Shown: positions 1-64,000 of the stretch, in pieces
Layout: each line of letters opens with the position of its first letter
Position numbering within the stretch: position 1 is the first letter of the stretch
Assembly: GCA_022059125.1 (NCBI GenBank)
Contig: JAEUWY010000016.1
Location: 434,001-498,000 of the forward strand
Direction of reading: 5' to 3'
Length of the DNA: 64,000 nt
Source: Corynespora cassiicola
Lineage: Eukaryota > Ascomycota > Dothideomycetes > Pleosporales > Corynesporascaceae
Program-made: the position numbers and the translations under genes
The notes under the pieces: generated by a model
Databases searched by the model: none
Told to the model about the DNA's origin: nothing
The model's input: only the letters and a program-made list of their open reading frames with translations

Positions 1-1
1 A

Positions 2-1492
2 GAGTCGCAGTATCGCTATCTACAACAAATCCACCAAGTCCTTTCGATGCTCTGGGAAACAAAATCGTGGCGTTTACTTGACCGACATGACTGGGGCAAC
101 TTTGTGAGCAACAAATTGTCCCTGCTTATACATGCTAGGGCAGATCAAGAACCACTGCTGGTTCTTGCATCATTTTATCGACTTTTTGCATATGTGGAGG
201 TTTGGGCACGTGAGTTCAAGAGCCCGGAGAAGAGTAAAATTCTACGGACAATTTTAATACGGCTCCTTACCTGGTCAATGTGCTCCCCTTCTGCGGCAGG
301 TAAAATCGAATACGCTCGCATAGCGAGAATTCTGCTACAGTCTGGCTACGATGTCTCAACCTATGATCACGAAGGGTCCAATCTCTCAGAATCTCCTTGG
401 AAGCGGTTTCTTCAGATTGAGCCGCTCAAAGTACAGACACAATCTTTGCCAACGTCTGAAATATTCAAAAGCCAGGATAGAGTGGGTGAAGCTCTAGATA
501 CTGAACGATTCATGGCATGGGGAACTATCTTAGAAGGCTTCCTGGATGCTGGAGCAGAGCTGGACCGACCGTACAAGGAAAATCCATCCAAGCTATCGGC
601 AAGAAAATTCACGCAGATGCGAATCAGAGCGATGGAGATTACCAGCAACGACGACAATGTCCATGGTCGAATTTCAGAGCTGCGCAAAGCCATTCAAGAT
701 GTTCCATATGATGCGCCCATCGAAACGAGCGAAACAATTCGGAAAGAAAAACTACAGGATAGAATTCGGCGACGGAAGGAACAGAAAAAGGAAGCACGAG
801 ATCGCAAACAACGCCTAGCAATCGAAGCAGGACCAAATAGAACTTTACTTTCGGACCCAAAATCCAAATGCAACACACCTTTTCCAAGTCAGAACCGCTG
901 CTCTCGCTGTGAAACCATCGAGAGGCTCGGGGAGTTTGACTTCACCGTTTCCAAGACGCTCGCAGGCATGGAACAAGCCAACTGCGGAAATGACATTTCT
1001 GCAATCGTCAATTATATATTAAATAACCTTCAAGAGACTGCAGAACCGCCCTCGGGGTCAGTCAATAATAGCCAGTCGAACCCCAATCAGCGCGTTGATC
1101 CTGGGGTGGATCACACCAACAAGTCAATAAACTCCTCTGCAACGCCGAAACAGAAGCCAGAAATGCAGACAGAACATCAGAATCGCCTTCCTTCCAAACA
1201 GTGGACACATGTATCTAAACAAGATACAAAGAAAAAGGAAAATCCATCCAATTTCCATGTAGTGGGCGCCAATTTCAGAGTCGGAAGTCCGAAGCCAAAG
1301 AAGAAGCATAACAGAGGAATGAAAACAGCCGTCTCGGAAAGGGGGTCCATTGATGTTGGGGGCGGGAGGAAATTTGTCTGGGCCATGGAATCATCGGGCC
1401 CAGCCTCATCGAAGCAGGAGACAAAGGAGGGGATCACCGATGAGCAACAAGACATCCTCATTGATGCTGTAAGATTCATACTGCAGCGTTAG
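2..1492 (+). CDS. Hypothetical protein, 5'-truncated by the window edge
   Basis: The frame is open from the first bases of the window, so the methionine at 47 is probably internal and the N-terminus lies upstream. The visible part is about 496 residues. The first 200 residues are hydrophobic-helical with Trp and Arg; the segment after about residue 230 is a highly charged K/E/R stretch that looks coiled-coil, followed by a Ser/Asn/Gln-rich disordered tail. A Cys pair (CSRC) sits near residue 285. Similar tails occur in large fungal ankyrin or NACHT-type proteins, but no domain is recognised here. The long uninterrupted frame is the main evidence that it is real. Confidence 0.6.
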   Translation, partial: ESQYRYLQQIHQVLSMLWETKSWRLLDRHDWGNFVSNKLSLLIHARADQEPLLVLASFYRLFAYVEVWAREFKSPEKSKILRTILIRLLTWSMCSPSAAGKIEYARIARILLQSGYDVSTYDHEGSNLSESPWKRFLQIEPLKVQTQSLPTSEIFKSQDRVGEALDTERFMAWGTILEGFLDAGAELDRPYKENPSKLSARKFTQMRIRAMEITSNDDNVHGRISELRKAIQDVPYDAPIETSETIRKEKLQDRIRRRKEQKKEARDRKQRLAIEAGPNRTLLSDPKSKCNTPFPSQNRCSRCETIERLGEFDFTVSKTLAGMEQANCGNDISAIVNYILNNLQETAEPPSGSVNNSQSNPNQRVDPGVDHTNKSINSSATPKQKPEMQTEHQNRLPSKQWTHVSKQDTKKKENPSNFHVVGANFRVGSPKPKKKHNRGMKTAVSERGSIDVGGGRKFVWAMESSGPASSKQETKEGITDEQQDILIDAVRFILQR

Positions 1493-1633
1493 GCTTGCGA
1501 CATGCGCGAATATAGCCCAGATTGTTGCCAGCGTCAGGCGATTAACAAGTATGACATGGACATTTGCTTGGCCAGGCCTCTATTCCATTCTATCACCAAT
1601 GTAAATAATCCATAATCTGACGGACCCACTGCC

Positions 1634-2107
1634 TTAGTTTTCCCTTTGGTCCTCATTGCCTTCAGCCTCTTTATTGCTGTCCTCGTTCTCGGAAGCTGGA
1701 GTGGAGGGCATGGCCGGTAGGACACCTGAAGCGATGGCATCCAGATCGGTAGGGGCACAGGTTGCCGGAGACGCATAAGGGCCCACGCCGTCTTCGTCCT
1801 TCTCGCTCAGCTTGGTAGCCTTTTCGCCCGCCCAGGCGACGACCTCCTGGACAGCAGCCTTGACACTCTGGGCCACCTCTTCGACGACCTTGCCTGCCGA
1901 GGGCGAATGGGGCATTACGCCCTGGTCACTGACTGTATCCCGGCTGTCTGATTCGGAGACATGGCGGGTGGCGGGTGGATTAGGCTGCAGCACGTGAGCC
2001 CTGGGCAGTGCTGTCTAGGTACGGTGTTTCGGTGAAGGACATACGTTGCTCGTATCGGCGGTGCTGGCCACATTGCCAGCAGCTTCGCCGGAGGGGTTGG
2101 ATGCCAT
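1634..2107 (-). CDS. Small hypothetical protein, two exons (137 aa)
   Basis: Exon 1 is 2045-2107 (starts MASNPSGEA) and exon 2 is 1634-1984; the 60-nt intron 1985-2044 has GTATGT and CAG ends and keeps the frame (phase 0). The product is acidic and Ala/Ser/Pro-rich, with one amphipathic helix (VVEEVAQSVKAAVQEVVAWA) that resembles LEA-like or lipid-contact helices. No signal peptide or membrane segment is evident. It is convergent with the gene on its left. Function unknown. An earlier acceptor at the end of the GCCCAG tract would give an immediate stop, so the later CTGCAG acceptor was preferred. Confidence 0.55.
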
Positions 2108-4816
2108 GGCGACAGTGACGTCAACGGCGATGTGGCTGGATCGGAGTTATGAGTCGGGGGGGAGAATGTCGCGCCGTTTGCTTTGAGCCGCAACAGACGT
2201 CCACTCTGATTGTTGGGACTGCCTAATGGGGAATCCGTGTAACGGGAAGTCACGATCGGACGTGCCTGCCTCCCTTCGGCTGGGTGAAGGCACACCTCTC
2301 CTTGATCGTCTCCCTCACCTCCTCGTGCACGCCTTTACCTTGCCCTCCCCTCGCCCCGTGTGGCCAACCGCCCAACCGCCGTGCTCCTGTCCTGCATTGC
2401 TTTTTCGCAGTCTTTGGTGCGTCTCGCTTCGCACCAGGCGGTGGATCGCCTCCCTCTCATCCCTCTTGGGGCCCCGCGTCCGAGAGGGACGCGCCATGTG
2501 AGTGTCGACAACGTGAAAAATCCACTGCTCCAAGCACGAGGCGCATCTGGTCCTTTGCGGGGTACGTGCTTCTACTTACAATGCGTTGGTATAGATTGCG
2601 GCACTTCTTTGGCCGCCAAAAATAGCCTAGGCACGCCTCTGGTTCGTACATCCATCCCTCGTTCGCTGGGGATTCCATCTGCTGACGGGGCCAGCTCACT
2701 GGTGGGATGAGTCAAATCGAACGAGTCCAGATACAGAAAGTCGCCCTCGTTGTCGATCCATCCACGCAACGCTCCCTGAGCACATGTCCGAGGCACACAC
2801 CCCGCAGTGCCTCGAAATTGACCGCCGCCCATCATCCTGGGGAACGAGACTGGGGAAATGGCGCTTCCCCAACTTTCGGCTCCTGATCATGAAACCCATC
2901 AAACGTCAGCACTTGATCACCGAGGGCGCTTCGATCGTCACTCTTTTATCCTCTCTTCTGAAGTCCTCCGGTCCCCCTAATATATGTTCTCGTTCACCGA
3001 GACCCTTGGAGCGGGAGACTCGCACATCCAGGAACAGGACTGTGGCTGGTCTTTCAATTCGATGCCTACCTTGGCCCGCCAATCGACCAACCTTGTCCCA
3101 TGCCACGAAGGGCCGAATGCAGCACTCGGTGTTGTCTGACCTCTGGACACACTCCTTCCAGGACCCTTTCCCGTTCTTCCGACCTGTGCCACACCTTGCC
3201 TCGAGCACGCGATTCCCTTCGAGCCCGGCTTCGCTTCTTCCCGGTGAACGCCGGATGGACGCGTCTGCCGCCTCTGTCGGCACTGTTGCTCCAGCTAACA
3301 CCTGTTGGACACCCTCACCCAAATGTTCCTGAACATCGATTGGAGTGTACGCAATCTGGCTGACCCCGGCACTGGGTAACGTGATGACTAGATACGAGCT
3401 GTAAGACAAATCCTTGTTGGTGTGGCGCATGGGGCGTCCATCGCGATAGCCGCCTGACGTGCAGCTCGAGGGGGTCTGATAAAGGGTCACTCTTTCTAGA
3501 AGCCTTCTTCTTCGGTGCGGCTGACTGCGTGTGCGCGTCGACTGTTCGAACGTACCAGCGGGGGATCGACCATGATTGATTGCACACGGCACATGCTCAC
3601 CTGACTGTCTACATGTTCACTGAGGCAAAACATGGCGCTGGCTGACACGGTCTCCAATGAAGTCGAGCGGTGAGTGACTGCACGCCCGAGGCGGGATGAC
3701 GAAGACGAAACCGGCCCTCTGTGAGCTGCGCCCGCGCAGAAGCATCATGCACAGTGATGAGGACTCGGCGGCGGCGATAGGATGGACCCCCGTAATTTGA
3801 GACCTGCCGGCTACTGGACGGCCCCAGGATGCTGCTGCACTCCACGTCTTCTACTGCGGCTTCCATGGCTTCCACGAGCAGGGATGCGACTTGGGCAGCA
3901 AGATTAATGGTAGCATGAGGTACAAAAGCCACGGCGGGCCTGTAATACAGCGCGGAAAAGGTCGAGTGATAGTGTGCGGGGCTTGGCGATAATATACACA
4001 CGGTGATTGTGGTAGTTATTGGCAAGCCGTCGGGTGAGTGGTGGATTTTGCTGCAGGTCCACCGCTAACGTCTTTGCTGATCGCAACAGCCCTTGACAGC
4101 TTAGACGCCCAGGCTACAGTGGGCCGGTGTAAGACGCGAGCGGATGGCCCTTGTTGTATTAGGCTGTATGCGGCGCCTGCTAGTATGTACGGCGTAGAGA
4201 GCGGACGACATCGCTACGTCGTCTATGGCCGCCCCGGCCCTGTGCTTCTGCGGACCGTGCTGCAAGCGGTCAAGACAGCGACGTTCCGCGACCGTGTGGC
4301 TGCCACCGCCACCAGATGGCCTCCCCAGATATTCCCTGGGCAGGCAAGGAAGGATTGGCGTCAATATGCGCTGAGTGACAGGCGAGCTGGAGGAGTCATG
4401 AACCCGGCGCCCTCTGCCATCCACCACCCATGCCCTGTGGCCCTTTCGGCCGCGTCCCTGAACCCTGCAGCCTTCTCGGACGCGGCTGTGATATTGTGCG
4501 AGCGACGTGTGGAGTGCCCCAAGCCGTCCCCGCATTATTCGCACCGTTCATCTCGCTCTTGTCTGGGTCCGGAGGGTAGCATGGTGGCTAGGGGAGGCAG
4601 GCCAGGCTGGAGGGCGAGATACATATAGATTCCGGGTCGCCATCTGACACGGCCCATACAGCGTACACCACCCTACAGCCATATCGTACCTCCCTGCCGT
4701 GTCTGCATCGCGGCGTTCTTCGACGTTGTTCAGAGGAGTGTTACCACGCACTGCTTGCACGCCGCAGCGACTTGGTGCAGCCTTCCCTGGCCCACTTCAC
4801 CAACAGCCGACCAATC
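2108..4816. other. Intergenic, no supportable gene
   Basis: About 2.7 kb between the small minus-strand gene and the Zn2Cys6 regulator. Short open frames exist on both strands but none shows a recognisable motif, splice-consistent extension or codon bias. The right end is probably the long 5' leader and promoter of the regulator. Confidence 0.5.
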
Positions 4817-7118
4817 ATGGCGGGTGTCACGCCGTCCCCAGATGTTAGTCCCGTGTCAGCGGCCACGACCAATGGCCTCTTCCCGCGAGACTCCTTCTGC
4901 CTTAATCTGTCCACTCTACCGGACGCGAGCAATTTCGTCCTCAAATCCACCCTCAAGTCTCCTCATCTCCTCGAGTCTCCCGGCGGTTTCTACTCTGGTA
5001 ACGGCGTGTTAAATGGTTCTTTCAAAAAACGACCCCGCAACATGTCACAGTCATCCGGAACCGACCGAGAGATGTCGAATGACAACACCTCTCCAAACCA
5101 GCCCAATGGCACGGCACCTACGAGCAACGGCACCTCTGAGCCGCGCGCAAGCAACAAGAAGCGGCCCAGTACCGACACAATAGATTATCCGCGGCGGCGC
5201 GCAACCATTGCAGTACGCCTCCCAGCCCCCATTCGAAGACGCATCTTCAGTTGTGATACTGACCATGTCCCTTTCCAGTGCGAGATATGCCGCTCGAGGA
5301 AATCTCGTTGCGACGGCTCGCGCCCCAAGTGCCGGCTGTGCACCGAACTCAACGCCGAGTGCATCTACCGAGAGCCGGGAATCAAGCTGGACGCAGGCGA
5401 CAAGTTGATCCTGGAGCACCTCAACCGCATCGAAGGCCTCTTGCAAACAAATCTTGCCAATGGCTTCTCTTTGGGAACTCACTCGCCGGCCGCGAGTAAC
5501 TCCACGAGTGAGGATTTCCTCGCCCGTAGCACCGGGAATATGGCTCCTTTGGGAATGGTGCAGCCAATCCAAGGCATTGGAACCTGGAGCACCTCATCCA
5601 ACATCTCGACTATGCCCAAGACGCACACGACGGCTGCCTTGAACTTGCTGCATTCGCCAATGATTCGCGAGCTGGTCTCGAGGCCGTACGATCCCAAGTT
5701 GCTCCTCCAACTCGAGATGGGCCGCGAGCCGATTAGCCTTGGCAGCTCACTCGGCTTGGATTTATCGAATACGGGCACCTATGTCCAGGCCTTCTTCGAG
5801 CGAGTCAACGTGTTTTATGCATGCGTCAACCCTTATACTTGGACCAGCTATTACCAGACGGCGCTCTCGCATGGCTTCCGCGAAGGACCCGAAAGCTGCA
5901 TCGTGTTGCTCGTGCTCGCCCTGGGCCACGCTGGGAGCACCGGGAGCATTTCACAGCATAGCCCAGAGAAAGAGCCTCCTGGGCTGGCGTATTTCGCCGC
6001 AGCCTGGGGGCTTCTGCCCGGTCTCATGACCAGAAACAACATGCTCGCCGCCCAGTGCCAGATTCTCGCCGCAGCCTACCTCGTCTACCTCGTCCGCCCC
6101 GTCGAAGCATGGAATGTGCTGTCGGGCGCTAGCATGAAGTTGCAGCTACTCCTGAGCGCTCCAGGAAGGGTATCGCCCGCCGAAGAAGAGCTGAGCAAGA
6201 GGGTATACTGGAACGCAGTGATGATGGAGAGGTAAGCTAATACGGCTCACGAGACACTAGCAACATCACTAATCATGAGCGTGCAACTAGTGACCTTCTA
6301 GCTGAGATCGACCTGCCGCATTCTGGAATCGCGCAATTTGAAGACACTTTTACGCTCCCGACTGGCTTCGAAGACCTGGGCACGGAAGCGCTTGGAAGGG
6401 ACGAATTATGGTACTTCCTTGCCGAGATCGCGCTTCGCAGACTGCTCAACCGCGTGAGCACAATGCTCTACAGCAGGACATCGCCCTACTCCAAATCGCC
6501 CGCGGCGTCATCGATCGCCCAGCTTGATCCTCTCGTCATCGAACTGGACTACCAACTCAATCAATGGTACGCAGGGCTTCCACCCGCCATGCAGTTCCCA
6601 TTGGACAGAGTTCCCCTTCAAAACCCCGTCCAGACGGTCCTGAGGCTAAGGTATTTCGCATGCCGTACAATCATTTTCCGACCATATATACTCTTGGTAC
6701 TTCAAGACGAGACGCTTGCGCTGGATTCTGGTGTTCAGGAAAATTGCCACCGATGCTTGGAGGCGTGCATTCGCCAGCTCGAGTACATCACAGCACATCA
6801 CGCTGGACATCTCCCTTATCTCTATCAGGGCGCTCTGTCGTAAGTGTCACTAGCCCTTATCAAAGCCCTCAGAACTAACGCATGCCCAGGATCGTCTCGC
6901 AGACTCTGCTCGTCATGGGAGCAACGATGTCTGGCTCTCTATCCGCCCTTTTGCCTCCACCCGCCACTATGGACGATATCATCAACAATGTCATCCACGA
7001 AATGGAACGCCTGGCCCACCTTGCGCCAAGTATTCGCCTCTCGGCTGAGATCATTCGAGAGGCTGAGGGAAAGCGACAAATGTGGCTTCGTACAGCTGGG
7101 CTCAAATTCGAATCGTGA
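4817..7118 (+). CDS. Zn2Cys6 fungal-type transcription factor (708 aa)
   Basis: Nuclear transcription regulator. Four exons: 4817-5212, 5279-6231, 6291-6839 and 6890-7118, with introns of 66, 59 and 50 nt. The first intron must be removed to bring RRRATIA directly onto the zinc cluster. The cluster has Cys at about 133, 136, 143, 150, 153 and 160 (C-x2-C-x6-C-x6-C-x2-C-x6-C), with the basic RSRKSRCDG segment. The middle and C-terminal parts carry the fungal-specific TF domain (MHR), including VSPAEEELSKRVYWNAVMMERSD and the long helical region after it. The N-terminal 130 residues are Ser/Asn/Pro-rich. The start chosen is the first ATG in frame (4817); the frame is open 45 nt further upstream but lacks an ATG. 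Target genes cannot be inferred. Confidence 0.9.
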
Positions 7119-8819
7119 TGACGATGATGCGACATTGCTTATGAGCGATCTGGCTCCTTTCAGTGAGAGAATCGAGCGGCTCAGGGCGTCTATCAGTTGC
7201 CTGGCCGGCTTACTGTATCGGAAGCTGCACGCCTGGTCCCACACGATTTGAGTTGGGAAATCTGCACCGCGATGTTCAAGGCCATTTAGCCTGTCGCTAC
7301 GGCATCTCAGTCATTTTCGGCGCATCAGGTCTTGTCGAGTGCTAAGACATACGCAACCCCTTACACGAGGCGAGAAAATCTTGGTCAACTGCGGAAGACA
7401 TGGGAATATGACCCGGACACCGAGCAAGCTCGCGGACTGCTAAATCAGCAGATATACATGCCCAGTGTGTACCTGGATGGCCAGACTGCAGGACCCACTC
7501 CAATCCCTGCGCGGGACCCCGCTGTGGAGATTTTTCTTTCGCTCCGCCCCCGGCACGTTCGACAGGAATGAGGAGGATCGAATGACTTCCCAGATGCACG
7601 CCGTTACGAACCTCTTCGGTCGACTGCCGTTCGATGTTCGCAGGTCTACCATCAAAGACCCACCGGTTAATTTTGCAGGGGTTCTGGATCCCTGTCCTCG
7701 ACATGGTTTCTCTTGCCACGTAACGAATGGGGACCTCAGAACCGGAAATTACTACAGCACAGAACATGCATAGAAGGATAATGGCATAGGGCTAAGGTCT
7801 GTAGAGTGCAGTATGCGAGAGGGTCGGTCAACGCCGCAAGCCAATGGAACCCTGAGCATGAAGCAAAAGCCATCAATCTTGCGTTGCGAATATCGAGTTG
7901 CAGGATGTGGGCAGCTGTATGAACGGCAGGTGCTGGATCAACCTAGATATCGCACATGACTCTTCTCCAGCTCTCAGGGCTGGCGGTTGGGCCCGGAAAT
8001 GGTCGGTACAAGACAGGATGAGACGACGTTTCGGTACCGAAATGTGCAATATATGAAGGTGTGGGGGTGACTGAGTGATGGCTGGACCACTTCATGTACC
8101 ATAGGTCAAACAATGACGATTGTACCCACAGAACCCGGCTATCGGGGTGTCCTACGAGTTGCACCGTGAGACCACACATGCAGATTGGCCAAAGTGAGTG
8201 GGGTCAGCAATCAAAGCAACGCCCTTCCAGCGTGTGGAAAGTCGCACGGTCACGAGGTGAAACCAAAGATTTTCAGTCGAGCAAAAGTGTCTAACACGCT
8301 TGCCCATCCCTTTCCTACTGCGCCCCCTCGAAAAAAAATATAGTGTCAAGTGTGTAGCTCGAGCGTCATACCTCCCTCCTTCCCTGCCCAGCGGAGATCA
8401 CCTCACCGTTAGCATGGAAAAGACGCTTGCGCCCATCCGCCTTGGACCTTCTCCATCCACGATAGCTTCCACACGGCACTTTGAAGCGCCACGGGATGAA
8501 GGGGGCGGGAAGGGGGAGAAAAAAAAAACGTGCGGTAGATTTGCCATCCGCTGTCCACCGGCTGGCTACTTGCTCGCTTCGGAGCCGGGGTCTGCGCTCG
8601 TATGAGAGCGCCCCGATCCAGCATGGGGATATTGAAGAAGCTTATATTGGCGTGTGGAGGGGAGGGGAGGGGGGGGTAGGTCGGTGGGGTTTGGATGGGC
8701 GATTAAGGATGAGGTGGGAGAGGATAGGAGAGGAGAGAAGGGTATGCACCCCGCATCTTGCGTTCTGACTGAGCATCGTACCTGGATGGCTGGATGATAA
8801 GGCCGAACAGCAGGCCCGC

Positions 8820-8852
8820 AAGAAAGAAAGAAAGAAAGAAAGAAAAAAAAAA
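8820..8852. repeat. (AGAA)n microsatellite with A tail
   Basis: Tandem AGAA units followed by a run of A. A similar (GAGC)n run follows at about 8879-8898. Confidence 0.9.
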
Positions 8853-9298
8853 GTTCATTGCAAGGCGAGAGCACATGCATCGAGCGAGCGAGCGAGCGGA
8901 CGGGCAGGCGCGGCTGTGCAGGCTTCTGGAAAATTGCAAAGAAGGCGGGCGTTGCGTTTGGCAGTCAGTCAGTCAATCGTGCAGTCGAGTGCCGTCCGGG
9001 CAAGGATTCTGGGGAAGGGTTCTGGTTGTGCGTTGCTGGTTTGCTGTTTACTGTATGCGGGCGCAAGGGAGGGTAAGGGTCAGGGTACGGAAAGGCGGCG
9101 GGCAGCGGCTGGGGTGGGTGGACGGAGGGAGTTGCTCCGTGTGGTGTTGGGTGCTGGATTGGGGTTAGTGCGCGCCCTGGTTTTGGGGCGAGGGGAGTGG
9201 GATGGGAGCGGGTGGGATTGGGGCATGATTGGTGAGTGCGTGGGTGAGGTAGAGTAGGGTAGGGAGGATTGGGTGTGTGCGGTTTGGTGTGTGGTGGT

Positions 9299-9313
9299 GG
9301 GGGGGGGGGGGGG
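9299..9313. repeat. Poly-G run of 15 bases
   Basis: Uninterrupted G run after a GTGG-rich stretch; a possible G-quadruplex or slippage site. Confidence 0.9.
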
Positions 9314-11700
9314 ATGTGGCTGCTGCAAATGTATGTATGCTTTTCTCGATCTCCCAGCCGAATGAATATCATTTTCGTGCTTGTCCTTCTAGGAATATAG
9401 GTAAGACGACGTACAGCACAGCGAGGTATCCCCGCCTTACATCCCCATGCTTCCGGATTCGACGAACGGTCATGATGCAGTGTCATTCATCAGCCAGCCA
9501 TCCAGGCAGCCAGCGAGCTAGCTCCCTCTCTCCACATGCTTCCCTTCCTTCCTCCCGCCCGCTTCGCTAAACACACAGACTTTTCCTCTCCCTCTTCCTG
9601 CTGACAGGTGCCATTCTGCAGTGTGCGTACCCACATCCTGCACGCCCCGTCCCCACGAACAGCCAACGGAACTCCTAAAAAAAACATCCTACCGCTTGGC
9701 TACCATTCAAACCCGTTCATCCCTTTCTTGTTTGCCTAACCACCTAGGAATGCCATGCGAGCGGACAAGTCACTAGTGCTCTGCATGCTCGGTAGTCGAG
9801 CGTAGCGTGAGCTATAGCACCTACCTGGCTACATCAACCCCCCATCCCATGCCCATTGCCGCCGGGCCCAGCTTTCTGGCCGTAGGGTTGTTTTACGTAG
9901 CGAAATGCTATTTTCTGTCCGCTGGAAGATTTCCTAAACCGTGAACCGGTGTGGACAGGGATGCCGGGCGAAACCAAGGGAAAATTGCGTGATTGTGATT
10001 TGCTGGGTTAAAATCTTTGAAACCTTCTTTTTGTACTTTGTTCTTGTCCAGTTTTCGTGTGAGATTTCAGGGATTAGGGGGGGTAGAGTGAGAGGGTACA
10101 TAGCTGTACGCACAACGTTCCATGGTCCTGCCGTGCAACGGTACACAAGTGCCTTGGCTTGAACCGAATACCAGATCCCTTGTTTTTGCTGGTACGACAG
10201 GTCATCTGTCCGTCAAGAAAAAGGGCCTTTTTGGCCTCAGAATCAGGTAGACGGCAGTTTTGGTGGCTGGGCAGCCGCTGTCGACGCTGTTCGCTGCTTT
10301 TTCGTGTGGTTGCACCAACCCGCTTTCTAGAAGGAAAGACGTTGGTGTTGGGAAAAAGAAAAAGCCCACCAACGGCAGTCTGTCAACGGCCTTGAGCATC
10401 GTCTGTACGTCAGCAGCGCGCCTACACACGTATACACGTGTACACTCAGACCTTGGCCAGTCCGACGACATCCGCAATCGTCAACAGATGCGATGCGGAG
10501 CTGGCAGTCCTGTCATCTCTTGCGCGTGCAGAGAGATCCTCCTGCTGATCATTCGCACCCGCACCGCAGCCCTGCTGGCCCATCATCTCGTGCATCAGAC
10601 CCAGGCTTTCCGTATCGATAACGGACCGTCTCGTAAGCCCCTCGCTCGTTCTCTCGGAGCGATGTACAGACCCCTCATGACGAGCCTGTCAAATCTGCCA
10701 AGGCCGACACGGCATCACGCATAGCGCGCCCTGATTGGCGTTGCGTCGCGGGGTATAGCGGCCGCGTGGTATTGATGCAGCAACTCTGGCGTAGGCGAAG
10801 GGCTGAGCATCAAGCTGAACTCGTACCGTGCAAGAAACGTATGATGGTATTCCTGCCTCGTTTGCTTGCGCCTACATGCGTGGACGCTGGTGGTGGCCAC
10901 GATTAGCCGGAGCGTTGAGGGTGTGATCGTGCCCGGTTTTGCCTGCGCCTCCGAAATGAAGGATGACGGATTTCATGTTGGGATCTGGTACTTCATCTTT
11001 TCGTCTCCACCAAGATCGATTGGATGGAGCCCACGTATTACATGCGCGGCATCACCATAGTTGGTAGCGATATAGACATGCTGAGTCCAGCATCGCAATA
11101 TGTACCTGACCGCTCGAGTCATGGACACGCCGCTGCAACACCGCGATGAAATTAAAAGCATGCACCTCTCGCCGTGCCGTCAGCCCATCAGGCTTCTAGA
11201 ATATTGCGATGCCGGACGCTTTCAGGGCAGCACACGGGACGTATTGGTGGACCCTGGATAATATAGGTCGCCCATTGTTGGCCATACGTGACCTGCTCTG
11301 CATGCTTATGCGCCCGTGCTGCCCGTTTACATAATTTGTGTTGCATGGCCCCGTGGCTTGGGGGACGCGAGGCCCTGGGGTACAGCCGGACGTTTCGACA
11401 CAACTGACCTAGTCCCTGGGTTGATCCCAAGGCTGGCTTGCCGTAGGATTGCGATCTGGCATCGTACTCGCTTAGGCGAACCTGAAAACACAACCAAAAA
11501 ACCGGCATAGGGCATAGGGCATAGGGCAGCTATATTGAGCTTGACTTGGGAGAAGAGCTTGATAAAGCGGGAATAGTATGGCTTTAAGTGGTGAGCGATT
11601 GTAGAGACTTGGGCCTTGTTGGCATAGAGAACAGCACTGCTGTTGTAGAGAATTCCGAGCGACGTTCAACACATCTCGAACGTGTGCATGAACCTAGTGA

Positions 11701-11735
11701 GCAGCAGCAGCATCATCATCATCATCATCATCATC
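11701..11735. repeat. CAG/CAT trinucleotide run
   Basis: Three CAG-phase units followed by about eight CAT units. No surrounding reading frame is convincing, so it is treated as a non-coding microsatellite. Confidence 0.85.
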
Positions 11736-12966
11736 TGACCTGCTTGTGTGTTTCTCCCAGACCGATCCTCCAGGGCGACAAGAGCGGATGATGGGGCCCC
11801 GCTCTCCACAATCGAAATGTACTCCGGACTGATCCTCAAGACTAAGATCCGCGGCCACACTGAATGCTTGAGCCATACAAGAGCCTCATATCCGTCTGGG
11901 CAAAGGCGTACATGCCCACTGCCCGGCTGGCGGATGATACGGGCCACACCACATGCCCAGCCCCAAAACCATGCACTAATGCAAGAAAAGGTGGAGTAGG
12001 AGGGATGGCGTGAGGCCCCTCGGTCAATTCCTGCATTGTGCGTCCTCGGCCTCGCTTGGGCCGCATAGCCAGGCTTTGAGTTTGGAACCTCGCCACATAA
12101 TAGAATCAGCTTCCCAGACAGGTAGCCGCTATGGACGGTGGATCTTCAAGTGGGACCGAGAACAATATAACACGGTCGTCTCCCAGGTGTGCTAATATAC
12201 CATTCTGGAGGGTGTCTGCATGGGCTCGTGACGGGCCGTTTTGCTGCCACCAAGAAGAGATGGAAATGTTTGGAATTTGAAATCGCAGGGCGGAGCTACA
12301 TTGGTGGTTTAGCCGGGAATCTTTCAGGGATTGCACGTTTCTTCTCGTCTCGAGTTGCAATCAGGTGGCTTGACGTCCGAGTGAGCAACGCACGTGTCGT
12401 CAAGTGGCCACCCGGTCGCAGGTACCCAGACATCCCGGACACCATGCACTCGGTCTTTGGAAATGGGTGCTCGAGAAATCTTCGAAATAGAGGCGAATTC
12501 CCACCGAGATTGATTTTCTCAGCTTGATGCGTTCAATGTCCAGTCCATATGTATAGTGTATCCATGAGCTATTCTTGAAAACGGTGGATGAAGAGTAGTG
12601 AATGGCTGCCAGTAAGTTACCAAATCGGAAAAAGCTACCGACTGATGAAAAATAGACCTCGGAAGCTTCCGGTGCTAGATTTTGCGTCGACGTCGAGTCT
12701 CTTCTGCACGGCATACGATACCTTGCCCAGAAACGCTCAGGGCCCCTTGCATCCGTGTACAATAAAATCATGAAGAATTCATGCACCAATAATTTCTTTC
12801 GAAAACAGGGTTCTTGTCAGTGTGGCAGTTCTTGGAAGGAACCTTCAGCAGCCCGGAAGGTAGCCAGGTCTTCGATCAACTACTGCAGGTATAGACCCGG
12901 ACTCCATGTTACGGCCAGTCTTGAAGAGGTCAGATCGACAAAAGACACCGCCCAGTTTGTACATTA

Positions 12967-12984
12967 TCGATTGCATGCAATCGA
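12967..12984. other. 18-bp perfect palindrome
   Basis: TCGATTGCATGCAATCGA reads the same on both strands. It lies in the gene-poor region with no coding gene nearby. It could bind a dimeric factor; its role is unknown. Confidence 0.6.
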
Positions 12985-13671
12985 GCGCCGAACCACCGCA
13001 TACACTTGTCCAGGGGAGTACATGTGTCGCCGTACCATGAATCCATGTTAGGAAGCTAGTCATGGTACAGCACTGTAGTTCTTCATGGGTAAAAAAACTG
13101 CGCTGTTCGTGGCCGGCGGCTATCGGTACAGTGGTCCACCGAGGCCAAAGTCCGCGGGGCAGTCAATGGAAGATGAATAGGCCGATGCAGGGTTCCGACC
13201 AGCTAATCACGGCTCAGATGACTTTTTCGAAGACTCGCAAATGAAAAAAGGCCGTGGTGATCGGTCTACCGTAAGACGGGGAACTTGGCGGTGGGCCAGT
13301 CAACTGAACATGGTGGTGCCGCATGCACTGTGAGGGTTCATCGCGGCGTTTCTCCGGCTGGGATGAGACGACACGGGGATCAACGGCGATAGCATCTCAG
13401 GAGACGCATCGAGACTCTGCAGGTGGTAAAATGCCAGGCGAAAATTTTCCGGGCAGGGTAGGTGCCTAACCGCATTCAATCAGTCTGATAGTAGGCCTCC
13501 GTGCTACTGCAATAGATAGAACAAATACGTTGCAAAATGTGATCTGATAATATAAAAATCCCTTTTTCATCAGACTAGCGCCACTAGAAGCTGCGTCATA
13601 CTGGTTTACAGCCTCAAAGATCGGTTGGATAATGCGGCGAGGATGCTGCAGGTTAAGGCTTGCAATCCACG

Positions 13672-14739
13672 CTACTTCCTGTGCCTGGAAACGACCTTTC
13701 TGCGCTTCTCGAAGGCATCTCCGGCTTCTGACCCAGTTCCACGGGGACCGTCCGAGATGGGACGCTTTCGGCTTCGTTCCAGAGAACCCAGAGCATTGCC
13801 ACCCTTCTTTTGCGTCAACCGCTCGATGCGATCCAAACCTGCACCCAAGCCACGCCATTCTTCGCCTCCCCAACCCCCATCGCGGCGCCCCTTCTTGGCC
13901 CGATCCTTTTTGCTCTCTTTGGGCAAACGAGTGAAGTTGGCTTCTTCGTACTCCCGCTTCTCCAGCTCTTCTCTCCTCTCCTTTTCGGATTTCATGCGGC
14001 GACCGCCAGAAACGATGGTACTGCCGATACTTGGCTCTGCGATGGGTGCAGCAGACAATTCCGTGGCAATAAACTCGTCCAGCGTCGCGGATTTTCCGGG
14101 TCTTCGTGCCGCCCTCTCTTCACGTCCCTGGGTAGTAGGCATTGCCATTGGCGTGATTTTCGGTGGCCTGTAAATGCCGTCCTTGGAAGAGGCCGCAGCT
14201 TCTCTATCGTCAGAGCTTGGTTTGGCCCTAACGAACGCTGCACGATTTGGTCCATAAGATACATCATCGATATCATCTTCTGTCTGTGCAGAGCCAGCTG
14301 ATTCCGCGTCACTAACGTCTGAGTCGGACTCTGCTGCTTTGGTTTTCTTGGTAGGTTTCGAGGGGCCCTGGGTAGATCTCCGCGCCGCATCATCAGCGGC
14401 TCGGACAATCTTGTCGATTTGATATTTGAGTCGGTTCTCCAGAGGACGAACGCCCTTATCCAGGTAAATTCGTAGTTCGACTAGCTTCTTAACAACTTCG
14501 TCCTGGGGGTGGAGTGCCGCTTCGTCTGCATCAGACTGAGACCGAGAACGAATTTTGAGGAGTATGAGAAAAACGAGGTTTTGCAGATATGATAGGAGGA
14601 GCTCGTTCTTGACGTCCAAAAGTGAGATGCCATCCTTTGGAGGTGCAATGTCGCTGTCCTTGGGGAGGGCCTCGGCCGCCGATTGGATTGACGATGTGAG
14701 GGTCGAAAGTAGGGCCTTTAGAGAGTTATCGACAGCCAT
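13672..14739 (-). CDS. LCP5: Sas10/Utp3/C1D-family protein, Lcp5/neuroguidin-like (355 aa)
   Basis: Probable U3 snoRNP (SSU processome) component acting in nucleolar 18S rRNA maturation. Single exon. Residues about 10-115 form the Sas10/Utp3/C1D helical domain: KNELLLSYLQNLVFLILLKI, then VVKKLVELRIYLDKGVRPLE and NRLKYQIDKIVR, the usual core of the family. The middle is acidic and disordered. The C-terminal third is rich in Lys/Arg and ends in a basic RRKVVSRHRK tail, as in yeast Lcp5 and animal neuroguidin. Yeast Lcp5 has a similar length. It is divergent from DBP3, 210 bp away, which fits shared ribosome-biogenesis regulation. Family assignment is firm; orthology to Lcp5 rather than another Sas10-domain protein is likely. 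Confidence 0.87.
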   Translation of the reverse strand: MAVDNSLKALLSTLTSSIQSAAEALPKDSDIAPPKDGISLLDVKNELLLSYLQNLVFLILLKIRSRSQSDADEAALHPQDEVVKKLVELRIYLDKGVRPLENRLKYQIDKIVRAADDAARRSTQGPSKPTKKTKAAESDSDVSDAESAGSAQTEDDIDDVSYGPNRAAFVRAKPSSDDREAAASSKDGIYRPPKITPMAMPTTQGREERAARRPGKSATLDEFIATELSAAPIAEPSIGSTIVSGGRRMKSEKERREELEKREYEEANFTRLPKESKKDRAKKGRRDGGWGGEEWRGLGAGLDRIERLTQKKGGNALGSLERSRKRPISDGPRGTGSEAGDAFEKRRKVVSRHRK

Positions 14740-14949
14740 GATTACGTGTTCCGAACCGTGGAGAAGTCGGAACTATGCTGCTGCAGTTGGAGACGATGTG
14801 AAGGTAGAAATTTCTTCGGCCAGAACATTTTCCGCGCCAAGATTTCGCGGATCAACCTCCGCCGACCGCCGATAGAAAACTGAAATTTCTCTCGGAGGTC
14901 CGCAGCTTCTATCGCGGTCCCATTATTTTTTTTCGAAAGCACGACCAAG
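14740..14949. promoter_or_regulatory. Bidirectional promoter of LCP5-like and DBP3
   Basis: The start codons of two ribosome-assembly genes lie back to back with only 210 bp between them. The interval holds a T-rich tract directly upstream of the DBP3 start and a TGAAATTT element that weakly resembles the RRPE element of yeast ribosome-biogenesis genes. The RRPE reading is tentative. Confidence 0.6.
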
Positions 14950-16847
14950 ATGGGAAAACGTGCCATTTCAGACCTGATTGCCGACGGCGATGCGACTGTA
15001 AAGTCAGAGGGAGTTTCCCGCAAGAAGAGCCGCAAGGACAAGAGCGAAAAGCGCGACGAATCCGCCGCCGCCGCCGCCACCACCGAACCCACTGTTGCCG
15101 TAGACGAGGAGAAGCTCTCCAAAGCCGAGCGCAAGGCTGCTAAGAAGGCGCGCAAGGAGGCCAAGGAAGCAAAGAAAACAAAGAAGGCGGCAAAGGAGTC
15201 TGAGGGCGACGAGCCGGCCGAGGATGGAGACGACGCAGACAAGGACGCAGAGAAAGCTGCACGAAAGGCTGCGCGCAAGGCTGAAAAGGCCGAGAAGAAG
15301 AAGTTGAAGAAACAAGCAGAGGTGGAAGACGATTCTACTTCGACCTCTAACCCCACATCGACATCGACATCGGCTGTCGCTTCGCGGGTGGAATCTTCTG
15401 CCACCAGCCCCGAGCCAGCTTCGGATGATGGCACGTACGTGGAGAACAAGGAATTGAGCGCGCTTCCCCAGTCGGAGATTGATGCTTTCCTCACCTCTAA
15501 CGTTGTTACTATCGAAGAGCCCCTGCCTACTGCTCCTAAACTGCGACCGATCATGAAGTTCGACTACCTCCCCATTACCGATAAGGCTCAGCGAGCTCCG
15601 TTTGCCTCATTCTCCGCGCCCACCCCTATACAAGCTGTGACATGGCCTCCACTGTTGGCTGGGAGGGACATGATTGGAGTGGCTGAGACTGGCTCTGGAA
15701 AGACGCTTGCTTTTGGTGTGCCTTGCGTTCGCTTCATCTCCTCTCTACCCAAGAAACAGCAGAAGGGCGTAAAGGCAGTCATTGTGTCTCCCACTCGCGA
15801 GTTGGCTGTTCAGATTCACGATCAGCTAGTCCAGCTGGCTACGCCTGCGAAATTGCAGGTTGTTTGCGTGTACGGAGGTGTGCCCAAGGAACCACAGGCT
15901 CAGGCTCTCCGCACGGCACATATTGTGGTGGCTACGCCTGGTCGTCTCAACGACCTGATCGGCGACGGGTCGGCAGATCTTAGCAACGCCGAGTACGTCG
16001 TCTTGGACGAAGCTGACCGAATGCTGGACAAGGGCTTCGAGGAAGCCATCCGGCAAATCATTTCCTGCACGCCGAAAAAGCGACAGACGCTGATGTTCAC
16101 GGCGACTTGGCCTCCTTCCGTCCGCGAGCTGGCCTCCACATTCATGCAATCGCCCGTCAAGATCACGATCGGCGATAACCACTCGGGCGAGCTGCGCGCC
16201 AACACGCGCATCAAGCAATTGGTTGAGGTTGTGGAGCCCCGTGACAAGGAGTACCGCCTCTTCCAGCTGCTCAAACAGTACCAGTCCGGAAAGAACAAGG
16301 AGGACCGTATCCTTGTCTTCTGCCTTTACAAGAAGGAGGCTGTTCGCATCGAGAACTTCATCCGACAGAAGGGCTTCAGGGTCGGTGGTATCCACGGCGA
16401 CTTGAGCCAGGACAAGCGCACTGCGTCGCTGCAGGCGTTCAAGAGCGGCACCGTGCCCCTCCTTGTGGCCACTGACGTCGCCGCCAGAGGCCTCGACATC
16501 CCAGCCGTCAAGGTCGTCATTAACGTCACCTTCCCGCTGACTGCGGAGGATTATGTCCACCGTATCGGACGAACTGGACGCGCCGGCAAGGAGGGATTGG
16601 CCATCACCCTTTTCACCGAGCACGACAAGGCTCACTCTGGAGCGTATGTACCTCAACATTCATTCACACTGCACGACACTGACTTTGACCCAGGCTCATC
16701 AACGTGCTCAAGAAGGCCAACCAGGACGTCCCTGAGGATTTGATGAAGTTTGGAACCACTGTGAAGAAGAAGCAGCATGACGCGTACGGTGCATTTGCCA
16801 AAGATGTCGACATGACCAAGAAGGCCACCAAGATTTCCTTTGATTAG
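14950..16847 (+). CDS. DBP3: ATP-dependent DEAD-box RNA helicase Dbp3 (615 aa)
   Basis: Nucleolar RNA helicase for 60S pre-rRNA processing. Exons 14950-16643 and 16694-16847; the 50-nt intron (GTATGT...CAG) near the 3' end is needed to reach the conserved tail, which ends in KATKISFD. The N-terminal 150 residues are Lys/Glu/Ala-rich, as in fungal Dbp3 and Dbp2 relatives. Helicase motifs in order: AETGSGKT (about 245-252), PTRELA, GG, TPGR, DEAD (about 353-356), TAT in place of SAT within MFTATWP, then the second-domain motifs [19 protein letters not shown] and HRIGRTGR. The TAT variant and short C-terminus fit Dbp3. Its divergent partner is another ribosome-biogenesis gene. Confidence 0.93.
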
Positions 16848-17821
16848 TATAGTACATGCTGCACGAGCCATGTGTGTTTGGTGCGCAGGAGTAAGCGTGC
16901 GGCTCACCTCGGCGAGGTGATCCTGCAGCTTACATTTTGGGCAGCGCGGGCGTTGTGGTCGTAAAAAAAGTTCCGAGGACTGCCGCATAGATCTTCCCAA
17001 GACATGTTGCATGATAGATGCTATATTTACTCTGAAATGTTTACATTTTTGATGCCTTCAAAGCTAGTCCAGCGCTCGTAAGCTTTGTGATGCTACCAAA
17101 GACACAGCGATTTGACCCCGAAGCTACCAGCGCCATGGAAAACTTACCATCGCATACACCCGCAAAAACAAACCCCCCCAAGCACACCACCCATCCTGAA
17201 ACCGCATCCACCCAACTCCACAATGCGCCCCCTCCTCACCGCCGCCCCATCTTCCCACCCAAAAGGCCAAGCACCGGCATTAGAACCCGCACCCCCTTGC
17301 CCACCCCTCCCTCCCTCCCCAAGCCCTTCCTCTCTCTCGAAAAAAAATATCCGCGAACAAAAAGGAAACAGGGCGGGGGCGCGCCGGGCAACGCTACGTC
17401 TGAAACCGCGCTGCGGTGCGTGCTCTGCCTTTCGCGGAACGGCGTAGCCGACCAGTCAGGCGGGCGCACTAAAGTCTGCGGTCCCGAATCGGCGACCTGG
17501 GAGTCGGCGAGGTGGGAAAGCTTCGTGTTGCTGGACGGCGCGAGGGCGAATTTTTTGTGGGGATTGGGCGAGATGAAGGAGAGGAGGGCGGGGGGGGGGG
17601 GATGTGTATTTAAGGGTTGGGGTGGGCGGATAGGTTGGGGAGTTGTTGTTGTTGTTGTTGGAGATATACGGACTTGTCGGTTTTGTCTTTGAAAAAAAAA
17701 AAAACGGCTTTGCGTGGAAGGGTACGGATACACGACTTGCTACGCTTGAGAACTTGCAGTTGGGATACGAATCTGGTTCGGACTGTCTTCGAGGACTGGC
17801 ATACACATACTCTTCGCCACC
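16848..17821. other. Intergenic with low-complexity tracts
   Basis: Holds C-rich and G-rich stretches, a poly-G run near 17590, a (GTT)n microsatellite near 17642-17660 and a poly-A run near 17692-17704. No gene is supported. The right end serves as promoter of the small Cys-rich gene. Confidence 0.5.
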
Positions 17822-18072
17822 ATGTGCCGTAAAGCTTCTTGCGATACTTGTGGTATGTTTGCCCGTCTGCTCAACTTGGATTGCGGTCGTATAGATGCTG
17901 ACATGTTCCTTCAGGCAAGTCCACTTGGTTCGGCTGCGGCAACCACATCGAGGGCGTAATGTCCAATATTCCCACCGAAGACTGGTGCACCTGTGCCCCC
18001 AAGGTGGAGCGCGAGGGTGTGCAGTATCCGCCCAAAGGCTCAATGCAGAACACCACCTGTCAAGTTGGTTAA
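17822..18072 (+). CDS. Small conserved Cys-rich protein, two exons (62 aa)
   Basis: Exon 1 is 17822-17852 and exon 2 is 17915-18072, separated by a 62-nt GTATGT...CAG intron; both pieces are too short to stand out alone. The start is MCRKASCDTCGK, followed by STWFGCGNHI and, after a short gap, a WCTC motif. The arrangement C-x4-C-x2-C...W-x-GCG-x-H...C-x-C matches a short protein family widespread in fungi and plants, recalled from its MCR...CGK-W-GCG-H signature. The Cys/His spacing suggests zinc binding; no function is established to my knowledge. The C-terminus is hydrophilic and lacks localisation signals. Confidence 0.78.
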
Positions 18073-18510
18073 GAGCTTGCTGCATGGAGAAGGGACGGGG
18101 TGTTGACTGTTGAGCCTGCTGGACCGCGTCTTTTTGCGGGTTCATCTGTATTATCCTTTTTTTGCGAGAAGCACAATTACGGCTGATGATGTGTCGAGTT
18201 GGGGGTGCCGTGTAGGAAATTGGGGTTGATGGCGTTGGTCAAGTTAAGCATATTTCGAGAGCGAGCCAATATCAAATCAAGTTCAAAGTATCGTTGAATT
18301 CAAATATCGGGGTATCGTTATCTACTTCCATGAACGCCTTACCCTGCCATACCAGAGGAAAGAACAAAGCCGTAAAGTAGTCAGTGTCCAAATATCCGTG
18401 ATCGTAGGACAACAGTCCACACCCCAACGCCAACTGACCCAAAGGCACGTCTCCGACCCGTTCCGGCCCGCCCACGCATGCATCCGCACAGAAGCGCACA
18501 CTAGGCCCGC
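18073..18510. other. Convergent intergenic region
   Basis: Separates the 3' ends of the small Cys-rich gene and the next minus-strand gene. It is expected to hold both 3' UTRs. Nothing else was seen. Confidence 0.5.
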
Positions 18511-19374
18511 CTAAGAGGATAGCTCGGTGGCCCTGGCAGGGACCGCGCGCTTCTTGGCGTCTCCGAGCAGTCGGTTGAGGCGTGCGAGGTAGTAGTCCTC
18601 AACGCTCCTGCTCGGGTCCTCGGCGTGCTCGTCGGATGAGAGCTGCTCCAGGCGCAGAAGAACTCGCTCGAGCTGGTCTTCGAGGTCCTCTGCCCAGTTC
18701 GACTTCTCGGCCACGCCAGGCTTTGAAGTGTCCTGGGAAGAGGACTTCTTCTCGTCCTCCGCCGTCTCGCTGTTCTCCGCATGGGCCATGTACTCCGCGA
18801 TGCGCGGGTTTGGCTTGTGCGAACCCAACGCAATGGGAATAGGGGCTATTGCTTTGAATGAGCCTGCGCTCAGATTAAGGGGGGTAGTGGGTAAATTACC
18901 GTTGCGGATATCCATGGTGGTGGAGGCGACGCCGGAGCGGGTTGAGGCAAACTCGTTGGCAGCGTCGATGTAGCCGTCTTCACCGTCGAGGTTGCTGCCG
19001 CTAGTAGAAGGAGCCCGGGAGCGTGGGGTGAACTTTTCAGGCTCGCCGATGGGCACCGCGCGGTCGCCGAAGCGGAGGAGAGCGAGACGATCGGCGACAG
19101 AAGAGAGGCCGCGGCTACGAACACCTTGACGAAAGACGACACTAGGTGCAGGAGAGAAGGCAGGCGAGTTGATGGGCGGACTGGGATACTTGGCGTCGTC
19201 TGCACTGTCGTTGAGGCGCTCTTGGATGGGTTCGAGCATGTGGCCAATGGCGGCAATATCAGGAATAGGCGGAAGGTCGACAGAGTCGAGGGCCTCGGTG
19301 CGTGGAGTCTGATAAGGTGGACTGGGAGCGCCAGAGCTTGTGCCCATGGACATGACCTTGGTGTAAGTCGCCAT
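18511..19374 (-). CDS. Hypothetical Ser/Pro-rich protein (287 aa)
   Basis: Single-exon frame. The start chosen is MATYTKVMSMG at 19374; the frame stays open about 290 nt upstream, but that extension is Arg/Pro/His-rich and looks like untranslated leader. Residues 1-200 are rich in Ser, Pro and Thr with several SP and TP sites, suggesting disorder and phosphorylation. Near the C-terminus a stretch of about 50 residues (WAEDLEDQLERVLLRLEQL and the following YYLARLNRLLGDAKKR) is predicted to form a coiled coil. No catalytic motif, signal peptide or membrane segment is visible. Not recognised. Confidence 0.6.
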   Translation of the reverse strand: MATYTKVMSMGTSSGAPSPPYQTPRTEALDSVDLPPIPDIAAIGHMLEPIQERLNDSADDAKYPSPPINSPAFSPAPSVVFRQGVRSRGLSSVADRLALLRFGDRAVPIGEPEKFTPRSRAPSTSGSNLDGEDGYIDAANEFASTRSGVASTTMDIRNGNLPTTPLNLSAGSFKAIAPIPIALGSHKPNPRIAEYMAHAENSETAEDEKKSSSQDTSKPGVAEKSNWAEDLEDQLERVLLRLEQLSSDEHAEDPSRSVEDYYLARLNRLLGDAKKRAVPARATELSS

Positions 19375-19806
19375 TGTTGAGAGCAGGTGGCGGATAGCAG
19401 ACAAGGCAAGTGGGATTCGATGTTCGGTGAAGGAGGACACTGGCTGATGCCCAAGAGTAGGAAAGTAGGAGCTTGCTGGTTGGTTGGGGTCGATCCAAAA
19501 GTCGCGAAGACCTTTGGGTCGTGGTGGTGATGGGTGTCCTGGGAAGGCAGAGGCTACGTGGGTGGAATTTTTTATACGCGTGGGCGGCACGTCCGAGTGA
19601 CAGCGGCGAAACGCGCGCGGCCTTGCGATGTGACAAGACAAACAATGACGCGTCAATCTAGCATTCACTGGTGATTGAATTTCAGTATTTCCCTTTGTGC
19701 CCGTACACTGTCTGGCTGATCCTTACAGTGCTATTGCGTTGCGTGGTGAGCAGGGACCTTCTGCCAAAGACCGCTCGGCTCTTACAATTTCCCAAAGGGG
19801 AACTCT
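19375..19806. other. Intergenic, no gene seen
   Basis: Upstream leader of the Ser/Pro-rich gene and 3' region of the PQ-loop gene. A plus-strand frame here is the antisense of the PQ-loop tail. Confidence 0.45.
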
Positions 19807-20873
19807 TTACGGGAGACCTTCTGCCTTTCCCTCGTTTCTTGATTCCATATTACGCTGCCTTACTTGGTCCAACTCCCCCGATACAGTCCGGAACACCGAG
19901 GTACTGGAAGGCAAGTCATGCAAAGCAACGGGCTCTCCAGCTGGGTTATCTGAACCGTTTGTTCGTGAAGGGACAGGTGATCTCCCTGCACTTCCCTCTC
20001 GGCTTCCCTTTCGTTTTTCCAGTCTCTTTCTTACCCAGGGAACAAGATTATAATATCCTCCGCACGCAAAGACGCCGATCCAGAGGATGAGCTCGGTACC
20101 ATAGATGATGAGCCCTAGAACGTCTAGCCTCGGCTGGAAGACAACGGAGATCAGAGAGAACACATCGCCGGCTGCATCGATGCCGACGAAGAGAAAGGAG
20201 ATGCCACGGACTGTGCGGTGCACATAGATGTCCCAGTAATGACGCAGCACGCCAGCCGCGAGGAGTGCTGCCGACAAGACGGCCATCAGAGTCAGTGGCC
20301 ATTGTAAATGACGGTCTTTTGCGATTCGAAGGGCGACTATGAGAGCAGCTTGGATGCCACCCATGAGGCATGCAATAGGCGTTACGACGGCTAGGGCTCG
20401 AAGAACGGACCATTTCTGCCGGTAGTGTTAGACCGACGTCACCAGCACGGCTTCGAATTGTGGAAAAAGCAAATACCCTCTCGTAGTAATAGCACTGGAT
20501 CCATGTCACGAGGCTCAGCAGAGTCAAGATCTGCGGCTGGATCCTGAGCGCAACATTGAAGTTCTCAACGATGTTGTAAACGCCGAGCGGGACGCCGGCC
20601 CAGGCCCAGAGCATCATCTGCCGTGGAAAACAAATCAGCAAATGTCCATCTCTCAACAACTGCTCATGACGTTCTAGAAGGAACACACACCATTGTGGGC
20701 TGGAGACCAATGGCATGATGCCTTCGCCAGTTGATCCAAATCTGCGGCAACAGCTGCACTGATCAGTCAAACCCTCCATGACGAAGCCGCATCAATGAGT
20801 GAAGACAAACCTGCACAGACCAGCACACGGCCCCCAAGGTACCCAGAACATTGGCAGCCGCCGGAACGTCCAT
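19807..20873 (-). CDS. PQ-loop repeat membrane protein (291 aa)
   Basis: Four exons: 20811-20873, 20691-20753, 20477-20617 and 19807-20415, with introns of 57, 73 and 61 nt, all phase 0. The joined product starts MDVPAAANVLGTLGAVCW and continues into LLPQIWINWRRH, the first PQ-loop motif. The second motif is in RIQPQILTLLSLVTWIQC. Further membrane helices include RGISFLFVGIDAAGDVFSLI and LGLIIYGTELILWIGVFAC; about seven helices in all, as in the MtN3/PQ-loop (SWEET-related) superfamily. Fungal relatives are vacuolar or lysosomal cationic amino acid or cystine transporters. The C-terminal 80 residues are cytosolic-looking, Ser/Arg-rich and disordered. The substrate cannot be told from sequence. 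Confidence 0.85.
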
Positions 20874-21086
20874 GATAGATGCCTAGGCGGAGAATCGAAG
20901 ACGCTTCCAGAAAGGCCTTTATACCTGACGTCCTCCGATCGGAGGTTTTGCGGAGGAGCAAACGAGGCCGGGGTCACCCTGGCCCCTGCACGGACCCCAT
21001 GCTTTTGAACTCGTTTTGTCGCATTTCAAATCAACCCTCCAGCACAATCCCACCACACCGCACACTCGTTTCGGGCAGAGAAGAAT
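20874..21086. promoter_or_regulatory. Short divergent promoter between PQ-loop gene and ERV1
   Basis: The two start codons are 213 bp apart and point away from each other, so the interval must carry both promoters. No specific element was identified. Confidence 0.5.
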
Positions 21087-21491
21087 ATGGCACCAGGTCC
21101 CGTGGAACAGAATGAGGAGCAGCAGGTCGCTGCCGGGCCGCAGAAGATGGCCAATGGCGTGATCTTGGGCCCGGACGGTAAACCGTGAGTTCCCGCTGCA
21201 CGATGGATGCGCCGGAGCTCTAGGAGATGCAGCTTGGGACTGGATGCAGTCTTGGTAAATGCCTTTGTATTCAAGCCATTTTTGGAAAGTCTGCATGTAA
21301 AATGGTCTGCATCTGTATGCCAGCCGGCCATCTCCCAGAAGCGTCCAATTCCCCCCACCATCACCACCAACACCACTAACCCTCCCACCCCAGGTGCCGC
21401 ACCTGCAACAGCGTCTCCTCCCTCCTCTCCATGACAAAATCAATGTCCACTTCCAAACCCGCCACGGCCACGGCCCCCACCAGCTCCAAAC

Positions 21492-21522
<31 letters not shown>

Positions 21523-21901
21523 CGCCACGGCCCCCACCCCAACCTACCCCTCCGACTGCCCGCCAGACGTCGAAGCCCTCGGCCGCTCCTCATGGACGCT
21601 CCTCCACAGCATAACAGGCGCCTACCCCGAGCGCCCCTCCCCGACGCTGCAGTCCGAGACCAAGACGTTCCTGCACACGTTCGCGAAGCTGTACCCGTGC
21701 TGGCACTGCGGCGGCGACTTCCAGGCGTGGATGCGCGAGGCCGGCAATGCGCCGCGGGTCAGCTCGCGCGACGAGTTTGGCCGCTGGATGTGCGAGGCGC
21801 ACAACGCGGTCAATGTGAAGCTGGGCAAGAGCGTGTTTGATTGTAATCGGTGGGAGGAGAGGTGGAGGACGGGGTGGAGGGATGGGAGGTGTGATTTTTA
21901 G
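21087..21901 (+). CDS. ERV1: FAD-linked sulfhydryl oxidase Erv1/ALR (201 aa)
   Basis: Mitochondrial intermembrane-space thiol oxidase that re-oxidises Mia40 in disulfide relay import. Exon 1 is 21087-21184 and exon 2 is 21394-21901; the 209-nt intron is longer than most in the window. The splice restores the shuttle motif KPCRTCN (Cys 34 and 37). The FAD-proximal redox pair is YPCWHCGGDF (Cys 135 and 138), and the structural Cys pair follows in CEAHNAVNVKLGKSVFDC. The Erv fold signature WTLLHSITGAYPERPS is present. Between the shuttle motif and the fold lies a low-complexity Ser/Thr/Ala linker with nine consecutive Ala encoded by GCC repeats. The C-terminus WRDGRCDF is typical. Confidence 0.93.
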
Positions 21902-22302
21902 GGCGGCTACCTGGTGGTCTGGCCGGTGTACGATATAGATGTTAGGATGTGTGTATGATGGGTGAAAAGGCATGGCGGCGATGAGCATCGCTGGCGTTTT
22001 GTGTTGGATTTTTTTTGGGGGGGCACGAATCTCTGCTTCGACACTCCCATCGAATTATAGCAATTGTATCATATTTCGCGCTGGACGGGATCATGCTACC
22101 TGATGGACACACACAGGCACCCCCTTCACATGGCAACGCACATGGAACGCAAAACGAGCTCTACCCCTCAGCCTTCCCACGGCATATCCACTTCGCTACC
22201 ACCCCGTCCGATCATCACACCCAACATCCCCCTCCCCAGGGCCACACACATAAGCCCCCCCCTTCGCCTCTCCCTCCCCTCCTCGCAACGCAACCCACCA
22301 CA
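21902..22302. other. Intergenic between ERV1 and the single-TM gene
   Basis: Carries the ERV1 3' region with a T/G homopolymer stretch near 22010-22022, then a C-rich leader before the next start. No other gene seen. Confidence 0.5.
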
Positions 22303-23042
22303 ATGCCCCCAGCCCCCCGCTCCCCAGACTTTGAAACCAGCCCCCACACCCCCATCCTCACCCTCGCCCTCCTCCTCCTCCCCTCCTCGTCCCTCGCCTG
22401 CTGGCTGCTGTACAGAACCCTCCGCCACCCCCCTCCACCCCTCTTCTCACACACCCACCGCTCCCCCCTCTGGCCCTGGAAACGCACCCTCCGCATCCCC
22501 CGCCACCTCTGGCCCCGACCCCGCCCCAACAACCACATTCCTGCGCCTGCCCCCGACGCCAGCACGGGGGGTGGACCCACCGTAGAACGAACCCGGGACC
22601 GCAGACCCGCGATGCAAATCTACCACGCGCGCGGCTTCCGCGTCAACGTCGAGCCCGCCGCCGCCGCCGTTCCCGGGCTGCCGCGGGCGCTTGTGCGGGG
22701 CGGTGGCGGCGGCGGCGGTGGGGGGTATGAGAGGTTGGGGTCGAGAGAGGGGAGTGTGGTGCGGGTGGAGGCTTTGGGGAGGGGGTGAGTGGATGGAGGG
22801 AGAGGGTGTTGGAGAGGAGGAAGCAAAGACGGAAGAAAAAAGGATGCGGGGGTGATGCGGAATACAAGGGGATGGTTGATGATTACAAGGCTAGGACATG
22901 GATGAAGAAAACGAGAGAGGTGGAAGTCTTACCTGAGACCACGAGGGATCTTAATCGGCTGCCCAATAGCGAGGTTCCAGGATTGACATCAACACCGGAA
23001 AAGCAGTTTCGAGGGCTCGCCCAAACAAAACGGGATCCATAG
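22303..23042 (+). CDS. Hypothetical single-span membrane protein (209 aa)
   Basis: Exon 1 is 22303-22784 and exon 2 is 22895-23042. The 110-nt intron starts GTGAGT and ends CTAG, and joins the frames at phase 2. The start MPPAPRSPDFE has a good context (ACACAATG-like). Residues about 16-40 form one membrane segment (TPILTLALLLLPSSSLACWL). It is followed by Pro/Arg-rich sequence, a run of nine Gly after RALVRG, and a charged C-terminus (TWMKKTREVEVLPETTRD). No known domain. The composition is biased by the C-rich DNA, so the gene could be spurious, but the precise splice rescue into a well-balanced second exon supports it. Confidence 0.5.
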
Positions 23043-23505
23043 TCTTCACGTCCTACACCACTCCCCCAAACCTCCCCGCTCCCACATCACCTCCTCTCCA
23101 TGTCACTCACCACAACATCAAAACACGCACAAACAAAGAAAAAAAAAAGGTGTGGATTTGCCTACGGTGGAGTCGTCGTGGTACGATAATAAGGGCTTGG
23201 AGGGGGCTTGGGAGGGGGGTAACTCATTTCCGTCGTTTGTAATCATCTACTACCACTACTTAGTTTCCAACGCCCGCCCCCTTGTCAAATGCAAAAGTTG
23301 TTTGTTTCTTTCTTGCCCGTGGAAATCCTAGAGTTTGTCTCCCGCCCTGGTAACAGGCAGGATTAGATTAAGTCTGGAGTGAAGAGCTCAGACCAGCTAG
23401 CTGCTCAGACATGGCACCCGTGTGGGATGTATCCAAATTTCGAGTCATACAGCCGAGCCAGCCCAAAGGTAAAGTCGAGGGAAGGCCCAGCGCGCCTGCT
23501 GGCAA
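23043..23505. other. Convergent intergenic region
   Basis: Lies between the 3' ends of the single-TM gene and the MAPK gene. No gene seen. Confidence 0.5.
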
Positions 23506-24795
<1,290 letters not shown>

Positions 24796-25335
24796 GGTGA
24801 TTGGGGTGGGGGTGGAGTGGTGCGCTGGAGCGCGGAGGGGAGGAGCGAGGGGGGGACGGCTATGTCGTGGTCGTGTGGGCAGCAGACAGCGGGCTCGGAG
24901 TGAAGGAGGCGGCGAAGTCGAGCAGTCGAGTCGCGGTTGCGGTCGAGAGGATGAAGAGGGTCAGCGGGCTCGGCAGCAGTCTGCGGGCATTGTTTGTTAG
25001 TGGGACAGTGGGACAATGAAGGGGGGGGAGGCCGCGAGAGGCACCAATGCACCAGCAATGCAGCGGGCCTCGCTTGGGCAAGAGCGTCCCGGCGGACTCG
25101 AGCAGACGGGAGGCAGGCCTGGAGAGGCTGCAGCAGCGGCTCCAGCAGTCGAGTGGCTCTCGAGTGGCTCTCGAGTGGCTCACGGCCCGCGCGTCGCTCG
25201 TCGCTCGTTGCTCGTCGCAGCCGCCGTCGCCTCAGCGAGCAGCACGGGCGTGCGGGCGGGCAGCGGAGAGCAAAAGGCACTCGAGCGAGCGGCATGGCCG
25301 ATTCCTGGCCCCACCTGGCGATCCCACTCAGGGCG

Positions 25336-25339
<4 letters not shown>

Positions 25340-25366
<27 letters not shown>

Positions 25367-25378
25367 ACACACACGCGT
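25340..25378. repeat. (GCAC)n/(AC)n microsatellite
   Basis: GCAC units pass into CA units at the right end. Confidence 0.9.
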
Positions 25379-26588
25379 GAACGACATGCCACCGAGGCCA
25401 GCCGCGGCGGGCTGCTCGCCTTGTCTGCGCCGTGACGCTGCCGGATGCCGCTGCAGCAGCTGCACGGAAACGGAGGTAGGGGAACGTACCTGTCAATCGG
25501 CCGTGGTACGTCTGGTGGTGGTGGTGGTCGTCGTCTTTGGGTCTTGGGTCTTGAGGTCGTCAGCCGTCGAATCGTCCCAGCGGCACCAGAGCAGGCAGCG
25601 CGTGCGTGGGCGCGAGTGGTACGCTAGCCGTCACGGGTCCGGGCGAGGGGCGGGGCCTGTGTTTTGGACGGTCGGCGGGCGGGCTTGCACAGTGCCGGGC
25701 GAGGGGCCAGGGGTGAGAGGGGGAGAGTGAGGCGGGCGAGGGAGGGGAGGAGAGGCTGGGGACGGGCGAGGTGCGCGCGTGCGTGCGTCGAGGCCGTCGA
25801 GAGGAGGAGGGTGTGGTGATGATGGGGAGGGAAAAGCTTGGGCGAGAGAGGGAGGGGTGGGGAGGCGACGGCGGGGAGGAGCAGGAATACGACGAGGGCT
25901 GCGAGGGCTGCGAGGGCTGCGAGGGGCAGGATCTGTCAGGGTCTGCAGCAACGCGCCCGGGAGCGCCAAGTCAGCCCTCGTGGGAGGTGATTGATGGGCA
26001 GGCCGGTGCAGGGCAGGCAAGGCAGACTCCAGGCTGGAGGGGACGGGACGGCAGGAGGCGACTCACGAGGACCGGATGCTCCAAGAGGCCGGCGGGATGG
26101 CGATGGCGATGGCGATGGCGGGGTGGTCAGGGTGGCCGGATGGCAGAAGACGAAGGCGAAGACGAAGACGAAGACGCAGAGGCAGACGCAGCTGAGGCCC
26201 GAAGCGGCACGACGACAGGGCGGGTCGAGGTATAGGATGGGCAGTTATAGGGCGCAACGACAACGACAGGACGGTGGGCGTCGACGCAGACGGGCACCCG
26301 CAGTCCTAAGTAGCCCCCAAGCAGCCATACTATAACCTGCTAACCTGCTAACCGCTGGCCGACGCTGCGGACGCTGCGGACTGGCCTCTGCCATCGCCAA
26401 TTGGTGAGACGGCCGTGCCTGTCTCACGCCCCCAAGGGCTCGAACAAACTCAGCGCGCTCAGATATGCACTGTGCGTTGCCGTCACCGCCGTCACCACTC
26501 CAAAAACAACCCTCTGCCGCCCTCCCCCCCGCCATGACTTGCCTCGCCCCCCATCCCTGCCACCCGCGGGCGAGTGCCTCTGTTTCTC

Positions 26589-26655
26589 TCTGCACCTCTG
26601 CGCCTCTGCACCTCTGCACCTCTGCACCTCTGCACCTCTGCACCTCTGCACCTCT
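26589..26655. repeat. (CCTCTGCA)n 8-bp minisatellite
   Basis: About eight tandem units of CCTCTGCA with one CGCC variant near the left end. It lies in the gap upstream of the MAPK. Confidence 0.9.
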
Positions 26656-28667
26656 ACTGCTGCTCTGATTGCCCTGCTGTTCGCCCCTGGCCTGCTGTCT
26701 CCCCTCGTCCCCTCGCCTCCTCGCCTCCTCGCCTCCTCGCCCCCCAGAGATGCAGGCCCAGAGTGGCCCGGCAAGAGGAGCCGTGGGCAGGTCGTCGTCG
26801 ACTCGGCTGCCCCTCGTGGCTGGAGCTCAGAGGTCCAAAACGACGGCCAAGCGATGTAGGGCAGCGTCCTGAAACTCTGAAACTCACACCCTCTAGTGCC
26901 CTCCCCTCCCGTGCTCCCTCGCTCCCCCAGGCCAGGGCCCTGCAGGGGTGGCCGTTCCACCTATGCAACGCCCTAGCGGGCCAAGTATCAGGTCCAGCGG
27001 CCATGCGGCTATCTGCCGTCCCGAGCCCTTCCCTCGCCCACCTCTTAACACCATCCATCTATACCCTACCGCCACGCCCCGTGCCTGATCGCCTCGGACG
27101 CACCAGAAGCAAGCGAGCGAGCGAGCGAGCGAGCGAGCCAGCGCCTTGCACCCGCCCGTCCTCTCATCTTGGACCAGATCCAACCACGCGCGTGAGGGCG
27201 CCATGGATGCGCGTGGAGCCCTTCTGGAAGGTGTTTCAAGACGACAGCCGAGCACGCGCTGCCTCCCTTCTAGCCTGTGGCCCATTATTAACCCGCACCC
27301 ACTGACTCTGCCAGCCGTCGTCGTTCCCTCTTTTCTTTCCTGTTCTGCCCTCCCCGAGGCACCCAGGTCTTGGAGCCTTAACACGACGTCTTAAGCTGTA
27401 ACCGGCCATCACCACTCCTGACACTCCACCGGGACCGCCTCAGCCCATCACGCTGACAAAACGTCACGTCGCAAACTGACTTTTGCACTGCCCCAACCGT
27501 TCACTTTGGGCCGTTGTTCCAGTGGGCTGGGCGCCGCTGGAGGGGAGGGAGGCCCGTGGACGCGTGCGTAGGTAGGTCGCTATACCGTGGAGAAGACTGT
27601 CGAGCCTAGATCCCACTGTCAATGGAGTGGCCGTAGCGATCAAGCGGCAACTTGATGCAGAATGCATACGTGATGATTTCGTACTGAGTAGGTTGATTCC
27701 GCCTTGCAACCAAGGCAGTACATCGGTGAGGCCAGCCACTCCCCGCAAGGTACCTGTACGCCCACGTGCTTCCCGATCCGGCAACACCGCATCATACCTA
27801 GCGTACGCTCGACACAGTAGTCTCCCACACCCCCCAAACCCTGACTCGAGCCCAAGCAAGCAAGCCACCCGCCCTTCGCACCACCACACGCGCGCAACGC
27901 ACCCCAAAAAAAAGGTTTTCCCTCCCCCGAGAGGGGAGAAAAACGGGCGGGAGCCAAACCATACCAGCACACCCAAAATCCCCCCATCCATCCACCCTGC
28001 AAGGTCCCGCCCGACCGCCGAGTCGAGTCTTGTCCCCTACTGCAAAGTACCGCCCGCCATCCGGCCCTACTATTTTAGCCCTTCCGCCAGCCTGCTGCGG
28101 GTTCCATCGACGTCAGGCACGCACAGAGTGTTCGCGGCCATGACGTGCCTGCAAAAAATTCAGGTGGGCGTCGCACGCACACATGCCCGCCGACGACCGA
28201 CGACCGACGACCGACACTACTGTGCCTTCCTGTCCCGGCGAGGGCGCAGGGCATGGGGGGGTGTGCTGGGAGGTATAAAGTTTCAACGCAGAGCCGGCTG
28301 CCGTTGGTTGGCTAGTAGCGGCGGTAATGCTGCGAAGGTTGGGGCCGAGATGTGGGGGGGGAGGGCCGAGGGTATGACATCGATGGCGGGTGGGTGGGTA
28401 GAGAGGGATAGGCGGGTAGGTAGGCAGGCGGGATGGCGGCGAGGAAACGGGGAGCACGTGATTTGCATTCGCCCACGAACCTTGGAACGTACGGGCATGT
28501 TCCTGCTTCATTGCTAAGGCGAGTATCGTGCCGCCCAGACAGGCTATCGAGCATGCCGTCGCGGATACATGACTGCTCGCCGGCACCACGCCCAACGTCA
28601 TACATCTCCCGTATGCCCAACGCACAATCCATCCCATCTCCCAATATCAAAACACAACCCCCCTCCC

Positions 28668-29273
28668 TCACACAGACGCTCCCCTCGCCCCAACCGCCTG
28701 CAAAATCCCCACGGCGCTCAATATCACCGCCGTGGGCCTATCTCCCGTCCTCCAATAATTGACCCCAAACCCAACGCACAGCGACGTGATGAGCGACGCA
28801 ATCGCCTTGTCCGCGCCGTCCAGCAGGCCCGTCTGCGCCCACTTGTAGTTCAAGATGCCTGTGCTTGTCAGACACGTCCATTGAATATATCCCACCCTTC
28901 CATCCAACAGCCAGGAAGGGGGAAAGGGGGGGGGAAGCCGTCGACGTACCCAAAATCGCAAAGAAAACGCTCCCCTCGTACCACCCGCCCGTCACCGCGC
29001 CCCGCAGCGCCGTGGGCAACGCGCAGATCCCCGGGTGCTTGAATTGCTCCATGCCCTTTGTCTGCGCGCCGCACGTGTTAGCACTCGCACTTCATGCCTT
29101 GGCCAGTAGGGCAAAGGCCACGCAGCCACCAACCCCTCATCTCCCGATGAAAAGAAGGAGGGGGATTAGGGGGGGAAAGAAGAAAGGGAAATAAAGCATA
29201 CCGTGTGCCCCAGACTCAAAACCCCATGCGCGACCGCGGCCGCGAGGAGGAGCGGGTGTTTTGCACTCGCCAT
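28668..29273 (-). CDS. Small four-helix membrane protein, conserved hypothetical (124 aa)
   Basis: Three exons: 29202-29273, 28950-29061 and 28668-28858; introns of 140 and 91 nt. The start is MASAKHPLLLAAAVAHGVLS. The joined protein has about four hydrophobic segments: near residues 6-24 (LLLAAAVAHGVLSLGH), 40-62 (ALRGAVTGGWYEGSVFFAIL), 78-95 (AIASLITSLCVGFG) and 103-120 (RPTAVILSAVGILQAVGA). The GYW/GMEQFKHP and NYKWAQTGLLDGADKA segments look conserved and not random. No catalytic motif is visible and I do not recognise a named family. Splice sites are well formed and the frame is kept at each junction. Confidence 0.7.
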
Positions 29274-30191
29274 TGCTTTTTTTCAGCCCGACTTGCACAA
29301 GGAAGAATCTTTTCGAGCCTTTTTCTTTTCTGCTGTCAAATGGTGCAGAAACGTGGTAGGTAGAGGGAGAGGGGGCGGAGCTCTGCGGAGGCCGTGGTAG
29401 ACGCTCTTGTAAGACGACTCGAGTGGAGTCGATGGGAAGCTCGGTGGAGCCGAGGTGTTTGCCTGTTTGGGTTAGGGCGGGGGGAGCCTCGGGGAATTCC
29501 CTCCGTCGGGGCCTCGCCGCACTCAGCTTTGCGAGCATGCGCGTGACTTCAAGTGTATACACATTTGTTTATAAAACAATCATAAATTTTCCACGTGGCT
29601 CTACATTAAGGCCTTGAAAAAAGTAATAGAGAAGGTAGCCTCAACAAAATCACCAAGGACAAACCAGCTGAACTCTTGTGTGGCTATACCTCGTAACAAT
29701 ATTGTTTGAAGGAGCGACTATAAGACAATGCATGTACAGATCCATACACGATCGTTCAAACAAAACAGTCTTCTTCCTTCGTCATGTTATTCTGACCGCT
29801 CCATGTCAAAGAGCATCGCACGATGATGTTACCCCTAGTTTGGAGGTGGATCAAAGCTGGGCATTGTATTTGTTCCGTGAGCAATACTAAATTTGTTTGC
29901 ACCTAACATGTACGGCAATGGTGTTTTCATCGTCAGTGTTTACATCTGATCATGGCCGACCCTTGGTCATATCAAAGAACGTGACTTTTAAGACAAGAAA
30001 CAGTGAATGTAGCCATCGAAAGACAGATAAAACTTATTGTATCCATCCAAGGCAAACAGGCCGACTCTCACCAAAGACTAATGATTCACTCTTTATAACG
30101 ATCCATCCACGAAAAGCAGCTTTAAAGGAGGCTCTGGACAAAGCTTTGCTAGCCATGATGTTGTCCCCCAGCGGAGGTTGCATTCCACGGA
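29274..30191. other. Intergenic, no gene seen
   Basis: The left part is the leader of the small membrane protein; the right part becomes A/T-richer. No motif-bearing frame was found. Confidence 0.5.
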
Positions 30192-31223
30192 TCAAAGTCT
30201 ACTTTCGGTAGAATCTGCTCTCTTAAAGGGATTCAGATACGCCGTCTCAAACTGCGCCTCGAATCCCTTGGGCCTCTCCCAACGATGTTCTGGATCGCGC
30301 ACTCCAATGCGCACAAGGTGTCGGCGTTTGGTAGCAGAGTCCTGGAAGCCGTCGCGAGCGTGGATCATTGCCAGGTTGTTGAACAACTGGATGTCGCCAA
30401 CCTGTGAGTCGAGCTTCACGCACAGCTTCTTTACCAACTCGTTCACTGCAGTGAGGGCTCGCTCGCGCTCAGGTGTCATGGATACCGGGTTCTCGACAAG
30501 CGGTGCCCATACCAGCTGTGCGATGACACGCTCTCCGTTAGAGAAGATGATCGGCCCTTTGATTGGATCGCTATGAATGTCCCTGTAATAGATAGTTAGC
30601 TGATCAGGTCTCGAGTATGACGAGCGTGAACTGTTTGTTCACTCTGGTGGTGGAGGCCAATCCCAGTCAGTCCTTGGCCAAGATTCCGAGCACCTCAGAA
30701 TCAGTTTCCATGAGTTCATCATAGATGGTCGGGAAGCTGGCGATATATTGCTCGCCACCGGAAACCGCTTTTTCTCGTGCGTGCAGAGCAAGGATGTCTG
30801 CCATGAATCGATCTGCGTGGAAGTTCTGTAAAAGTCAGATGCTACGCGAAGTCGAGCAAAAGATTATATTGACCATCATGTGCGGTTGTTTGGCCGGGTC
30901 CAGCTCACTACTATCGACACCTTCAGGCTTTCCATCCAGAATCGCATCACGAATATTTTCTACTAATGTCAAAAGGTCTATTGATGATCATATCTGAAAC
31001 TGTGAAGCTCACCAGTAGACATGCCGAGTGGGTTGGTGGCGCGCTCGCTTCCAATCCAGCTTACCAGGCCCGCAAAGATGATCAGGTTGTCGTCATCGTT
31101 GTAGCGCTTGGAGTCGAGACCACGGAGTACTGCGAACCCAGTGCCTTTATGTAATATCGTGCTAACAGCGCGTAACCGATATCCAAGCTCAGTAGAGAGC
31201 GGGAAAGTCGCAGGTTCAAGCAT
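30192..31223 (-). pseudogene. TauD/TfdA-type 2-oxoglutarate dioxygenase, probably frameshifted
   Basis: Recognisable Fe(II)/2-oxoglutarate dioxygenase family pieces: GFAVLRGLDSKRYNDDDN near the start, NFHADRF, SMTPERERALTAV, and the C-terminal GDIQLFNNLAMIHARDGF followed by RRHLVRIGVRDPEHRW. Exons placed at 31013-31223, 30874-30962, 30643-30825 and 30192-30582, with introns of 50, 48 and 60 nt. Within the third exon the frame hits a TGA just after ILAKD. The DNA there has CAGT twice in tandem (30664-30671); one copy fewer would keep the frame through WDWPPPPE. The usual N-terminal 60-80 residues are also missing, and the DNA upstream has stops in all useful frames. So it looks inactivated, unless the assembly has an error. 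It lies beside allantoicase but is not XanA-like in sequence. Confidence 0.7.
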
Positions 31224-31235
31224 GTTTGGCTCCAA

Positions 31236-32211
31236 ACCGAGTGCTGATCACGTTTAGCTCCCTGGCATATTTTCATACAGCCTACAATATCCTAACTCTT
31301 GAAGCTGCTATCATTTGAGCCGAAACCTTCAGCCTTCCTAAGATTGTAGTGCATGATGCCCAACCAGTGCCCAATCATGAATGTGCCCGGAGTATGACAT
31401 CTTCAGTTGTTACGAAACAGCATGTAAGGAAGACTGGAAGTGGACTGTATTGAAGGGAGGCCTGGCTAGTGGATAATCTGGCTATAAGGCTAGGTGGCTG
31501 CCCGACCACTCCTCCTCTCCCGTCTTGGTAGTGACTGTAGTTACGTAATATCAGTTCTGTACAGGAATGCGGAATAAAACAGGAGTCATTTCTTGTATCT
31601 GCTGGTTCCCACAGGCATTGGATTTTGATCAGACAACAACCTTCCATGATTGGAACGAAGCGCCCGGGCTGGCAGATCGTGAGGGCCAGACTACCCCCCT
31701 AGGTAGGCTTGCGCATCGGACAACATGATGACAGCCTCTAATCGATTGATGGGAACCATTAATTCTCCACATTATAGTGAGCTTAGAGATTGGAGTAGTG
31801 GTAGATTTTGGTGTATGTGTGGGCCAGTTGCTGCTCAGGCTGAGTGTGCGAGGGGTGGAGGGTGGTACAGATCGAGTAGCTCGAAGAAAGAAGCAGCGCT
31901 TGGCTTTTCCCCTCGCATCTGTGCTGCTATAGCATTGCCCCTATGATAATACTGACTGGCTGGAAAATAATACAGCGTTTACTTACTACGTCAAACTGTA
32001 GTTAAAGACTATAAAAGAACACGAATCTTGTCTTGTTACATAAAGTCGATAATATATGGTTTCAGCCTAGTAGAGCCAAAATGTGTTATAGATTTTTTAA
32101 ACAGGTGACTTATTTATGTGAGCTAATTTAAATGTAGGTAGACTTGTATGCAATTTCATCTTCCTGTATCGGCCTCCGATCTCCTCCCTTTCCCTCTCTG
32201 ATATCCTTCCT
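31236..32211. other. Intergenic, no gene seen
   Basis: Upstream remains of the dioxygenase and the 3' side of allantoicase. The DNA at 31950-32140 is clearly A/T-rich. No gene supported. Confidence 0.5.
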
Positions 32212-33373
32212 CTACACCCTCTTTCCAAAGACCTTGAACCTACTCACGCCGCCATCCGGAATAATCACCAATTTGGTGTGCGTATACCCCTTCCCCTTGA
32301 CCTCCTTCAACTCGCCCTTGTACTCGTGTACCGTATCCGGCCCGCTCTTCTGCGGCGCCAAAACCTCAATCCAACCCTGGTCGTCGTGTGCGGGATCGCT
32401 CTCAAACGCTCCGGCAAAGACCTGCACCTTCTGCGGGAAATTGCCGCGGAAGTGCGCCGTGTCGATGACGATGTGGTCAATCTCTCCCTTCGCGCCGAGC
32501 CGCACAATGGTCCAGTCGACATGCTCGCCGCGCGTACGCTTCGTCTCCCACCCATCGCCCATGTCCTTTCCGCGTCCAGGCAAAAGGAGGTTGTCTTTGG
32601 TGCCGAAATGCTGGTCTGAGCAGGACGTGGCAACGCCGCCCATGACGGTAGCGCTGAGCTCGAAGACGGCGTCCGCGCTCGAGGGAAACACTGGGACTGC
32701 CTGGCCGTAGAGGCGGAATCGCGCAATGCCGCCGTCTGGGTACATGTTCAGGCGGACATGCGTGTACGCCTTCTCCGTCGGCTTCTCGAGCAGCCATCCA
32801 TGCCTCTGGCTAGGACCGCACTCGTGGATGCCCAGGATCGTCTCCCAGCCCTTGTAGCCGGGCTTCTTGACCTCCTCTTCGTCCGCCTCGCTCGTGACAA
32901 AGGTGCCCTCGACCGAGATTTCGGGGGCGTGGTTGCCGTTGAAGAAGGCGGTGTCAATTTCAACGCCAGCCACCTTGCCGCTGGCAGTGCCCAGGCGGAT
33001 CACCACCCAGTCGGCGGGCTCAGGGTTGTGGCGGCGCGTCTCCCATCCATCGTACCAGGCGCCAGTGTGTACAAAGACGCCGGGTCTGCGGATAGGGGGC
33101 GTGGGCGTGATCAGATTCTCGGCGGCGGCGAACCATTCGTCGCTGAAGGAGAGGACTTTGGAGCCTAGCGGGGCGGAGATGAGATCTAATGGCCGTTAGT
33201 GTGGGTGGACTGGGAGCGAAACGACAGAAGGCATCGAGATGTACATGGTTCTTACCAGTGTATTTGGACTTGAAGGTGGCGTCAATGTCGTCGGCGGGGA
33301 TGGAGCGAGCCTGGGGGGAGCTAGAAGTGGCCGTGCCCTTGACCTCTTCGGGACTGACGGTGCGAATCTCCAT
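32212..33373 (-). CDS. DAL2: Allantoicase (363 aa)
   Basis: Hydrolyses allantoate to ureidoglycolate and urea in purine catabolism. Exon 1 is 33256-33373 and exon 2 is 32212-33185; the 70-nt intron is phase 1. The product has the two tandem allantoicase repeats. Repeat 1 spans roughly residues 40-200, with SDEWFAAAENLI, GAWYDGWETRRHN and DWVVIRLG; repeat 2 covers 215-360, with GVATSCSDQHFG, GDGWETKRTRG and DWTIVRLG. The shared WYDGWETRR/GDGWETKR and GGIARFRLYG/GGVSRFKVFG pairs show the internal duplication. Length matches fungal allantoicases. The upstream region has GATA motifs suitable for nitrogen control. Confidence 0.95.
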
Positions 33374-33551
33374 GGTTGCGGTCGTGTGATGATGAAAGCA
33401 GACTATTGGATCAATTGTCTCGTCTGCACAGAAGAATTGAGGGGACCGGCCTTCAAATGACAAAAGGGGGTGCGGCTATTGCAGGAAGGCGTGCTTCTCG
33501 AAGCTATGGCGGGGTAGCGGGGCTGTCCCAGCCAGGCAAGCGGAGACGGCC

Positions 33552-33577
33552 GATAAAGCCAGGCACGACGCCCGATA
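33552..33577. promoter_or_regulatory. Two GATA motifs upstream of allantoicase
   Basis: CGATAA (GATA at 33552) and CGATAG (GATA at 33574) fit the HGATAR site of AreA/NIT2 nitrogen regulators and lie about 180-205 bp upstream of the allantoicase start. Short motif, so chance is possible. Confidence 0.4.
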
Positions 33578-34010
33578 GCGGAGAGAGGGTAGGCTAGGCC
33601 AGGTATCCCGACCACCGCCGGTCCTCTTTAGAGGCCGCGGACTGGGATTGCAGCGAGGAGATGCAAAAATGTGGTAATATCGAGTAGCAAACAGAAATGG
33701 ATTGATATCATCGCACTCACACGTACCCAATGCTGGCGCATTCCCACATGCAAACTACTCTAGGCGGAGAAAAGGAAGAGAGGGAGAGAAAAGGGACCCG
33801 CTTGACTGCCCTGCGCCATGCTCTAATGTGTGCCGCGCTGAAATCAGATGCTATTCGTATTCGTCTATCATACCCGCCAGGCTGCCCATGAGGACTCTGC
33901 TTCACCGCACCGCTGCCGGTGCGACGCTTCTGCGTGCGGACATGCCGTGCCGCATCGTCCTACAGGCGTTAGCTTCCAAGAGAAAGGGGAGTAGCAAGGC
34001 TGGATGTCCT

Positions 34011-36576
34011 TCATCCATACTTTGCGTCGTCCCACCGAGCGTCATCATAGAAGCCTCCGCCGTTCTTGTTTCCTCCGCTGAGATCCAATTTGGTGAGAAA
34101 TTCAGGGGGTACCGTCGGTATGTACTTTCGTTCCCGCTCCTTGTTCATTCCGCCGAACCCAGCGCCGTAGCTTATCAGCATATCCGTCGAGGTGGGGAGG
34201 GAGAAGGGCAGCATGTATGAAGGGTCGAGGAGCAGCTCATCCGGAGGATCCTCGTCGTCTTCGTCGGGTTCAAGGTCCTTGGAGGGTGCTGGTGATGGTG
34301 CGGTCATGGATTGAGCGGATGACCTGACTGGGGTGGTTGGCGGGCCATCTGCAGGTTTTTGTGGGGCGTCAGTGGACTTGTGTCTTGCAGCTTTCCTGTC
34401 GGCGGCAGCCTTCTGCAAGTGCACTATGTACTTTTGGGCGCTCTTGGGCAGGCCTTTCTCGCCCACTTCCGGTCGGTAATATTTGGCAGCGTGGAGCAGC
34501 TGTTGGGGGGTTAGCCTGGGCAGCTGTTGCAACGTGCCAACCAATGACTCCAGGTCTTCGCCTAGCGAGGAGAAGCACTGGAGCCATTGCAGGAGCTGCA
34601 CAAGTGGCTCGAGGTGGCGCTTGGCCGCGTCAACGGTCGTCTCGCCTGTGGATTGCATGGAGCCGTTCTCGTAATGTTCGGGCTGGCGATTGTTGGAGCG
34701 GGCCCAGTCCTCCAGCGTCGACACATTCATTCGTATTTGCATGGCCTTTGTGCGCGCCAGGTATTTCCGGTTGGACATTATGCGATTGAACATTTCCGCC
34801 GAGAGCCAGTAGATCAATTGCGAGAGGACCTGGGCAGTGATGACGGAATGGATATCGTAGAGGTCCAGGACAAACAGAGTGGACGAGAGCAGCGACGTGA
34901 TGTTGCGGGGCGAGGGTTGTGCTCTGCGTTTCGGTGAAGGGGGGCGGAACCGTTTCTCAATGGGCTCCTGCGGCTTCGTCTTGGCCTTGGTCCGGAAGAT
35001 TTTCCACTCGTGCTGGAAATGCACGTCCTCGAAACCAGGCATTGATTCATGCTCCAGCATGGCCTGGTCCAAAGACTTGTCCATTCTGCGCTCGGCGTCG
35101 CGGATGATCAGGATGAAGATCTCGTTGATGAGCTCCGTCATCTGCAGCTGAAACTCGATTGTGGCCTCGATCAGGCCTGTATCCTTCTTGAGATAGTGTA
35201 GCAGAAGTGTTGCGTTGGACATCCAAAAGGCCAGGACAGTCATATCCCACTGGTGCTTCTCCACGACATCGTTTATTTTGTCCATGGCGGACACCAGTAA
35301 CGTTTCTAATAATTCTGGGCTAGCGTGATAGTGCGCATATCGAGCGCTGAGGAAAAGTATGTTTGCGGGAACAGGTTTCTGAGAAGGCGAGCGCTGCGGC
35401 GTCATGTTGGTGATGACAATGTCCAAGATGCGGTCCAGCTCGTTCTCCTGGAAGACAAACATCTGATCGTTGAGGCACCTATTCCACACAAACTCCTGCC
35501 CTTCCTCCGGCTCCTCGGGGGTCTGTGGTGGTCAGCATGACACGTTTGCCACTGGGAGAGGGAGAGAGAGGGGGGAAAGATGATCAAAGACACGCACCTC
35601 TGGCTGCTCATCGAGTCCCAAGTTCCCCAGGTCGACCTCGAGGTTGAAGGCACTCTCCATCATCATGCGCCGCTTGAGGTCATTTTCGTGCATCTCCTGC
35701 TCGAAGCGGTCCTGGTCGAAGCCAGAATTGTAGAAGTCGTCCGACATGCCCGCGGTGCCTATGGTATAGCCGCTGGCGTGTAGGTATTCGGAAATCTCGC
35801 TGTTGGGTTCAACAAAATCAAAGGCGGTACGGCCTGCGGTGGATTTGACGTCGGTCGAGGCGCCATGGTCGAGCAGGAGCTTGACAATGTCCTTGTGTCT
35901 GTTGGTCATGGCCCACATGAGCGGCGTCCAGCGGTTCTTATCCTGGACGTCGACCTGGGCGCCTTCTCGGATGAGCGTCTGGGCGACGTCCTCGTGGCCG
36001 AAGCAGCTGGCGTAGACGAGCGGAGGGGTGCCCTCTGCGTCGACGGCATCAATGTCAATGTACTCGCGTGCCTTGCCGTCCAGGAGGCGCTTCACTCGCT
36101 CGAGCTCGCCGTTGGAGGCGGCCAGGGTGAACAGGCCCTGGAGGGCCTCCCTTTTCTCGTCGTGGGACAGCCTGTCGTCGGCCACGACCTTGGCCTCGTC
36201 GCCCGAGTTGTCGTTCTTGAGGCGGGCCTGGTGGGCGAGCATCTGCACCAGGCGGCTGTCGCTGTCGTCGAGCTGGCGCATGTCCTCATCGCCAAAGCTG
36301 GGGTCGTCGAGCGACAGGTTGAAGCTGAGCGGCTGGGCGGGCATCGGGGTGGTGAGGAACTGTGACTGGCCTGGCGGGCACCATCAGACTGCTGCAGCTG
36401 CGTCAGGGCTGGGATCGAGGGCACTCACCAGCCCAGGCGTCATACATCTCCGTCTCTTCGCCGACGATCCTGGGTGCCTTGCGGTCGTCTAGCGACGTGG
36501 GCAGGTCGGCGGGCAGCGGGCGCGGCTTGGGCGGGTCGCCGGTGAAGGAGGCATGTTCGTCGGCGGGCGAGTCCAT
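34011..36576 (-). CDS. Ankyrin-repeat and dilute (DIL) domain protein (810 aa)
   Basis: Three exons: 36429-36576, 35598-36370 and 34011-35522; introns of 58 and 75 nt. The N-terminus starts MDSPADEHASFTGDPPK. Residues about 115-225 form ankyrin repeats (GTPPLVYASCFGHEDVAQTL, NRWTPLMWAMTNRHKDIVKL and a third, weaker one). From about 310 the DIL region begins (FVWNRCLNDQMFVFQENELD), continuing through NILFLSARYAHYH, TVLAFWMSNATLLLHYLKKD and SQLIYWLSAEMFNRIM. DIL domains are the cargo-binding tails of class V myosins; in this fungal family the motor is replaced by ankyrin repeats, so a vesicle or cortex adaptor role is inferred. The C-terminus is Pro/Asp-rich. It is divergent from the hybrid histidine kinase. 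Confidence 0.9.
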
Positions 36577-37381
36577 TGTGCAGCATTGGGTGCGGCGGGA
36601 GGCAGGCGTGGGAGGTGAAGCAGAGATGCCACGGACATGTATCGCGCACACGTCGAGGCCGAGGGGGGGTTCCCTGCGGGCAGCGGGCGGCGGGGGCCCA
36701 GCGAGCGCAGCGACTCGGCGGCGGAGGTCGGATTTCTACACGGGCGACGGGCGCATTCCAGGGCCGGGCGACGCGATGGCGGTGGTGGCAGAGGCAGAAC
36801 GGGTGGCAGAACGGGTGGCAGAACGGGTGACAGAACGGGTGGCATGCGGCTCTGTGCCCGGAGCCAAACGAGATGTGATGTCGTTCGGGCGCTGGGCTGG
36901 AAACGACGGCGATCGACTGGCCAGCCGCACCCAATCGCCCGCGCGCCGCCGGTGGGGACAAGGGCTGCGAGGAGTGGCTTGCCGGCTGACTGGCCCGCTG
37001 GCTCGCTGGCTCGCTGGCTCGCTGGATGGCGTGCAGTGCGTGCAGTGCGTGCAGTACGAGGGTGCTTCCGATGGCTCAGGCTCGCTCCATGGCCGTGGTG
37101 CCATCAGTCAGCACGCTGGCTCCGCGACGCTGTTTACTCACCTCCCCGTCCTCCCCGTCCTCCCGTCCCCCCCGTCCTGCCACCCGTCCGCTCCACGCCT
37201 CCTCCCTCTCCTCCTCCATCGCCAGCGACCCCGAGACGCGCCCTGCGATGCCCGCCGAGCCCGCCGACACGTGAGACCCGCTCGTTTCGACCCCCCCCCC
37301 CAACACGCCCTCGCCCTCTCTCGCCAGCCCCGCCACGAACATGTCTTGATTGCGCTGGCCGTCCGCTCCAGATTAGGCACA
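36577..37381. promoter_or_regulatory. Divergent promoter between ankyrin-DIL gene and histidine kinase
   Basis: About 0.8 kb, GC-rich, with (GGTGGCAGAAC)n imperfect repeats near 36780-36842 and a (GCTCGCTG)n run near 36990-37026. No coding potential beyond stop-poor frames. Confidence 0.55.
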
Positions 37382-40300
37382 ATGGCGGCCACCGCGTCCG
37401 ACCCCGGCCGAGGCCTGCGCTTCTCGCAGATATTCGCGCGCCTGCTCGAGCTGCCCAATTACACCTGGGACACGGAAATCGAGCCCTTCCACTCGGTAAG
37501 CTCCCCTGTCTAGCCCTCGAAGCTGTCGAGCTGTCCGTCCATCACCACCACCACCCTCTGCACACCCGCACGCCCGCACACGCGCTCACGCACCGCAGTC
37601 GTACGACAACTGGCACTTCTTTGGCGTCCAAAAGGCCTCCCGCGACCGTCCCATCTCCCGTGGCCGCAGCGCCGTCAATTCCATCTCCTCGTCGCACTCG
37701 CCCGACTCCAGCCGGCCCGCCTTCAGTCGCAGCCACAGGTCGTCCGGCAGCGATGCCAGCGCTTCGACCAGCCAGGCCACCCAGACCACCGACCTGCCCC
37801 GCGACCGCCCGGTGGTATGCCGCGTCTCAACCCACACCCTGCGCCTCGAGCGCGAGTTCCAGCTCTCCAAGGTAAGCAGTCCTGGTGCGGTGCCATTGCG
37901 GGCAAATCGGTGGCGACGCTCTCGTCAGAAAATTTCTGAGGGGCGTGTGAGGGCCCCCCCACCAGCATAGGTTTCTCCCAGATTGGGGCTGCGCACTATG
38001 CGCCGAGAGGACGCGGCTCACATGTTGCAGCTCATCGTCAGGAAATCGGATCCTGAGTGCAAGCACTTTGTGCGCCCAATCGACTTCATCAGACTCCCCG
38101 CTCGCCCCGGCGATACCGAACCCTTGGTCGCAAGCATATTCGAGGCCCCGGGCCCCAACTACCTCCGTGATCTGGTCAAGTTTGGCCCCAACACCTACAA
38201 GGTGACCAGCTACGAGAATGCATGGCAGTTCCACGAGTACCAGCCCAAGGACGGCGTGCCGCTGCTCACCTTCATGGACTTCGCCGTGGGCGCCACACAA
38301 TGCCTGGAGATACTGCACCATGGCCACGAGATTGTGCATGGCGAGCTCCGTGGCGATGCCTTCCACTTTGCCGAGCACGGCGTCGTGAAGATGATCAATT
38401 TTGGGAGCGGAGCAAGATCCTTTGAAAACGGCTTGACCTCTGCAGGCTGGAATACGCTGAGCAAGGAAGTCGGCATCGAGCTGAAGCTAGGCTATATTGC
38501 TCCCGAGCAAACCGGACGCATGCCCGCCGAGCCTGACAGGTATGTTGTTGATTTCCTCTGAAGAACACGCCCCCAGCGGCCTGCCACTCCCTGCTTTGAA
38601 GAGACGCTCTGCTCGAGAGACAACTGTGACGGCGACCCGAGAGAGAGTTGCTTGCCTCGACTTTTCCAACGTCCAACGCGCTAGGCCTGCACATTAATTA
38701 TGGACTGTGTTCTGGAACCCGTTGGCTGGTCTAAGTTTTGGCGGTGACGACACCACTTTGGGCAACCCCCATCAAATGTCCACGTCAACCCCTTGAAGTA
38801 CGCCTTCTCCGACATGTGTCCAGGGAGTCTACGAGATCCTACGAGATCGGCTTGTTCACCCTAGCTCCCCACTAGTCTGCAGTTGTCCCACCACAGCTTG
38901 CGTCGTGCAGTAGTCTCCTGCTGCTGCGGGACATAGCTCTCGCCTAGCAAAGCAAGTGTAGCGGCAGGTCAGAGGGATCGACAGTTCTACCCGTATCACT
39001 CCTCTAAGATCAATACCCATCACAAGCAAGGCCTCCCAAACCACCAAGAGGGGTAGCTGCCCAGGCTACATTCACCTCTCATTACTTTTTTTTAAACCCC
39101 TTTTTCACCGCTCATGGAAGCATCTACTAACACTTAGTCTCCAGTCGCACCGATATCTACAGCCTTGGTATTCTCTTCTACAGCATGCTCTGCGGAGAGG
39201 CGCCTTTCGAAGGGAGCACACCGCTCGATGTCATGCAAAATGTGCTGAGCAAACGCATCCCACCGGTATCCTCGAAACGCATAGATATCCCGGAAGCTCT
39301 GTCGGCCGTCATACAAAGAATGACCCAGAAAAACATCGAGGAACGTTATCACTCGACTTCCGGTCTAAAGTACGACCTCGTTCGAATTCGTGAACTGCTC
39401 TCCGAAGGCGATGGCGATGGTTTGAAGGACTTTCAGGTGGGCAGCAAGGATATCAGCTGCTTCTTCAATCTTCCATTGAAACAGATTGGACGTGACAAAG
39501 AGCGCAAGATGGTCGTAGATGTAATCGAGCGCGTTGCTAAGCGTCGGAGACAGGCCCCGCATCTGGGAAGGGCGCTAAACAGTCTAAGCTCCAACTCGTC
39601 GTACTCGGATCCTCGAATGGAGGCAGCCCAGCTGGACGACATCATATCAGACAGCACAAGCTCTCGAGGATCCGATAGCAGGATGAACAGTGTCTCGGGA
39701 CCTGTCTTTATGGAAGCGGCCCGTGCGGTGCACCAACGATCACAAGATAGCATGGTCCAGTCAGAAGGCGCTAATGGAGACGACAATACAGAGAGCCGGC
39801 CCCAACTACAGGCAATCCAAAGGGGTCCATCTAACAATAGTATAGAAGGCTCGCTGTCCCTGTCGCGATCCAATCAGTCGGATGCTGGGTCTCTCCTTCG
39901 CACGCCATCAAGTTCGCATTCATCGAGGCTGCGACGAAGAACTAAATGCGAAGTCGTTGCAATAGGAGGCACTACAGGCCTTGGAAAGTCACGGCTTGTG
40001 CAGAGTATCCAAACGACGGCTCGCAGCAATGGCTATTTTGCCAGCGCCAAGTTTGATCCATCTAAGAAGGCCCCCTTTGATCCCATCTTGAGACTCATGT
40101 CCTCATTGTTTCGCCAAATATTCTCTGAAGCCGATGTGAACACCGACTTCCATAACAACCTTCGTAATTATCTGAAGAACACTGGCGTCTGGGCCGTGCT
40201 TCACAGCTACCTTGATCTTCCTGAGTGGCTCCTGTCTGCCGGGAGCACCCCACAGACTCCACAACAGCGCGACATCGAACAGCTCAAAGAGTACCGACGG

Positions 40301-43300
40301 CGAGCTTCGTCCCCTGCAATCCACTGTGGGAGCGCTGGCCATACAGCTGAAGCATGGCTCAGGAGTGGCGGAGCATCCAAATCATCGAGATTCATGAACG
40401 TCTTCATCGACGTTTTGCGTTTGCTGGCCGTGCAAAAACTTTGCATCTGGTGCATTGAGGATGTTCAAAACGCTGACCCGGAAAGCTCCGAGCTCATCCA
40501 CCACATCGTACAGGCAAAAATTCCCTTCATACTCATCTTCACCTACCAAGACGAAGACAAGTTGTCGCGAGAGTTGCGCTCACTGCTATCGGTTGCGACC
40601 CGAGTACAGCTGTCGCCCTTCAACGAGGCGCAGACTGCAGAATACGTAGCCGAGACTTTGCATCGTGACCAGGACTATATCCTTCCTCTGGTCGCCGTGA
40701 TCCAAGAAAAGAGTCGAGGGAACCTCTTCTATATTAGAGAGATCCTCGACACTTGTTACCGCAAGCAGTGCGTTTTCTACTGCTGGAGGGAAGGCTGCTG
40801 GAAGTTCGACCTCGACAAAGTGTTCGAAACCTTCGAGAGCCCCGAGTATGGTTCTTCTGTAAACAACGACTTCATCAAAAACAGGCTTCGGGAATTGCCG
40901 TCTGCTGCACGCAAGCTCATCGCCTGGTGCTCCTTGCTGGGTGGTGTAGTGTCTTTTGGTCTCGTCAAGAAGCTCGTGGACCCCCAGAATGCACCGCCAG
41001 ATGCCGGTCGCCTTCCTCTCATACGGGACCGCGAAGACGCGGTTTCGGCTTTGAATGGTGCCGTCAGCGCCTTCATTCTCATGCCAGCAGACGACGAGGA
41101 TCGCTTCCGATTCAGTCATGACAGGTATTCCACTGCCGCAGTCGCATGCCTGGAAGCTGAATGGGATACGCAAATGATGCACTACGTCATCGCAAAACTG
41201 ATGATTACTGGGGAAGACTACAATGACGATACCACAGTTGGCTCCAAGGCGCTCTACATGCGCAGTCGACACATCTGCCTAGCCACCGACTTGCTCAAGG
41301 CAAGGGAAAGCAAGCGGGCACCGTACCGCGATGTTCTCTACCAAGCTGCTGAGACTGCCTGCGAATCCGGCGCAAGATCAACTGGCATCTTCTATTTCGC
41401 CCATTGTCTTCTTCTGCTTCAAGATGATCCCTGGAACGACGAGAAGCCTGACGTGTCCTATCAGGAGACTCTCCAGCTTTTTGTCAAGTCAGCTGAGTGC
41501 TATTGGCATCAAGGCATGTACGATGAGGCCTTGACCTTGATACGAACCACGTTCAAGAATGCTAGGGACCCCTGCGACATGGCTAGTTCGTTCATTCTCC
41601 AATCGCGTGTCTATGCTATTCGCGGCGACAGTTTCGGCGCGTTTCAAGCCCTCAAAGACTGCCTTTCGCTGTTGGGCACACCCATACCTCCCGTGACTTG
41701 GGAAGAGTGCGACGCCGAATTTCAGGAAATCTGTGCGCTCTTGCAATCGACTGATAAAGAAGAGCTGCTGGCTCGCCCAGCTAGCGATGATCGCATTCTG
41801 ACGACGATGGGCCCACTCTTCATAGAACTTCTCTCCGCGGCATTCTGGTCAGAATCCCTGCTCTTTTATCAGGCCACTCTTAAGCTCATCGGCTTGCATC
41901 TCCGGAAGGGCACGGTGTCCCAGGTGGCGCTCGGTTACGTACACCTGGGCTCCATCGCTGCAGGCAGGTTCAACATGATTGAGTTCGCCATCGAAATGGG
42001 AAGTCTTGCAAAGAGGCTCTTCGCCATGTACGATGATGACCACTATACCTTCGGCCGGGGCCAGACGCTGCAGCCGCTTTTCATCGGCCACTTGGAAGCG
42101 CCTGTTGGCGATCTGGTGCCGTCGCTGAGTGGGGCCATGGAAGCTTCCATTCTCGCAGGAGATCGCATTCTTTCATTATTGAACCTTGGCATCATGGCCC
42201 ATTTCAAGCAGATGGCATCTCACGATGCTGCTGAACTTGAAGCCTGGATTGAGGAGGCGCCCCTCGAATTCAAGAACTGGCAGCGCGACCTTCGGGGCGG
42301 TGTTTTCCTGATTGGTGCCCGACAATATGCTCGGGCTCTCCAGGGGAAAACCGGCTATCAAGATGCCTCCACTGTCTTCACCGACGACGAACACGATTCT
42401 GCAACCTACGTCCAATACCTCGAGCAAGCGGCAAGCAATCCGAAACGACCGAAGACATTCTACCTAAGTTACCAGCTTCCGATCTTGGTCCTGTATGGGT
42501 TCATAAGGGAAGCCATCGTTCTCGGCGAGCAGTTGCTGCCGATGATGGACAGCCTGTGGTGCCAGAGGCTCGTCTATTCGAACCTGTACTACCTATCCCT
42601 AGCTTACATGGGGCTCGTCCGCGAAGAGCCAAATCACCCTGAAGCAGAGCGCATGCTGAATTTCGTCCACACTTCCATCAAGAAGATGGAGGCTTGCTGC
42701 CTCATGACAGATGTCAACTACAGGAGCTGGATATCCCTGCTCACTGCTGTGCTGGCTGAGGTCATGGGAGATCCGGCGACGGCTCTCCGCTCATACGAGG
42801 CGGCCATGGACCACAGCGAGATCCACAACTTCACTCTCGATGAGGCATATTCGTTTGAAATGTACGCCGAGTGGCTTGTGCGCAAAACCGCTCTCAGGCC
42901 TGCTCGACATATGCTCAAGGATTGTATATCAACGTACAGGAGAATGTCGGCTTATGGCAAGGCAAATCATTTGACAGCAAAATACGAGTGGCTCCTACGC
43001 GGGACTGCTTCCCTCAGCACAATGGATGTAGCCGTCCAGACTACCATCATCGACACGGGAAATACGCCTTTCAGGCTCGAGCAGAACGAGGACCAAGAGG
43101 CACGTTTACTTGGCACAGAGACTGCCGTGGATAGGACGCAGAATTGGATCGTCCCCAACTCGATCAAGCGACACGATACTCAGCACGAGCTACAGAGCGA
43201 TGTATCTGCTGTTGGGCTCGACATGCTGGACCTTAGCTCCATTTTGGAATCTAGTCAGGTCTTGTCCAGTGAGCTCAAGGTCGACAAATTGATGGCTAAG

Positions 43301-45437
43301 ATGTCCGAAATTATCCTCGAGTCCACAGGGGCATCACTGTGTGGTATCGTCATTGAAGACGCGCAAATCGACTGGAGTATCGCGTGCGTGGCCACAAATT
43401 TCGGGGATAATGACAGCGGATTCTCTGCAGGAGTTACCTCTTTCCCAGGAGGTCAACCTTTGGATACGGTAGATGATGTTGTCGCAAGACAGGTCACACT
43501 GTACGTCCTGCGATTCCGGGAAACGGTCTTTGTTCAGAATCTCCTAGAAGACGATCGCTTCTCCAACGTGTCCGAGTCCTACCTGAGAAGAAACCCCGAT
43601 GGAAAGGCCGTCATTTGCATTCCCGTCATCCATTCGGATCATCTCCTCGGCACCATCTACGTTGAGGGTGCTCCCAATTCCTTCACTGAACGGAATACCA
43701 ACGTCCTTCGCCTTCTCGTCAACCAAATTTCGATTTCGCTAGCCAATGCGCTTCTTTTCAAGGAAGTGGAGCGCGTGAGTGCCTCAAATAAGGCAATGCT
43801 TGAGGTTCAAAAGCACGCCCTTGGACAGGCCCGAGAGGCCGAGATCAAGGCCAAGGAAGCCGAAGCCATTGCGGTCAGGAACATGAGGCTCAAGGAAGAA
43901 GCGGCAAAGGCAAAAAGCTTGTTCCTGGCCAATGTCAGTCACGAGCTTCGAACGCCCCTCAACGGAGTTATTGGCATGTCCGAGCTTCTAAAGGCAAGCC
44001 CGTTGAACCAGGAACAAGCCGGATACGCAGATAGCATCCGGGTGTGCGCTGACACCTTGCTTACGATTATTAACGACTTGCTGGACTACTCCAAACTCGA
44101 AGCGGGCAAGATGAGCGTCATATCCATGCCCCTGTCACTTAATGAGACCATTACAGAAGTCGTCCGAGCGTTGGCATACACCAACGCCGAGCGGGGTCTT
44201 AGGACCGTTGAGCAGCTCGAGCTAGATCCCGAACTCCTCGTCATGGGCGACCCCGTGCGTCTCCACCAGATTTTGATGAATCTACTTTCCAACAGCTATA
44301 AATTCACGCCGAGAGGCTCGGTCACTGTTCGGGCCGTGGTGGACAGCGAAGGAGATGATTGGATAGATGTGACATGCAGTGTCATCGATACTGGTGTCGG
44401 AATCCCAGAGGAGCAAAAGCAAAAGCTGTTCTTGCCGTTCAGTCAGATTGAAAACTCAAGTTCTAGGAGCTATGGTGGCACTGGTCTAGGCTTGAGCATC
44501 TGCAAGGCGCTCATAGAAAACGTCATGGGGGGAAAGGTTTGGCTTGACAGCACGCCCGGCAAAGGAACAACGGTGTCCTTCTCCCTTCGCTTCCAGAAGG
44601 TCGCTAGAACCCAAGGCGCGACCCGTCGGTTGGCGTCCCGAGATCCCGATCCCATGGCCAAGTTCTCGAGCCAGGAAAATGGGCACGAGCAGGCATCCGG
44701 AAACTGCATAGACTTGACACAAGTCCCAAGAAATGAGCTTAGAATCTGCATTGCCGAGGACAATCTCATCAACCAGAGGATCGCCATCAGTTTCGTACAG
44801 AAGCTGGGGTTCAAATGCGATGCATATCTCGACGGGTTCAAGACAATCGATGCGCTTGAACGAGCTAGCGACAACGGTCGCCCATTCCATCTTGTGCTCA
44901 TGGATGTGCAGATGCCGCACTGCGATGGTTATGAAGGTAAGTACATTTCTAAGCGTTCAGTATGCACAACCTGACTGGTCGATAGCAACTCGCCTGATCC
45001 GCAAGCACAAAGACCCCAATATCCGCAACATTCTCATCATTGCCATGACAGCCTCTGCAATTCAAGGCGATCGCGAGAAATGCCTCGAGTCTGGAATGAA
45101 CAACTACCTGGCGAAACCCGTACGTGCGCAGACGTTGAAGGCCCTCCTCGAGAGCTATCTCAGTAAGAAGGAAGATGAAAGGGACATTCCGAATCTGCAG
45201 GCGGAAGCCAATAAGATGGTCCGGGCCGCCCTGAAAGATGCTGTCCAGGGGGGTGGAAAGAAGACAGATGAGGAGAAGAACGATAAAGTAAAGGGAGAGA
45301 ATGGGACCGCGGAGAAACCCAAGACCTCTCGGCCCAGTTCGATTAGGATGAACACTACTCAACGATGGGAGCCGCCGGGAAGCACGGTCCCAACTGCGAC
45401 CGCCAACGGGGGCGAGTCAGATACAACGCCTGGGTAA
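37382..45437 (+). CDS. Hybrid histidine kinase with pseudokinase, AAA-type ATPase and GAF domains (group X-like, 2,399 aa)
   Basis: Two-component sensor. Exons: 37382-37495, 37599-37871, 37971-38539, 39145-44936 and 44986-45437. Domain order: Ser/Thr-kinase-like fold (about 60-400); large ATPase with Walker A GGTTGLGKS (about 593-601) and hhhhED Walker B near CIWCIEDVQNAD; TPR-like helical region; GAF (about 1700-1860); histidine kinase H-box SHELRTPLNG (His 1918), N-box LLSNSYKFT, G1 DTGVGIP, G2 GGTGLGLSI (about 2096); receiver with LVLMDVQMP (Asp 2239) and the Lys of AKPV. This is the layout of S. pombe Mak2/Mak3 and Candida Chk1 (group X). The kinase-like part has HGELRG for HRDLK and NFG for DFG, so it is probably inactive. 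The 605-nt intron 38540-39144 is unusually long. Confidence 0.93.
38540..39144 (+). other. 605-nt intron in the histidine kinase gene
   Basis: Donor GTATGT splits an AGT Ser codon after PAEPD; acceptor CTCCAG restores SRTDIYSLGIL. A perfect TACTAAC branch site lies at 39125-39131, 13 nt before the acceptor. All other introns in the gene are 49-103 nt. No snoRNA box pair was recognised in it. Confidence 0.8.
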
Positions 45438-46594
45438 GCATGGAGAAGCTTTCATCCGGCGATAACGACATACTGCCGGAAAAAATTTTGATGATACCAC
45501 GGCCATCTGCATTCTTACCGGACTTTTGGGGAACTGTTCTGGATATAGTCATTTTTAGGGTTTTTATGTCATTACGTGCCGAGCGACAGCTCCGAGCACT
45601 TGGGTTTTAACTTTTTTTTTCGTCATTTCACGCACGCATTGCTGGCCGCCGGAGCATTCAGGGTGTCCTCCGGCGATGATCAAGAACTGCACACATATAA
45701 TCAGAACGGCGGCGGCAATCTGCTTCAAGGTCGATACGAAGGGATACATCAGGACGTTCTACTACGTATATCAATTATCACTCTGATTTGTCGTCATTCT
45801 GAGATCCGCACACGCGACCAGCAGGGCTGAGTGGGGAAGAAGCATAGCATAGCCGCCAGCGATGATGAGGGCGCTTCTAGCCAGGAACATCCCTCATTTC
45901 GGCGCAATTCCGAAACCCCTCTTGCGGCATTTAGCACGCATTGCAGTATGCACGGTCTCGTTTTCGCAATTTCGAAATTCTACCGTCGGAGGAACAGATC
46001 GCAAAATTGCTTAGCTGGTGGACTTTGCTCTGCTGAGACCCAGCATTGGGCCGAGTAGACAGGTGTGGCTCTAAGCCCTGCCAGAACTAAGCCCCGCATT
46101 ACGGCGCTACGCCTGGATCCAGTAAGAAAGTAATGTACGAGCATCCTCAAGGGGGTAATTAGTAACGCCGTGCGTAATGGAACAGATTTTTTGCTGAAAC
46201 ACCAGATCTGCCCTCGCCCAGCTGCCCGATTCGTAGCTCTGTGGCGGTGCGCCTCTCCTCTCCCTCTCCCCTATAACGCTTCCCTGGCGCACCCAAGATC
46301 GCAATGTAAGGCCAACCGTTCGTCCACTCTCTTCACTAAGTTGCACGATTGATTGAGTGGAGACCGACTGAGATCGCGTATCTATCACTGGCTACGACTA
46401 CCTGGAAGCTGACGGCGGCATCTACCGACCTGAACGGGCCATTACGCACTGAATGTGACGATCGTTATCCACCCAAGGCAATCTTCCTCCCCCCGGACTG
46501 AAACGTTGACTGCACTGCACCCCTCAACCATTCCAACCCCATCACGCCGAGGATACTGGAACCAGCACGACATTCTAAACTGAGACGTGAAGAG
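45438..46594. other. Intergenic, no gene seen
   Basis: 3' side of the histidine kinase and promoter of the next gene. No motif-bearing frame. Confidence 0.5.
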
Positions 46595-47617
46595 ATGGGC
46601 TTCCACATTCGGAAATTCAGAGTAAAATATCACCCAGAGGACATCCACACATTGATTTCGAAGGAAACGGTGCTCGACATACCCCCATCCGGCGTCTCAC
46701 CCTCGCCCTACTCCCCAGGAACGGCATCGCAATGCCACTCTCCATCATCCTACGCTCCTCCCATTCCAGCCGCCATTCACCATCACGACACATCCTCGCC
46801 CCGCTCCCACCATGACGACCTCACCCCCACCTCCCCCACATCGTCCTCGTCGTGCGCCTCCCCCATGGACCCCTACTACCAATACATCAACACAACGCCC
46901 CAGTTCCTCGGTTTCAACTCCACCACGCTCTCGCGCTCCCTCAGCCTCGTAACGAAGCTCTACATGGACAACAAGGGCGACGTCTCGACGCTCGACCTGC
47001 GCCCCCTCGAGCTCCCTTACGCCGAAGCGCGCGCCTTCCACTACGTCCAGCGCCTCGCCGACACGACGCCGAGCCTGCGCCCCGACCCCGAGTTCGAGGC
47101 CCGCGTCAGGGATGTGTATGGCAGTGAGCGCGCGTTTGCGGATCTCGCGGTCAGGCATTTCATCAGGAGGGTGGGGACGTGGAATGATGTCGTTGCGGAG
47201 CAGCGGAAGAGTTTGCGGAGGACTAGCAAGCGGCGGAGCTGGATTAGCATGCGGTCGCTGAGCGAGCGGAGCGACGACAGCAGCAGCAGCAGCAGCAGTG
47301 CGACCAGCTTTGGCGAGGAGCGCAGCGTGTATCGAGGGAGGTGGTCGGAGCTGGGGCGGCTGCTCAAGGATGAGAAGAGGCGGAGTACGGTGAGTGAGGG
47401 GCGGGGGTCGGGGAGCTCGGAGATTGGGCGCATGCTCAAGGATGAGAAGGTGGTGTATGGGGCGGGGGTTAGTGAGGAGTTGGAGCGGGCGACGACGTTG
47501 GAGGGGTTGGCGCAGTTGGTGCTTGAGGTGAAGAGGTTGGATGCCGGGATTGCGAGGTTGCCGAATGATGTGGCGCTATTGCGGAGGAAGAGTCGGAAGA
47601 CGGTGAGTTGGGAGTAG
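46595..47617 (+). CDS. Hypothetical Ser-rich protein (340 aa)
   Basis: Single exon starting MGFHIRKFRVKYHPEDIHTL. Residues 30-90 are Ser/Pro/His-rich and disordered. Residues about 95-210 look folded (STTLSRSLSLVTKLYMDN, then a region with AVRHFIRRVGTWNDVVAEQR). A poly-Ser run encoded by CAG/AGC repeats lies near residue 230, and the C-terminal third holds two similar segments containing LGRLLKDEKRRSTVSEGRG and IGRMLKDEKVVYG, a small internal repeat. No catalytic motif, signal or membrane segment is visible. Codon use is strongly G/C-ending, like the left part of the window, so it marks the end of that compartment. Confidence 0.65.
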   Translation: MGFHIRKFRVKYHPEDIHTLISKETVLDIPPSGVSPSPYSPGTASQCHSPSSYAPPIPAAIHHHDTSSPRSHHDDLTPTSPTSSSSCASPMDPYYQYINTTPQFLGFNSTTLSRSLSLVTKLYMDNKGDVSTLDLRPLELPYAEARAFHYVQRLADTTPSLRPDPEFEARVRDVYGSERAFADLAVRHFIRRVGTWNDVVAEQRKSLRRTSKRRSWISMRSLSERSDDSSSSSSSATSFGEERSVYRGRWSELGRLLKDEKRRSTVSEGRGSGSSEIGRMLKDEKVVYGAGVSEELERATTLEGLAQLVLEVKRLDAGIARLPNDVALLRRKSRKTVSWE

Positions 47618-49836
47618 GATGCCAGCTGCTTTCTTGCTAGGTGGTTTGCTCCGGCTTGGAGGATTTAGGGATGGCGTTGGAAATCTTTTTTGGCTTGGGA
47701 TGGGGATTTGGGAGTTTGGGGTGGGTGAGATACAGGGCAAAAAGATTGGAGGTACTTCATGAACAACAAGGCTCTATAGCACGCTCACATTTTCTTTCCT
47801 ACTTTAAGACACTTAATGCTTTCAAGACTTTTTTTTTGCGGTGCCCGTGTGCTTGGTGTGTCAAAGGGCCGTCATCTCGGTGTTCGATATTGAGGTTGTC
47901 AAACTAGTAGCTGATAACTTTCTGCCAGCTATAGCCCGTAGTGCCAATTCTCAACAAAACAGACATGAGCGGGTCGAACCGACCCCCAAGTCGTGAGGCC
48001 TGCCATATGTCCTTACTCAGTTGCAACATCGTGCTGCAAGCAATGACGACATCTGTCAACAAGGTAGCAAAAAGCCAAACATGGTTCAACAAGCAAGTAG
48101 AGACAGATCGATAGGTATGTCGAAGAGGTGAGACAGGGGTATTGTTTTGTTGTACGAGGGAAGATCATGTTTCTATATTCCTTTTCTTTTTCCCGTCGTC
48201 ATTTCTTTTTCTAGGGGACTGGGGCACGACCCAGTAGCGAAGGCGCACGACCCATGACATTATTCTCCGACAGTCTTTTGAAAACTTTACTATAGTGCAT
48301 TTGTAGTATACATCTTGTATGCAGAATGGTGATGTCATAGACTCGAGGTGCGCAAACCTCGCGCCACGTTTTTATTAGGAGGATTATGAGCAGGTCAGTT
48401 ATAAAACCACGGGCATGTTAGAAAACAAGACGGACCATATTTTTCATGTCCAAGTTTGCTACATGTATTGCCTCTCATCATTCTGTGGATCAGAGACTCT
48501 GATTGGTGTTGTTCAGTTAAATAAACTTTCTCTTTGTTGAAATCAGTCGAGTATTGCATATGGCAACTTGATCCCGACGTCTTCGTCTGAGGTAGACAAC
48601 CAATCTATCCTCCAGACTACGCCAATGACTTATACCCCGCATTGTTCTGGTCGGCATCGTAACCACCAGTCAACTCCCAACTAAATTTTTGTCATGTTAT
48701 ACGAGTGGCTTAATAGATTACCGGCACTCTACCAGATATCAAAAGTAAGATAAACCATGGATATTGTTGTGGGTAGCGACTCTTTTAATTAACATCTGGG
48801 AAAATAATATATGACTTCTAAGTGGCACATGATCATAAAGTAGTTTCCATATAGCATGCCTTGGATGCTGAAATTACAAGTGACTGCAAAATGCTGATAG
48901 GACTTTATCCAACCGCGGAGGATCACCATTGACCAACCCTCAAGAGTGATATAATTACCTCTGTATAGCTTTTGGTATTCAAATCTTCTCTTAAAATGCC
49001 TCCTTTTTCTCAGGGTCACTGTATATTCAAGAATTCTTCGCGTTGAGGCCAGATGTGAAATACCACAGAAGCACTTTTCCATGAGGTAAGCTGTTCAAGT
49101 CTCATGATGGAGGTGACGTGGATTTCAGCATACTTGAGGAAGTCTTGCACCCTATCTTTCTTATTCTCATAGTCTGGTGTTCTTTAAAAAGTATAGCTCC
49201 GTTTGTTTTGTGCTATCTGAATTCGGTGTTTGTGTACACAGAGACAGATAGGGCGTGTGCAGATAGGCCTGAATAGTTGCTGCTAATATCAATCCAAGAC
49301 TTCTTGAGTTATATTATTTATGTGATTAAAAAGGAAAACAAGTATTAGATATGTGCGCGATGATTGAAACATCGAGACTTATAGTTCGTAAGAAGAGTTG
49401 TCTGAGGCCAAACTTCACAAGATATACGAACATACAGAGTGTTTGGGATGGGTACTTACAAATTTCTGCTGTCTATTTGATATGATAGCTTCGATAAGAG
49501 TATTGGAGTAGTTCTAGGATAGATGTAGTAGGGATGTACTATCATAATAGTCACTATAATATCATGATACGAAAATGCCACGGGTTAGTGCTTCTATCTT
49601 TCGGAGCATGTAATAATTTCCTAATATAAGAGATCAGAATCATTATCAGAGTCAATTGGCTTTTTTTGGCTGAATGAGTGTCATTGGCTATATAATCGCC
49701 CCTTCTACTTGAACACCTAAATCCAGTCCTCTACATGCCCAACTAAACTCCTCTAATTGATGCGTCTAGCGCTATCTGACTTGATGATTGTTCAATCTTG
49801 ACAGAATCAGTCATCCGCTGCCTCATAAGTGTTGCT
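47618..49836. other. A/T-rich gap at the left border of the peptide cluster
   Basis: From about 47.7 kb the DNA turns A/T-rich with frequent stops on all frames. No gene was supported. A tRNA-like T-loop sequence on the minus strand near 47970 is discussed separately. The right end is the 3' region of the precursor gene. Confidence 0.5.
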
Positions 49837-50970
49837 TTACTCGACATCGACAGCATCAATCTTCTTCTGGCGCTTCTCAACGTCGACGGCGTCAATCTTC
49901 TTTTGGCGCTTCTCAACATCAACAGCGTCGATCTTCTTCTGGGGCTCGCGCTTCTCGACGTCGACGGCGTCAATCTTCTTTTGGCGCTTCTCAACATCAA
50001 CAGCGTCGATCTTCTTCTGGGGCTCGCGCTTCTCGACGTCGACGGCATCAATCTTCTTTTGGCGCTTCTCAACATCAACAGCGTCGATCTTCTTCTGGGG
50101 CTCGCGCTTCTCGACGTCGACGGCATCAATCTTCTTTTGGCGCTTCTCAACGTCAACAGCGTCAATCTTCTTCTGGGGTTCGCGCTTCTCGACATCCACA
50201 GCGTCAATCTTCTTTTGACGCTTCTCCACATCGACGGCATCAATCTTCTTTTGGCGTTTCTCCACATCGACAGCATCGATCTTCTTCTGGCGCTTCTCCA
50301 CATCGACGGCATCAATCTTCTTCTGACGCTTCTCAACGTCCACAGCGTCAATCTTCTTTTGGCGCTTCTCAACATCAACGGCGTCAATCTTCTTCTGGCG
50401 CTTCTCCACATCGACAGCATCAATCTTCTTCTGACGCTTCTCAACGTCCACAGCGTCAATCTTCTTTTGGCGCTTCTCAACATCAACGGCGTCAATCTTC
50501 TTCTGGCGCTTCTCCACATCGACAGCATCAATCTTCTTCTGACGCTTCTCAACGTCCACAGCGTCAATCTTCTTTTGGCGCTTCTCAACATCAACGGCGT
50601 CAATCTTCTTCTGGCGCTTCTCCACATCGACAGCATCAATCTTCTTCTGACGCTTCTCAACGTCCACAGCGTCAATCTTCTTTTGGCGCTTCTCAACATC
50701 AACGGCGTCAATCTTCTTCTGGCGTTTCTCAACGTCGACAGCATCAATCTTCTTCTGACGCTTCTCAACATCGACAGCGTCGATCTTCTTTTGGGGAGAT
50801 CGCTTGTCAAATGGCTCTAATGTGTCAAATTTCGTTAAAAAATCCTCAATTGAATGTTTGCTGGAAGACGTGTACGTACGGGGGCTCTCGAGGCCGTTGA
50901 CCTCAACGGGCATCGCAGAAACGAGAGTGGACATGCCCATCAGGACCGAGAGAATGGTGGTGGACTTCAT
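49837..50970 (-). CDS. Secreted Kex2-processed repeat precursor, candidate RiPP precursor (377 aa)
   Basis: Single exon. Signal peptide MKSTTILSVLMGMSTLVSA, then a pro-segment of about 35 residues ending in DKR. From residue 60 the protein is 26 copies of QKKIDAVDVE, joined by KR; every copy is identical. Four junctions read KR-EP-Q and the first reads KR-SP-Q. Kex2 would cut after KR, a Kex1-like carboxypeptidase would remove K and R, and a Ste13-like dipeptidyl peptidase could remove EP or SP, leaving one 10-residue peptide. The last copy stops right after DVE, the predicted mature C-terminus. Repeated cores between KR sites beside UstYa genes are the hallmark of dikaritin-type fungal RiPPs. 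The lack of Tyr, Phe and Trp in the core is unusual. A Kex2-processed secreted peptide with no cyclisation is the main alternative. Confidence 0.88.
   Translation of the reverse strand: MKSTTILSVLMGMSTLVSAMPVEVNGLESPRTYTSSSKHSIEDFLTKFDTLEPFDKRSPQKKIDAVDVEKRQKKIDAVDVEKRQKKIDAVDVEKRQKKIDAVDVEKRQKKIDAVDVEKRQKKIDAVDVEKRQKKIDAVDVEKRQKKIDAVDVEKRQKKIDAVDVEKRQKKIDAVDVEKRQKKIDAVDVEKRQKKIDAVDVEKRQKKIDAVDVEKRQKKIDAVDVEKRQKKIDAVDVEKRQKKIDAVDVEKRQKKIDAVDVEKREPQKKIDAVDVEKRQKKIDAVDVEKREPQKKIDAVDVEKRQKKIDAVDVEKREPQKKIDAVDVEKRQKKIDAVDVEKREPQKKIDAVDVEKRQKKIDAVDVEKRQKKIDAVDVE
49840..50795 (-). repeat. 26-unit core-peptide repeat array
   Basis: Basic unit 36 nt; four units are 42 nt because of an extra GAGCCC/GAACCC-type EP codon pair. 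The array shows higher-order structure: four 78-bp doublets at 49881-50192 (36 + 42) and four 108-bp triplets at 50301-50732. Units differ at synonymous positions (for example GAT/GAC, GTC/GTT/GTG-type choices) while the peptide is unchanged. Confidence 0.95.
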
Positions 50971-51906
50971 ATTGGAATGCTGGTGGTTCTTCCGTGGGAA
51001 TGGAGAAGGTACTCGGTATTGGGTAGCTTGAGTCGAAGTATTGAATGATGGACTGTTGCGTTCTGATGTTTCCAGTTCGTGCAACGCTGTGAGTTTTATG
51101 TCTTTTGCGTTTCCTCTATAGGTCTATACTCTCACTCAATCTAGTATTCGCCTAGCCTTACTCACTCCAATGTTCACGTAGCCTTACTCACTCCAACGTT
51201 CAACTATCCTTACTCAATCCAGCTTCCACTGAGCTTAGCGACGCTTCTACGACTAACCTTTACACACTATAATCAGAGTGATCAATTACTAGTACAAAAC
51301 CAATCATTCTTACCAAGACATAAGATCTACTGAAGCGCTTACGTACTGAATGATTACTGTTCATAGCCGTAAGCCCCTAGTCAGCGCTTACGAATCACTT
51401 AAATCACGTTGCTCTCGAACTGATCACTTACGTTTGTTTCATGGATAGCTATCTCAAGTATTCATTGTGTACATCTGAAACCCTGGTTCACCAGCTTACA
51501 TGCGCTGACCTTCTAGGATAGTAATATAGATCCACCTGTGTATAATCCAGAGTCACTTGACTTTGTATCACTTTTAGAGACTAAGATATGCTTTTGTAGC
51601 CTTGCGTACGTCTTTAACCCAGATTAGTTGGCGAGAGCCATCTACCAAATCTTCACATCTATGTTGGCGACAACTGTAGACCTGTTGGTGGAGAGAGAGC
51701 CTTCATCGTGCATTATTTTCCTTCTTGGTCGTAATCATACCGTTGACATTTTTTCTAGATCTGTTGCTATGGCTGCCAGAAGAGCCATATTCATAGCCAA
51801 TTGATCACATTCCTAAATCGATGTGCGATATGGAGTCTGTTTTCGCTCTATTGTTACAAAAATGTACTATGATAGAATATTTCCAAGCCCTTGAGTCAGA
51901 ATCATT
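50971..51906. other. Promoter region of the precursor and gap to the cytochrome gene
   Basis: Holds the 26-bp tandem repeats, several CGCTTACG-type TTAC motifs near 51338-51385, and otherwise A/T-rich non-coding DNA. No gene seen. Confidence 0.55.
51125..51228. promoter_or_regulatory. Four 26-bp tandem repeats upstream of the precursor gene
   Basis: Units at 51125, 51151, 51177 and 51203 share a CCTTACTCACTCCAA-like core. TTACTCA is exact in three (51158, 51184, 51210) and TCACTCA in the most divergent. They lie 155-258 bp upstream of the precursor start. TTAC half-sites are what Yap/Pap1-type basic regions read, and the cluster encodes such a protein at 57.6-58.6 kb. Binding is inferred. 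Confidence 0.65.
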
Positions 51907-53364
51907 CTACTTTTCCTCCTCCCCAATCACAAATGGATCAACATCATCGCCTTCTACATTTTTATATCCTTTCTCGGCGCTAGTGCGCCTCGCAAACATC
52001 ACCCCACCCAACGCCAAGGTCTCCACGAAGACTATGGCCACCCACATCCATTTTAACGCGCTGCCCTTTCCAGCATGTAAAAGACCCCTGTAGAATATTA
52101 GTGAGATTATACGGCTACTGGAGACAAGCACTGAAACTGACATGAAGACATTGGTGTTGAGGGCTATGAAGAGGGCTCGGCCAAGATAGATATGAAACAA
52201 TGAGACTCTAGTCCTCTGCCCAAATTTGAGGTAGTTGAGGTGGTGCCTGTAGCCGAACGCAACCTGAACAGGCACTCCGATCGTGATCGCAACACCAATC
52301 AGCTTGTGAAGCGAGGCGAAAGTTTCAAACTTGACAAAATTAGCCGGATGTGCATATCAATGATTTTTGTTTATGACGTACGTGGAATACACTCGTGCTT
52401 TTGAAAATACCAATGAAGCAACCGAGCATCAGTCCAAAGGCAGACAGAGCTTGTACGATCCAATGACCACGAAATGCCCATTTAAATCCGCTACGGATCA
52501 AAAGAATCCCGAAACAATTCAGAACGACGGAGAAAGATAAGATCAAACCATGTGCGTTCCACATATTGATGGGGATTGACGCATAAGTAGATGCCCCTGA
52601 TCTACTCGATCCAGAAGGATCCATAGCATGAATCAGCGATCGATCTGTAGACACTGCCGGGTAATCTTCATCTGGGTTCGTTGATAGTGACTGAGCCATA
52701 TCAACCAGAGTGAGGCCTAGTCTTGAATTCAGACGAGCATTACTGAGATCAAAACTAACAACAACTCACCATAATCTGTGTGCATGCTTATACGCAAATT
52801 CGGATCGTTAGTTTTGGTCTGCTGTAAATAGCTGGTCGCGAACAACCATGACTGTTGATCAGTTGTGGCGTTTAGTGGACCAAGACCGACAGTCTCGCAT
52901 GAGTAGCACGTGGCCTTTAGGATATGGAATCCGTTTCGATCAATTTCCGTGCTGTGAACATGAACTTGTCTTTGGTTCTTGAGTGGCTTTGGAGCGACGT
53001 GCTCAGTCGTCGAGCGTAACGATAAGACAATATCTTCACTATGTCGGTACATATGAATTAAAGGATTTTTAGGATGAGAAAACTAACCACCGTCTTGTTC
53101 TCCCGGCCATAGCACAAACATCAAGGCTCGCTCCATTATATCTCCCACTCCGAACGCCGCCCAGCCGATGCCTTCATGAAACTTGACCGAAAATGTCATG
53201 AGCAAATCATGCCCCCTTTCATGCTGCGATTTGACAGTCTTCACCGCCATGCACATATCCGTGTACCGTGTGGGGTTGACGTGACATATCTGTGCTGGCT
53301 CTGATCCTCGGCAGGTGTTGATGATGATAAAGAGAAATGTGAAAAATACGTTGACCTGCTTCAT
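51907..53364 (-). CDS. DOMON (CDH-cytochrome-like) and cytochrome b561 membrane protein (414 aa)
   Basis: Probable transmembrane electron carrier or ferric/ascorbate reductase type protein. Five exons: 53088-53364, 52770-53033, 52382-52716, 52142-52329 and 51907-52087; introns of 54, 53, 52 and 54 nt. A signal peptide (VNVFFTFLFIIINTCRG) is followed by a DOMON-type heme domain to about residue 185, with GIGWAAFGVGDIMERALMFV typical of the cellobiose-dehydrogenase cytochrome fold. Then come five membrane helices with the four b561 heme histidines: WNAHGLI, SLHKLIG, GYRHH and LFHIYLGR. It is divergent from the first UstYa gene across a 427-bp promoter, so it is likely a cluster member, perhaps feeding electrons to the oxidases. 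Confidence 0.82.
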
Positions 53365-53791
53365 AATTGCTTGGAAAACAATGAATCGAATCAGAAGTTC
53401 AAAATGCCATACAATTTTCGTTCAATATAATATGGAGCGATGGTGCTGAAGTGTACTCGGTTGGCACTAACTGTGCTCGGTTGGATTAGTCACGTGCAGC
53501 AGCGTAGTCAGCGTGAATTAGTGCTGACTGTACCATGACTATTTGCACACACACACACACACAAACGATGACAACCGGGAACAAGACCTTTAATCACAAT
53601 TCTCAATCATTCCAGAAGAATGAATGTTTAGACAACTATATAGGCACTTACTGTTGCAACATGTGATTAGTAATGCCTTGTTTTATCTGTCTCACTCCCC
53701 AATGACCTTGCTTCCATTGTCACTTTACATGTTAGTCTTTCCTTCTTCGCATAGTTTGATTTCATCGGCAAATCCTTGAGGCAACGGAGGA
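53365..53791. promoter_or_regulatory. Divergent promoter with Yap-type sites
   Basis: Lies between the DOMON-b561 gene and UstYa-like gene 1. It carries TTAGTCA at 53486-53492 and TTAGTAA at 53667-53673, both known Yap1 response-element variants, plus a (CA)n run near 53547-53562. Sites are short, so significance needs a count against background. Confidence 0.5.
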
Positions 53792-54529
53792 ATGTCTTCA
53801 AGTTATTCGGATTTCATCAAACGATCCACTAGCGCGGTAGTCGCCGCCATGCACTCTCATCCCCAGCAATCGACAAAATATTCGGATCTTAGGTCGTCTG
53901 CTACCTCAGACAGAAGCGAGGATATTTCGACCCAGCCCAACGAACATGAGTCGGATTCACCTCTCTGCAAAACACAGTCTCGATATGCGATAATACCCTA
54001 CGTAATCAATTTTTTGCTGGCAGTAGGGTTGACGGTTCTTGTCGGATTCATTTTTCGCCCATTTCCACCGCATGGGCCTAAGATGAAAACACTGAGCTGC
54101 GGTTCTTCGCCTGCTGAAGCTCGCAGTAATGGCTGCACGTACGATGTGCTTGGAAACATCTGGGTTCCGACGCCATGCCTTGACACCGAAAACCTCGCTG
54201 ATTTTAAGCGCATGGCTGAGTGGCAGGCATACGACTCTGCCAACGCTACGAATCGGCTTACAGAACAAGAGATGTCCGAATATCTTATTCCAGATGGCTA
54301 CTGGACACCGGTACGAGAGCACATGATTCATTGCGCTCTAATGTGGAGAAGATTGCACAAGGGCTTTGAGAAGGACGCAAGATTGTTGGATAAGCATGTT
54401 CTTGAATATCACCACACAGAGCACTGCAGCTTGACCTTGATGGAGCATCTCGATATGCCCACCTCTTTCTTAGATGAGATTCGTACACGAACAGAAGCCG
54501 GGTATTCTAAATGCCAGGTTCCTGTCTGA
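53792..54529 (+). CDS. UstYa/DUF3328-family oxidase, copy 1 (245 aa)
   Basis: UstYa-type proteins are single-pass membrane enzymes that oxidise or cyclise fungal ribosomal peptides. Single exon. The N-terminal 65 residues are cytosolic, followed by a membrane helix (IPYVINFLLAVGLTVLVGFI). The lumenal part begins with a motif of the form C-G-S...GC-x-Y-D-x4-W-x-P-x2-C-x-D, shared with the other three copies here. The two HxxHC motifs expected of UstYa are present: HMIHC in PVREHMIHCALMW and HTEHC in YHHTEHCSLTL. All features are intact. It is most like the copy at the right window end, sharing the NIWVP-PC segment and the DDFKR/ADFKR-type continuation, so the two look like duplicates. Confidence 0.85.
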   Translation: MSSSYSDFIKRSTSAVVAAMHSHPQQSTKYSDLRSSATSDRSEDISTQPNEHESDSPLCKTQSRYAIIPYVINFLLAVGLTVLVGFIFRPFPPHGPKMKTLSCGSSPAEARSNGCTYDVLGNIWVPTPCLDTENLADFKRMAEWQAYDSANATNRLTEQEMSEYLIPDGYWTPVREHMIHCALMWRRLHKGFEKDARLLDKHVLEYHHTEHCSLTLMEHLDMPTSFLDEIRTRTEAGYSKCQVPV

Positions 54530-55844
54530 CTTTTGGGACGAGGGTGTGATTACCACTCAGCTGCTATCATGTTTTGGATCGTAGATATCCCCATAGCGAA
54601 AAAATAAATGATAGAAACATTTGAGCAACAAGACTTTACATTTGATGTGGATTATAGGAAGAGTGGTTATACTACGCTTAATATCTACCTTCCTACCCCA
54701 CAAGTTGATTAAGAGCACCAGTGACTTGAGCTGTTAGGTGGGCAGCGTGCAAATACTAGTGATGAGCGGTTCCATAACGTCCTCGGAGAAATTTCCCAAA
54801 CTAAAATGGAAGCTTGAAATGCTATGAGGTGTTTTTTGAAGGTGCGCTAAAGATATTCCAAAAATAAGACGATAGCTTGGGACATTACTACTAAGAGTTG
54901 GTAGTTTGAGTTTGTGAAACCTCACGCCCAGCGCTATGCACCGCCACCATGCCACTGCCCAGACACGGATGACTCTGTCAAAACAGTTTATTTCGAACCA
55001 AAATGAAATAAGGTCTATATTCGCCCTGTGCAGATGTGTTTTGGAATTTGCTGCTGGGTGGACGACTAATTCAGCCCCCAAGCTATTGGCGTTTCTTGTA
55101 GAATTTTCATGGATACAACATCGTTATCCATACACAATGCTTAGGATACGCTCATATATATAGTGGTGATGCAATTATTTATCAATTTGAACAAGTGTAT
55201 GTGTGTCTCAAACAAACCTTGGAAGGGTAAGACGAGTATACGCACGTGACTTGTGCAACTTTAAACTACAAGTAAGGTATTACAAGAACGCGACACTCAC
55301 TGAACATGTCCCAAATATCAAGGATACATGGTAGCTTGACTGAAAAAGTTTCAGACATTTTGGGCCTCAATAGATCGGCCTGATGAACGACAGTTATACA
55401 TGCGTGTGGTGCCGCGGAAGCGTACCTGGAATCTCCTTCGCTTTGCAGTGCGCCAGGTCAACTCCAATCGCGATTCACAGCCTAGACATGCCCTCATTGT
55501 CTACCGGCAATGGATGCATTACTTTCAGTCAGGATGACAAGTACATCAGGCACAGTCCGCCGACAAATGAAGTTAGCGTCTTACACATGCAATTACTAGA
55601 CACTTGTAGTAAGACTTACCCTTGATTCTATCAACCAGGTCTCGTGACTCGATGCAGAACGGTGCAGGGAGTGGAGTGGATTCTGAAAGAGGACTAATGT
55701 GATTATTGTTTGGAAGGCCGATTTCAAGTCTAAACTGACATTTTCGCAGAACCCAAGACCTCTGGCTGCGTAAAGCATTGCGGCTCCAATCACCTATTCT
55801 AAGGACCAAAATTAAGTTTGATACATCTTTATTTATCATCACAT
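54530..55844. other. Intergenic within the cluster, no gene seen
   Basis: A/T-rich; short frames on both strands lack motifs. Close to the transporter start there are TTACTAG and AGTAAGACTTAC sequences near 55590-55618, loosely like the sites in other cluster promoters. Confidence 0.5.
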
Positions 55845-57511
55845 ATGGCCGATTTATGGAAATCTGAGGATGTTGCCTCTCAAATTTCGCAAGAGGAGGG
55901 GCGCTCATCGCTATCTTCTACGCTTTTCGAGGACAGCGTCACATCTTCAAGCGCCAATATGGCACCATTAGCCCTCATAGAGCAACCGAAGCGAGAAAAT
56001 CGAAAGCTACCCACCCAGTCCCTTATGGTCATGACATGTGGAGTTGGAGGGTACGTCGCATATTGAATAGACGGCGATGTTTTGTGGAGGCTGAAGCTTT
56101 ATGCAGGTTACAGGTTCTATGGTCGACAATATTTTCCCATGGCTCGTCCTATCTATTTTCACTCGGCATATCCAAAACTCAGTCATCCCTCATCTGGGCA
56201 GTTGCACCGATCTGCGGCTCAATCGTTCAGCCTATTTTAGGTGTCATCAGCGATCGATCTCGTATCTCATGGGGCCGACGGAGGCCATTCATTCTAGGGG
56301 GCGTGGTGACTACCGTCTTAGCTGCCCTAATACTTGCCTGGGCTGGGCCAATCTCGACGGCTTTTTGCAATTTATTCGATATACGCGACATCGATGGTAC
56401 GAGGGCAGCTGTGACACAGTTCACGGCTATCCTATCGGTTATCCTTCTCAATATTTCAATTCAGCCTCTCCAGTTAGGTCTTCGCTCTTTGAATGTCGAT
56501 GTTTGCCCGCGGGAACAGCAATCTATAGCAAGCGCATGGGCAAGCCGTTTTGCTGGTATTGGTAACATCTTTGGATACGTTCTTGGATCTTTACCACTTC
56601 CATGGATTTCCAGTGATTATGAGGCCATCCGTTTCCGGTATATGGTTCAATGCACCATCGTCGCTCTTATCGTCACGTCATTCATCAGTTGCTATTATAC
56701 TGAGGAAGAGAACCCAAAATTGTCAGAGTATGATCCAGAAGTCGAAAGGCCAGTCTATCGAATTTTCCAGTATATGATTGAGGGCTTCTCAAAAACGTCA
56801 CAGAGGGTACGTCGCGTTTACCTCATACAGTTCTTTTCCTGGTTTGGTTGGTTTGGATTTCTATTCTACAGTACCAGCTGTATCAGCCAACTCTACGTCG
56901 AGGAACAAGCAAAAAACAATGTTACGATAAGCTCGACACTCAAAGACCACGGGATGAGAATTGGGGCAATGGCAAATTTAATGTTCGCCATCGTGGCCCT
57001 AGCCACAAACATTGTACTACCACAACTCTCGACACCTGCGAAATCGATGACTTCACGCACCAAAAACCACGACTGGGAGACACGTCATCTTTTCTCGCAA
57101 TTACCTTTTATCTGGGGCTTTGGTCAGCTGGTCTATGTGATTTGCGTTCTGTCAATGGTCATGGTTTCGTCAAGCACGACAGGAACGTTCATGATTGCAA
57201 TCGCAGGATTGTCATGGGGTATCACTCAATGGGTACCATTTGCTATCATTGGAGAAGAGGCAGCAAGACACCAAATCAACGATGGCTCCATTCAAAGAGA
57301 AGATGGCGGCGTGTGGAGTGTGGTGCAGGGCGGCAGAATCATGGGCATGCACAATGCTGCCATATCCATACCGCAAATCATCGCTGCTCTTTTCAGTAGT
57401 GCGATCTTTTGGATTGCGCAAAAGTTAGGCAGGGAAAATGCTATAGTGTGGGTGATAGGATGGAGCGGGCTTCCTGGAGCAATAGCTGCTTGGCTTGCTT
57501 TCATAATGTAG
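55845..57511 (+). CDS. MFS transporter of the SUC/GPH sugar-carrier type (536 aa)
   Basis: Twelve-helix plasma-membrane carrier. Exon 1 is 55845-56050 and exon 2 is 56107-57511; removing the 56-nt intron joins TCGVGG to LQVLWSTIFSHGSSYLFSLG, the usual first helix of the family. The conserved loop after helix 3 reads DRSRISWGRRRPFILGG, the RxGRR signature of sucrose-type carriers. The C-terminal half holds GISWGITQWVPFAIIGEEAAR-like sequence, as in S. pombe Sut1 and plant SUC proteins. The N-terminal 50 residues are hydrophilic and cytosolic. Its place in the cluster suggests export or uptake of the product, since dikaritin clusters usually include an MFS gene, although this subtype normally carries sugars. 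Confidence 0.85.
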
Positions 57512-57643
57512 ACTAGCTGGTATGATGGTGTACTTTCGTACGCTTGTGATATACGTCGAAACAACTTCTTCATCGTTTTTGTTAGCACCTGGTATCACGT
57601 TAGTTTGAATTTGCATTTATCACTAGCCTGATTGCAAGATTTA

Positions 57644-58627
57644 TTACGACTTGAATTCTATGTCTGCTCCAGCTCTTATCAACATTCTCACAATCTCCGC
57701 ATAATTATGCTCTACTGCCACATGTAACGGGGTATCTCCTTCTATATTAATTCCATTGACATTCAAGCAATGTGATAAGGCGAACGAAACTAAGGGTGCA
57801 TGGCCGAATTGTGCGGCGAGATGCAATATACTGTTTCCGTAATCGTCCACAGTATAGACATCTGCACCATTCTCAACAAGAAGCTTTGCAATATTGTAAC
57901 GACCCTTTATCACGGCTTTCTGTAGCGCATTGAGATTTTGAGTCGAGGTATATTGTGATGATAAGGCAGATTGCGATGATGGCACAGCAGAACGACCCTA
58001 CGCGAAGCACCATTAGCAACCCAAAATGAACAGAAACAAAGCCGAGGAGATCATGGAAGACATACAAATAAGACAATATCACTATCCCGATCCGTAAGAG
58101 GAGCTATAAAGTCAAAATCGGTAGTGCCATTGTCCTTTTGGTGTGAGGTGAGCGCACTGTCTTCCCGGTCGGGCATTGACGAAAGTGCTTCTGTATCCTT
58201 TGTACTGCCAAACAAAACGGTTTGGATGGAGGATGTATCCGATGATCCTGCAGCTGGCACGTTCATTGTATCCAGATCAGACAAGAGTACGTCTGAAGCT
58301 GCAGGGGTGATTGGATGTAGACAAGCCTTCTCAAAGTGGGTCGAGTCTTTGGGTGACATTTGAGATGACTGTTGCTGTTGCTTGGGCTTCAGTGGGCTAG
58401 CTGATAGGCTTTGATTGAACGTTTCTAGCTGCTGTAGTCGCCGTTTAATGTTACGGCCTGGGAGGTCAGCCAGAGGCGGAGCTCACTTGGACAAAACAGT
58501 ACCTACGATAGTTACGCTGTGCGATCCTGTTTTGGACCCGTCGTCTCTCATTAGCATCGGTCAGCTTTCTCCAGTCCTCGTCTTCCTCTCTTGGTGACAT
58601 GATTCCTTCAACGTTTCTTGGTGACAT
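57644..58627 (-). CDS. bANK-type regulator: basic region of bZIP type plus ankyrin repeats (288 aa)
   Basis: Likely cluster-specific transcription factor. Three exons: 58507-58627, 58066-58457 and 57644-57997; introns of 49 and 68 nt. The splice of exons 1-2 restores RRRVQNRIAQRNYR followed by RNIKRRLQQLE, a Yap-type basic region (NRxAQRxYR) with little leucine zipper after it. The middle is Ser/Gln/Asp-rich. The C-terminal 100 residues form three ankyrin repeats (LNALQKAVIKGRYNIAKLLV, DDYGNSILHLAAQFGHAPLV, GDTPLHVAVEHNYAEIVRML). A basic region plus ankyrin repeats is the architecture of TOXE, the HC-toxin cluster regulator. This protein is shorter than TOXE. It is divergent from UstYa-like gene 2. 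Confidence 0.83.
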
Positions 58628-59329
58628 TGGTTCTTGTTAGTTGTAGTAACCTCAGTTTTGGTATTTATACTGTGGCGCCAATAGCAACTAATTGTATAGT
58701 ATGCGTGTTCGGTGTATGCGTGAGACATGGCAGTCTGCGCCATGGTACTAGCGTTGAGCTTGAGGTGCGTGCAGGCTGCGTCGGCGATCATCTCCGCATT
58801 GTCCTCTGGTACGTATCATAGGACGGCACCAAATTAAACTCCCGGGCCGGCGCGGAGTTCATCTTTCGGGCCGCCACGCATTAACTTTCGGGCCGGCGCA
58901 CGTTATTCAAGGCCGGCGTGGGACCAGGTAGTTGGGCGGAGTTTTAGGGAGATAGCTAGCATACTCATATGGTTTTTGTACGCGTGACTTGTAGTTTGCG
59001 GTTGTACTTGCGTAATCAGGCATGGATACAAAGGCAGCCTCGGTCCGAGATCATCAGCGTAGCAATAGGTACTAGACCTGCCTGGGCAGTGAATGGCCTA
59101 TTAGTAGATTAGGTACATTATACAACGGAGCTGCTTAGTACCGAGCTGTGTCAGCTCTCAAATCTGCCCGCCGCGATTTACCAAAACGAGCCAGATGTCC
59201 ATCTGTAGTTTGGCATATAGCTGAGACAGCTTTGCGTATCACCAGCGTCTACTTGATGGAAGATCGCATCATCGGAATTCTGGCTGAATTTATTGTTTTC
59301 TAATCCGACGAGCTCGTAGACACATCGCG
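58628..59329. promoter_or_regulatory. Divergent promoter of the bANK regulator and UstYa copy 2
   Basis: About 0.7 kb. It holds four imperfect copies of a GC-rich element (CGGGCCGGCGC-like) at about 58842-58918 in otherwise A/T-rich DNA, and TTAGTAG and TTAGTAC sequences near 59100 and 59133. Which element serves which gene is unknown. Confidence 0.5.
58842..58918. repeat. Four imperfect GC-rich direct repeats
   Basis: Cores GGGCCGGCGC, GGGCCGCCAC, GGGCCGGCGC and GGCCGGCGTG follow each other at roughly 22-24 bp spacing. GCCGGC is itself palindromic. They lie 215-290 bp upstream of the bANK start. Confidence 0.7.
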
Positions 59330-60061
59330 ATGTCTAACTCTCTCGATATGCCGAAACCCTTCACTGGTATACTACCGCTTGGTGATAACTATCACCAAAA
59401 AAGGCTTTCCGAAGACTTGGAGGAACAAGACACACTGCTCCCCGAGAACTCCCCCTCAGAACCAGTCGGGCCGAAAGGTCGCCGATGCATCTCCAATACG
59501 AATTTAGTGGCTTTTGCCATCTTGTCTTTATCGATCGTCATCGGGTCGCTCGTATGGCTGAGCGTATCTGCGAGCCCGCAAGCCGACAAAACACCGAAAT
59601 CGTCAACGTCGTACACCGACTGTGGTAGCAACTACTCGACAGCCGCTGCAGCTGGGTGCATATACGACATCATTGCACCTCAATGGATGCCACCAGAATG
59701 CTATAATGCAAAGCTATCCAATGAACACGCTTCGAAGGTCTCAAAACCCATGTTCTTCCGCTGGCCAAACCTGACAGAGCCGCTTTCCGACGATCCTATG
59801 GAACTTTCACTGCATGACACAGTCTGGACATTCGATGAATACCATACAACACACTGTGTATATATCCTCGAACTCGCAGCGTTAGCAGCGGCGATGACGT
59901 TTTCCGGGCATCAAGATGTTTACTTGAACAGTATTTCATCGAATTCCAACCATACAAAGCATTGTACCGAATGGCTCTCGAATAGCACCCATTCTCCTGG
60001 CCCGGTGGAAATCCGACATCCCGGCAACATACTCCGCTGCCATGCATTATCGGCTCGGTGA
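59330..60061 (+). CDS. UstYa/DUF3328-family oxidase, copy 2 (243 aa)
   Basis: Single exon with start MSNSLDMPKPFTG. A cytosolic N-terminus of about 60 residues is followed by one membrane helix (NLVAFAILSLSIVIGSLVWL). The lumenal CG-x-N...GCIYD...W-MPPEC motif matches the shared family signature. HxxHC motifs are HTTHC (in DEYHTTHCVYIL) and HTKHC (in NHTKHCTEWL), with normal spacing. The C-terminal 20 residues end differently from copies 1 and 3, lacking the aromatic tail. It is the most divergent of the four copies, so it probably has its own role rather than being a recent duplicate. It is divergently transcribed from the bANK regulator. Confidence 0.85.
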   Translation: MSNSLDMPKPFTGILPLGDNYHQKRLSEDLEEQDTLLPENSPSEPVGPKGRRCISNTNLVAFAILSLSIVIGSLVWLSVSASPQADKTPKSSTSYTDCGSNYSTAAAAGCIYDIIAPQWMPPECYNAKLSNEHASKVSKPMFFRWPNLTEPLSDDPMELSLHDTVWTFDEYHTTHCVYILELAALAAAMTFSGHQDVYLNSISSNSNHTKHCTEWLSNSTHSPGPVEIRHPGNILRCHALSAR

Positions 60062-61607
60062 GATTGTTGATAAAAATCTCTCAGGATGGCTACCCATGTA
60101 CAAGACAAAATGAAGCCTTGCACAAAGATATAGGTCACCAATAAAGTATGGTTATCCTTGAAAGTAGAGTTACTGGGCATGATTTGAATTATGATTTTTT
60201 GGCAGAGGCTTTGGACATTCCGTGTGGCTTGTCAAAATGCCATCTGAATTGAACAACTCGATCTAAGACGAGAGAAGCTTTGGAGGAACCAGGCTCGGCT
60301 AAGCTGTCATCTGCTGGAGAACCTGGGCTTCCATGGTGGTGATGCATTAGTACTGTCGCCATTCCCCGTTAGTGCGTTAGTGCGTATCAGAAGTACGCAA
60401 AAGTTGGAAGCACATAACCACGCTTCCGTACTATGTTACGAACGGAGGAGAGCTAAGCGCTTCTAGTACTGCTGATCATCATGCCTAGCCTGCTCCGCAC
60501 CGAAGCCAAGCTTTTGGCGTCCCACCAAAAGACATGTTCCCCAGAGCTTGAACCAAGTCTGTAAAGCTTGAACCCTCGTGAACCTGTGCCTAAGTATGCA
60601 AGAAGTTATGTAAGGGGAAAACCCTTTCATTGCATCGCATTTCCGGCAGGCAGGGCTGCTCGGACTACCCGACGTGCAATCATGCAGCACCGGCCGATGG
60701 CCGCATTCGCTCCGTCCTCACCGCTTCACTTTTGCCTCGCTCGCAAGAGTTGCGCCGAATCCTGAAGATCAGGCCATGTAATGGATTTTCGGACGAATTC
60801 GCGTAACGCTAAGGTACCAAAGAAGCATTCGCCGAGGCAGCCTAGTCAGAAATAAGAAACAAGCAGCGAATCTCCCAGTAGGTTGCGCGCATTTTCCCGT
60901 TTCCTACTTCTTGGTGTTGTTAAGCACTCTTCTTGGAGCGGAGGCGCCAATTATTAATTTATCTGCTGCCTAGATTCACAGAACCTGGTGCAAGGGTGAC
61001 TAGAACCTCAGTTGGGTTACTAATCACCTTAGTATGTCGCTCATAGCCGTATAATGCCGTGCTGAGCAGCGGATTACTACATATTAGTCATTGGACGTCC
61101 CAATTGGCTCAACACACTCCTCTCTTAGCATACGATTGCTATTGCTACATCTTGGTATGAGCAGTATCTGAGTCGATTCAGAGATGTAGCATATGAGATT
61201 GGCATTAATCTAATATAGAGTACTTCATCACTGTTTTCTTCGCAATCGAACTATAAAGAACGTAGCTTACGGTCAACGCTTACTATTACGTGAATTCGGC
61301 ACCGTCATTGGCGTAGCTATATTCCAATACAGTAAGACAGCTGCTGGGCCGACTTGGGATCCACTTGCTACTTCTGCAAAGAACTCTCTCATACCACCTT
61401 TACAGGGCAGAGTGGTAGCACGCGCTCAAAGGGGGCATCACCAGAAAGGAGAGCTACCGAATACTCCCGCACTCGACTAATCCAAGAGAACGTCGAGGAG
61501 ATTCTATTCCGTCAGGGTGGTTCTTCGAGCCTCCCAATCTTCACATCCAAACTCGAACCAAAGCACGGAAATCAAATCTTGACCAAGTCGGTAGAGCACG
61601 CGAAGTC
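60062..61607. other. 1.5 kb gap in the cluster, no gene seen
   Basis: Short frames lack motifs. TTACTAA at 61017-61023 and TTAGTCA at 61084-61090 resemble Yap1 response elements and lie about 520-590 bp upstream of UstYa copy 3. The stretch just before copy 3 is probably its 5' leader. Confidence 0.5.
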
Positions 61608-62309
61608 ATGGGCTCCCTTTCGACGAAGCCTTCAAGGCGCGACTTCACCAAAGCATATGTCCCAATTTCCAACTCCGATCCCAAAATCACGGCAGATTTC
61701 CGTAGTACAGAGAAGCGTCGACGCCGACAGACAGTTGTTATCCTTTCGTCTTTCGTCGCCGTTCTGATACTACTTGTCCCATTCTCTTACATTCTCCTAC
61801 GCAAAAGTGCAGGCACCAGCGCATTCAACAACACCAGCCTCACCGTTCAGCACGACAACATCGGATCATTTATAGTCTGTCCCGAGAATCCCTCGTCTGC
61901 ACGAGAATCGGGATGTTCCTTTGATCTACTCGCCAACGGTTGGATCCCCGCGCCGTGCTTCGACGCGACTATGCACCACGACTTCGTTGACGGCAGCGAC
62001 TACGGCTTCTTTTACGACCAAAAAGGCGAGCAAAGAGTTCATCAAGACGCAATCATGGAGGGAGATAACAGCAGGTATCCTGATGGGCTCTGGGTGACGT
62101 TTGAGGAACATGTCAGTCATTGTCGCTACTTGGTCAACGGTTCGATCAGAGCCGTCTCCCGGCCAGAAAAGGCCTTCCTCGACGTTTACTTAGATCGAGA
62201 TCACATGATGCATTGCTATGGAGTGCTTGGAGAGAGCCGACCTCTCTCTCACATCGAAACCTATGTCAAAGCTTTCTTCGAGACTCGTCGATGCTACATT
62301 CGTGATTAA
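61608..62309 (+). CDS. UstYa/DUF3328-family oxidase, copy 3 (233 aa)
   Basis: Single exon. The frame is preceded by an unrelated upstream open stretch. The N-terminus MGSLSTKPSRRDF is followed by a basic TEKRRRRQ patch and a membrane helix (TVVILSSFVAVLILLVPFSY), consistent with type II topology. The lumenal signature reads C-x-ENPSSARESGC-x-FD-x4-W-x-PAPC-x-D. HxxHC motifs are HVSHC in EEHVSHCRYL and HMMHC in DHMMHCYGVL. All expected features are intact. The tail YVKAFFETRRCYIRD is like that of copy 1 in holding a terminal Cys. Likely acts on the repeat precursor in the secretory pathway. Confidence 0.87.
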   Translation: MGSLSTKPSRRDFTKAYVPISNSDPKITADFRSTEKRRRRQTVVILSSFVAVLILLVPFSYILLRKSAGTSAFNNTSLTVQHDNIGSFIVCPENPSSARESGCSFDLLANGWIPAPCFDATMHHDFVDGSDYGFFYDQKGEQRVHQDAIMEGDNSRYPDGLWVTFEEHVSHCRYLVNGSIRAVSRPEKAFLDVYLDRDHMMHCYGVLGESRPLSHIETYVKAFFETRRCYIRD

Positions 62310-63636
62310 GCGGTTTCTGGTCTCTCTACATTCAGCTTTGCAAATGTGGTTTTTGCAAAGAGAAGATTTGATGAGGAAGGAAGGGCCAAATGAATCTCTT
62401 TAGAGCCCTGCTTCATTTTGCCAGACGCAAGACACGTAGTGATTTTTAGATTGGTTCAAATCACGAAAATATGTATAATACTATTGCAAACCCTTTCGCC
62501 TGATATCTCATGGCTTACAGTGCTAGTTGTATGTTTTATCTAGATAAAAATGTGGATATGCTACGCATCAATTATCATTAACAAATAACTAGTTGTCTGT
62601 GTTAGAAGAAGTATATAATAAATCTAATCTAACTAAAAGTATAATAATAATGCCTAAAGTTATATACTCTCTTGTAGCAACAGCTCGGAAAAAAAATCGG
62701 AACTTTGCCTTCAAGTTTTGGTTTAAAACCAAGTGCTACAACGGTGGAGTATACATCATAGATGGCTGGCATTTTACGGCATCGGATATCAAAATTCGGA
62801 GTACCCTTGAAGAAAAGAATGTGGCCCTGATGGAGCGGGCTGAATAGCTGAATATTTCGTCATAGCTTTCTGTCACCAAAAAAATACATACGCCGCACCG
62901 AGAAGCATCATAGGTAGTTTTGTCATTTATTATATGGGGATTTCAAAATACATTCGAATACGAAGAGCTTCAAAACTGCCACAAACTAGATCAGGGTCTC
63001 TCCAGCCTGACCTACAACCACCCCCCGGCGATCGCTGCAGGGCTTTCGATCTACATAGTTGCCGAGTCCAATACCGCTCATCTAGGAGATAACGGCATGA
63101 TCAGATTTTCGTAGACTGGATTCCTATTTTGAACAGAAAGTGGAGCTCGATTTAGACCATGTGGATGCTAATCTGACCCCACCAGGGTCTTCACCCCCTG
63201 TAGTTCTTTAGTCCAGGACCGCCTATGTGAACGTATATGATGCCATTTCCGGCCTATATTGCTTTCCGCATAGCTTTTAGTAAGACGCTAGTCCTGATAG
63301 ATCTTTAGTAACGGAATGTGCCGAAAACGCTTACTCGTGCTGACTGTATCCGTTGCTTTAGAATGATCCATGTACTAAGCGGCCCAATACGTACCCGATC
63401 TTAACCTAGATATACATAGGTAAAAACGTTTAGGCGATGGTATGGTTTTCTTGACTGTATTGCTTTCAGTACATACTAGTGTTGCGACAACGTACATCCT
63501 CCACTCGCAAGGGATTTTGGCGGATTCCCAGGATATCCAACAGCCTGATTGTGAACTTCAGTGGTTCAAAAGTAATTAAACACCTCTTGTACCTTGATCG
63601 CGAGATCTAAACTAACTATTTAATAGGATAACATCC
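62310..63636. other. A/T-rich gap, no gene seen
   Basis: Very A/T-rich at 62450-62660. Two short plus-strand frames (62593-62847 and 62920-63114) lack recognisable motifs. TTAGTAA occurs twice (63277-63283 and 63305-63311) about 330-360 bp upstream of UstYa copy 4. Confidence 0.5.
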
Positions 63637-64000
63637 ATGGATGTGTCTCATACCTCATCATACGATGATATCACACAGGCAGAAGGATCGTTTGAAAAAA
63701 GGCTACTATTAGAACCAGACAGCTACAAAGCATTGTCATTCAAGAAAGGGGGCCTGAGAAAAATAATCGCATTACACACACTCACTTTTCTACTCGCGAT
63801 AGCTGTCACAACCCTTGCTGGCTTTCTCATTCGACCGTTTCCCCCGCGGGTACCACTCATGAAGACTCTGCACTGTGGTTCAAACTCAACCGAGGCCCGA
63901 GCATTAAACTGTAGTTACGACGTTCTTTCAAACATTTGGGTCCCCAATCCGTGTATTGATAGAAAGAATCTCGACGACTTCAAACGTCTTGCCCAATGGC
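63637..64000 (+). CDS. UstYa/DUF3328-family oxidase, copy 4, 3'-truncated by the window
   Basis: The visible 121 codons start MDVSHTSSYDDITQAEG, with a membrane helix (TLTFLLAIAVTTLAGFLI) and the lumenal signature C-G-S-N...NCSYD...NIWVPNPC-x-D. The RPFPPRVPLMKTLHCGS stretch and the DDFKRLAQW segment match copy 1 (RPFPPHGPKMKTLSCGS and ADFKRMAEW), so copies 1 and 4 are close paralogs. The HxxHC motifs would lie beyond the window, so activity cannot be judged. Its presence shows that the cluster continues to the right. Confidence 0.85.
   Translation, partial: MDVSHTSSYDDITQAEGSFEKRLLLEPDSYKALSFKKGGLRKIIALHTLTFLLAIAVTTLAGFLIRPFPPRVPLMKTLHCGSNSTEARALNCSYDVLSNIWVPNPCIDRKNLDDFKRLAQW

What the first reader, a model, noticed from the sequence alone, without database searches (positions are those of the whole stretch)
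49837..64000. Candidate ribosomal-peptide (dikaritin-like) cluster with four UstYa-type oxidases
Seen: a secreted precursor of identical KR-separated repeats, four UstYa/DUF3328-type proteins (three complete with both HxxHC motifs), a DOMON-b561 protein, an MFS carrier and a bANK regulator, all in 14 kb. Known: ustiloxin, phomopsin, epichloecyclin and victorin come from such precursors plus UstYa proteins. Inferred: one pathway making a modified peptide from QKKIDAVDVE. No tyrosinase, methyltransferase, P450 or peptidase gene was found inside the window, so the rest of the pathway may lie to the right.
Basis: partly seen in the sequence, partly recalled or inferred. Interest (0 to 1): 0.95.

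Follow-up and report, generated by a model that had tools for sequence, protein, structure and literature searches.

The report
Fungal repeat-peptide cluster with unusual oxidases
A fungus carries a compact gene set that probably cuts one ten-residue peptide out of a 26-copy precursor and oxidises it with four copper-type enzymes that standard searches miss, beside a membrane protein that could supply the electrons such enzymes need.

Summary
At 49837-50970 (-) lies a secreted precursor with 26 copies of QKKIDAVDVE between Kex2 sites; all DNA differences between copies are silent, and an environmental relative keeps the core while its leader has diverged. Beside it are a DOMON-b561 protein, an MFS carrier, an ankyrin regulator and four proteins with two HxxHC motifs each; the fourth ends at window-equivalent 64305. 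Mad1 and mainly housekeeping genes follow, so the rest of a dikaritin pathway was not found to the right. 'UstYa/DUF3328, dikaritin-like' is only partly supported: none of the four matches PF11807, profile similarity to it is no more than the two motifs, and the core has no aromatic residue. They belong to a Pfam-less family with six members found in this genome: four here, one in a tyrosinase/P450/PF11807 repeat-peptide locus, one alone. Relatives of parts of the cluster occur in Alternaria, Plenodomus and Periconia. A characterised DUF3328 enzyme needs copper and electron input from an unidentified partner. The DOMON-b561 protein keeps all six expected haem-ligand positions and is divergently paired with the first oxidase: a concrete candidate donor, but that role is inferred.

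The parts
49837..50970 (-). Kex2-processed repeat precursor, 377 aa, 26 copies of QKKIDAVDVE
   Evidence: relative P0023
51907..53364 (-). DOMON (CDH-cyt) - cytochrome b561 protein, 5 exons, 414 aa
   Evidence: model; Pfam; orthologues; haem-ligand positions
53792..54529 (+). W1, (HxxHC)2 membrane protein, 245 aa
   Evidence: model
55845..57511 (+). MFS carrier (MFS_1, MFS_2), 2 exons, 536 aa
57644..58627 (-). ankyrin protein with bZIP-like basic region (by eye), 3 exons, 288 aa; likely regulator
59330..60061 (+). W2, (HxxHC)2 membrane protein, 243 aa
61608..62309 (+). W3, (HxxHC)2 membrane protein, 233 aa
63637..64000 (+). W4, (HxxHC)2 membrane protein; both HxxHC motifs lie beyond the window, stop at window-equivalent 64305; 48% identical to W1

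Best explanation
A small cluster that makes a modified secreted peptide. The precursor enters the secretory pathway; Kex2 cuts after KR, a carboxypeptidase trims KR, and a Ste13-type dipeptidyl peptidase trims the occasional SP/EP, so all 26 copies give QKKIDAVDVE (sequence shown, processing inferred). The four (HxxHC)2 proteins, anchored by one membrane helix with their catalytic part in the same lumen, bind copper as DUF3328 enzymes do and oxidise aliphatic positions of the peptide, with or without cross-linking (inferred from motif, model and context). The DOMON-b561 protein passes electrons from cytosolic ascorbate through three haems to the lumen and keeps that copper reduced (inferred). 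The ankyrin protein regulates and the MFS carrier transports (inferred).
For: Core kept by selection: 70 of 70 differences silent, 9 of 9 distinct site changes, same core in P0023 while only 33 of 57 leader positions agree. Four of the six family members found in the genome sit here; a fifth sits in a locus with a second repeat precursor, PF11807 UstYa, tyrosinase, methyltransferase and P450. Linkage elsewhere: Plenodomus W1 and W4 relatives carry tags NX059_006013 and NX059_006011; Periconia W4 and DOMON-b561 relatives are on contigs of the same length, 193056. W1 model (pLDDT 92) puts the motifs on two neighbouring helices, as described for CctR. CctR needs Cu(I), O2 and electrons, and its authors propose an accessory donor. 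M77/H177 align with CDH positions 65/163 and four b561 His are invariant in 4 of 4. DOMON-b561 and W1 are divergent, 427 bp apart. The host has one convertase P-domain match and four DPPIV-type matches.
Against: No PF11807 match; similarity to PF11807 no greater than the motifs alone give (2 of 60 motif-keeping shuffles score above the observed; A1 against A3 only 1%; A4 against A3 26%). One aligned relative (P0005) has HMIYC for the first motif. No Tyr, Trp or His in the core. The 10 other CDH-cyt loci in the genome all lie more than 490 kb from any listed PF11807 or W locus, so a linked donor is not general. The precursor itself was found in no named Alternaria, Plenodomus or Periconia proteome (candidates capped at 7997). 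No shared promoter words. No expression or product data.
Confidence: 0.55

Rival explanations
1. The precursor yields an unmodified linear signal or effector, as alpha-pheromone precursors do, and the (HxxHC)2 proteins act on another substrate.
For: XP dipeptides after KR are a Ste13 signature that PMC6339444 says is generally found only with alpha-pheromones in Ascomycota (passages); no aromatic residue; KEPs without DUF3328 are the majority (6120 of 7878).
Against: Four oxidase-like genes and the precursor in one 14-kb island with linkage of several members conserved in other genera; a W-family member also sits in a second repeat-precursor locus; the core has none of the W-rich features described for pheromone types.
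Confidence: 0.25
2. A true dikaritin cluster: the W proteins are divergent DUF3328 members and do UstYa-type macrocyclisation.
For: Double HxxHC, signal peptide and KR-separated repeats; hhalign aligns exactly both motifs (prob 52%; full column shuffles reach it in 0 of 60).
Against: No PF11807 match; motif-only similarity; no Tyr for a phenol ether.
Confidence: 0.15
3. The DOMON-b561 protein is a metal (ferric/cupric) reductase for uptake that merely lies in the cluster.
For: Plant CYBDOM HYP1 reduces ferric and cupric substrates (abstract and passages); most CDH-cyt loci here are unlinked to such oxidases.
Against: Divergent pairing with W1; orthologues found only in Alternaria, Periconia and two unnamed sources, with the Periconia one on a contig of the same length as a W4 relative.
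Confidence: 0.4

Closest known systems
Dikaritins (ustiloxin, phomopsin, asperipin-2a; victorin grouped with them)
   Same: Secreted precursor with KR-separated repeats; clustered membrane proteins with two HxxHC motifs
   Different: W proteins do not match PF11807; core lacks Tyr and Phe; no tyrosinase in the cluster; product unknown
DUF3328 copper enzymes (CctR; ApnU, AprY as cited there)
   Same: One membrane helix, HxxHC(x)nHxxHC on two helices in the predicted model
   Different: No sequence similarity beyond the motifs; distinct conserved Cys/Trp/Pro block before the motifs; copper untested; a linked candidate electron donor
KEPs without linked DUF3328 (survey PMC7329392; type G-9 includes Corynespora and Alternaria, 0 of 48 with DUF3328)
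   Same: Kex2-processed repeats
   Different: Linked to an oxidase family a PF11807 scan cannot see. Whether G-9 is this precursor could not be checked: its logo and tables are not held
CYBDOM proteins (HYP1) and the cellobiose dehydrogenase cytochrome domain
   Same: DOMON Met/His positions fused to b561 with four invariant His
   Different: Located in a peptide cluster; partner and activity untested

Membership tests
UstYa/DUF3328 (PF11807) | Match to the Pfam model above its cut-off | tested here: not met
   0 matches on contig C16 among 26 genome matches; W1-W3 and the W4 N-terminal part unmatched; 22 of 22 W1/W4 relatives carry no Pfam
UstYa/DUF3328 (PF11807) | Two HxxHC motifs | tested here: met
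   W1-W4
UstYa/DUF3328 (PF11807) | Common fold or profile homology | tested here: inconclusive
   hhalign 52%, 1%, 26%; control shows motif-only signal; no solved DUF3328 structure found by sequence; fold searches listed no convincing match
UstYa/DUF3328 (PF11807) | Binuclear copper, O2 and electron dependence | not testable with these tools
   needs purified protein
Dikaritin | Signal peptide plus KR-separated repeats | tested here: met
   (signal peptide read by eye)
Dikaritin | Tyr in the core for the side-chain ether | tested here: not met
   QKKIDAVDVE, 26 of 26 copies
Dikaritin | Cross-linked product | not testable with these tools
   no metabolite data
KEP | Secreted protein with repeats at Kex2 sites | tested here: met
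   convertase present
CYBDOM electron carrier | CDH-cyt and b561 domains | tested here: met
   both above cut-off
CYBDOM electron carrier | DOMON Met/His and four b561 His | tested here: met
   M77 and H177 align with CDH 65 and 163 (that these are the CDH ligands is recalled); His 236, 265, 300, 338 invariant in 4 of 4 (ligand role inferred)

The most novel reading that the evidence does not exclude
A dedicated membrane electron wire (CDH-cytochrome-type DOMON fused to b561) has become part of a gene cluster with a Pfam-less family of (HxxHC)2 copper oxidases. It is the accessory electron donor that DUF3328 biochemistry predicts but has not identified, and the system modifies a Lys/acidic peptide with no aromatic residue.
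Probability: 0.3. Interest if true: 0.78.

Novelty: new variant of a known kind. Interest (0 to 1): 0.6.

Why it matters
DUF3328 enzymes halogenate, hydroxylate and cyclise unactivated carbons, but the natural electron source of the one characterised in PMC12435403 is unknown; this cluster offers a gene to test. If the Pfam-less family acts like UstYa, surveys that rely on PF11807 (1758 of 7878 KEPs scored as DUF3328-linked in PMC7329392) miss clusters of this kind, and a profile of the family would show how many.

Tried and rejected
Rest of the pathway to the right: 50 kb listed as ORFs. Eleven of the larger right-hand ORFs were given to Pfam: Mad1, a leucine carboxyl methyltransferase family protein (L009:3330-4223), an AMP ligase, a 3HCDH, Mcp5 PH, Cns1/TTC4, SHMT, a cation ATPase piece, a cupin, Rad21, Sua5. 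The smaller ORFs were not. The carboxyl methyltransferase and the AMP ligase lie beyond Mad1 and I treat them as outside the cluster; that is a judgement. Tyrosinase: nearest on C16 is at 779 kb, 48 of 48 candidates scored. P450 and Methyltransf_25 searches scored only part of their candidates.

More copies of the precursor: none convincing in the genome (one E 0.04 hit at C1:5374210, in whose 10-kb surroundings L038 the repeat scan found no KEP).

Extra genes in the cluster's gaps: only short frames, 55 to 129 residues.

Shared promoter words: 5 eight-mers in three or more of six upstream stretches against 7.7 in 40 Markov shuffles.

Horizontal transfer was considered because of low GC (0.41-0.49 in 48-64 kb); no tree was built. 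RIP: 3 of 18 one-kb steps have TpA/ApT above 0.89 (threshold recalled), not pursued.

Whether Kex2 also cuts at KK, leaving IDAVDVE, was not decided.

Papers: CctR PMC12435403 whole text in three parts; PMC7329392 abstract and sections 6, 7, 9; PMC6339444, PMC12048977, PMC9632046, PMC9233826, PMC10784544 passages only. Searches for print: fragments of the core, 0 papers; 'DUF3328' with 'cytochrome b561', 0 papers; three of DUF3328, cellobiose dehydrogenase, CBD9-like, b561, 0 papers; two of DUF3328, cytochrome b561, DOMON, UstYa, 65 papers of which 20 were listed, one of the 20 (PMC10668714, an antifungal review) holding both 'DOMON' and 'UstYa' strings and not read. No supplement was searched.

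Full report
WHERE IT IS. The window is C16:434001-498000 of a 44.35-Mb assembly in 23 contigs. The cluster runs from 49837 to window-equivalent 64305, within 48-64 kb at 41-49% GC; most of the rest of the window is 52-68%. To the left is a hybrid histidine kinase at 39185-44974 and an unmatched ORF at 46595-47617. To the right Mad1 starts at window-equivalent 64936, followed mainly by housekeeping genes.

THE PRECURSOR. 377 residues with an N-terminal signal-like stretch, a pro-region and 26 copies of QKKIDAVDVE. The copies have 15 DNA versions. All 70 differences from the commonest version are third-position and silent; they comprise 9 distinct site changes. With about a quarter of random changes silent, 9 of 9 has a probability near 3e-6 if changes are independent, a simple model that ignores gene conversion between copies. 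The only relative found (P0023, environmental) has 9 copies of the same core, while 33 of 57 leader positions agree. Selection keeps the peptide more than the leader. Five of 26 copies carry SP or EP after KR, a Ste13 signature (passages of PMC6339444), so trimming would give one product from all copies. The host has one convertase P-domain match and four DPPIV-type matches.

THE FOUR (HxxHC)2 PROTEINS. In an alignment of ten members, including all four here, the invariant positions are C103, C115, D118, W124, P126, C129, the six metal-type residues of the two motifs, and C241 (W1 numbering). One relative outside that set, P0005, has HMIYC for the first motif. None of W1-W3 nor the W4 part in the window matches a Pfam family convincingly, and the whole-genome PF11807 search has no match on C16. 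Profile comparison with seven PF11807 proteins of the same genome aligns exactly the two motifs: 52% with the broad alignment, 1% and 26% with two others. A control that keeps the motif columns and shuffles the rest scores above the observed value in 2 of 60 trials; full column shuffles never do (0 of 60). Sequence therefore shows a shared motif, not membership. A model of W1 residues 66-245 from 27 sequences has pLDDT 92 and pTM 0.78 and puts the motifs on two neighbouring helices, 109-128 and 141-154 of the modelled stretch, after a single long N-terminal helix. That is the arrangement described for CctR (PMC12435403). No solved structure matched convincingly. The genome searches found six members: four here, one at C20:51.4 kb and one at C1:558 kb. 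The C20 member lies within about 20 kb of a second repeat precursor (QHEYG in 9 pieces), a PF11807 UstYa, a tyrosinase, a methyltransferase and a P450. That is a dikaritin-like set and ties the new family to such loci.

THE DOMON-b561 PROTEIN. 414 residues in five exons. Six relatives were found, 55-69% identical, in three named Alternaria species, Periconia and two unnamed sources. M77 and H177 align with positions 65 and 163 of the solved cellobiose dehydrogenase cytochrome domain (E 0.009), recalled to be its haem ligands. Four b561 His are invariant in 4 of 4 sequences. The gene is divergent from W1 with 427 bp between them. In Periconia a DOMON-b561 relative and a W4 relative are on contigs of the same length. 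The CctR authors show that their enzyme needs Cu(I), O2 and electron input and propose an accessory protein. A plant DOMON-b561 protein passes electrons from ascorbate and reduces cupric substrates (PMC10784544, abstract and passages). The held library has no paper with both 'DUF3328' and 'cytochrome b561'. Against generality: the 10 other CDH-cyt loci in this genome all lie more than 490 kb from any listed PF11807 or W locus.

HOW IT COMPARES. The KEP survey PMC7329392 (abstract, sections 6, 7 and 9) finds DUF3328 genes near 1758 of 7878 KEPs and Tyr in 65.6% of their repeats. QKKIDAVDVE has no Y, W or HH. Fragments of this core occur in no held main text. The cluster works like a dikaritin cluster in outline but fails two membership tests, PF11807 and Tyr in the core, so I call it a new variant of a known kind, not a dikaritin.

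SHOWN AND INFERRED. Shown: gene content, repeat conservation, right-hand boundary as far as read, the family's distribution in this genome as found, absence of PF11807 matches, conserved ligand positions. Inferred: processing, copper, oxidation of the peptide, electron donation, regulation, transport. The biological role (toxin, signal or antimicrobial) is open.

Noticed in passing
L031-L033 (G000:C20:31001-61000); precursor L032:2911-3624: A second repeat precursor (QHEYG[L/V]DADESANE-type, with Tyr) beside a PF11807 UstYa, a tyrosinase, a CARME-type methyltransferase, a P450 and a W-family member: a dikaritin-like locus.
   Followed up: partly
L036:5029-5643 (G000:C1:558 kb): A lone W-family gene with no repeat precursor seen in the surrounding 30 kb; the 10 kb beside it (L035) has no frame of 90 residues.
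   Followed up: partly
window 51134-51221: A 26-bp tandem repeat, 3.4 copies, just upstream of the precursor's start.
   Followed up: no
G000:C16:1347041-1349734: A P450 match and the genome's best b561 match lie about 1 kb apart.
   Followed up: no
G000:C5:129145-133704: Two PF11807 UstYa loci beside a P450 match: another possible oxidase cluster.
   Followed up: no
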